In this document: positions 1 through 38,658 of the stretch, piece after piece
Numbering within the stretch: the stretch's first letter is position 1
How the letters are laid out: every line of letters begins with the position of its first letter
Assembly: GCA_937120535.1 (NCBI GenBank)
Contig: CAKZJX010000087.1
Span: forward strand, 1 to 38,658
Origin: an uncultured Anaerolineae bacterium
GTDB taxonomy: Bacteria > Chloroflexota > Anaerolineae > Anaerolineales > Villigracilaceae
Direction: 5' to 3'
DNA: 38,658 nt
Notes under the pieces: model-generated
Seen by the model: the letters and a program-made list of their open reading frames with translations, nothing else
What the model was told of the DNA's origin: nothing
Databases searched by the model: none
Translations under genes and position numbers: made by a program

Positions 1-89
1 CAGAGACCTTACGAAGAACTCTGCGCCTTCTGCGGTTGGCTTTCGCAGTGGGCTCATCTTTGACTATCTGTAACCTAAAAGGAGAGAGT

Positions 90-551
90 ATGGACGCAAA
101 AGTTACGTGGAAAGGGAATCTCGTCTTCGAGGCTGTTGCCGATTCCGAGAAGCCGATCCTGTTGGATACCAAACGACCGGAGCGGCTCGGGCCCGGCCCA
201 ATGGAATTGATTGCTATGGGCATGGCGGGTTGCACGGCGATGGATGTGATCTCGATCCTAGAGAAGAAGAAGCAGAACATCACCCGTTTTGAGGTCAAGA
301 TCCGTGCCGATCGGGCAGCCGAACATCCGATGGTGTTCACTCAGGCCGAGTTGGTGTACGAGGTGACCGGCCACAACGTGGATGAAGCCGCTGTCCGGCG
401 AGCGATTGAGCTCTCGGTGCAGAAGTATTGTCCGGCCCACGCTATGATGCGGCAGGTGTTCCCGATTCGCCAGCGGTATGTGATTTACGAGGATCAAGGC
501 GACGGTTCGCAACAGGTGGTGGCTGAAGGGGAGTATGTTCTCGAGTCTTAG
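90..551 (+). CDS. OsmC/Ohr-family peroxiredoxin-like protein
   Basis: A 153-residue OsmC-family protein. Members of this family reduce organic hydroperoxides in the cytoplasm through a pair of cysteines. Both cysteines are visible: Cys48 in the MAGCTAMD helix and Cys114 in VQKYCPAH. The length is normal for the family. The ATG at 90 is chosen because a GGAG ribosome site lies just upstream (aaaggagagagt) and the family N-terminus (MDAKVTWKGN) begins there; the frame stays open back to 36 without family-like sequence. It converges on the LysM/M23 lipoprotein gene, and the two stop codons overlap by 4 nt with no terminator hairpin between them. Family assignment is firm. The substrate is unknown: YhfA-like OsmC proteins of this length may have roles other than peroxide reduction. 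Confidence 0.85.
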   Translation: MDAKVTWKGNLVFEAVADSEKPILLDTKRPERLGPGPMELIAMGMAGCTAMDVISILEKKKQNITRFEVKIRADRAAEHPMVFTQAELVYEVTGHNVDEAAVRRAIELSVQKYCPAHAMMRQVFPIRQRYVIYEDQGDGSQQVVAEGEYVLES

Positions 552-2041
552 GGGGCGGCCTCTTCGGGTTGGCGATAGATGCGGCTGGCTGCGTCGGAGC
601 ATTCACAGGCGGTGACGATCCAGCCGCCTTTGTTTAAGGTGCCTAGGTAGGGCGCTGCGCCGTTGCGGGCGACCCATCCGTCCAGGGTGAAGGGGATGGG
701 GCCGTCGGCGGGGATCCACTCGCCGTTGAATTTACGAGCCAGGTGGACGTGGGTGCCGGTGGCATGACCGCCCTCGCACGAGGGCCAGCCAACCGGATCA
801 CCTCGTTTCACCGCTTGACCCAGGGGGGCGCGTCCTTGGGTGGCAAGGTGAAGGTAGAAAATTGCCCAGCCAGTGCGCTCGTTGCCATCGCTATCGAGGT
901 CGAGAACCACGATGCCGGTTTCGGAGCGAACGATGATACCGTCGCCCAGGGCAATGACGTAGGTTTCGGGGTCAGCAGTGAAGCAGCCACTATGCTCGCT
1001 TGGGGGAGCAAAGTCGATAGCGGCTAGGGGTTCACCATCGCCCCAGGCGGCATGAGGCCCGCCGGTGTAGGTCCAAACCTGGCCGGCCGGGAAGGGGAGG
1101 GGGAAGTCGGGTTGGCGCAGGCTGCCAGGGATGAGTACGAAGGGATGGGCCCAAGGGTCACCGAACAGGTCGCGGTAGGTGCGGGCCAGGCCGTCGGGGC
1201 CAATGGCAGTGTGGAAGGATGGGCCGGCCGCAACCTGGGCGAAGTAGTATTGCACTCCGACAGTGGCAGCGTTTTCCCAGGGGTTGGGGAAAAATTGGCG
1301 CCTATCGGCCAGGTCGAAGGAGGTGCGATTGCCGGTGCGCCAGCCGTAGTAGCCGTTGTTCAGGGTGTTGGCGGTCCAAGTGAGTTGGCGATAGAGGCTA
1401 CAGGCTTGGGGATGGCGATAGCCTAGGAGGTAGGGCGTTTCGGGCGGCGAGGGGTTGGTGAGGGCACCGCTCTGGTATTCTAGCAGGGCCAGCAATAGGC
1501 GCGGGTTGAGGCTGTAGTTGGCGGCCACATAGTCCACTAGATCAGCGCCGCTGCGCCAACGGCCGGCGGCGTATTGGCGGTAGTCTTTCAACCATCCCGG
1601 ATAGGAATTGACGAAGGCAGCGGTGCTGAAGCCGGTGGCGGTGGGGCTATTGACGAAGGCGTGATCGGGCAGGATGGGCGAAGCGGGCGCCCAAAGCGGC
1701 AGATAGTAGATCGGGATTTTCATGGGCATGCCTGGGGGCATGGTAGTCGCGTCGGCCGGGATGAAGGGGTTGGCGATTAGGATCTCTGCTACGCTGGTGT
1801 TGAAGCGCGCTGCTAGGGCCGGCAGGGTATCGCCACTTTGGGCGGTGTAGTCTACTAGCTCGCCAGGCTGAAAGTAGGTATGGCCACTGGAGATTGAGGC
1901 GATGGACGCCTGATCGGGATGGGAAACAGCGACCCGCATGGTTGGCATGGGAGTCATCGCTGGACCGGGCGAAGCGCAGGCTGAGAGAAGTAGCGCTCCG
2001 AGGAGGAGCAGCGCAAGGGAGAGGCGATAGTGGTTATTCAT
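548..2041 (-). CDS. LysM / lysozyme-like / M23 lipoprotein, paralogue 1
   Basis: A predicted exported lipoprotein of 497 residues that probably binds and cuts peptidoglycan. Visible parts in order: signal peptide with lipobox LLSAC (Cys22); LysM at about 64-112; a helical region at about 145-300 that resembles the lysozyme/SLT fold around LLLALLEYQSG; and an M23 metallopeptidase domain at about 320-470. The M23 zinc ligands are present: His and Asp in GGPHAAWG...AAIDFAP, and the HVH of GTHVHLARK. In the lysozyme-like motif the position of the usual catalytic Glu is Gln190, so that activity may be lost. The start is the ATG at 2041, which overlaps the end of the upstream paralogue (ATGAATAA); a GTG at 2050 is an alternative. 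No good ribosome site is seen, which fits translational coupling to the upstream gene. It is last in the tandem triplet. Confidence 0.8.
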   Translation of the reverse strand: MNNHYRLSLALLLLGALLLSACASPGPAMTPMPTMRVAVSHPDQASIASISSGHTYFQPGELVDYTAQSGDTLPALAARFNTSVAEILIANPFIPADATTMPPGMPMKIPIYYLPLWAPASPILPDHAFVNSPTATGFSTAAFVNSYPGWLKDYRQYAAGRWRSGADLVDYVAANYSLNPRLLLALLEYQSGALTNPSPPETPYLLGYRHPQACSLYRQLTWTANTLNNGYYGWRTGNRTSFDLADRRQFFPNPWENAATVGVQYYFAQVAAGPSFHTAIGPDGLARTYRDLFGDPWAHPFVLIPGSLRQPDFPLPFPAGQVWTYTGGPHAAWGDGEPLAAIDFAPPSEHSGCFTADPETYVIALGDGIIVRSETGIVVLDLDSDGNERTGWAIFYLHLATQGRAPLGQAVKRGDPVGWPSCEGGHATGTHVHLARKFNGEWIPADGPIPFTLDGWVARNGAAPYLGTLNKGGWIVTACECSDAASRIYRQPEEAAP

Positions 2042-3608
2042 CGGGTTCACGGACGATCAAGGACCACGATTGTCCATATACGTCGGCGATGATCACTTGT
2101 CCGTTGCGCTCCAGAGTTCCTTGGTAAGGTACGGCGCCGGCGCGCGCTCGCCAGCCGCTCAGCACGAAGGGCAAGGGGCCGTCGGCCAAGATCCATTCGC
2201 CGTTGTATTTGCGAGCGATATGAATGTGCCGACCGGTGGAACTGCCCCCTTCACACGAAGGGTGACCGATGCGATCGCCGGTTTGCAGCCATTGGCCAAC
2301 TTGGACGCGATCTGTTTCGGCCACGTGTAGGTAGAGCACAACCCAACCAGTGTGCTCGTTGCCGTCGCCATCCAGGTCGAGGATGACGACGCCGTTCTCG
2401 GCGCGCACGATCACGCCAGGGGCAACCGCCGTGGCCCAGTGGGGGGAGAGGTCGCATCCTCGTTTGCTCGATTGGGGGGCGAAGTCCAAGGCGGCAAGGG
2501 GACCGTTGCGATCCCAGGCGCCATGGGGGCCGCTAGTGTAGCTCCAAACGATCTTCGGTTCAAAGGGCAGGATGAACCAGGGTTGGGCGAGGCCGGGGGG
2601 AAAGAGCGGCTCGACCGTTCGGGCGCGCGCCCAGGGATCGCCAAACATCTCGCGGTAATAGGCCAGAAAGCCGTTTGGCAAGGTGGGATCGATCACCCGT
2701 TCCCACTCGACTCGATTGCGCGAGCGAGAGAAGAAATAGAACAGGGCGACCGTGCCGGCGTTGAGTTCAGGGTCAATGCGCAGTCGTTCGCCGTTGGGGA
2801 AGACCAGTTCGGTGAGGGTGCCACTACGCCAGCCATAGTATCCCTTGAAGAGGTGAGCAATGGCCCATTGGAGTTGTTGGTAGAGCTCATTTTCTCCATC
2901 GACGCGCATTTGAATGCCAAAGGGGTGTTTTTGTCGGAAGAGGTTGGGCGGATTGCCAAGCACCCAGCCACTTTCGTATTCTAGCAACGCCAGCAGTAGA
3001 CGCGGGTTGATGGAATTCTCCAAGGCGATGTGGCGGACGATCTCAGCGCCTTCGGTGTAGCCGCCGGTGGCTAGCCATTGGGTGTAACGGCTGAGGTAGC
3101 CACCGCTCTGTTTCACGTAGGAAGCTACGTCGAAGTCCGCTGCTGAGGGGGAGAAGACGATCTCGGAGTCGGGAAGGAGTTTGAACTTGGGAGTTTTGTC
3201 GGCCTGACTCAGGCGATCGGGGATGAAGAGCAGGATGCCTTCATCGATCAATCCTTCTTCCGGCAGGGTAGTAGAGAGGGAGACGATCTCGCTCTTTTGC
3301 ACCTCAAAGCGTTTGGCCACTGCTTCTAGGCTATCGCCGCTTTGAACGTAGTACACCAGGGGTGGGATAGGCTTAGGAGAGACAGGCGGAGAGACAATCG
3401 GATCGGGGATGGGTTGAAACGGCGTCGGGAGGGCCGGCAGTGGGTTGAGGGGCGAAGCGAGGTGCGAAGCGCCGACGACGGGGTCGTCGGCGGTGGGCGT
3501 TGGGGGAGGCGGGGTCGGTGTGGGAATGATGCCCCAGGGAGCCGGTTGTACGAGACAGGCAGTGATCAGGAAGCCCAGGATCAGGAGCAGAAGGAAGCGA
3601 TCCATCAT
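2034..3608 (-). CDS. LysM / lysozyme-like / M23 lipoprotein, paralogue 2
   Basis: The second of three paralogous lipoproteins, 524 residues. It has a signal peptide with lipobox ITAC (Cys18), a Pro-rich linker at about 22-82, LysM at about 86-132 (YYVQSGDSLEAVAKRF), a lysozyme/SLT-like helical domain at about 160-310 and an M23 domain at about 345-495. M23 ligands are visible: SGPHGAW...AALDFAP and the HIH of GRHIHIARK. This is the only paralogue that keeps Glu (Glu212) in LLLALLEYESG, where SLT-type transglycosylases carry their catalytic acid, so it may be the enzymatically complete copy. The start has two ATG codons in a row (3608 and 3605) and no Shine-Dalgarno site. A TATAAT hexamer ends 5 nt upstream, suggesting a leaderless message. 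M23 activity is inferred from motifs; the lysozyme-like call is weaker. Confidence 0.8.
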   Translation of the reverse strand: MMDRFLLLLILGFLITACLVQPAPWGIIPTPTPPPPTPTADDPVVGASHLASPLNPLPALPTPFQPIPDPIVSPPVSPKPIPPLVYYVQSGDSLEAVAKRFEVQKSEIVSLSTTLPEEGLIDEGILLFIPDRLSQADKTPKFKLLPDSEIVFSPSAADFDVASYVKQSGGYLSRYTQWLATGGYTEGAEIVRHIALENSINPRLLLALLEYESGWVLGNPPNLFRQKHPFGIQMRVDGENELYQQLQWAIAHLFKGYYGWRSGTLTELVFPNGERLRIDPELNAGTVALFYFFSRSRNRVEWERVIDPTLPNGFLAYYREMFGDPWARARTVEPLFPPGLAQPWFILPFEPKIVWSYTSGPHGAWDRNGPLAALDFAPQSSKRGCDLSPHWATAVAPGVIVRAENGVVILDLDGDGNEHTGWVVLYLHVAETDRVQVGQWLQTGDRIGHPSCEGGSSTGRHIHIARKYNGEWILADGPLPFVLSGWRARAGAVPYQGTLERNGQVIIADVYGQSWSLIVREPDE

Positions 3609-3613
3609 GGGAG

Positions 3614-3619
3614 ATTATA
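3614..3619 (-). promoter_or_regulatory. TATAAT -10 box of lipoprotein paralogue 2
   Basis: A perfect TATAAT on the minus strand is followed by CTCCC and then the start codon at 3608. This places the expected transcription start at or next to the ATG. A weak -35-like CTGACC lies about 19 nt upstream. Confidence 0.5.
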
Positions 3620-3641
3620 CCTGTTTCAGTGGTGGGATTGG

Positions 3642-5243
3642 TCAGCGGACGATGGTGTTCTGTTCGCTGATCCCTTCCAGCGCTTCCAGGATGAGGCTGC
3701 CGCGCTGGAGGAAGCCGTCGTATTCGCCGCCGGCGCTGATAGCCTTCCAGCCATCTAGGATGAAGGGGATGGGGCCATCAGCGGGGATCCATTCGCCGTT
3801 GTATTTGCGGGCGATGTGAAGGTGAGTGGCGTTGGAGGCGCCGCCCTCGCAGGAGGGATGGCCAATGCGGCTGATGCCGCCGCGCAGGCGCGTGCCGGCC
3901 GGAACCCGATCGCGGCTCTCAATGTGAAGGTAGAGGATCACCCAGCCGGTTTGTTCGTAGCCATCCCCATCGAGGTCATGGAGCACTTGGCCATCCGCAG
4001 AGCGAACAACTAGGCCATCGGTGACGGCAATCACCCAAGCATCGGAGGACGTGCAGCCCGGCCGTTCTAGGAATGGGGCAAAATCGAGGGCGGCCCAAGC
4101 AGACCCATCGCCCCAGCCGCCGTGAGGGCCGCCGGTGAACAGCCAGGGAACGCCTCGCTCAAAGGGCAAGGTCAGCCGCGGTTGGGTTAACCATTCGGGG
4201 ACGAGGGGTTCGACGGCAAGGTCGAAGGGGGAGCCGAAGAGGAAGAAATAGGTTTGAAAGAGGCCAAACGGCTCGACGGCCGCTTGCCAGCCGGCGCGCC
4301 CTTCGAGGGTGGCGAAGAAGTGTTGGACGGCCGCCGTGCCGGCATTGATCCGCGGGTCCACTGGGACAATTGAGCCGTCGGCTAGAGTCCAGGTGGAGAC
4401 GGCGTTGGCGCGCCACCGATAGTAGCCGCGGTTGAGCTCGTTGGCAGCGTAGGTCAACTGTCGGTAGAGGTCGGGCCGGCGCGGGTCGGCGATGTTGAGG
4501 GCATATTCGGTTTGGGCCGGCGTGGGATCGTTCACCCAGCCGCTTCGATATTCAATCAGCGCCAGGAGCAAACGTGGGTTGACCGAATAGTTCTGGGCAA
4601 CTTGCTGGATGATTTGGGCGGCCGTATAGGTTTGGCCATTGATCTCTTGTTTAAAGGTGGAGAGGTGGCCGCGGCGTTCGTTGATGAAGGCATCGATGTC
4701 GAATGCAATGGCGGCCGGCCCGTAGACCAGTTCGGAGTCGGGGATGATCTTGAACGATGGACCCATCTCGCCGGGTTCAGGGGTCGGGATGAGCAGGACC
4801 TGGCCAACGTGGATTAGATTGGGATCGGCAAGGCCGTTGGCGCGCACCAGGTCTTGGAGGCCGATGCCGAAGGCCTGAGCGATGCGGCCAAGGGTGTCGC
4901 CGGGTTGGACAACGTATTGCGCGGGCGTTTGACGCAGGGTGGGCAGGGCGCGGGGCAGATCGGGTGTGGGTGAGGCGCGGGGCACGCCGGCCGGCCAGGG
5001 GGTAGGAAGAAGTTTGTCTAAAGGGACGGCGGTGGGCACGATGAACGGCGCTTCGGTTGGGGTGAGGGTGGGCAGGACCTTGCCGCTGCTCGGCAGGGTC
5101 GGGAAGGGAAAGGGCGGTGTGTCTTGAATGGAGACGAAAGGATCGTAGGGTGAGGGGGTGGCCATGGGCAAAGGAAGTTCACTGGCTCCACATGCCATAA
5201 GGAACAGGCTAGCCATCGTGATCACAACCGACGGACGACGCAT
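3642..5243 (-). CDS. LysM / lysozyme-like / M23 lipoprotein, paralogue 3
   Basis: The first-transcribed and longest of the triplet, 533 residues. It has a short signal peptide with lipobox LMAC (Cys18), a long Pro/Thr-rich spacer to about 107, and a well-conserved LysM at about 109-155 (YVVQPGDTLGRIAQAF). The lysozyme-like domain follows at about 180-330 and the M23 domain at about 360-515, with the zinc-ligand motifs GGPHGGWG...AALDFAP and THLHIARK intact. In LLLALIEYRSG the catalytic-Glu position is Arg233, so the glycosidase-like part is probably inactive or only structural. The start at 5243 gives a clean signal peptide; the frame remains open to 5330 but that extension runs into repeat sequence. 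A TAAAAT box lies 7 nt upstream with no Shine-Dalgarno. The gap to paralogue 2 is 33 nt and holds that gene's own promoter. Confidence 0.8.
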   Translation of the reverse strand: MRRPSVVITMASLFLMACGASELPLPMATPSPYDPFVSIQDTPPFPFPTLPSSGKVLPTLTPTEAPFIVPTAVPLDKLLPTPWPAGVPRASPTPDLPRALPTLRQTPAQYVVQPGDTLGRIAQAFGIGLQDLVRANGLADPNLIHVGQVLLIPTPEPGEMGPSFKIIPDSELVYGPAAIAFDIDAFINERRGHLSTFKQEINGQTYTAAQIIQQVAQNYSVNPRLLLALIEYRSGWVNDPTPAQTEYALNIADPRRPDLYRQLTYAANELNRGYYRWRANAVSTWTLADGSIVPVDPRINAGTAAVQHFFATLEGRAGWQAAVEPFGLFQTYFFLFGSPFDLAVEPLVPEWLTQPRLTLPFERGVPWLFTGGPHGGWGDGSAWAALDFAPFLERPGCTSSDAWVIAVTDGLVVRSADGQVLHDLDGDGYEQTGWVILYLHIESRDRVPAGTRLRGGISRIGHPSCEGGASNATHLHIARKYNGEWIPADGPIPFILDGWKAISAGGEYDGFLQRGSLILEALEGISEQNTIVR

Positions 5244-5250
5244 AGTAAAG

Positions 5251-5259
5251 ATTTTATCA
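5251..5259 (-). promoter_or_regulatory. Extended -10 (TGaTAAAAT) of lipoprotein paralogue 3
   Basis: On the minus strand TGATAAAAT is followed by CTTTACT and the ATG at 5243. The 7-nt spacing predicts transcription starting at or within one base of the start codon. No ribosome-binding sequence fits between them. Confidence 0.45.
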
Positions 5260-5292
5260 AAATTTGGGGGCAGCTCCCCAGCCGGCCCCGAC

Positions 5293-5481
5293 GGAGTGGA
5301 TAAAAAGGGGATTTTTTCACACAGAGACACAAAGACACGGGGAGGCTATTTGGTCTACGTGTTGGGTTCCCATGCGACTCACGTTGCACGGCGGAGTGGA
5401 GACAGGATCCCAAGCACAGGCCGACCCCGAAGGAAAGGACGCCGAGTTAGGCCAGGATCTCGCTCGCCTGGCGCGACGCTC
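5293..5481. repeat. Dispersed repeat, copy 1
   Basis: This 189-bp stretch matches 38470-38658 over its full length without gaps. By eye there are about 19 mismatches (roughly 90% identity). It begins ggagtggataaaaagggg, contains cacacagagacacaaagac, and runs through ctcgctcgcctggcgcgacg. The second copy is cut by the window edge, so the true right end is unknown and copy 1 may extend past 5481. No convincing open reading frame is present. The intergenic stretch 5482-5685 shows no recognisable gene. Confidence 0.85.
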
Positions 5482-5685
5482 GCGCTGTTTTTCGCGTGGT
5501 CCAGAAGCCTGGAAGGCAGCCTGGAAGATTTTTCTGTACTGCTTCCACCTGCCGTCCATGGCGCAAGCAGCGTTTTCCGAACTATCCCGCTCATGTGTTT
5601 CAGTTTATCAACCTATAATTTAGCCACTTCCGCCCCGACCCCACTCGAAGCGATGACGGCAGGATAGGAGGGAAAGAGCAAATTG

Positions 5686-5711
5686 GCCGACTCCCGAAAG
5701 GGCGAGCCGGC
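5686..5711 (-). terminator. Possible terminator downstream of the CBS protein gene
   Basis: Read on the minus strand, GCCGGCTC and GAGTCGGC pair over 8 bp with one G-U around a short loop. The tail (caatttgctcttt) is only modestly U-rich. It lies about 30 nt after the CBS gene stop. Weak call. Confidence 0.35.
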
Positions 5712-5742
5712 CTGCGACGTTCGAGACAGGCAACCTCGGAGA

Positions 5743-6189
5743 TCAATACTGGAAGCCTGTGCCCATGATGTAGTTCTCTAGGCCGCGGATTTCGCTCTCC
5801 CGATCCTCGAGCATGGCTTGCATCACGTCGCGCATGGAGATCACGCCGATCAATTGATCCTGTTCAACCACGGGGAGATGGCGAATGCCGTATTTTTTCA
5901 TGAGCGCCGAGCATTCTTCTAGCGTTGTATTGCGCGTTACGGTGATCATACGTGGAGTCATTACATCCTTGATCAGTGTGTCTTTGGCGCTGCGGCCTTC
6001 AATTTCTCCTTTGCGCAAGTAGTCGCGCTCGGTGTAGATACCCACGACTTTGTTGCCCTCGGTCACCAACACAGCGCCGATCTGGGCCTGGTTCATGACC
6101 TGTAAGGCCTTGAGCACGGTATCAGTGGAGGCAACGGAATACAGGGTAGGGCCGGATTTATTTTCGAGCAATTTACGGACGGTGACCAT
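5743..6189 (-). CDS. CBS-domain pair protein
   Basis: A 148-residue protein made almost entirely of two CBS domains (about 10-65 and 75-135), the Bateman module that binds adenine nucleotides such as AMP, ATP or NAD and senses energy state. The first domain ends in GIYTERDYLRK and the second contains DVMTPRMITV and GVISMRDVM, all typical. There is no fused catalytic domain. The ATG at 6189 is chosen because a GGAGGA ribosome site lies 6 nt upstream; the frame is open further to 6342 but without family-like sequence. It is the last gene of the formate dehydrogenase run, 125 nt after the large subunit. It could regulate that complex or be an independent sensor; the sequence does not decide this. 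Confidence 0.85.
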   Translation of the reverse strand: MVTVRKLLENKSGPTLYSVASTDTVLKALQVMNQAQIGAVLVTEGNKVVGIYTERDYLRKGEIEGRSAKDTLIKDVMTPRMITVTRNTTLEECSALMKKYGIRHLPVVEQDQLIGVISMRDVMQAMLEDRESEIRGLENYIMGTGFQY

Positions 6190-6314
6190 AGCATTTCCTC
6201 CTGAGCAAAGAAATAGATGTTTCAAGAAGAGCTGCCGAGGGCACAGCGAAGCGAGTCGCCTGTCGGACCGTTCCTGCGCCCTCTGCAGCGGTATAGATAC
6301 CGATACCCTTGCTT

Positions 6315-9140
6315 TCAGGCTTTTTCTATCTTCACGGCGCATACCTTGAACTCTGGGATCTTTGAGATCGGGTCGAGGGCAGCGCCGCTGGTTAGCACGT
6401 TGGCCGAGGCCTGGGGGAAGTGGAAGTTGGCGTAGACCATGCCAGGCGGCACGCGGTCGGTTACCATAGCTTCGGCTTCTATCGCGCCGCGTCGCGAGGA
6501 GACACGCAGACGTTTGCTGCCGTTGAGGCCGATCTTCTCGGCGTCCTCCTGGCTGATCTCGATCCGCGGTTCGGGATAAATTGCCAACAATCCCTGAGAG
6601 CGCCGTGACATCTCTCCGCCGTGCCAGTGGTACAGGACGCGGCCGGTGCTCATGATAAGCGGGTAGTCGTCATCGGGCAGTTCGGCCGGCGGCAGGTAGT
6701 CCACTGGCACAAATTTGCCTAGGCCGCGAGTGAATTTCTGGACGTGCAGGATGGGAGTGCCGGGATGATCTGGGCTGGGGCAAGGCCACTGCAGGGTCTC
6801 GCCGCGCTCAAGCCGTTGTCGGGTGATGCCGGCGTAGGAAGGCGCTAGGGCGTTGATCTCGTTCAGGATCTGGGCTGTGTCGGTGTAGTCCCACTTGGCC
6901 CAAGGCGCATCCAGGTCGATCGCACGGCCGTGCTGGGCAAGCAGGGGGATCAGGCGTCGGGCGATCTCAGTGATGATCCACCAATCAGGGCGCGCTTCGC
7001 CGGGCGGTTCAATAGCCTTGTGCACCAGTTGGACGCGGCGTTCGGTGTTGGTGAAGGTGCCGCTCTTCTCGGCAAAGGAGACGCCGGGCAGCAACACGTC
7101 GACGTAGAGCGAGGTTTCGGAGGGGAAGATTTCTAGCAAGACCAGGAAGTCAGCGCTCTCTAAGCAACGGCGCACGTGGTTGGTGTCGGCATCTGACATG
7201 ATGGGATTTTCGCCGAGGATGCAGAGAGCACGGATCTTGTTCTCCAAGATGCTCGGGATCATCTCGGTCACGGTCATGCCGGCCCTTGGCGAGAGGCCGC
7301 GCCGATTCTCGTCTCCGATCGGGCGCTCGTCCAGTCCCCATGCTCGGGCAAACTTGATACGGGCTTCTTCGCTGGTGACCGGCTGGTAGGCCGGGTAGAC
7401 GTTCGGCAAGCCGCCCATGTCGCATGCACCCTGGACGTTGTTCTGGCCACGCAGGGGATTGGCGCCACCGCCTGGTTTGCCCATGTTGCCAAGCAGCATT
7501 TGCAAATTGGCCAGGGCCATCACGTTTTGTACACCGGTGACATGTTGGGTGATACCCATAGCCCACAGGGCGGCCATCGGCTTGGAGGCGGCCATGATCT
7601 CGGCTGCCTGGTAGAGTTGTTCCATCGGCACGCCGGTGATGGCGCTGACCTTCTCTGGCGAATAGTGCATCACAGCGGCTTTGAAGTCCTCAAAGCCCTC
7701 GGTGCGCGTGGCAATGAACTCCTTGTCTTCCCATCCTTTCTCTAGAATGATGTACATCAGGCCATTGAGGAGGGCGATGTCAGTGCCGGCCTTGTGTTGC
7801 AGGTGGATCTCGGCGAAGTCACACAGATCAATGCGTCGTGGATCGGCCACGATCAGCCTGGCGCCACGTTGACGCACCGCTTGGCGAAGGCGCATGCCGA
7901 TCACGGGATGTTGCTCGGTGGTGTTGGACCCGATGACAAAGAAGGCCTGGGCTTGTTCGGTTACGTCGTCGATCGAGTTGGACATGGCGCCAGAACCGAA
8001 GGAGATGGCTAGGCCAGCGACGGTGCTGGAGTGGCACAGTCGAGCGCAGTGGTCGATGTTGTTGGTCCCGATCACCTGCCGGGCCAGTTTGTTCATCAGG
8101 TAGTTCTCTTCGTTGAGGCACTTGGCCGAGGCCAGGATGCCGATGCTGTCCGGTCCGCTTTGGCTCCAGACTTCGGCCAGGCGGCGCGCCACGATGTTCA
8201 GCGCTGTCTCCCAATCGGTCTCTACCCACTCCCAGGCACTGCCCTGGCGGGTCTTGGCCTGACCTTCGAGCAGGTAGCGCCGCACCCTAGGTTTGGTCAA
8301 CCGATCGGGGTGATGGACGTAGTCGTAGCCGAAGTGCCCCTTGACGCATGTCCAGCCGTGGTTGGCCGGCCCATCCCAAGCCCCTTCCACGCGGATGATC
8401 CGGTTGTCCTTGACGTGGAGGGTGATCTTGCAGCCCACACCGCAGTAGGAGCAGATGGTATCCACCTTCTTGACCTGCCAGGGCCGGCCCTGGCCGATCG
8501 ACATCTTGGGCCAGAGCGCCGCCGTGGGGCAGACCGCCACACAGGAGCCGCAGAACTCGCACAGGCTATCTTGCATCCCGCCATCCGCTCCAAAGCCGAT
8601 GTAGGCGTTAAAGCCGCGATGGAAGACGCTGATTGCCTCGACGCCGTTGATGTGCTGACAGGCACGCACACAGAGGCCACACAGGATACACTTGTTGCGG
8701 TCTACTATGATGAAGGGGTTGGAGGTATCGATCGGATAGTGATGCTGTTTGCCGCGGAAGCGGTTGCCGGTCACGCCGTATTCGTAGGCTAAGTCTTGCA
8801 ACGAGCATTCACCGGCCGCTTCGCAAGTCATACATTCCAGCGGGTGATCGGAGAGCAACATTTCCAGCGTAAACTTGCGCGCGCTGCGCACGCGTGGCGA
8901 CTGGGTTTGGATCACCAGCCCCTCGCTCACCAGAAACGTACAGGCCGGCTGCAAGGCTCGCAGATTCTCGATCTCCACCAAACAGATCCGGCAAGCGCCG
9001 GAGGGCGGCAGAGCCGGATGCTCGCATAGCACAGGGATAGCGATCCCCGCCCGGCGCGCCGCTTGGAGCACGGTCTCACCGGGTTTTGCCAGAACGGCCT
9101 TTCCGTCGATCATCAAACGAATTTCGCTCGTTGTGCTCAT
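6315..9140 (-). CDS. fdhA: Formate dehydrogenase large subunit, cysteine type, NuoG-like N-terminus
   Basis: A 941-residue molybdo/tungsto-bisPGD oxidoreductase predicted to oxidise formate to CO2 and pass electrons to the NuoF/NuoE-like subunits. The order is: N-terminal [2Fe-2S] ferredoxin domain (Cys39, Cys50, Cys53, Cys67), His/Cys [4Fe-4S] segment at about 98-112, two ferredoxin-type [4Fe-4S] clusters at about 151-205 (CILCGLCVRAC, CEFCGSCVAVC), then the catalytic domain whose own cluster starts at CSYCGVGC (about 230). The active-site ligand is Cys369 in RLCHSSTVAG, where selenoproteins of this family have Sec. The molybdopterin dinucleotide-binding domain is at the C-terminus. A GGAAGGG ribosome site precedes the ATG. 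It lies 15 nt after the NuoF-like gene in one operon. The architecture matches NAD-dependent FdhA and the FdhF of electron-bifurcating Fdh-Hyl complexes. Confidence 0.9.
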   Translation of the reverse strand: MSTTSEIRLMIDGKAVLAKPGETVLQAARRAGIAIPVLCEHPALPPSGACRICLVEIENLRALQPACTFLVSEGLVIQTQSPRVRSARKFTLEMLLSDHPLECMTCEAAGECSLQDLAYEYGVTGNRFRGKQHHYPIDTSNPFIIVDRNKCILCGLCVRACQHINGVEAISVFHRGFNAYIGFGADGGMQDSLCEFCGSCVAVCPTAALWPKMSIGQGRPWQVKKVDTICSYCGVGCKITLHVKDNRIIRVEGAWDGPANHGWTCVKGHFGYDYVHHPDRLTKPRVRRYLLEGQAKTRQGSAWEWVETDWETALNIVARRLAEVWSQSGPDSIGILASAKCLNEENYLMNKLARQVIGTNNIDHCARLCHSSTVAGLAISFGSGAMSNSIDDVTEQAQAFFVIGSNTTEQHPVIGMRLRQAVRQRGARLIVADPRRIDLCDFAEIHLQHKAGTDIALLNGLMYIILEKGWEDKEFIATRTEGFEDFKAAVMHYSPEKVSAITGVPMEQLYQAAEIMAASKPMAALWAMGITQHVTGVQNVMALANLQMLLGNMGKPGGGANPLRGQNNVQGACDMGGLPNVYPAYQPVTSEEARIKFARAWGLDERPIGDENRRGLSPRAGMTVTEMIPSILENKIRALCILGENPIMSDADTNHVRRCLESADFLVLLEIFPSETSLYVDVLLPGVSFAEKSGTFTNTERRVQLVHKAIEPPGEARPDWWIITEIARRLIPLLAQHGRAIDLDAPWAKWDYTDTAQILNEINALAPSYAGITRQRLERGETLQWPCPSPDHPGTPILHVQKFTRGLGKFVPVDYLPPAELPDDDYPLIMSTGRVLYHWHGGEMSRRSQGLLAIYPEPRIEISQEDAEKIGLNGSKRLRVSSRRGAIEAEAMVTDRVPPGMVYANFHFPQASANVLTSGAALDPISKIPEFKVCAVKIEKA

Positions 9141-9155
9141 CGTTCCCTTCCTTTC

Positions 9156-11072
9156 TCACTCCGCAACGGCTTCCATTGCAACCACCGAGGCCATGCGCGG
9201 CGAGATATGGATAGCGCCCAGGTTGCATACCTCATAACAAGCGCCGCATTGGATGCATTTCTCTTGATGGATCACATGCGGCTTCTTCTTCTCACCGCTA
9301 ATGGCGTCCGACGGACAGACTTTCAAGCACAAGCCACAGCCGGGGCACGAGACTTCGTCGATCTCGTATTGGAACATGCCCTTGCATACACCAGCCGGGC
9401 AGAAACGCTCCTTGACGTGCATTTCGAATTCGTCTCGGAAGAAGCGCAGGGCCGCCATCACTGGCCCTGGGGTCAGTTGACCCAAAGCGCATAGGGAGGC
9501 CTGTTGCATCTGGGTTGAAATGTATTCGATTGTCTCCAAGTCTTCCATCTGGCCCTGGCCTTCCACGATGCGAGTCAGCGTTTCTAACAAGCGCTGACCG
9601 CCGATGCGGCAGGGTACACATTTGCCGCACGACTCGGCCGAGGCAAAGGTCAGGAAGTAAAGCGCAAATTCCACCATACAGGTATCCTGGTCCACCACGA
9701 TCATGCCGCCCGAACCCATGGTGGCGCCGGCTTGGGTGAGCGAGTCGAAATCCACCGGCGTATCCAAGGCGCTCTCAGGCAGACAGCCGCCCAACGGACC
9801 GCCGGTTTGCACCGCCTTGAATTTCTTTTTCTTGGCGATCCCTCCGCCAATATCGTAGATGATCTCGCGCAGCGTGATCCCCATCGGGACTTCGATCAAA
9901 CCGGTGTTCTTGATCTTACCGGTCAGGGCGAAGACTGCCGTGCCGGGCGAGTTGGGCGTGCCGATCGTTCGGAACCAATCGGCGCCGCGCAGGATGATCT
10001 GGGGTGTCAGGCCGTAGCTCTTGACGTTGTTGACGTTGGAAGGCTTGTTCCATAGGCCGGAGACAACTGGGAACGGCGGACGGGGTCGTGGCTCGCCGCG
10101 TCGCCCTTCGATCGAGGCGATCAGAGCCGTCTCCTCGCCGCAGACGAACGCCCCGGCGCCCTCTTTGAGGTACAGATCGAACGAGAAATCGCTGCCCAGG
10201 ATGTTTTCTCCCAGCAGTCCGTACTCGTATGCTTGGTGGATGGCTTTGCGTAGCCGTTTGATCGCTAGGGGATATTCAGCGCGGCAGTAGATATAGCCTT
10301 GGCGGGCGCCGATGGCATAGGCCGCAATCGCCATTCCTTCGATCACCGAATGTGGATCGCCTTCCAGGATGGAGCGGTCCATGAATGCTCCGGGATCGCC
10401 CTCATCGGCGTTGCAGATCACGTACTTCGGTTCACCCTGCGCCCGACGGCAGAATTCCCACTTGAGGCCGGTGGGGAATCCTGCTCCGCCGCGACCACGC
10501 AGGCCCGATGTTTTCATTTCCTCGATGACCTGGTCTGGCTGCATGCCGCCCAGCGCTTTGGCAAGGGCCTGGTAGCCGTCAACAGCAATATAGTCCAGGA
10601 TGTTCTCAGGATCGATCATGCCACAGTTGCGCATGGCGATGCGTAACTGCTTCTTGTAAAAGGGCAGTTCTGGGTAGGTGGGCAACCCTTCTTCGGGGTG
10701 AACACCTGGGAAGAGCATCTGGGCCAGGGCGAGCTTCTTTACGACGCGCCCATTGACCAGGTGTTCCTCGATCAACTGCGGCACCATTTCCGGCTTGACG
10801 TTGGCGTAGGTGATGCGGGGCCGGCCCGGAAGCCAGATGTCCATCAGCGGCTCTTTGACACACATCCCAATGCAGCCCACGCCAACGATCTGCGCCCTCA
10901 GCCCTCGCTTTTCTACATCTTGACGGGCCGCCTGAGCTACTTCGGAGGCGCCGGCGGCGATCCCACAGGTGCCCATGCCGATCAGGATGATCGGTTCGGC
11001 GGCACGGTTTTCTTCCATTCGTTTCTGCGTTGCTTGTCGTAGAGCTTCTAGGTCTGCGATTGTCTTGAGCAT
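9156..11072 (-). CDS. NuoF-like NADH-binding subunit of formate dehydrogenase
   Basis: A 638-residue diaphorase subunit that would carry FMN and the NAD(H) site. It has an N-terminal thioredoxin-like [2Fe-2S] domain at about 25-110, the NuoF core with the FMN/NADH glycine-rich loop GLRGRGGAGFPTG at about 190-203, CNADEGDPGAFMDRS, and the cluster motif SCGKCVPCRIGG. At the C-terminus are two added ferredoxin [4Fe-4S] motifs (CPGCGLCLKVCP and CIQCGACYEVC), which are absent from plain complex I NuoF. This layout is that of HylB/HydB-type and soluble NAD-formate dehydrogenase beta subunits. The extra ferredoxin domain makes bifurcation between NAD and ferredoxin possible but does not prove it. 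An AGGAGG ribosome site lies 7 nt before the ATG. It is 15 nt after the NuoE-like gene. Confidence 0.9.
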   Translation of the reverse strand: MLKTIADLEALRQATQKRMEENRAAEPIILIGMGTCGIAAGASEVAQAARQDVEKRGLRAQIVGVGCIGMCVKEPLMDIWLPGRPRITYANVKPEMVPQLIEEHLVNGRVVKKLALAQMLFPGVHPEEGLPTYPELPFYKKQLRIAMRNCGMIDPENILDYIAVDGYQALAKALGGMQPDQVIEEMKTSGLRGRGGAGFPTGLKWEFCRRAQGEPKYVICNADEGDPGAFMDRSILEGDPHSVIEGMAIAAYAIGARQGYIYCRAEYPLAIKRLRKAIHQAYEYGLLGENILGSDFSFDLYLKEGAGAFVCGEETALIASIEGRRGEPRPRPPFPVVSGLWNKPSNVNNVKSYGLTPQIILRGADWFRTIGTPNSPGTAVFALTGKIKNTGLIEVPMGITLREIIYDIGGGIAKKKKFKAVQTGGPLGGCLPESALDTPVDFDSLTQAGATMGSGGMIVVDQDTCMVEFALYFLTFASAESCGKCVPCRIGGQRLLETLTRIVEGQGQMEDLETIEYISTQMQQASLCALGQLTPGPVMAALRFFRDEFEMHVKERFCPAGVCKGMFQYEIDEVSCPGCGLCLKVCPSDAISGEKKKPHVIHQEKCIQCGACYEVCNLGAIHISPRMASVVAMEAVAE

Positions 11073-11087
11073 GGTCGCCTCCTGCCT

Positions 11088-11558
11088 CTATTCGAGTTTC
11101 TCCAGGCGTTCGATCAGGCTCTCGGGGTTGGTCTGACCATAGACCTGATCGTCTACGACGACAATCGGAGCCAGCCCACAGGAGCCCAGGCAGTATACGA
11201 TTTCTAGGCTGTATTTGTAGTCCGGATCGCTGCCGCCTGGGGAGAGCTGGAGAGCTTCTTCTAGGCTCTTCACAAGTTTGGTTGCGCCGCGCACATGGCA
11301 GGCGGTTCCATCGCAAATCTTGATCAGATGACAGCCGCGCCGGGTGAGGTGAAATTGGGCGTAGAACGTAGCCACACCATATAAGCGGCTGAGTGGAATG
11401 CCAGTCCGTTTTGAAATGGCGGATAGAACTTCTTTGGGCAGGTAACCATATGCGTCTTGCACTCGCTGGAGAATCGGGATCACAGCTCCCTTTTCACCAT
11501 TAAATTCCTTTAAAATCTCATCCAAAGGTGCCAAGTCAACCGTTGCAGTGTTGACCAT
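11088..11558 (-). CDS. NuoE-like [2Fe-2S] subunit of formate dehydrogenase
   Basis: A 156-residue thioredoxin-fold [2Fe-2S] protein of the NuoE/HylA family. It relays electrons beside the FMN of its NuoF partner. The four cluster cysteines are seen as CDGTACHVRG and YCLGSCGLAP. The helical N-terminal part (about 15-75) ending in SRLYGVATFYAQF is typical. The start is the ATG at 11558: its ribosome site GGAGG sits 6 nt upstream, and that site itself overlaps an earlier in-frame ATG at 11570, which is therefore unlikely to be used. It is the first gene of the formate dehydrogenase core operon, preceded by about 140 nt of non-coding DNA holding an inverted repeat. Confidence 0.9.
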   Translation of the reverse strand: MVNTATVDLAPLDEILKEFNGEKGAVIPILQRVQDAYGYLPKEVLSAISKRTGIPLSRLYGVATFYAQFHLTRRGCHLIKICDGTACHVRGATKLVKSLEEALQLSPGGSDPDYKYSLEIVYCLGSCGLAPIVVVDDQVYGQTNPESLIERLEKLE

Positions 11559-11689
11559 GTTGTCCTCCAAAAAACGAAGAATTCAAGCGAAATTGTCGGC
11601 TTTTGCACGACCGTTGTTATTATATTCTATGCCGACAGGTCGCCAGGTAGTGCGTTTCTTCGTAGATTTTAGAGGATGTTTGTCCTGAA

Positions 11690-11710
11690 TTAGGATATAG
11701 ATTATCCTAA
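11690..11710. promoter_or_regulatory. Perfect 8-bp inverted repeat TTAGGATA-N5-TATCCTAA
   Basis: TTAGGATA (11690-11697) and TATCCTAA (11703-11710) are exact reverse complements separated by 5 nt. The palindrome covers the stop codon of fdhD and lies about 130 nt upstream of the NuoE-like gene. The arms are AT-rich and no U-run follows on either strand, so an intrinsic terminator is unlikely and a protein-binding operator is more plausible. The arms loosely recall DtxR/IdeR-type boxes (TTAGGTTA arms), but the spacing differs. The regulator is unknown. Confidence 0.45.
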
Positions 11711-12535
11711 ATCCTTGGCCCTTTGGTGTGCCGTCTCTAGCTCTGAACGATCTGTTGTGTTGAGCAGGGCGATACGTTCTGGATGAGTGTAGAGGTTGAA
11801 GCGGGTGCGTCGCGCATAGCCGATCAGGGTGATGCCCCATTTCTCGGCCAGTTCGATCGAGAGTGAGGACGGGGAGGTGCGCGAGATCAGGATGCCGGCC
11901 CCCAGGCGAGCGGCTTTCTGCAGCATTTCCGAGCTGATGCGGCCGGTGGTGATCAGGATGCGCTGCGCCGGCCATAGGTTCTGGCTCAGGCACAGGCCGG
12001 CGATCTTATCCAGCGTGTTGTGGCGACCGATGTCTTCGGCGGCAAGCAGAATCTGCTGGCCATCGCTCAGGGCCGAGGTGTGCACCCCGCCGGTCTCGCG
12101 GTACAAGCTCTGCGACTCGAAGAGCATCTCCACCAAGTGACCGATCGTCTCGGCCGGCACCACAAATCCGTCGGTGGGGTGCGCCTGACGCGGCATCTCG
12201 ATGATCTCCACTGCTGTCAAGCCGCCCGAGCAGCCGGAGGTGCGCGTCCATTTAGAAGGGAGATGAGCGCTGTGGGTGAGCCAGATATCTACATTGTCCC
12301 CGTGCTCGCAGAGGCGGACATCGGCCACCTCTTCCATTGAGTCGATCACGCCTTCGTTGAACAGAAAACCGATCGCCATCGCCTCCAGCAAGATGGGCGT
12401 GCACATGAACGAGACCCACACCTGTCCGTTGACGGTGAGCGAGACCGGCGTCTCGACGATGGTATGGCCTTCGTGGATCAGGTTGCGGCTAAAGTCAATC
12501 TGTTGGTATCGGATAGGTCTGCGCGGTTCCATCAT
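11702..12535 (-). CDS. fdhD: Formate dehydrogenase sulfurtransferase FdhD
   Basis: A 277-residue FdhD-family protein. FdhD moves sulfur from a cysteine desulfurase to the molybdenum or tungsten cofactor and is needed to make formate dehydrogenase active. Recognisable segments are FMCTPILLEAMAIGFLFNEGVI, the cysteine-loop region TSGCSGG (one Cys, where the E. coli protein has two in a CxxC), GGVHTSAL, AAEDIGRHNTLDKI and TTGRISSEMLQKAARLG. The start at 12535 (or the adjacent ATG at 12532) matches the family N-terminus MEPRRPIRYQQ. The frame is open to 12589, but the added residues do not look like FdhD. It lies directly upstream of the formate dehydrogenase genes and reads in the same direction, which supports the functional link. 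Confidence 0.9.
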   Translation of the reverse strand: MMEPRRPIRYQQIDFSRNLIHEGHTIVETPVSLTVNGQVWVSFMCTPILLEAMAIGFLFNEGVIDSMEEVADVRLCEHGDNVDIWLTHSAHLPSKWTRTSGCSGGLTAVEIIEMPRQAHPTDGFVVPAETIGHLVEMLFESQSLYRETGGVHTSALSDGQQILLAAEDIGRHNTLDKIAGLCLSQNLWPAQRILITTGRISSEMLQKAARLGAGILISRTSPSSLSIELAEKWGITLIGYARRTRFNLYTHPERIALLNTTDRSELETAHQRAKDLG

Positions 12536-12611
12536 CGTTAACCTAATAACAGTAAGGGAGAGAGTGTCTTCAGAACAACAAGCTGCCAATCTGAACGCCG
12601 GCCGGTTTGCG

Positions 12612-12833
12612 CTACTCTTCGTCGGAACGCGGTTGGAACGTTTTGCGATGGACGAAAATGAAGCGAGCCGGGTCCGAGAGAAAGGCGCCTAAACAGGCCT
12701 CAGTGCAGAGATAGATGATCTGGCCGCGGTATTCCACCTGGAGAAAGAACTCCGGATCGGCGTGAAAGATACGCCCGCACAGGGCCACGAACGAGGACGG
12801 CTGGGCCGGCGACGAGGGAGTGTCATCGGACAT
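12612..12833 (-). CDS. Small YHS-domain metal-binding protein
   Basis: A 73-residue protein consisting of one YHS domain, a treble-clef-like module found in metal-handling proteins. Visible hallmarks are Cys in ALCGRIF, the aromatic EYRGQIIYLCTEACLGAF with a CxxxC pair, and DPARF. The length is normal for free-standing YHS proteins. There is no Shine-Dalgarno; a TAAAAT hexamer lies 6 nt before the ATG. Position next to fdhD suggests, but does not show, a role in metal or sulfur delivery to formate dehydrogenase. Its upstream region was replaced by the transposase fragment, whose stop codon lies 10 nt before this start. Confidence 0.75.
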   Translation of the reverse strand: MSDDTPSSPAQPSSFVALCGRIFHADPEFFLQVEYRGQIIYLCTEACLGAFLSDPARFIFVHRKTFQPRSDEE

Positions 12834-12839
12834 ATTGGG

Positions 12840-12845
12840 ATTTTA
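12840..12845 (-). promoter_or_regulatory. Possible -10 box of the YHS gene
   Basis: TAAAAT on the minus strand is followed by CCCAAT and the ATG at 12833. It overlaps the stop codon of the transposase remnant, so the remnant may supply the promoter. No clear -35 element was found. Confidence 0.3.
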
Positions 12846-13355
12846 ATCGCTTTTTGGGGGAAATGCATTAACACTACCTTGCACTTTAACACTGGATAAG
12901 GACAACCGCAGGCCAATCTGCTGTGGAGTGAGCTCGGCCTGGAATTGGGTTTGGAGCCAGGATAGGAGATTCTGTTGATGCTCTTGCTGAATCGCACGAC
13001 GGGCATCGCCCCAGGCAGTCAGGTGATCATGGGCAGCCCGTTGCTCGCCTAAGAAGCAAGACAAGCAGGCAATCAAGGTCCAGAAGCGTACGATGGCTTC
13101 TGCGGTCATGAGCGGATAGCGGTCTAAACCCAGCAGCTCCTTGGCATCTTCGAAGAAGACCTCAATGCTCCAACGGATAGCCAAGAGGTTGATGACCGTC
13201 TGCGCACCCGCTTCCAGCAGCGTGAAGCCCAGTAGCGCCTTGGTTGGAGCCTGTGCGTTCTGGCAGGTGATGAGCACGAGCACGGGGCCAAGTTTGCGGA
13301 CGTGGGTTCGCAAGGTGTGGACATCCACACTATAAAAGTGATCGTGTTCGTGGAC
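12843..13355 (-). pseudogene. C-terminal remnant of a DDE transposase (IS4/IS701-like)
   Basis: About 170 codons encode the end of a DDE transposase. The segment INLLAIRWSIEVFFEDAKELLG, with LGLDRYPLMTAEAIVRFW after it, carries the helix with the last catalytic Glu of the IS4/IS701-type RNase H fold. The first two Asp-bearing blocks are missing. The frame is open upstream but changes identity at about 13355, where it becomes a phosphoglycerate-mutase-like sequence, so the element is truncated by a deletion or insertion junction. I see no terminal inverted repeats. It cannot be active. Confidence 0.75.
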
Positions 13356-13439
13356 GAGCGGAATATCCGCCCCTCCCCAAAAGCGCTCCTTCCGATTCCA
13401 CTCGGTTTACCCATGACGCACCAAGATCGCCCGAGTCAT
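13356..13439 (-). pseudogene. N-terminal remnant of a phosphoglycerate mutase / histidine phosphatase
   Basis: From an ATG at 13439, preceded by an AGGAG ribosome site, 28 codons read as the start of a histidine phosphatase: TRAILVRHG, a stop, then TEWNRKERFWGGADIPL. The family signature is LVRHG(Q/E)TEWN...R.DIPL, with His9 the phospho-acceptor. Codon 11 is TAA (13407-13409), where the family has Gln or Glu, one base change from CAA or GAA. The similarity stops after DIPL, where transposase sequence begins. The rest of the gene is not in the neighbourhood. It sits 63 nt downstream of enolase in the same direction, which fits a glycolytic gene pair before the damage. Confidence 0.7.
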
Positions 13440-13466
13440 AGCCCATACTCCTGCTAGGAAAAGAAG

Positions 13467-13493
13467 CAGGGACAGGGTTTCTCCCTGTCCCTG
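13467..13493 (-). terminator. Intrinsic terminator of enolase
   Basis: CAGGGACAGGG and CCCTGTCCCTG form a perfect 11-bp stem with a 5-nt loop. Read on the minus strand the stem is followed by CTTCTTTTCC. It lies 10 nt after the enolase stop and just before the ribosome site of the broken phosphatase gene. Confidence 0.85.
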
Positions 13494-13502
13494 TGGACCG
13501 CC

Positions 13503-14801
<1,299 letters not shown>

Positions 14802-14900
14802 TCAACGTACCGCAATGCGCCCAACCGACCAGGCACATTCGGCCAGTGGGCTATTCAACCGGCCTAAGTATACTCGCATCCTGAACCGCCGATCGGGCTT

Positions 14901-15179
14901 CTACCTTCGTTCAACGCTACGCGGAGGCAAATGCAACAGCCAATCGGCCAACAACAACAACACCAGGCCTCCCAGCCCCTCCATGCCCAGGTTGAGCGGG
15001 CCCACCTCCAAAAATCGCCAGCCGCGCCACTCGCCCACCAGATGACCGGCGACGAATCCGAGCGGGCTGACCATCAGATAGGTCAGCAAATGTCCGCCCC
15101 CACCGTTGCGTAGGAAGTGGTAGAACGCTCCCAACGCCAGGGCGATCCACAAACCAAACACCAGGGCCGGCAAGGTCAT
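14901..15179 (-). CDS. Small hypothetical membrane protein
   Basis: A 92-residue protein with two or three hydrophobic segments: about 3-22, about 30-47 (LLTYLMVSPLGFVAGHL) and about 66-84 (GLGGLVLLLLADWLL). It ends in a basic tail. I do not recognise the family. The ATG at 15179 overlaps the stop of a short upstream frame (ATGA), which supports this start through translational coupling. It reads toward enolase with about 117 nt between them, so enolase probably has its own promoter. Confidence 0.6.
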   Translation of the reverse strand: MTLPALVFGLWIALALGAFYHFLRNGGGGHLLTYLMVSPLGFVAGHLVGEWRGWRFLEVGPLNLGMEGLGGLVLLLLADWLLHLPPRSVERR

Positions 15180-15350
15180 CGCTGCTCAACCCCTGAGAAA
15201 CCATCCCAGGCTTCCCGCCGCTCCAGGCCGGCCCACCCTTCTGTGGCCGCTGCGTCCTCAGCGGTGGAAAATAAAGAACGAGCGCCCTTGTTCATATTGG
15301 GGAACCAAAAACAAACGCGCTGCGAGAAAAGACTCGACACGGTAGTTCAT
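15176..15350 (-). other. Possible small gene with a frameshift, upstream of the membrane protein
   Basis: Two overlapping short frames may be one gene. The first begins at an ATG at 15350 with an AAAGGA ribosome site 8 nt upstream and gives 30 residues (MNYRVESFLAARLFLVPQYE...) before a stop at 15258. The second, one base off, starts at 15295 (MNKGARSLFSTAEDAAATEG...) and ends at 15176 in an ATGA overlap with the membrane protein gene. Together they would give about 57 residues if one base were changed near 15285. No family is recognised. The rest of the 15180-15569 gap holds only the promoter of the acyl-CoA dehydrogenase gene. Confidence 0.3.
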
Positions 15351-15530
15351 GAGATTTTCCTTTGAAAAAAAGATGGAATCGTTTCCAAACCGCGTCCGCC
15401 GGCCCTAGTATACCCCCTTTTCCCCTGAAAAGAACCGTTCCTTGCGGCCGGATAGACCGCTCTACCCGTCTCAGGCGCGCCTTCGTCGGCGGCGCTACCT
15501 GACGCCATCCACCTGTAGAACGTATAGCGG

Positions 15531-15536
15531 TATAAT
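15531..15536 (+). promoter_or_regulatory. TATAAT -10 box of the acyl-CoA dehydrogenase/glycosylation operon
   Basis: A perfect TATAAT lies 33 nt upstream of the ATG at 15570, leaving room for the strong GGAGG site at 15559-15563. No good -35 hexamer is seen at 16-18 nt. Confidence 0.5.
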
Positions 15537-15569
15537 CTGCGTATATCTTCTCTCCCCTGGAGGGCCTTG

Positions 15570-16739
15570 ATGAGCGATATAGCCCTGTTTTCCCTGTCCG
15601 ACGAACATCGCCTGATCCGCGACACTGCCCGCGAATTTGCCCAAAAAGAGATCGCTCCAATTGCCGCCCAGTTTGACGAGAGCGGCGAATTTCCCTACCA
15701 AACCATTCGCAAAATGGGAGAAATGGGCTTCATGGGCATCGAAGTCCCCGAAGAGTACGGCGGGGCCGGCCTAGACACCCTGTCTTACGTCCTCGCTCTC
15801 GAAGAAATCTCCAAGGTGGACGCCGCCCACGGGGTGATCATGTCGGTGAACAACTCTCTCTACTGCTACGGCATTCTACAATTCGGGACCGATGAACAAA
15901 AGAAGAACTTCCTCATCCCGGTCGCTTCCGGCAAAGCGATCGGTGCCTACTCTCTGACCGAACCCTCCTCTGGGTCCGACGCCTCCAACATGCGCAGCCG
16001 CGCCCGCCGAGATGGAGATTACTACGTCCTGAACGGCGTCAAATCCTGGGTAACCAGCGGCCCGGTAGCCGACTACATCGTGGTCTTCATGATGACTGAT
16101 CCGGAAAAAAAAGCCAAAGGGATCACCGCCTTCCTGGTCGAAGGCAACACCCCCGGCCTTCGCCGCGGCAAAAAAGAACCCAAACTTGGCATTCGGGCTT
16201 CGGCCACCAGTGAGCTGATCTTCGAAGACTGCCGCGTTCCAGTGGCCAATCGCCTGGGTGAAGAGGGCGAAGGCTTCAAGATCGCCATGAGCGTACTGGA
16301 CGTGGGACGCATCGGCATCGGCGCTCAAGCCCTAGGCATCGCCGAAGCCGCCTACGAATTCAGCGTAAACTATGCTCGGCAGCGCGAGGCGTTCGGTCAT
16401 AAGATCGGCGAATTTCAAGGGATCAGCTTCAAGATTGCCGATATGAAGACCCGCATCGAGGCCAGCCGTCTCCTGGTATACAACGCCGCAATGGCGAAAG
16501 AGCGCTCCAAGACCACCGGCGAGCGTTTCACTTTACAAGCCTCGATGGCCAAACTATTTGCCTCCGAAACGGCTATGTTCTGCGCCCACGCAGCCGTCCA
16601 GATTCACGGCGGCATGGGCTATAGCCGCGAAATGCCGGTGGAACGCTTCTTCCGCGACGCCAAAATCACCGAAATTTACGAGGGCACCAGTGAGATCCAA
16701 CGCTTAGTAATCAGCCGCATGGAATTAGGACTGCGCTAA
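15570..16739 (+). CDS. Acyl-CoA dehydrogenase
   Basis: A 389-residue flavoprotein of the acyl-CoA dehydrogenase family, which makes trans-2-enoyl-CoA from acyl-CoA and passes electrons to ETF. Domain order is the usual one: N-terminal helical domain, beta domain with the FAD/substrate segment AYSLTEPSSGSDASNM, and C-terminal helical domain with the signature QIHGGMGYSREMPVERFFRDAKI. The catalytic base is expected at Glu371 in YEGTSEIQ, the position used by short-chain (butyryl-type) enzymes. The length is standard. GGAGG lies 6 nt before the ATG; a TTG at 15567 is an alternative. It is the first gene of a long + strand array, and the next gene begins at the base after its stop. Confidence 0.95.
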   Translation: MSDIALFSLSDEHRLIRDTAREFAQKEIAPIAAQFDESGEFPYQTIRKMGEMGFMGIEVPEEYGGAGLDTLSYVLALEEISKVDAAHGVIMSVNNSLYCYGILQFGTDEQKKNFLIPVASGKAIGAYSLTEPSSGSDASNMRSRARRDGDYYVLNGVKSWVTSGPVADYIVVFMMTDPEKKAKGITAFLVEGNTPGLRRGKKEPKLGIRASATSELIFEDCRVPVANRLGEEGEGFKIAMSVLDVGRIGIGAQALGIAEAAYEFSVNYARQREAFGHKIGEFQGISFKIADMKTRIEASRLLVYNAAMAKERSKTTGERFTLQASMAKLFASETAMFCAHAAVQIHGGMGYSREMPVERFFRDAKITEIYEGTSEIQRLVISRMELGLR

Positions 16740-19622
16740 GTGACACTCTCGATCCTCGGCTACCTTCTTCCCCTGCTTGTCTTTGGGATCAGCACTGGCC
16801 TGACGCTATGGGCGCGCCTGCTCCGATGGCCGCTGCCGGAAGAAACACCCCCTCCTTCGCCTGGTCAAGAGCCGTCTTCGTTTCTGCAGCGCTACCGCTG
16901 GGAGATCGGATTGGCTATAGCAGTGCTCTCCATCCTGCTATTCGCCATCCTATTTGCGCCGCCGCCTCTCACCGGCCAAATCCCGCCCGATCCCTATCAT
17001 CCAGGACGCCCCTTCTTCAGCTTACGTTGGGAACGGGCCTTTCTGCGCGACCATCGCGAGGCCATCGCCGGCCTCAGCAACGCCCTAGTCGCCTTGATCG
17101 CTCTGGCGGTGATCGCCATAGCCATGCGCCGCCGTTCGCGACTGCATGCCGAAGGATCGCTTCTGCTGGCCTCCCTTAGCCTGGCCATACTCGCCCAGTG
17201 GACGTTGGGCGAGCCGGAAATACGCCGCGTCGGCGCCCTGCTCTATGCCATCTCCCTGTTCGGCATGGCCTACTGGCTCTGGACAGCACGCCATCGTCTC
17301 TTGGGGCAATTGCAACCCACTCTCCATCGTCCCCCTTGGGAAGCGCCCCTCTTCCTGCTCCTGATCGCCCTCACCATCTATGGGCGCTTCTATGCGCTGG
17401 GCGCCGTTCCCTACGGAATCGAGGGCGATGAGGGCAAATGGACCCACGAGGCGGTTCAACTAGGCATTCTCGGCAAACCCGATCCGAGTGGAGAATACCA
17501 CCGCGATGCATTGCCAGTCAGTTTCTACCTGCAAACGCCCTTTCACCGTCTGTTCGGTCCTAGCCTGTTTGCCGCACGATTCACGGTAGCCCTGCTCAGC
17601 GTGTTGGCTTCGGCGATCTTCTACCTGCTGTTGCGCCGCCTTGGCCCTCTTCCTCTGGCCGGCCTGGCGACCTACCTGCTGGCTGTCTCGATCTTTGACA
17701 TTAGCGCCAGCCGCCTGGCCAACGTGGAGAGTTTTGTCAAACTTTGGGCGGTCCTGCCGCTTGCTCTTGTAGCCTGGGCCATCGAAAAAAGACTCTCCCC
17801 GACCCCGGATACCAAGCGACCCACTTGGCAGCCCTTCGCCCTGGCCGGCCTGGCGCTCGCCCTGGCCATGCTCACCTACGACACACTCTGGCCCATGGTC
17901 GGCGTTTGCCTGATCTTGGCCTGGATCGAGCTGCGTTCTCTCCCCAGCCAAGAGCAGTCCAAAGCACTAGCGGCGCTACTCACCCCCGGTGCGCTCGTGC
18001 TGCCTGTCCTGATCCCCTACTTCTTCAGCCGCCTGAGCTACTACGCCCTCGATCAAAAAGGCTGGGAGCAAAACTGGCTCTTCACCTTGGGAAGAAACAC
18101 TCAAGATATACTCTCCTCGTGGTTCGTGCAAGGATGGCCTGATTTCTTGTACAATCGCGAGGGCCCACTGCTGAACGCTGCCTTGCTCCCCTGGTTGGCG
18201 CTAGGAACCATCACCTCCCTGATGTACGTGCGCGAGCGCATAGCACGATGGTTGCTTGTCTGGGCGTTCTTGGTGATCCTACCCGTTCCTATCCTCACCC
18301 ACTCGCCGCTAGGACGGGTGTACTATCCGGCTCTGCCGGCCATCTACGGCCTGAGCGCCTTAGGCCTCTTTGTGTTCTGGCAAGAACTGCGCCACATAAC
18401 CGCCCCGTTGTTGCGGCCCTTTCTGGCGATCCCAGGATTGACATTCCTGGTCTGGCTTGGGCTGACCAACTTCTACATCTACTTCAACGAAGTCGCTGAC
18501 CCGCCCGATCGACAAATGCGCCGCGAGATCGGTGAGATTGCAGCCACTATCACTGACACATCGACCTTGATGGTATTGGCTGTGGTGCCCGGCGCCGACG
18601 AGCCGCTCAACAACGAACGTCAGTCGATCGAACTCTTCCTGCTCAAACACCTGTCAGGCGATCAAATTGAACGCGCCCATCGCCGCTTGGCGCTCCACCA
18701 AGTGCTCCCGGCCATCTTTCAGGAGTGGACCAATCAGGAACGCTGGATCATTGTCCTCGATCGAGAAACACTTCATGCCCGCTCAGAGCGTCAGGCGCTG
18801 CGCCAGGGCTTACAACGCTGCTTCCCCGCCGGAATTCTGATCGAAGGTCGCTTCTTCGACCGCTTCTTGCTAGACGACCAAGCCCGCAACCTCGCTGCCT
18901 GTCAGGTGACAGCGCTCCACCTCACCGTCCAAAGCTCGCCTCGGCTCCGCTGGGAACTCTCGGCCGGTCGCGCCGACGCTCTCACCTTGCTCTGCGACCG
19001 CCAGACAACCAACTTCCTCTACCGCCAAGCCGAAGAGATGACCGGCTCCGTTGGTTGGCACATGGAAATCAACTTTGCTCCCGACTGGACCGGCCAAGGG
19101 TTTATGATGGACTCCTATGGCAGCCACTTCCTGAGCGATGAATTCCCCTCGCCGTTCCAGGGGCCGACCCTCTACGTCTGGGCGCGCACCTTCAAGCGCG
19201 TTGCCGATCATTCCCCGCCTTACCTCACCGTCAACGGCGTAACCGCTCCCTTCGCCACACCCCAAGCGGACCTGCTGAACCAATGGACCTGGGAACGCCT
19301 TGGTCCTTTCCCAAACGGCGAGATCATTCGGGCCACGATCGCCCGCCCCTACAACGAGCCTCTCAACCGCTTCACCTCCATCTTCTTCGACGCCTTCTTG
19401 TTCACCGATGACCCTACCCTCTCTCCGAACGACGCCCTCTACCAACCCCTCGCCCCTCGATCGCTCTCTATCGTCCCTCCAGCAACCAGCGGCGCAATCC
19501 ACCTCGACCTGCCGGCCGGGCGCTACCGCTGCCATGCCCAACTGCACGCCCAGGCCAACCTGGTAGACGCCCTCGGACGCACCACCATCACCTCCAACGA
19601 AGTCACCCTGATCCTCCCTTAG
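16740..19622 (+). CDS. GT-C membrane glycosyltransferase (GT39/ArnT-like), large
   Basis: A 960-residue polytopic membrane protein. Its first ~600 residues hold many hydrophobic helices. After the first cluster of helices comes the loop GIEGDEGKWTHEAVQLG, the acidic-pair motif of GT-C enzymes that use polyprenyl-phosphate sugars. The last ~350 residues are soluble and probably face outside; they look like an added beta-rich domain I cannot name. Translation starts at a GTG right after the stop of the acyl-CoA dehydrogenase, so the two genes abut. Next to a DPM1-like synthase and a second GT-C protein, it likely transfers a lipid-linked sugar to a protein or envelope polymer. Acceptor and sugar are unknown. 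Confidence 0.8.
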   Translation: MTLSILGYLLPLLVFGISTGLTLWARLLRWPLPEETPPPSPGQEPSSFLQRYRWEIGLAIAVLSILLFAILFAPPPLTGQIPPDPYHPGRPFFSLRWERAFLRDHREAIAGLSNALVALIALAVIAIAMRRRSRLHAEGSLLLASLSLAILAQWTLGEPEIRRVGALLYAISLFGMAYWLWTARHRLLGQLQPTLHRPPWEAPLFLLLIALTIYGRFYALGAVPYGIEGDEGKWTHEAVQLGILGKPDPSGEYHRDALPVSFYLQTPFHRLFGPSLFAARFTVALLSVLASAIFYLLLRRLGPLPLAGLATYLLAVSIFDISASRLANVESFVKLWAVLPLALVAWAIEKRLSPTPDTKRPTWQPFALAGLALALAMLTYDTLWPMVGVCLILAWIELRSLPSQEQSKALAALLTPGALVLPVLIPYFFSRLSYYALDQKGWEQNWLFTLGRNTQDILSSWFVQGWPDFLYNREGPLLNAALLPWLALGTITSLMYVRERIARWLLVWAFLVILPVPILTHSPLGRVYYPALPAIYGLSALGLFVFWQELRHITAPLLRPFLAIPGLTFLVWLGLTNFYIYFNEVADPPDRQMRREIGEIAATITDTSTLMVLAVVPGADEPLNNERQSIELFLLKHLSGDQIERAHRRLALHQVLPAIFQEWTNQERWIIVLDRETLHARSERQALRQGLQRCFPAGILIEGRFFDRFLLDDQARNLAACQVTALHLTVQSSPRLRWELSAGRADALTLLCDRQTTNFLYRQAEEMTGSVGWHMEINFAPDWTGQGFMMDSYGSHFLSDEFPSPFQGPTLYVWARTFKRVADHSPPYLTVNGVTAPFATPQADLLNQWTWERLGPFPNGEIIRATIARPYNEPLNRFTSIFFDAFLFTDDPTLSPNDALYQPLAPRSLSIVPPATSGAIHLDLPAGRYRCHAQLHAQANLVDALGRTTITSNEVTLILP

Positions 19623-19632
19623 GGTTTCTTCC

Positions 19633-20649
19633 ATGCCCGATTCCTCTGTTCCTGCGCTCGATCTCTCGGTGATCCTGCCCGCCTACAACGAAGGCGCGCA
19701 CATCTACCGCAACATCGGCCTGGTCTGTCAAGCGCTGGAGGGCTTGCGCTACGAGATCGTCGTCGTTGACGACGGCTCCACCGACAACACCTTCGCCGAA
19801 AGCCAACGCGCCGCCAGCGAAGGACGTCCGGTGTACGTTGTCCGCCACGAGATCAACCGCGGCAAAGGCGCCAGTCTGTTTCGCGGCTTCGAATTCACCT
19901 CAGCCGACCGAGTGGCCTTCCTCGACTCCGACCTAGAGATCGCCCCCGAAAACCTGCTTCACCTGCTGCGCGTGATGGACGAAACCCAGGCCGACGTGGT
20001 CATCGGAGTGAAATACAAGCAAGTCAACGAGTTTCCCGCCCTGCGTCGCGGGCTGAGTCGCCTTTACCAGATGTTGGTGGCGTTCCTGTTCGACCTCTCC
20101 GTCTCCGATACCCAGACCGGCATCAAGCTCTTCCGTCGCGAAGTGTTGGTCAACGCCATCCCGCGCGTCTCGGTACGTCGCTTCGCCTTCGATCTGGAAC
20201 TGCTCGTGGCCGCCTTGCGCTTTGGCTACCGCATTGTCGAGCAACCCGTTCAAGTTGCCTACCATCGGATGGGCCGGCTGGGACGGATAAATCTATCGGC
20301 CATGTTCACCATGTTCCTCGACACCTTGGCCATCTTCTACCGAACCTCCTTCTGGCGCTGGCTCAATCCCAGCCTGATGGCTAAAACCTGGATGGTGCTG
20401 CTGGCGCTGGGCATCTTCCTCACGGGTGTCGGCTTTGCCAAATTGCTCACCCCGGTCATCCCTCCAGGCTTCGCCAAACAATTTTTCTATCTCGTACTGC
20501 TTCAATTCTTCCCCCTCCCTTTGCGCAACTGGCTGATCCTGTTCCTGGGCATCCTGCTGGTTATCGTCTCCTTGATCCAACTCAACAAAATTATCATGGC
20601 CGCTTTTGCACGCTACGACCAAGAAAACTCCTCAGGACCCAAGAAATGA
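19633..20649 (+). CDS. GT2 glycosyltransferase, polyprenyl-phosphate sugar synthase-like
   Basis: A 338-residue family 2 glycosyltransferase. The GT-A domain shows VILPAYNEG, VVVDDGSTDNT, RGKGASLFRGFE, the metal-binding AFLDSDLEI and DTQTGIKLFRREVL, the pattern of dolichol/undecaprenyl-phosphate mannose or glucose synthases (DPM1/DPG-like). The C-terminus (about 240-325) has two or three membrane helices, as in bacterial forms. It would make the polyprenyl-phosphate-linked sugar used by the neighbouring GT-C enzymes. It starts 10 nt after the upstream gene and its stop overlaps the methyltransferase start by ATGA. Confidence 0.9.
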   Translation: MPDSSVPALDLSVILPAYNEGAHIYRNIGLVCQALEGLRYEIVVVDDGSTDNTFAESQRAASEGRPVYVVRHEINRGKGASLFRGFEFTSADRVAFLDSDLEIAPENLLHLLRVMDETQADVVIGVKYKQVNEFPALRRGLSRLYQMLVAFLFDLSVSDTQTGIKLFRREVLVNAIPRVSVRRFAFDLELLVAALRFGYRIVEQPVQVAYHRMGRLGRINLSAMFTMFLDTLAIFYRTSFWRWLNPSLMAKTWMVLLALGIFLTGVGFAKLLTPVIPPGFAKQFFYLVLLQFFPLPLRNWLILFLGILLVIVSLIQLNKIIMAAFARYDQENSSGPKK

Positions 20650-21578
20650 CCCCTCCCGACGCGCCCCTCTCGCCCCCCGCTTTGCCCCTCGAGGACCTCG
20701 AACCCGCTTCCTGTCCCCTATGCGGCCCGGACCTCGAACCGATCCCCCGCCACGAGTTTCCACCTTACCGCATTGTCTCCTGCCCGGGGTGCGGCCTGCT
20801 CTTCCTCTCCCCACGCCTGAGCGAATCGGCCATCTTGAACCTCTACAGTGACCAAGAATACTTCACCTCGCCGGTTGCCGGCCGCGGCTACGACGAATAT
20901 CTCGAAGCTCGCTCGAACTGGATCAAAACCTTCTCGCGTCGCCTCGATCAAATCCTCAAGCACCAGGCGCCCGGCAAAGTGCTCGATATCGGCTGCGGCG
21001 CTGGCTTCTTCCTCGAAGCTGCCCAGGCCAAAGGCTACGATGTCTACGGCCTAGACCCCTCCAAATACATCGTCCACATAGCCCGTCAACGATTTGGGGA
21101 ACGCATCCGCCAGGGCGTAATCGAAACCGCCGATTATCCGCCCGCAACATTCGATCTTGTGGTGGCCTTCGACACCTTTGAACACATCTACCGCCCGCTA
21201 GAGTGGCTCCAAGCGGTGTGGCGCATCTTGAAACCCGGTGGCCTGCTGGCCATCACCACCCCCGACCCCACTAGCCTGCTAGCGCGCCTCTCGGGTAGGC
21301 GCTGGGTCTCCTTCAAACTGCCAGAGCATGTCTTCTACTGGTCCCCGGCCGCCATTCGCCGCGCCTTAGCTCGCAACTGGGAGGTGCTCGAAATCACCCG
21401 CGCCGGCCAATATGCCACCCTCGGCTTTCTATTCCGTCGCCTGTTCGGCTTCCCCCCCAACCTGCGCGGTCCGCTCCAATCGCTCCTCAACCTGCTCAAC
21501 CGCTTCAGCATCTACAGCGATAACGGCTCCCTGACCGTGATCGCCCGAAAAAATGGATCGAAAAGGAGAAGCCCATGA
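20646..21578 (+). CDS. SAM-dependent methyltransferase with N-terminal zinc ribbon
   Basis: A 310-residue class I methyltransferase. The first ~60 residues hold a zinc-ribbon pair (CPLCG and CPGCG, about 25 residues apart), followed by the SAM-binding fold: VLDIGCGAGFFLEAA, YGLDPS, FDLVVAFDTFEHIYRP and ILKPGGLLAITTPD. The arrangement is that of methyltransferases associated with polysaccharide or glycan synthesis, where sugar or lipid hydroxyls are methylated. The substrate is unknown. It overlaps both neighbours by ATGA, so it is co-translated with the GT2 synthase and the dehydrogenase that follow. Confidence 0.88.
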   Translation: MTPPDAPLSPPALPLEDLEPASCPLCGPDLEPIPRHEFPPYRIVSCPGCGLLFLSPRLSESAILNLYSDQEYFTSPVAGRGYDEYLEARSNWIKTFSRRLDQILKHQAPGKVLDIGCGAGFFLEAAQAKGYDVYGLDPSKYIVHIARQRFGERIRQGVIETADYPPATFDLVVAFDTFEHIYRPLEWLQAVWRILKPGGLLAITTPDPTSLLARLSGRRWVSFKLPEHVFYWSPAAIRRALARNWEVLEITRAGQYATLGFLFRRLFGFPPNLRGPLQSLLNLLNRFSIYSDNGSLTVIARKNGSKRRSP

Positions 21579-22615
21579 AAGTTGTCCTCTTCCGCCAGCA
21601 CGGCGGGCCAGAAGTTTTGGAGTATACCGATTTCCCTACCCCAGAACCGCAACCTGGCCAGGCGCTGGTTCGTCTGCGGGCTGCTGCTCTCAACCGCATG
21701 GACGTGATGGTGCGCAACGGCTGGCCCGGTCTAAAACTGGACCTACCTCACATCAACGGCGCCGACGGCGCCGGCGTGATCGAAGCCATCCTCCCACTTC
21801 CTGAGCAACCCACCGACCTACAAATAGGCGACCGGGTGGTGATCAACGCCAACCTCGGATGCGGCCACTGCGACTTCTGCCTGAGCGGCTGGGACAACAT
21901 GTGCCGCAATTGGCACCTGCTCGGCGAAACGGTGCGCGGCACCTATGCCCAATATGTCTGCGTGCCCATCCGTCAGATCTACAAACTGCCCGCGAACTTC
22001 GACGTCCACCAGGCAGCTGCCGCTGCCCTGGTGTATCAGACGGCCTGGCACTCCCTGATCACCCGCGGCCGGCTTCAAGCCGGCGAACTGGTGCTGATCG
22101 TGGGAGCCGGCGGCGGCGTGAACACCGCCAGTCTCCAGATCGCCAAACTGGCCGGCGCGCGGGTCATCGTCGTCGGCTCCAACGCCGAAAAGCTGGCTAA
22201 GGCCCAGGCCCTGGGCGCCGATCTGACCATTGACCGCTCCCAACACGAAGACTGGTCAAAAGCTGTCTACCTGGCCACCGAAAAGCGCGGCGTAGACTTG
22301 GTGGTGGACAACGTGGGCGCCACTTTCATGCACTCCCTGCGATGTCTGAAAAAGGGCGGGCGCCTGCTCACCGTCGGCAACAGCGGCGGCCCACGCTTCG
22401 AGATCGATAACCGCTACATCTTTGCCCGCCACCTCTCCATCATCGGCTCCACCATGAGCCATCACAAAGACTTCACCACTGTGATGAACCTGGTCACATC
22501 CGGCGCACTTCGGCCGGTGATCGACTCCACCTTTCCGCTCCACGAGGCTGCTGCCGCCCAAGAGCGCCTGTGGAAAGGCCAAAACTTCGGCAAGATCACC
22601 CTCGACATTCCATGA
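21575..22615 (+). CDS. Zinc-type medium-chain dehydrogenase/reductase
   Basis: A 346-residue MDR-superfamily oxidoreductase. The GroES-like N-domain includes GADGAGVIEA and keeps the structural-zinc cysteines in CGHCDFC with a fourth Cys in NMCRN. The Rossmann part has LVLIVGAGGGVNTASLQIAK for NAD(P). At the position where alcohol dehydrogenases have the catalytic-zinc Cys, the sequence reads AALNRMDVM, as in quinone oxidoreductase-like members, so the catalytic zinc is probably absent although the structural zinc remains. Its place inside an ATGA-linked glycosyltransferase operon is unusual and suggests a sugar or lipid-carrier substrate; this is inference. Confidence 0.88.
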   Translation: MKVVLFRQHGGPEVLEYTDFPTPEPQPGQALVRLRAAALNRMDVMVRNGWPGLKLDLPHINGADGAGVIEAILPLPEQPTDLQIGDRVVINANLGCGHCDFCLSGWDNMCRNWHLLGETVRGTYAQYVCVPIRQIYKLPANFDVHQAAAAALVYQTAWHSLITRGRLQAGELVLIVGAGGGVNTASLQIAKLAGARVIVVGSNAEKLAKAQALGADLTIDRSQHEDWSKAVYLATEKRGVDLVVDNVGATFMHSLRCLKKGGRLLTVGNSGGPRFEIDNRYIFARHLSIIGSTMSHHKDFTTVMNLVTSGALRPVIDSTFPLHEAAAAQERLWKGQNFGKITLDIP

Positions 22616-24624
22616 ACCGAGATCGCCTGTTCGAAATCGCCCTCCTGGCCATTGTCCTGGCCCTGTATACTTACGCCGCCCTCTCCGATCGCTACAACTT
22701 CGGCGAGCGTTGGTTCGTCCGAGACGATGCTTACTACTACTTCAAAGTGGCCCAGAACATCGTCGAAGGCCGCGGCTCCACCTTCGATGGGATCAACCCC
22801 ACCAACGGCTACCATCCCCTGTGGATGTTGGTGTGCGTCCCGATCTTCGCCTTAGCGCGCTTCGATCTAGTGCTCCCTCTGCGCATCCTGCTCCTGGCGA
22901 CCGGCCTGATCAGCGCCTGGACGGGCGTGCTGATCTTTCGCCTGGTGCGGCAGACTCTCTCCATGCCGGCAGCCATCCTGGCCGCTTCGTACTGGGTGTT
23001 CGACTACTCGATTCACGTCCGCGTCACCCAATTTGGTCTGGAGACCGGACTGACCGCTCTCACCCTGAGCGCCTTCCTGCTCGCCCTATCTCGCCTCACA
23101 CCCGAGCGGCCGCTCTCGGCGCGTCAAGCTCTGACCCTGGGCCTGCTGGCCACCGCCGTGACGTTCAGTCGCCTCGATACGGTCTTCCTCACCTTCCTGG
23201 CCGGCGCGTGGATCGTATTGCGCGGCACGCCGATGCGCAGCCGCTTGATGCTCGATGTGGTGGTGTTGGTCAGCGCAGCCTTCCTCAGCCTGGCATTGCG
23301 GTTGGGCCTGCCGGCCTACTTCACCTATGCCCGAACGGGCGTCATACTGGCCGGCCTGGGGACGGCGATCCATGTGGCGTTGTTCTACCTCTTCGGGCAA
23401 TATCGCCCCTTCTCCGCGCCCCTGCCAGCCGCTTTGCTGCGGTTGGCTGGCGTCTCGCTGTTGGGCAGCGCCATCACGTCTGGGCTGATGATCGGCTTGT
23501 TGATCGGCAACCAGCTTCCAGGGTTGCCGCGAAGCGCCCTCCTGATCTATGCTGGGCTGGTGCTCCTCGGGACCGGGATCGTCCGGTTGGCAGCCAGCCG
23601 CCGGAGCGGAGATCTTTCTCTAGATTGGCGATCGATCGTCCGCGAGAGCATCTACTACTACGGCATCCTAGGCGGATCGCTGGCTGCCTATATGGTGCTC
23701 AACCGACTGCTATTCGGCACATTTATGCCGATCAGCGGCCAGATCAAGCACTGGGGGGGTGCGTTGGAAGGTTCGGTCTACGGCAAGCCCATCCAATCGC
23801 TCTCTGGCTTTCTCGGATTGGAACCGATGGAAGGAATAAACGCGTGGGGCCCAATAACGTCCCTGTTGGCCAAGATCAGCGGGTTGCTGGGAAACCACCT
23901 TTGGCTAGCAATAGGTTTGGTCATTGTCATCTCATCTCTTCTCTTGGCTACACGCATATTGCGGGCCAAACGTGCCGCCACCTCCATGGGGCTGCCTCTG
24001 TTGCTGGCCGGCTCGGTGGTGCAGATGTTTTACTACCGCGGCCAGGGCTACGCCGGCGATAAGGACTGGTATTGGGTGGCGCAGATGTTACTGGTGGCCC
24101 TGCTCGGCGCACTGCTATACGACCTGGTAATGCGCCTGCTGCACAAGCTCGATCGGGCTCCACAAAGCAAGCTGAGCCGAATTGCCCGATGGCCCCTAGG
24201 CCGCATGCCCTGGCTGATGACCATCGCTGTGATGCTCTACTACTTCCTCTCCTTCGCCACCATGGTGATCCAACGCATGCCCTGGCAAACGAACCACAGC
24301 CTGAGCGCATATATGGACGTGCTGCCATTCCTCGAGGCCAACACCGAAGAAGGCGCGCTGATCGGCATGACCGGCGGTGGGAATGTGGGATACTTCATCC
24401 GCGGCCGCACCATTGTGAACATGGACGGCCTGATCAACAGCTATCCCTACTTCTTAGCTCTGCAGGCCGGCCATGCCGATGCTTACCTGAAACGCATCGG
24501 CTTGGATTATATCTTCGCCAATCCCAATATCCTCCAACAAATGCCCTACCAAGGCCAATTCGACGAGTGGTCTGAGAAAATTGGCAGGTTCGGCAAAAAA
24601 GAACTGTTACGTTATTCTCCATGA
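22612..24624 (+). CDS. GT-C membrane glycosyltransferase, second
   Basis: A 670-residue polytopic membrane protein with about ten or more hydrophobic helices. The first extracytoplasmic loop carries FVRDDAYYYFKVAQNIVEG and then GINPTNGYHPLW. The DD pair followed by an aromatic run is the typical GT-C acidic motif, seen in oligosaccharyl- and mannosyltransferase-like proteins. A shorter soluble C-terminus (about 580-670) follows. The ATG at 22612 overlaps the previous stop by ATGA, which fixes the start; the open frame back to 22570 lies inside the dehydrogenase gene. It probably uses the lipid-linked sugar made by the upstream GT2 enzyme. Confidence 0.8.
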   Translation: MNRDRLFEIALLAIVLALYTYAALSDRYNFGERWFVRDDAYYYFKVAQNIVEGRGSTFDGINPTNGYHPLWMLVCVPIFALARFDLVLPLRILLLATGLISAWTGVLIFRLVRQTLSMPAAILAASYWVFDYSIHVRVTQFGLETGLTALTLSAFLLALSRLTPERPLSARQALTLGLLATAVTFSRLDTVFLTFLAGAWIVLRGTPMRSRLMLDVVVLVSAAFLSLALRLGLPAYFTYARTGVILAGLGTAIHVALFYLFGQYRPFSAPLPAALLRLAGVSLLGSAITSGLMIGLLIGNQLPGLPRSALLIYAGLVLLGTGIVRLAASRRSGDLSLDWRSIVRESIYYYGILGGSLAAYMVLNRLLFGTFMPISGQIKHWGGALEGSVYGKPIQSLSGFLGLEPMEGINAWGPITSLLAKISGLLGNHLWLAIGLVIVISSLLLATRILRAKRAATSMGLPLLLAGSVVQMFYYRGQGYAGDKDWYWVAQMLLVALLGALLYDLVMRLLHKLDRAPQSKLSRIARWPLGRMPWLMTIAVMLYYFLSFATMVIQRMPWQTNHSLSAYMDVLPFLEANTEEGALIGMTGGGNVGYFIRGRTIVNMDGLINSYPYFLALQAGHADAYLKRIGLDYIFANPNILQQMPYQGQFDEWSEKIGRFGKKELLRYSP

Positions 24625-25058
24625 GCAGACGCCCTCTCCCTGTAACGATCTTGCTAGGGATGGTGTTATGCCTTACGGCATGGAACGCCATCCGGCTCGG
24701 CACCTCTCTACTGAGCTGGCCCATCCTCGCTGAGGTTGCGAAACGGCCAGGACCCCTCTACCTCGCAATCACCGGTGCGCTCTGGACAATCGGGGGCTGG
24801 CTGCTCTGGCAGCGCATTCGTCGTCGGGATCAGCAAGCTCGCCGTTGGATGGCCGTCTATTTGTTCGGATACCTAGCGTGGTATTGGCTGGATCGAATGT
24901 GGTTCAGATCGGCCTTCCCCAACTGGCCGTTTCTGGCCACTTTCACCTTCGTGATTGCCATCGGAATCGTCTATAATCTCCTCCATCCCACAACCGCTCG
25001 CTACTTCTGCCGAAGGGAAAATTATGAGCAATCAGACTCGAATCCAAGAACTTCGTGA
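24621..25058 (+). CDS. Small hypothetical membrane protein in the glycosylation operon
   Basis: A 145-residue protein with four predicted membrane helices (about 6-28, 45-63, 77-92 and 100-120) and a charged C-terminal tail. I do not recognise the family. It starts in an ATGA overlap with the GT-C gene, and its last 35 nt overlap the carboxyltransferase gene, so it bridges the glycosylation and carboxylase blocks. A helper or anchoring role for the glycosyltransferases is possible but not shown. Confidence 0.65.
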
Positions 25059-26574
25059 ACGCAAAGCCCGAGCTCGTTTGGGCGGCGGGCCAGAACGCAT
25101 CGAAATCCAACACAAGAAGGGCCGGCTGACGGCGCGCGAGCGCTTGGACCTCCTGCTCGACAAAGGCTCGTTTCGTGAGATTGACAGCTTCGTCGTCCAT
25201 CGCACGCGCGATTTCGGCCTCGATCAACAGGTGTATTCGGGCGATTCGGTCGTCACCGGCTGGGGGACGATCGATGGCCGCTTGGTATACGTCTTTTCCC
25301 AAGATTTCACCGTGCTGGGAGGCAGTTTGGGCGAGGTCCATGCCGAGAAGATCTGCAAGATCATGGATATGGCCATGAAGAACGGGGCCCCGATCATCGG
25401 CTTGAACGACTCAGGGGGTGCACGCATCCAAGAAGGGGTGGTTTCCTTGGCCGGCTATGCCGACATCTTCTTGCGCAACACGCTGGCCAGCGGCGTGATC
25501 CCTCAGATCTCGGCCATCATGGGCCCATGCGCCGGCGGCGCCGTGTATTCCCCAGCGCTGACCGATTTCATCTTCATGGTGCGCGGCTCATCGTATATGT
25601 TCGTCACCGGCCCGGATGTGGTAAAAGCTGTCACCCATGAAGAAGTCACGTTTGAGGAACTGGGCGGAGCAGCCGTTCATGCCGAGAAGTCAGGCGTATG
25701 CCATGTGGCTGCCGACACCGAGGCCGACACCCTCTACCTGATCCGCAAGCTGCTCAGCTATCTGCCCCAAAACAACATGGAAGACCCGCCGTTTGTAGAC
25801 ACCGGCGACAACCCGCTGCGCGAAGAAGAAGCCCTCGACACCATCATCCCCGACGACCCGGTCAAACCGTATAACATCAAAGACGTCATTCAGCTCGTGA
25901 TGGACAACGGCGAATTTTTCGAGATCCACGAGTCCTTCGCCCCGAACATTGTGGTGGGCTTCGCCCGATTGGGGGGACACGCCGTGGGCATCGTGGCCAA
26001 TCAGCCGGCCGTGTTGGCAGGGGTATTGGATATTGACGCCTCCGAGAAAGCCGCTCGTTTTGTGCGCACTTGCGACGCCTTCAACATCCCTCTGGTCACC
26101 TTTGTGGATGTGCCCGGCTTCATGCCCGGCACGGTGCAGGAGCACGGCGGCATCATCCGCGCCGGCGCCAAGTTGCTCTATGCCTACTGCGAAGCGACCG
26201 TCCCCAAATTGACTGTGATCACCCGCAAAGCCTACGGCGGCGCCTACGACGTGATGTCCAGCAAGCATATCCGCGGCGACTTCAACGTGGCTTGGCCAAA
26301 CGCCGAGCTGGCGGTGATGGGCCCTGAAGGGGCGGTGAACATTATCTTCCGCCGTGAATTGGAGAAGGCAGAAGACCCCGTCAAACGACGGGCGGAGTTG
26401 GTGGAAGAGTACCGCTGCAAATTTGCCAACCCCTACGTGGCGGCCGAACGCGGCTACTTGGACGACGTGATCGAGCCCCGCGAGACTCGTCCGCGCCTGA
26501 TCAATGCCCTGGAGATGCTCAGCAACAAGCGCGATTCCAACCCGCCCAAGAAACACGGCAACATTCCCTTGTAA
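25024..26574 (+). CDS. Acyl-CoA carboxylase carboxyltransferase subunit (propionyl-CoA carboxylase beta-like)
   Basis: A 516-residue carboxyltransferase of the PccB/MmdA family. It moves CO2 from carboxybiotin to an acyl-CoA, giving methylmalonyl-CoA or malonyl-CoA. Both crotonase-like halves are complete. Landmarks are [14 protein letters not shown] near the start, [43 protein letters not shown], and the segment [17 protein letters not shown], which resembles propionyl-CoA enzymes. The ATG at 25024 matches the family N-terminus [14 protein letters not shown] and has GAAGGGA before it. It overlaps the preceding membrane protein gene by 35 nt. With the biotin carboxylase and carrier genes that follow, a full enzyme is encoded. 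A sodium-pumping decarboxylase is less likely, because no membrane beta subunit is present. Confidence 0.93.
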
Positions 26575-26596
26575 TCAGTTGCCTACGGAGAGCCCT

Positions 26597-28105
26597 ATGG
26601 TCACCAAAGTTCTGATAGCTAATCGAGGCGAGATCGCCATTCGCATCATCCGCGCCTGCCGCGAGTTGGGAATTGAGACGGTTGCCGTTTATTCCGAGGT
26701 AGACCGCCAGGCGCTGCACGTCCGTTATGCCGATAAGGCCTACTTCCTCGGGCCGGCCCCGTCACGCGATTCCTACCTGCGGATCGATAAGCTGATCGAT
26801 ATCGCTCGCAAATCGGGTGCCGATGCCATTCACCCCGGCTATGGATTCCTGGCCGAGCGCGAGGAATTCGCCCAGGCCTGCGCCGATGCCGGCATCACCT
26901 TCATCGGTCCCAAGCCCTCGGCCATTGCCGCCATGGGCGACAAAGCCGTGGCGCGGGCCACCGTCTCCAAGGCCGGCGTGCCGGTCGTGCCGGGCACCGA
27001 AGACGTGGGCAACCTGAGCGACAATGAGTTGCTGGCCATTGCCCCCAAGATCGGCTTCCCCCTGTTGATCAAGGCCACCGCTGGCGGTGGTGGAAAAGGC
27101 ATGCGCGAAGTGCGCTCGCTAGAAGAGATGCCGACTCTGCTGGCTGCCGCACGGCGCGAGGCCGAAGCCGCCTTTGGCGACGGAAACGTCTACCTGGAAA
27201 AGCTGGTAGAAGGCGCGCGCCACATCGAGTTCCAAATCCTGGCCGATGCCTATGGCAACGTGATCCACCTGGGCGAACGCGACTGCTCCCTACAACGACG
27301 CCACCAGAAACTGGTCGAAGAAACCCCTTCGCCGATCATGGACGAAGACCTGCGACAACGCATGGGCGCTGTAGCCGTCAAGGCCGCTCAAGCCGTGGAA
27401 TACCTCAACGCCGGCACCATCGAATTCCTGGTCGACAAAGACAAAAACTTCTACTTCCTGGAAATGAACACCCGCCTGCAAGTAGAGCATCCCATCACCG
27501 AGATGGTGACCGGGATTGACATCGTCAAAGAGCAGATCCGCATCGCCCGTGGCCGTCCGCTCTCCTACCGCCAGGAAGACATCAAACTCACCGGTGCTTC
27601 CATCGAATGCCGCATCAACGCCGAAGACCCATACAACGGATTCCTCCCCTCCACCGGTCGCATCACCCAAATGATCATCCCCACCGGCCCCGGGGTGCGG
27701 GTGGACACCGGCGTATTTGCCGGCTCGGAGATCACCCCCTACTACGACCCACTGATCGCCAAGCTGATTGTCTGGGGCGAGACCCGCGCCCAGGCCATCT
27801 TGCGCATGCGTCGCGCCCTAGAGGAATATCGCATCGTGGGCGTCCGAACCAACATCCCCTTCCACCAGAGCTTGATGGACTCCACCCGCTTCTTGGCCGG
27901 CCAATACGACACCCGCTTTGTCGAAGAGCGTTTCGCCATGACCGACCCCGAAGAAGATAAAGAATACCTTCCAGAAATTGCAGCTATCATTGGCACCCTG
28001 GTGGCCCATCAACAAACACAACGCTCCGCCCAGATCGTTCGTCGCGGCGCACGCGATACCAGCAACTGGAAATGGCTCGGCCGCTGGGAACGTTTGCAAC
28101 GATAA
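26597..28105 (+). CDS. accC: Biotin carboxylase subunit of acyl-CoA carboxylase
   Basis: A 502-residue biotin carboxylase, the ATP-grasp enzyme that carboxylates biotin with bicarbonate. Landmarks are the N-terminal KVLIANRGEIAIRIIRACRELG, HPGYGFLAE, KATAGGGGKGMR (the ATP-binding glycine loop), GERDCSLQRRHQKLVEE, FLEMNTRLQVEHPITEMV and the C-terminal domain through YDPLIAKLIVWGE. After the usual end at about residue 450 there is an extra ~50-residue charged tail (EEDKEYLPEIAAIIG...), seen in stand-alone carboxylases of this type. The ATG at 26597 has GGAG upstream and the canonical N-terminus. It lies 22 nt after the carboxyltransferase gene and 27 nt before the carrier gene. Confidence 0.95.
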   Translation: MVTKVLIANRGEIAIRIIRACRELGIETVAVYSEVDRQALHVRYADKAYFLGPAPSRDSYLRIDKLIDIARKSGADAIHPGYGFLAEREEFAQACADAGITFIGPKPSAIAAMGDKAVARATVSKAGVPVVPGTEDVGNLSDNELLAIAPKIGFPLLIKATAGGGGKGMREVRSLEEMPTLLAAARREAEAAFGDGNVYLEKLVEGARHIEFQILADAYGNVIHLGERDCSLQRRHQKLVEETPSPIMDEDLRQRMGAVAVKAAQAVEYLNAGTIEFLVDKDKNFYFLEMNTRLQVEHPITEMVTGIDIVKEQIRIARGRPLSYRQEDIKLTGASIECRINAEDPYNGFLPSTGRITQMIIPTGPGVRVDTGVFAGSEITPYYDPLIAKLIVWGETRAQAILRMRRALEEYRIVGVRTNIPFHQSLMDSTRFLAGQYDTRFVEERFAMTDPEEDKEYLPEIAAIIGTLVAHQQTQRSAQIVRRGARDTSNWKWLGRWERLQR

Positions 28106-28132
28106 TCCACGTCTTTCTCCCAAAGGTGAACG

Positions 28133-28630
28133 ATGAAATACATCACGAGCATCAACGGACGAGAATATCGGATTGAGATCGTAGACGAACATCACATCCT
28201 GATCGACGGTCGAACCCAACACGTGGATTTTGTCTCCATCAGCGGTCAACCGATCTATTCGCTGATCTTAGATGGCAGATCCTACGAATCCTTCGTCTAC
28301 GAGACCGAAGAGGGCTGGCAAGTATTAATGCGCGGCCGTCAATACGTGATGACCGTGGAAGACGAGCGCGAAAAGCGCCTGCGCATGGCCGGCGGCCGTG
28401 GCGCAGCCGAGAGCAACGAATTCCACCTAAAGGCCCCTATGCCCGGCCTGGTGGTCTCCGTCCCTGTGCAAGAAGGTCAGGCGGTAACCAAAGGACAGGT
28501 GCTGGTCATCTTAGAGTCGATGAAGATGCAAAACGAGCTGAAATCGCCGCGGGCCGGCACCGTGGTGCGAGTACGCGTCAAGCCGGGCGACACAGTTGAA
28601 CAGCGCCAAACCCTGCTCAGCGTGCAATAA
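28133..28630 (+). CDS. Biotin carboxyl carrier protein
   Basis: A 165-residue carrier subunit. The C-terminal ~70 residues form a biotinyl domain with the modified Lys131 in ESMKMQNE and the flanking KAPMPGLVVSVPVQEGQ and GDTVEQRQTLLSV. The N-terminal ~85 residues contain beta-strand-rich sequence typical of propionyl-CoA carboxylase-like carriers and could mediate contact with the carboxylase. An AAAGGTG site lies before the ATG. It completes the three-gene carboxylase. No biotin ligase is nearby. Confidence 0.92.
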   Translation: MKYITSINGREYRIEIVDEHHILIDGRTQHVDFVSISGQPIYSLILDGRSYESFVYETEEGWQVLMRGRQYVMTVEDEREKRLRMAGGRGAAESNEFHLKAPMPGLVVSVPVQEGQAVTKGQVLVILESMKMQNELKSPRAGTVVRVRVKPGDTVEQRQTLLSVQ

Positions 28631-28703
28631 ACTGCCGTCGGAGCCACGTCCGATCCCTTCGCAGCACTCCCGCTCGTCTACCCTGCTTGACAACCCGACC
28701 GCC

Positions 28704-30119
28704 ATGCCCTCCTCGCTCCTTCTCGGCCCCATCCTCGGCGCCCTATCACACCAATCGGCCAAGATCTGGGCCCGCGCCGATGGGCCGGCCCGCCTCTACG
28801 GCTGGCTGGCCGACCGGAACGACCTCGCCAACGCCCGCCTGGTCGGCGTAACCGACCTGCTGCCGGCCAACGGCTACGCCGGCGTCCTCCCCCTGCACGA
28901 CCTGCAGCCCGATACCCCCTACTCCTATGCCGTTAGCCTGAGCGATTCGCCCCCGCCTCCCGATCGCTTCTACCCCTTCCGCACCTTCCCACCCCCAGGC
29001 CAACGCCAATCCTTCGCCTTTGCCTTCGGCTCGTGTTACCTTCCTCCAGATGAACACGGCGGCCAGACCTTTGACTACCTGCGCCGCCTGATCGAGACCG
29101 AAGACCTGCGCTTCGGACTCTTCCTGGGCGATCAAATTTACGCCGATGCGGCTCATGGCAACGGACTCGGCCGAGTAGCGGTCACCCTGGACGACTATCG
29201 GGCCGTATACGCTCACACCTGGTCGCACCCGGCCATTCGAGAACTCCTGCCCCGCCTACCCCTGTTCATGACCCTGGACGATCACGAAGTAGACAACGAC
29301 TGGCATTGGCGCGACCCCTCCCGCCAATGGGCCGACATCCCCATCACCGACACCCTTCTGCGCCTCATCAAAGGCTATCCACCCCAAGAGCGCAACCTGT
29401 TCCCCGATCGCGTGCGTGCCGCCCTAAAAGCCTACGAAGAACACCAAATGATGCACGCCCCCGATCTGCTCATCCCCTTCCACACCGATGCCCTAGGCGA
29501 GGTGATCTTCCAACCCCACGACCCAGCTTCCTTTGCCTACGCCTTCTACGTGGGTGCTGCAGCCTTCTTCATGCTCGACACGCGCACCATGCGTGTTGGG
29601 CCTCCCTACCGCATCCTGCTCGGCGAAGGCCAATGGCGCGCCCTGTTCGAGTGGCTAGACAACGTCAAAGACAACTACCCGGTCAAATTCCTGGTCTCCT
29701 CCTGCTCCCTACTCCATCCCTTCTTCTTCGACATCGCCCACGATCGCTGGTCGGGCTTCCCAGCCGAGCGCGAGCGCTTGCTCGAATTCCTGGCCAGGCA
29801 CGAAATTGAAGGGGTCTACATCCTGGCTGGCGACCTTCATTCCAGCCATGCCGTGACCGCCGAACTACGAAGCCCCACTGGGCGACACATCCCGATTGCC
29901 GAATTCTGCGCCTCCCCCTTCGAACAGCGCAGCGTCTGGCTTAGCTTCGGCTACCTTCCCATTCGCTCGCCGTGGCTCTCCCAACAGCGACGTCACTTCT
30001 ACCGCGCCTTCCCCAACGTTGGCATCGTCCACGTGGATTTCGAAGGCCCCAAGCCGAAGGTCACCTTCACCCTGCACTACCACGCCAAAGGCTGGCAGAC
30101 CGTCTCGCTCACGGCCTGA
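28704..30119 (+). CDS. PhoD-like alkaline phosphatase / phosphodiesterase
   Basis: A 471-residue metallophosphatase of the PhoD superfamily, which hydrolyses phosphomono- or diesters with Fe/Ca-type metal centres. Visible features are the FGSCYLPPDE motif, LFLGDQIYAD (metal-binding Asp), the helix DYRAVYAHTW, MTLDDHEVDNDWHW, and ILAGDLHSSHAV near the C-terminus. No signal peptide precedes the domain, so it may act in the cytoplasm, unlike classic secreted PhoD. The start at 28704 gives the family N-terminus (SSLLLGPILGALSHQSAKIW) but has no clear ribosome site; an upstream in-frame start as far as 28596 cannot be excluded. The last 11 nt overlap the convergent glutamate racemase gene. Confidence 0.82.
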   Translation: MPSSLLLGPILGALSHQSAKIWARADGPARLYGWLADRNDLANARLVGVTDLLPANGYAGVLPLHDLQPDTPYSYAVSLSDSPPPPDRFYPFRTFPPPGQRQSFAFAFGSCYLPPDEHGGQTFDYLRRLIETEDLRFGLFLGDQIYADAAHGNGLGRVAVTLDDYRAVYAHTWSHPAIRELLPRLPLFMTLDDHEVDNDWHWRDPSRQWADIPITDTLLRLIKGYPPQERNLFPDRVRAALKAYEEHQMMHAPDLLIPFHTDALGEVIFQPHDPASFAYAFYVGAAAFFMLDTRTMRVGPPYRILLGEGQWRALFEWLDNVKDNYPVKFLVSSCSLLHPFFFDIAHDRWSGFPAERERLLEFLARHEIEGVYILAGDLHSSHAVTAELRSPTGRHIPIAEFCASPFEQRSVWLSFGYLPIRSPWLSQQRRHFYRAFPNVGIVHVDFEGPKPKVTFTLHYHAKGWQTVSLTA

Positions 30120-30933
30120 CCAAGCGGGACTCACCCTCCCAAACCAATCGCTCCACCGATCCCGATTCATCCAACAAGCGCGGCAACAACGCCTGCAACG
30201 CCTGCGGTTCGCCCGACGTAAAGAATCGAACGTGCCCGCGGCCCGACGAACGATTCCTCAACCCCTCCGCTTCCAGCAGACGCTCCACCTGCCGCGCCAC
30301 CGCCGGGGCCGGATCGATCACCCGAACCGTCTCTCCCACGATCTCCTGAATGAGCGGGATCACAAACGGATAATGAGTGCATCCCAACACCACCGTATCC
30401 ATGTTCCTCGCCAGCATCGGGCGCAAAGCTCGCTCCAAGATCTGGCGCGGCGCCTCACCGTCCAGGTTGCCCTGCTCGATCACGTGCACCAAGCCCGGGC
30501 AAGTATCCTGCAAAATCTCCACACCGTTGGCGAAGCGCTCCACCACAGAAGCATACAGGGCGCCTTGAAACGTTGCCGGCGTAGCCAACACGCCGACCAC
30601 GCCGCTGCGTGTCTGCTCGGCCGCCGGCTTCACCGCCGGCTCCATGCCAACAAACTTCGCCTGGGGAAAGGTCTCGCGCAGAAACCGCAACGCTGCCGCT
30701 GAGGCGGTGTTGCAAGCCACTACAATCAACTTCGCCCCTTCGTCCAACAACCAGCGCGCGATCGCCTCGGAGAAATGACGCACCTGCTCCAGCGGGCGCG
30801 ACCCATAGGGCACATGCGCCTGATCGCCAAAGAAGATCACCTCCTCAGCCGGCAAGATCTGTCGAATTGCGCGCAAGACCGACAAACCACCAACCCCTGA
30901 ATCAAACACACCGATGGGCTGTTCGGGTAACAT
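30109..30933 (-). CDS. murI: Glutamate racemase
   Basis: A 274-residue glutamate racemase, which makes D-glutamate for peptidoglycan. The two catalytic cysteines are in place: Cys74 in VACNTAS and Cys185 in LGCTHYPF. The N-terminal GVFDSGVGGLSVL and FFGDQAHVPYGSR are typical, and the length is normal. No ribosome site precedes the ATG; instead TGgCATAAT ends 6 nt upstream, implying a leaderless message. It converges with the phosphatase gene, overlapping it by 11 nt, and diverges from the SCP2-E1 fusion gene. Confidence 0.95.
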   Translation of the reverse strand: MLPEQPIGVFDSGVGGLSVLRAIRQILPAEEVIFFGDQAHVPYGSRPLEQVRHFSEAIARWLLDEGAKLIVVACNTASAAALRFLRETFPQAKFVGMEPAVKPAAEQTRSGVVGVLATPATFQGALYASVVERFANGVEILQDTCPGLVHVIEQGNLDGEAPRQILERALRPMLARNMDTVVLGCTHYPFVIPLIQEIVGETVRVIDPAPAVARQVERLLEAEGLRNRSSGRGHVRFFTSGEPQALQALLPRLLDESGSVERLVWEGESRLVRP

Positions 30934-30939
30934 AAATTA

Positions 30940-30948
30940 ATTATGCCA
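30940..30948 (-). promoter_or_regulatory. Extended -10 (TGgCATAAT) of murI
   Basis: On the minus strand TGGCATAAT is followed by TAATTT and the ATG at 30933. The 6-nt spacing predicts a start of transcription at the start codon. Confidence 0.45.
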
Positions 30949-31020
30949 TAGCCCACGAGCACAGACCTCATCATAAACAAAACCATGTTTATCCTCTAAC
31001 TTCGCTTCCGCATCATTTGA

Positions 31021-31029
31021 TGATACACT
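31021..31029 (+). promoter_or_regulatory. Possible extended -10 (TGaTACACT) of the SCP2-E1 gene
   Basis: TGATACACT lies about 40 nt before the ATG at 31069. A weak TTCGCT sits at the -35 distance with a 17-nt spacer. A ribosome site (CCGGAGA) lies between this box and the start codon. Confidence 0.35.
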
Positions 31030-31068
31030 CTACAAAAGCTTCTCAGCCACCCTCCTCCGGAGAAGACC

Positions 31069-33612
31069 ATGTCCACCTTTCGAGACGCCGAACACCTATA
31101 CCGAGTCTTAGGCGCCCTGTTTGATCGCGTGCGCAGCGACCCACAGTTGAGCGAAAAACTACTCCAAAGCCGGCTGATTGTACGGTTCGTATTCACCGAC
31201 CCCCAAGCCGAGATCACCGTGGACCTGCGTAACCCTCCGATTGTCGTCTACCTCGGCCCATGCGATCTCTCCCCCGATGTAGAGATGACCCAATCGGCCG
31301 ACACAGCCCATCTCTTCTGGCTAGGGCGTGTTAACGTCCCTCAAGCCATCGCCACCCGTAAGGTGATTGCCCGCGGCTCAGTTCCCAAAGCCCTCACCCT
31401 GCTGCCGGCCCTCACTCCTGTGTTCGAGCGCTATCCCCAGATCCTGCACGAGATCGGCGAGTCGGCGCTGCTCCCTCCACAGAAACCCATCGCCTCTCGC
31501 CGCCCACGATGGTGGGAACGATTCTGGAAGCCACGCCGAGCCCTGACCACACCCCCGTCGCTCTCCCCGATATCCATTCCCCTGATCGAAGCCCAACCCT
31601 CTGCACCGCCCGCTCCCCAAGCCCCCTCCCTACCGACCGAAGAGAGCGCCCTAAAAGTGGAAATGTTGCGCCGCATGCACCTGATCCGAGCCTTTGAAGA
31701 AGCCATGGCACGCGAATTCGCCGCCGGCCATCTGCCCACCGAAGCGCTTCACCTCTCAATCGGGCAAGAAGCCTGCGCCGTAGGAGCCTGCTTCGCCCTG
31801 CAGGAGGACGATTACATGTCCACCACACACCGCGGCCATGGACACATGCTTGCGCGCGGCGCCGACCTGAACGCCATGGTTGCGGAACTGTTGGGCAAAG
31901 CCACCGGCCTGTGCCATGGCCTAGGCGGAACCATGCACGTCACCGATGCCCGCATCGGCGCGCTCGGAGCCAATGGCATCGTCGGCGCCTCATCGTTGAT
32001 TGCCGTCGGCGCCGCGCTCTCCGCCCGCTTGCGCCGCAGCTCTCAAATCGCCCTTGCTTTCCTCGGCGATGGCGCAACCGCCCAAGGCATGTTCCACGAA
32101 GCACTGAACTTTGCCGCCGTATTCGACCTGCCGGCCCTGTTCTTTGTAGAAAACAATCACTACGCCGAATTCACCCCACTCAAAGGACATACCCGGCTAG
32201 AACACCTGGCCGATCGCGCCCGTGGCCATGGCCTGCCTGGGGTGACGATTGACGGCAACGATGTCTGGCTTGTCTACCAAACCGTCCAAGAGGCCGCCCA
32301 GCGCGCCCGCCGAGGTGAGGGCCCTACCCTGATCGAAGCGATCACCTATCGCTGGAGTGGCCATACTGAGGGCGAAACGGCTCGCTACCGGACCGAGGAG
32401 GAGATCGCTGCTTGGAAAGCAAATGACCCCATTACTCGTTGGGAACAACGTCTACAAGAAGAAGGACTGCTCTCTGCAGACGATTGCCTCGCCATCCGTC
32501 GGCAGGCTCATCAGGCTGTGGAGCAGGCTGTGGTCCAAGCCCGGGCCGATCCCGAGCCGGAGATGAAGCACATGATCGCCAGCCTCTATGCCCCTGAGCC
32601 GGCCACACTCTACCGCCCGATCGAAAGCCATCCGGCTACGCGAAAAGTCAGCGTCTCCACCGCCTTGTGGGAAGCCCTGGCCGAAGAAATGGCCCGCGAT
32701 GAGCGTGTGTACGTGATCGGTGAAGACGTGCGGGCCGGCGGCTATTTCGCCGTGACCGCCGGCTTGGTGGATGAGTTTGGCCCCCAGCGGGTGATCGATA
32801 CCCCCATCAGCGAATACGCCATCGTCGGCTCCAGCGTGGGCGCCGCCATGACCGGCATGCGCCCAGTAGCCGAGATCGAATTCTCCGATTTCCTCACCTG
32901 TGCCATGGATCCGCTGGTCAACCAGGCCGCCAAATTGCGCTTCATGTCCGGAGGCCAATATGCTCTACCGCTGGTAGTGCGCACTCCAGGCGGCGGTGGC
33001 ATCGGCATGGCCGCCCAACATAGCCAAAGCCTAGAAGCCTGGCTGATGCACATCCCCGGCCTGATCTTGATCGCCCCCGGCACCGCCTACGACGCTAAAG
33101 GGCTGCTCAAGTCGGCTATCCGCTCCAACAACCCCGTGGTGTTCTTCGAGAACAAACTGCTCTACGCTGATACCGGCTCGATCCCAGAAGGAGAATACCT
33201 GGCGCCGATCGGCGTTGCCGACATAAAACGCTCCGGTCAAGATGTCACTCTGGTCGCCGTGGGTGCCATGGTCCCCCTGGCGCTAGAAGTAGCCACCCAA
33301 CTAGAGACCACCCAGGGCATCTCTGCCGAGGTTGTGGACGTTCGCACCCTAGCCCCCTGCGATTGGGACACTATCCTGCGCTCGGCGCTCAAGACCCGGC
33401 GCTTAGTGGTTGTCGAAGGTGGTCCTCTGACCGCCGGCTTCGGGGCCGAGTGCATCGCTCGCGTTGGGCAAGTTGCCTGGCATCAGCTCAAAGCCCCACC
33501 CCAACGGGTGGCCGCTTTAGACATGCCCATCCCCTACAATCGCGCCTTGGAAAATGCTGTCATTCCAAACCAGGAACGCATCATCCAGGCCGTTCAAGCT
33601 GTTCTTCGCTGA
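31069..33612 (+). CDS. Fusion of SCP2-like domain with E1 alpha and E1 beta of a 2-oxoacid dehydrogenase
   Basis: An 847-residue protein with three parts. Residues ~15-130 resemble an SCP2 sterol/lipid-carrier domain (VDLRNPPIVVYLG, ADTAHLFWLGRVNV, ARGSVPKALTLLPAL). A Pro-rich linker at ~135-195 follows. Residues ~196-505 are a thiamine-diphosphate E1 alpha chain (STTHRGHGHMLARG; the cofactor motif from GDGATAQG at 333 to ENN at 361-363). Residues ~525-847 are an E1 beta chain (YVIGEDVRAGGYF, DTPISEYAIVGSSVGAAM, HSQSLEAWLMHIPG). Alpha-beta fusions are known in pyruvate/acetoin-type E1; the SCP2 front is unusual. It should decarboxylate a 2-oxoacid and pass the acyl group to a lipoyl E2, but no E2 or E3 gene is in the window. 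An SDR and a polyprenyl synthase follow closely. Confidence 0.88.
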   Translation: MSTFRDAEHLYRVLGALFDRVRSDPQLSEKLLQSRLIVRFVFTDPQAEITVDLRNPPIVVYLGPCDLSPDVEMTQSADTAHLFWLGRVNVPQAIATRKVIARGSVPKALTLLPALTPVFERYPQILHEIGESALLPPQKPIASRRPRWWERFWKPRRALTTPPSLSPISIPLIEAQPSAPPAPQAPSLPTEESALKVEMLRRMHLIRAFEEAMAREFAAGHLPTEALHLSIGQEACAVGACFALQEDDYMSTTHRGHGHMLARGADLNAMVAELLGKATGLCHGLGGTMHVTDARIGALGANGIVGASSLIAVGAALSARLRRSSQIALAFLGDGATAQGMFHEALNFAAVFDLPALFFVENNHYAEFTPLKGHTRLEHLADRARGHGLPGVTIDGNDVWLVYQTVQEAAQRARRGEGPTLIEAITYRWSGHTEGETARYRTEEEIAAWKANDPITRWEQRLQEEGLLSADDCLAIRRQAHQAVEQAVVQARADPEPEMKHMIASLYAPEPATLYRPIESHPATRKVSVSTALWEALAEEMARDERVYVIGEDVRAGGYFAVTAGLVDEFGPQRVIDTPISEYAIVGSSVGAAMTGMRPVAEIEFSDFLTCAMDPLVNQAAKLRFMSGGQYALPLVVRTPGGGGIGMAAQHSQSLEAWLMHIPGLILIAPGTAYDAKGLLKSAIRSNNPVVFFENKLLYADTGSIPEGEYLAPIGVADIKRSGQDVTLVAVGAMVPLALEVATQLETTQGISAEVVDVRTLAPCDWDTILRSALKTRRLVVVEGGPLTAGFGAECIARVGQVAWHQLKAPPQRVAALDMPIPYNRALENAVIPNQERIIQAVQAVLR

Positions 33613-33645
33613 GAAATTCCATCGGTGTTTAGGAGAGTGCTCATC

Positions 33646-34449
33646 ATGAATCCTGTTGCCTTGATCACCGGAGCAGCAAGCGGCGTTGGCAAACACTTGG
33701 CTTCAACTCTGATCGAGCGAGGATACCGCCTTATGCTGACCGACATCCAGGAAGAGGCTTTGCGGGCTGCCTTTCCATCGTCTGAAACCGTCCAAACGCG
33801 CCGTCTGGACATTCGATCGGCCGAAGAGTGGGAGCGTCTGCTGGGAGAGACCCTGCACCTCTTCGGCCGGCTCGATTATCTGTTCAACATTGCTGGCGTG
33901 GTGCTGCCGGCCTTCCTGCTCAACACCACCCGAGAAGAGATCGATCGCCAGATTGATACCAACCTGAAGGGCACCGTCTATGGAACTCATCTGGCGGCCC
34001 GTATCATGAGCCATCAAGGACATGGACACATCATCAACATGGCCTCGTTAGCAGGCGTGGCGCCCATACCCGGCATGGAAGCCTATACTGCTTCGAAGTT
34101 CGGCGTCCGAGGATTTTCGTTGGCCGCCGGCATTGCGCTGCGCGAGAAAGGGGTTCATGTGACAGTGATCTGCCCAGATTTGATCGACACACCGATGCTA
34201 GACGTACAATTGCAACGCCCGGATGAATCGGCGCTGGCCTTTGCCACCTCGCGACCGCTGCGTGTGGAACAAGTGACGCAAGCCATTTTGCACGCCATGG
34301 AGCGCAAGCCGTTAGAAGTGACCCTGCCGGTCTCGCGCGGCCTCTTGGCCAAACTGGGAAACGCCATCCCTGCGCTCGGCCCATTCCTATACCGTTACCT
34401 GCGTCAACGCGGCCTTCAACGCGCCGCACGTCTAGCAAGCCGAAGATAA
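33646..34449 (+). CDS. Short-chain dehydrogenase/reductase (SDR)
   Basis: A 267-residue classical SDR. The cofactor loop LITGAASGVGKHLA is at the N-terminus, followed by NIAGVV, the catalytic Ser region NMASLAGVAP and the active-site YTASKFGVRG. The acidic residue in LTDIQEE after strand beta-2 suggests NAD rather than NADP. The C-terminus is basic (YRYLRQRGLQRAARLASRR) and might lie at a membrane. The ATG at 33646 has AGGAG 10 nt upstream; a GTG at 33625 in the same frame is inside the ribosome-site region. It is 33 nt after the E1 fusion gene and 22 nt before the polyprenyl synthase. The substrate is unknown. Confidence 0.9.
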   Translation: MNPVALITGAASGVGKHLASTLIERGYRLMLTDIQEEALRAAFPSSETVQTRRLDIRSAEEWERLLGETLHLFGRLDYLFNIAGVVLPAFLLNTTREEIDRQIDTNLKGTVYGTHLAARIMSHQGHGHIINMASLAGVAPIPGMEAYTASKFGVRGFSLAAGIALREKGVHVTVICPDLIDTPMLDVQLQRPDESALAFATSRPLRVEQVTQAILHAMERKPLEVTLPVSRGLLAKLGNAIPALGPFLYRYLRQRGLQRAARLASRR

Positions 34450-34471
34450 TCCTGTTCGCTGTGGAGATCGA

Positions 34472-35476
34472 ATGATGCTGATAAACACCCTGCTTTCTGC
34501 TATTGAACATGAGCTAAAAAAACAGGTGGCGCGCCTAGACGAACCGCACACCCGCTTCTTCCACGACATGCTCACCTACCACATGGGATGGACGGGGGAA
34601 GGGGCCGGCCCAGAATCCACTGGCAAGCGCATTCGACCCTTGTTGGTATTGCTCTCTGCCGCCTCTTGCGGCGCCGATTGGCAACCGGCCTTGCCTGCTG
34701 CAGCAGCGGTGGAGCTCATCCATAACTTCTCCCTGGCCCACGACGATATTCAAGACAACAGCGATAAGCGGCGCGGCCGGCCGACCGTATGGAAACGATG
34801 GGGAATTGCCCAGGGCATCAACGTAGGCGACGGACTGTTTGTGCTCGCCCATCTAGCCTTGCTCGATCTGAACAATGCCTATCCTGCAGCGACAGTCCTG
34901 AACGCCGTCCATATCCTCCATCAGAGCTGCTTGGACCTGACTCGCGGTCAGTTCCTCGACATTCTGTATCAAGACCGCCTAGACTTAGCTGTAGACGATT
35001 ATTGGCCAATGGTTAGCGGCAAGACGGCAGCCCTGATTGCGGCATGTTGCCACATGGGAGCCCTCTTAGGGCATGCCGACCCAGAGCGCCAGGAACATTA
35101 CCGGGCATTTGGGCAGTTCCTGGGGTTGGCGTTCCAGATCCAGGACGACCTCTTGGGCATCTGGGGCGATGAGGCCCTGACGGGGAAATCGACCGTTAGC
35201 GACCTGGTGGAGGGCAAGAAGTCCTTGCCGGTGCTGTTCGGGTTGGAGAAGAACGGATCGTTTGCCCGGCGATGGCGTCAGGGAGCGATCCGGGCCGAGG
35301 AAGTTCGGGAGATGGCTGCGCTGCTCGAGGCCGAATCCGCCCGCAAGTCGGCGCAGGAAGCGGCACAGGAGATGACCGCTCGGGCGTTGGATCACTTGCG
35401 GAGGGCCGAGCCCCAAGGGGAGGCGGGGGAAGCGTTGCGTTCGTTGGCCAATCAATTGCTCGGCCGCGGCGCTTGA
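34472..35476 (+). CDS. Polyprenyl diphosphate synthase
   Basis: A 334-residue trans-isoprenyl diphosphate synthase, which condenses isopentenyl diphosphate onto an allylic primer. The first Asp-rich motif is DDIQD (Asp91, Asp92, Asp95), with RRGRPT after it. The second is QIQDDLLGIWGD, with GKSTVSDLVEGKKSLP downstream. GKRIRPLLVLLS near residue 51 binds diphosphate. Chain length cannot be told safely from the sequence; products could serve carotenoids, quinones or other lipids. Two ATGs in a row (34472 and 34475) follow a GGAG site. Its stop codon overlaps the -35 box of the tRNA-Gly promoter. Confidence 0.92.
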   Translation: MMLINTLLSAIEHELKKQVARLDEPHTRFFHDMLTYHMGWTGEGAGPESTGKRIRPLLVLLSAASCGADWQPALPAAAAVELIHNFSLAHDDIQDNSDKRRGRPTVWKRWGIAQGINVGDGLFVLAHLALLDLNNAYPAATVLNAVHILHQSCLDLTRGQFLDILYQDRLDLAVDDYWPMVSGKTAALIAACCHMGALLGHADPERQEHYRAFGQFLGLAFQIQDDLLGIWGDEALTGKSTVSDLVEGKKSLPVLFGLEKNGSFARRWRQGAIRAEEVREMAALLEAESARKSAQEAAQEMTARALDHLRRAEPQGEAGEALRSLANQLLGRGA

Positions 35477-35501
35477 CAGGCCTCATCATGCTGGCTATAA
35501 T
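35473..35501 (+). promoter_or_regulatory. Consensus sigma-70-type promoter of tRNA-Gly
   Basis: TTGACA (35473-35478) and TATAAT (35496-35501) are both perfect consensus hexamers with the optimal 17-nt spacer. The tRNA begins 16 nt after the -10 box. The -35 box overlaps the TGA stop of the polyprenyl synthase gene. Confidence 0.9.
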
Positions 35502-35516
35502 CTCAACGTGCAGCGG

Positions 35517-35588
35517 GCGGGTGTAGTTCAGTGGTAGAACGCTTGCTTCCCAAGCAAGATATCGTGGGTTCGAATCCCATCACCCGCT
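35517..35588 (+). tRNA. tRNA-Gly (anticodon CCC)
   Basis: A 72-nt cloverleaf. The acceptor stem GCGGGTG pairs with CACCCGC. The D arm is GTTC/GAAC and the anticodon stem is CTTGC/GCAAG around the loop TTCCCAA, giving anticodon CCC for the codon GGG. The T arm GTGGG/CCCAT has one G-U and the loop TTCGAAT. The discriminator base is T, as usual for bacterial tRNA-Gly. CCA is not encoded. Confidence 0.95.
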
Positions 35589-35597
35589 CTCAAAAAG

Positions 35598-35625
35598 ACA
35601 AGCCGCCTGTTTCCAGGCGGCTTGT
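35598..35625 (-). terminator. Terminator between tRNA-Gly and the converging dehydrogenase gene
   Basis: ACAAGCCGCCTG and CAGGCGGCTTGT form a perfect 12-bp stem with a TTTC loop. On the minus strand the stem is followed by CTTTTTG, so it best serves the dehydrogenase gene that ends at 35631. It may also stop the tRNA transcript, though the + strand lacks a T-run. Confidence 0.8.
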
Positions 35626-35630
35626 GCGTC

Positions 35631-36842
35631 CTAGGCGTCGTTCACGAGGATCACCTTGATGGCTCTCTCGCGACCTTTGGCTGTGGCCACCCGAATGGCT
35701 TCTTTGTAATCTCGCAGGGGAAAACGATGGGTGATCAATCCATTAATTTCGAGTTTATCCTGACGGAACAAATCGAACACCCATTCGTAGGTATGTTTGT
35801 GGACGCCGTTCCAGTTGTTCATTCCGTGGCCGTAGGTACCCACCAGGTTGACGTGGTGATACCAAATCGGTGTGAGGTCCACCTTGGGCATGGGAGCCAT
35901 GTGAGCGCCGATCATGACCACCGTTCCGCCGGCCCGTACCCAGCGCAGAGCGTTGTTGGTGGTGCGCGGATCGGCGACACAGTCGTAGATCAAATCGAAG
36001 CCGCCGACCACCACCCCACGGTTGAGTGGCGCTGAGAAGAACTTGCCGCCGGTGATGCGGGCCACGGCCGCATAGTCGGCGCGGGAGAGCAGATGGCGGG
36101 CGCCCAGCTTCTCCGCCATCTGTTGCTGATGAGGATAGCGCGCTAAGACGGTGATCTCCGCTTGGGGCTCGAGGGCGTGCACCACCATCACCGTCAGCAA
36201 ACCGATGATGCCGGCCCCGATCACCATCACCCGATCGCCCGGCCGAGGGGGAAAACGCATCACCCCGTACACAGCGATCGAGATAGGTTCCACCAGCATG
36301 GCTTGATCGGTGTTCAATTCGGGCGCAGCCGGATAGACCGCCGTTTCATGGGTAACATACGAGTCGCCGAATCCCCCGCCGGCCCCGCGCGGACCGGGTT
36401 CAGATTTGTTGACACAGAAGTGATAATCGCCCTCGGCGCAGTAGCGACATTTGGGCTCGATCTCCAGCGTCTCGCAGTTGGCGCCGGCAAAATGCGTATC
36501 CATGAGAACACGATCGCCGACGCGGAAGCGCGTCACTCCCGGGCCGGCCTCAGTGACCACCGAAACCGTCTCATGGCCGAGCCAGAAGCGGGCCAAACCA
36601 GGCAGAGCGGCCGGCGCAATGGCCGGGTCGGCATGGACAAAAAGCAGCGAGAGATCCGAAGCGCAGATGCCACATTGCAGGTTGTGAACGCGTAACCAGC
36701 GCGGCCCGGGCAGAGGCGGATCGGCCAATTCGGCGGCGCGAGCAGCGGAGAGCGGAGTCCACACAAATCCTGGCCAGAGCGGCGCCAGGGCCTTGGTTAG
36801 CAAAGCGCGGGGAATATGTTTGTCCACGTAAATGGCGCGCAT
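35631..36842 (-). CDS. Zinc-dependent alcohol dehydrogenase-like protein
   Basis: A 403-residue MDR-superfamily dehydrogenase. Catalytic-zinc residues are present (Cys in LQCGICASDLS and the GHET motif), as are structural-zinc cysteines in CRYC and further Cys at about 121 and 138 (GANCETLEIEPKC). The Rossmann loop is VMVIGAGIIGLLTVM. It is longer than most family members because of an extended N-terminal stretch (about 1-50) and insertions near residues 140-160. It resembles threonine/sorbitol dehydrogenase-type enzymes; the substrate cannot be read from the sequence. AGGAG lies 5 nt before the ATG, and the gene follows the unknown 489-residue protein with only 9 nt between them, so the pair is co-transcribed. 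Confidence 0.88.
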   Translation of the reverse strand: MRAIYVDKHIPRALLTKALAPLWPGFVWTPLSAARAAELADPPLPGPRWLRVHNLQCGICASDLSLLFVHADPAIAPAALPGLARFWLGHETVSVVTEAGPGVTRFRVGDRVLMDTHFAGANCETLEIEPKCRYCAEGDYHFCVNKSEPGPRGAGGGFGDSYVTHETAVYPAAPELNTDQAMLVEPISIAVYGVMRFPPRPGDRVMVIGAGIIGLLTVMVVHALEPQAEITVLARYPHQQQMAEKLGARHLLSRADYAAVARITGGKFFSAPLNRGVVVGGFDLIYDCVADPRTTNNALRWVRAGGTVVMIGAHMAPMPKVDLTPIWYHHVNLVGTYGHGMNNWNGVHKHTYEWVFDLFRQDKLEINGLITHRFPLRDYKEAIRVATAKGRERAIKVILVNDA

Positions 36843-36851
36843 GATCGCTCC

Positions 36852-38321
36852 TTAGCGAGAAATCGCCATGAGATCGCGTAGGTGCAAGCGCCCATCCGAC
36901 CCAGGAACAAACATCAGCATCCCTTGGGGAACCCGGGATTGAATTTCCAGATAGCCTAAGTCCATGTATTCCCAAATCACCTGGAAGGGCTCTTTCTCCG
37001 GCTGCCACTTCTCCACGATCACCACTCCATGGCCAGGCAAGATGGTGAAGGCAACCTGGCGTGGATCTTCGGGATGACGCAGACATTCTGCCCGAGAGAA
37101 AGCCTGATAGATACCTCGCGCCTGGGCTTCGGTGGAACAGGAGACGGGATACTGATAGTACGGCATATCTAAAGGAGCGTATTCCACAAAATCGGGATGA
37201 TAAGCCGCCACGCCACGATGACCGTGCAATTTGGAGCGGACAACTGGCACTTGGAAGCTCTGACCGTTGAGCGAGATCGAAACCCGCGGCAGGGGTTCAT
37301 CCATCCAGATCATCTCTACCGCTTCTGAGGACGGTGGGTCATTACGACGATCTTCCACATGCTGCACCAAGGCCCCACGCCCATCGGGCCGCATGCCGAC
37401 GATCACGGCTAGATCGTCCAGAGTGATGCTATCTTTATCCACCGGTCGAGCGCTGCCGGTGATGGTAGAGATCAGGCCGGGTAGATAGGGCTCCCAGGTG
37501 GCAAAGCAACCTTCGCTATATTGATCAGCAATCACATCGCCCACAGAAGGCACGGCCACCAGGTTGGCGATCTTGACCGTCGGTGTGAAGAATTGCCGTT
37601 TGCCTAGCTCGCGCGCGGCTTGGATCATCTGGCGCGGAGCAGCCAAGGCACGCCATTGTTCAGCCGGGATAAGGTCTCCCACCACTTGATGGTCGGTGAC
37701 GCTATCGGTGCTAACAGCGCTAGTCACGCGCAGGGCAATTTCGCGATAGAAGCTCTGTTCATCGTGATCGAGGAGGAGGCGCGGATAAGCGCCAACCAGA
37801 TCGAACAGATAAGCTTCTCGGATTGTCTGATCGCCGACAAAGAGCAAGATGCGAATGCTTTTTGCTTGAGCCTGCAACAAACGCTCTAAAGCAAGAAGAG
37901 GGCCACCGCGCCGGCCCTGCTCAGCCAGGGTTTCAAACGCGTTCGGCGCCAAGTCTTCAAAGGCAAAGTCGGATGGGTCAACCGGCGACTTCTCTAAAGC
38001 GCGCTCGAAGTGCTCTAGCAACTGATTAAAAGCCCGCTCTGAGGCATGGATTAGGGTAAGAATGGCGGGAGTGCGTTCCAGACCAAAGCGACGTCGAGCA
38101 GTGAAGAGCAAGGCCTGGCGCCACTTGAGCGGCTGAGCAAACGGTGCTGTGGTCAGCAGGAGATCAGTATCAGGGGCAGGAGGATCGTGAACCTGGTGAC
38201 CAAAGTAACGAAACGCATCCAACACCTTGCCGACTGCGTCTTCTAACAACGCCGACATTGGCCCGGGAGCAAAAGCAAGTGTCAGAGGTTTTACCCAGGG
38301 GGGAACGAGAGGGACAGACAT
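36852..38321 (-). CDS. Conserved-looking protein of unknown function, paired with a zinc dehydrogenase
   Basis: A 489-residue soluble protein that I do not recognise. It has no signal peptide or membrane helix. The first ~220 residues look alpha/beta (for example TDLLLTTAPF and SIRILLFVGDQTIREAYLF). The second half is rich in possible metal or substrate ligands: DQYSEGCFATWEP, HVEDRRNDPPSSE, SKLHGHRGVAAYHPDF, PVSCSTEAQARG and FTILPGHGVVIVEKW. The single-enzyme look and pairing with an MDR dehydrogenase suggest a catabolic step on a polyol or sugar, possibly an isomerase, but this is a guess. AGGAGGAG lies before the ATG at 38321. Upstream (38322-38469) I see no gene or clear promoter before the repeat. 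Confidence 0.8.
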   Translation of the reverse strand: MSVPLVPPWVKPLTLAFAPGPMSALLEDAVGKVLDAFRYFGHQVHDPPAPDTDLLLTTAPFAQPLKWRQALLFTARRRFGLERTPAILTLIHASERAFNQLLEHFERALEKSPVDPSDFAFEDLAPNAFETLAEQGRRGGPLLALERLLQAQAKSIRILLFVGDQTIREAYLFDLVGAYPRLLLDHDEQSFYREIALRVTSAVSTDSVTDHQVVGDLIPAEQWRALAAPRQMIQAARELGKRQFFTPTVKIANLVAVPSVGDVIADQYSEGCFATWEPYLPGLISTITGSARPVDKDSITLDDLAVIVGMRPDGRGALVQHVEDRRNDPPSSEAVEMIWMDEPLPRVSISLNGQSFQVPVVRSKLHGHRGVAAYHPDFVEYAPLDMPYYQYPVSCSTEAQARGIYQAFSRAECLRHPEDPRQVAFTILPGHGVVIVEKWQPEKEPFQVIWEYMDLGYLEIQSRVPQGMLMFVPGSDGRLHLRDLMAISR

Positions 38322-38469
38322 GTGAAGACTCTCCTCCTGATGAAGTCAAGTTGAGATCGTGTGGCAACCCATTAAAGCAATGACCAGCTCTCAATGGCTT
38401 GGGAAACAGACAAACAGGCCTTTATTTTACCTGGAAATCCACTGACATGCCCAAGGCAGAGCAGCTCGG

Positions 38470-38658
38470 GGAGTGGATAAAAAGGGAATTTTTTCACACA
38501 GAGACACAAAGACGCGGGGAGGCTCTGTGATCTACGTGTTGCGTTCCCATGCGAGTCGCGTGGCACGGCGGGGTGGGGGCAGGATCCCAAGCACAGGCCG
38601 GCCCCGAAGGGAAGAACGCCGAGCGAGGCCATGATCTCGCTCGCCTGACGCGACGCTC
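38470..38658. repeat. Dispersed repeat, copy 2 (runs off the window)
   Basis: An ungapped 189-bp match to 5293-5481, about 90% identical by eye and in the same orientation. It starts ggagtggataaaaaggga and is cut by the right edge of the window at gcgacgctc. It lies upstream of the unknown 489-residue gene, as copy 1 lies upstream of the lipoprotein triplet; in both cases the genes it precedes are on the minus strand. Confidence 0.85.

Follow-up and report, generated by a model that had tools for sequence, protein, structure and literature searches.

Tandem predicted lipoproteins combining LysM, lysozyme-like and M23A peptidase domains form a recurrent gene trio in one order of the Chloroflexota

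Results

Three adjacent genes encode multidomain proteins of the same architecture

The window analyzed in this study is a stretch of 38,658 nucleotides representing contig CAKZJX010000087.1 of an uncultured Anaerolineae bacterium. As described in an earlier note on this DNA, three adjacent genes are located between positions 548 and 5243, and each deduced protein shows the order lipobox, LysM, helical middle domain and M23 peptidase domain. The three open reading frames are codirectional on the minus strand. The GTG start codon of gene C overlaps the end of gene B by 17 bases, and the A-B-C set is probably cotranscribed. The following features were assigned:

3642..5243, minus strand: gene A, 533 aa, ATG start at 5243; LysM, lysozyme-like and M23A domains, predicted lipoprotein; first of the triplet
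4785..4916, minus strand: LysM of gene A, residues 110-153; Pfam E-value 3.7e-17
4176..4781, minus strand: lysozyme-like middle domain of gene A; Glu slot occupied by Arg, motif IEYRSG
3645..4169, minus strand: M23A domain of gene A; intact H(x)12D, H and HxH motifs
2034..3608, minus strand: gene B, 524 aa, start at 3608; second of the triplet
3219..3353, minus strand: LysM-like region of gene B, about residues 86-130; weak, under the Pfam cut-off
2577..3215, minus strand: lysozyme-like middle domain of gene B; Glu212 in the catalytic slot, motif LEYESG
2037..2588, minus strand: M23A domain of gene B; H362, D375, H428, H461, H463 and Y495
548..2050, minus strand: gene C, 500 aa, GTG start at 2050; third of the triplet
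1712..1849, minus strand: LysM of gene C, residues 68-113; Pfam E-value 4.4e-6
1106..1708, minus strand: lysozyme-like middle domain of gene C; Glu slot occupied by Gln, motif LEYQSG
551..1105, minus strand: M23A domain of gene C

Reading of the sequences placed a lipobox-fitting cysteine behind a hydrophobic N-terminal stretch in all three proteins (Cys18 in A, Cys18 in B and Cys25 in C), and among copies with intact 5' ends, a strict lipobox pattern was recognized in A (70 of 81), B (70 of 79) and C (67 of 69) alike. A, B and C accordingly fit the description of bacterial lipoproteins with predicted lipidation at this residue, which agrees with the lipobox reported in the earlier note. The Pro/Thr/Ser-rich tether has a median length of approximately 80 residues in A and B and of 45 residues in C, being shorter in C than in A in 48 of 51 loci and shorter than in B in the same number; for the tether and lipobox counts, the A copy of locus L120 was grouped outside set A. 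A tether consistently longer in A than in B was also considered and rejected, since this applies to 26 of 51 loci. LysM scored above the Pfam cut-off of 20.9 bits in two of the proteins, with 62.4 bits for A and 27 bits for C, whereas B remained below it (18.2).

The peptidase domain belongs to the M23A type

A, B and C each retain the M23 ligands H, D, H and HxH, although only B (29.7) exceeded the Pfam M23 cut-off of 28.7, with A (14.7) and C (22.3) remaining below. Conservation was evaluated in the 252 family copies that remained after exclusion of those scoring under 300 bits or truncated at the C-terminal end. All five active-site residues are complete in 250 of these, including the three copies of the window, so that the zinc ligands noted previously were recovered in each protein. 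Individually, H428 was found in 252, H461 and H463 in 251 each, and Tyr495 in 245 of the 252 copies. The H(x)12D spacing occurs in 224 of 252 copies, among them the three from the window, and 21 B copies show an H-to-D spacing of 21 residues.

Structural comparison of the B domain revealed LasA, pseudoalterin and beta-lytic protease as best matches, at Z 20.3, 20.2 and 19.7, followed by 12.7 for the next structure, outside M23A; this drop from about 20 led to rejection of a common M23B assignment. Residues 341-524 of B align to LasA 1-181 with 165 aligned residues at 2.2 A, the C-terminal subdomain included. The peptidase of the trio is therefore of the M23A (LasA/beta-lytic) type, which is more specific than plain M23. 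The family resemblance to wall hydrolases pointed out earlier is supported. The trio shares with LasA (staphylolysin), beta-lytic protease and pseudoalterin the whole-domain fold with its C-terminal part, the H(x)12D and HxH motifs, the extra His and the Tyr. Tyr495, whose register was taken from the alignment with beta-lytic protease, would be the equivalent of the LasA oxyanion residue Tyr151. A published account gives the long H(x)12D motif for LasA and assigns gp13 of phage phi29 to M23B with H(x)7D (PMC9662197).

Unlike in these three enzymes, the M23A domain of the trio is combined with further domains in one lipobox-bearing protein, and compared to LasA-type M23A domains, an EF-hand-like DxDxDG loop stands before the catalytic His. 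Furthermore, with regard to the two disulphides typical of LasA, the pair C385 and C452 is invariant (252 of 252 copies), but only C452 aligns with a Cys of the LasA CEGG motif, while C385 falls elsewhere in the alignment.

The middle domain has a predicted lysozyme-like fold and mostly lacks the canonical Glu

The helical middle region of B was predicted with a mean pLDDT of 94.4, and 45 of the 50 VIA matches listed belong by title to the lysozyme superfamily, with a best Z of 7.7 and all values below 8, a range which the tool calls common; the other five are unrelated chains. The former comprise lysozymes, lytic transglycosylases, glucosaminidases, autolysins, a GH23-type chitinase, phage lysin and muramidase effectors. 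Foldseek searches with the middle domain alone gave E-values of 0.23 at best. HHalign comparison to 25 SLT domains (from 30 fetched loci) scored 24.9, with 60 column shuffles reaching at most 19.1, and placed E212 on the catalytic Glu of SLT; other HHalign settings did not convincingly extend this match. Against GH73 domains (26 of 30 fetched loci) the score of 14.7 was not above column shuffles (up to 20.2), and a viral scan for GH73 relatives yielded one locus.

Searches of Pfam, NCBIfam and PHROGs did not assign the middle domain convincingly to any family, the three window proteins did not match Pfam SLT or Glucosaminidase at E-values up to 1, and a PDB sequence search with the middle-domain profile returned nothing up to E 10. 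Among 95 middle domains, one matched Glucosaminidase (E 0.0016) and one SLT (E 0.16) in Pfam. Structure alignments comprised 93 of 95 listed references and the three window proteins, and 95 of these 96 entered the middle-domain alignment. Overall, the predicted fold is most like that of lysozymes, at modest scores. The lysozyme-like region proposed in the earlier note is thus not contradicted by structure prediction, which did not reveal an unrelated fold; the suggested Pfam check gave no family match for the middle domain of A, B or C. In predicted fold and in the register of the helix-Glu motif, the middle domain resembles GH23 lytic transglycosylases, g-type lysozymes and GH73 glucosaminidases, but in contrast to these enzymes the window's middle domains have no Pfam match, and A and C have no catalytic Glu.

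At the canonical Glu slot, the A protein of the window has Arg, the B protein has Glu and the C protein has Gln. Of the 153 copies of A and C, 142 show Gln or Arg at this position and not one shows Glu (0/84 A, 0/69 C); among the B copies, that of the window included, Glu occurs in 43 of 79. These site counts use groups in which the A copy of L120 is placed in set A. Glu is also absent from the 18 remote homologues, of 20 fetched, in which the motif was read. The acidic residue two positions ahead of the slot (E210) is conserved as E in 231 and as D in 16 of 252 copies, and could represent an unrecognized catalytic residue. The earlier note had assigned a glycan-cutting module to each protein, which is not supported for A and C; by the slot criterion, combined glycan and peptide cutting is possible only for B. 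In A and C, the middle domain most probably serves for binding and has no glycosidase chemistry, and the Glu in B of the window's lineage could provide real lytic activity.

The triplet is a lineage trait

Three to four adjacent copies were detected in 70 of the 80 named Chloroflexota loci that matched best among at least 415 confirmed relatives, and family matches were obtained in 59 of 61 genomes searched; one scoring of candidate copies covered five per genome. The cultured relative Thermanaerothrix daxensis carries the triplet as well (locus L120). The triplet is a trait widespread in one Chloroflexota order; it is not limited to one genome, and its recurrence across the order shows that it did not arise by chance. 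Trees resolve A, B and C lineages, the order A-B-C is kept in nearly all loci, and genes present as single copies in other orders of the Anaerolineae fall with A; one of the groupings behind these lineages had the A copy of L120 outside set A. Identities amount to 42% for A versus B and for A versus C in one alignment, and to 39% (B to A) and 42% (B to C) in a larger one. The old duplication suggested previously is supported.

A constant partnership of middle domain and M23 did not emerge from four remote proteins checked with Pfam: L133 and L134 carry M23 above the Pfam cut-off behind the middle domain, in L139 M23 stays under the threshold and the middle domain is not matched, and L151 has no Pfam M23 match. 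No phage record matched the query protein P0002, and in two plasmid records from Burkholderia the match covered nothing but the M23 part, with 25-26% identity. In the titles and abstract openings searched, no description of the triplet was found.

Among the neighbors clustered in 73 loci, OsmC and a CRP-like protein recur in 27 loci each and a thioredoxin-like protein in 26, the clusters being identified by eye from one example sequence each. Among the 25 commonest neighbor clusters, inspected in this way, no wall synthesis gene was recognized. Separate SLT-family proteins were present in 41 of 41 genomes searched, so that glycan cutting is available independently of the trio.

Discussion

The computed architecture, order-wide conservation, intact M23A site and Glu-slot occupancy are consistent with a trio of membrane-tethered M23A cross-bridge endopeptidases in which the lysozyme-like domain mostly binds glycan instead of cutting it, and we regard this proposal as probable. 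Regarding substrate, location, glycan binding and cooperation of A, B and C, we infer that these zinc endopeptidases would act on the peptidoglycan of their own cell. The lipobox Cys would be lipidated and the tether would keep the enzyme at the membrane, LysM would attach to GlcNAc-containing glycan, and the lysozyme-like domain would grip the glycan strand so that a stem peptide or a cross-bridge comes to lie in the groove of the LasA-like M23A domain. The middle domain of A and C would thereby serve as glycan binder, while B with its Glu may possibly also be lytic.

A combination of lysozyme-superfamily and M23 domains, in this order, is also known from phi29 gp13 and SP-beta CwlP, whose glycosidase halves are a phage lysozyme or SLT domain. 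Unlike these phage enzymes, the trio consists of chromosomally encoded, predicted lipoproteins with M23A domains, a mostly lost Glu slot and three tandem copies. The Foldseek match to gp13 extends over 379 alignment columns at 17.7 A rmsd and hence does not represent one rigid body, and VIA aligned the M23 part alone. The gp13 precedent, the lysozyme-like predicted fold adjoining an intact M23 site and the conserved E210 would favor the original proposal that A, B and C are all bifunctional glycan- and peptide-cutting enzymes; given that every A and C copy examined lacks the slot Glu and that E210 does not align with the Glu of SLT or GH73, this proposal appears improbable. Like NlpD, DipM and ActS, the proteins combine LysM and M23 in an envelope context, and NlpD acts by activating other hydrolases, a regulatory LytM-like role that for the trio is very improbable in view of zinc ligands and catalytic His being intact in nearly all copies. 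LytM-type non-catalytic activators such as EnvC and NlpD have a degenerate M23 site, which distinguishes them from the trio. NlpD, DipM and ActS are not known to contain a lysozyme-like domain, and several of them act as degenerate activators. The weak NCBIfam matches to these proteins are restricted to the LysM part, and the M23 domain of DipM fits at Z 12.5 compared to about 20 for M23A.

Cleavage of envelope or extracellular proteins, with LysM and lysozyme-like domain merely tethering the enzyme to the wall, is a further, rather unlikely reading. LasA and pseudoalterin also act on elastin and other proteins (PMC9662197), so that the substrate of the trio need not be peptidoglycan; however, lipobox and two predicted glycan-binding modules place the enzyme at the wall, and beta-lytic protease cleaves the interpeptide bridge of peptidoglycan (PMC13300490). 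The nearest solved relatives are secreted enzymes, and two are bacteriolytic, which could indicate weapons or feeding enzymes directed against other bacteria, comparable to Lysobacter beta-lytic protease. This is improbable for proteins with a lipobox, encoded in nearly all genomes searched and in conserved gene order, since weapon genes are patchy.

Membrane-tethered endopeptidases with a mostly glycan-binding middle domain thus remain the preferred explanation. As a speculative and rather doubtful extension, a pseudo-lysozyme domain may have been inherited as M23 partner within the Chloroflexota and have regained its Glu essentially only in B. If so, one lineage would have converted a glycan-reading endopeptidase into a two-headed cutter of glycan and peptide, flanked by reader siblings keeping Gln or Arg in the slot.

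To our knowledge, little is known about the wall enzymology of filamentous, apparently single-membrane Chloroflexota, and the literature searches yielded little on it. The middle domain, which has no Pfam family, could be named as one, and the trio, in which Arg, Glu and Gln occur naturally at a single catalytic position, offers a test of the lysozyme fold as glycan reader of a peptidase. Moreover, the order-wide, order-conserved tethered M23A trio represents a concrete candidate for growth or cell-separation hydrolases in these bacteria.

Gene Layout and Domain Order

The three lipoprotein genes, designated A, B and C in order of transcription, and their surroundings are arranged as follows:

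36-551, plus strand: OsmC-like gene, converging on the triplet
2050-548, minus strand: gene C
3608-2034, minus strand: gene B
5243-3642, minus strand: gene A
5743-12589, minus strand: genes for FdhD, NuoE-like, NuoF-like and NuoG-like molybdopterin oxidoreductase and CBS-domain proteins, adjoining the triplet
22570-24624 and 36852-38321: long ORFs (684 and 489 aa) that match no Pfam family at E 1e-6

Genes A, B and C are adjacent on the minus strand (5243-548). Only 33 bases lie between A and B, and the start of C falls 17 bases inside the end of B; the three genes therefore likely constitute one operon. The gene set at 5743-12589 resembles those of NAD-linked formate dehydrogenases. Members of the same protein cluster as this OsmC-like gene were located downstream of the triplet, on the opposite strand, in 27 of 73 loci.

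All three proteins feature the same domain order, namely a signal sequence with lipobox Cys, a Pro/Thr/Ser-rich tether (median length across family copies of 80.5 residues in A, 81 in B and 45 in C), LysM, a helical middle domain and M23. With Pfam, LysM was clear-cut in A and C but remained under the threshold in B; M23 passed the cut-off, by a narrow margin, only in B. The M23 domain of these proteins is atypical.

The Peptidase Domain Belongs to the M23A Type

The peptidase of A, B and C is M23A, the LasA/beta-lytic type. LasA was the top match in a PDB sequence search with B (E 1.5e-5). In an AlphaFold2 model of B, built from 96 sequences (mean pLDDT 89.3), residues 341-524 matched LasA with Z 20.3 (2.2 A, 165 residues aligned), pseudoalterin with Z 20.2 and beta-lytic protease with Z 19.7; the first entry after these three drops to Z 12.7. 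The LasA pattern is described as H(x)12D (PMC9662197). An H-to-D spacing of 12 residues was observed in all three window copies and in 224 of 252 copies overall, and a spacing of 21 residues in 21 B copies. The active-site residues H, D, H, H and H are all present in 250/252 copies. A Tyr aligning with the conserved Tyr of beta-lytic protease is retained in 245/252 copies.

An EF-hand-like DxDxDG loop (B residues 411-418; window 2355-2378, minus strand) precedes the M23A catalytic His. Its acidic residues are conserved (D411 and D413 in 247/252 copies each, D415 in 249/252), and the motif suggests a calcium-binding insertion.

The Middle Domain Is Predicted to Adopt a Lysozyme-Like Fold

For the middle domain of the three window proteins, Pfam returned no match at E values up to 1, and a PDB sequence search with the domain profile returned nothing up to E 10. 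Individual family members showed scattered weak Pfam and PHROGs matches, one of them to Glucosaminidase at E 0.0016. The domain was modelled alone from 95 sequences (pLDDT 94.4). Foldseek with this model gave nothing below E 0.001; top matches were g-type lysozyme (E 0.23), LytB, MltF and FlgJ, and by title 43 of the 50 rows shown belong to the lysozyme superfamily and five are plainly unrelated. In a second look with VIA the best Z was 7.7, and 45 of the 50 rows listed are lysozyme-superfamily members, as judged from titles and the known identity of the proteins. The uniformity of these match lists, the single scores being weak, suggests a lysozyme-like fold of the modelled domain.

Compared with 25 SLT domains from relatives, the middle-domain profile scored 24.9, the maximum of 60 column-shuffled controls being 19.1. 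The alignment places E212 of B onto the SLT catalytic Glu; it covers about 30 columns, with an HHalign probability of only 11%. The GH73 profile comparison gave the same register, with a score not above shuffled controls.

At the position of the lysozyme-superfamily catalytic Glu (Glu slot), A copies carry Gln (46), Arg (33), Met (3), His (1) or Asn (1; n = 84), C copies Gln (62), His (4), Leu (2) or Arg (1; n = 69), and copies from other orders Arg (3), Gln (3), Val (2) or Lys (1; n = 9). Glu was found in 43 and Gln in 22 of 79 B copies, besides other residues, and Glu in 39/40 copies of the window's own B subclade. B', a fourth paralogue related to B, has Glu in 2/11 copies; remote homologues have it in 0/18 (those of 20 fetched with the motif printed). 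Among complete triplets, the series Gln/Arg-Glu-Gln occurred in 42/67, including Arg-Glu-Gln in the window, and no copy carried Glu in 25/67. By informal parsimony, the Glu of B was apparently gained or regained. Since an acid is conserved two residues before the slot (E210: Glu in 231/252 copies, Asp in 16/252), an unusual catalytic mechanism is conceivable.

Conservation and Evolution of the Triplet

B was matched in 59 of 61 genomes (its own and 60 relatives), 55 of which contained at least three matches, counted irrespective of adjacency. Among the 80 named loci, which are the best 80 of at least 415 relatives, three adjacent copies were present in 62/80 and four in 8/80; where more than 1.5 kb was available on both sides, 47/49 contained at least three copies. 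In locus L052, the A copy is separate and on the opposite strand. Locus titles refer to Chloroflexota, mostly Anaerolineales, Anaerolineae or Chloroflexi MAGs, and include the isolate Thermanaerothrix daxensis.

Across 301 genomes sampled from the whole phylum, all 24 listed genomes belonging to the same order or a closer taxon gave full-length matches (best E at most 4.9e-145). Among listed genomes from other orders of the class, 9/14 gave strong matches (E at most 1.5e-88), mostly at a single place per genome and at two in genome G173, and 5/14 had weak matches only. Outside the class, matches were remote or absent. The remote proteins of L133 and L134 carry an ordinary Pfam M23 domain and Golvesin_C downstream of the middle domain. 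In a long protein of another relative (L151:3144-7001), a stretch that fits the middle and M23 portions of the family profile is combined with fn3, Ig-like and CARDB domains; its Pfam matches do not include M23.

In a FastTree phylogeny of 252 copies, the three types sort by gene position. In loci with three copies, an A-type gene comes first and a B-type gene second in 62/62 cases; a C-type gene is third in 59/62, and B' takes this place in the remaining three. IQ-TREE analysis of 71 copies gave ultrafast bootstrap values of 100 for C, 99 for B with B', 100 for B+B'+C and 100 for a group uniting A and the single copies from other orders. A alone formed a clade (89) only without the long-branched L131 copy, and the B copy of L131 was placed outside B+B'. 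This topology, together with the position-sorted types, indicates that the duplications probably occurred near the base of the order, gene order having been kept since.

The fourth copy B' occurs in L074, L085, L089, L095, L100, L103, L104 and L106. Its LysM-to-middle spacing has a median of 6 residues (n = 11), compared with the usual value of about 57, which implies that many B' copies have lost LysM.

Proposed Function

Chloroflexota are regarded as monoderm, though this is debated (PMC13319060, PMC8871954). Separate SLT-family proteins were found in all 41 genomes searched. In the proposed model, lipid-anchored, LysM-bearing M23A enzymes would be positioned beneath and within the wall, where they would cleave cross-bridges; the shorter tether of C could determine its reach. 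The middle domain would read glycan and deliver strands to the peptidase, and only B may cut the strands as well.
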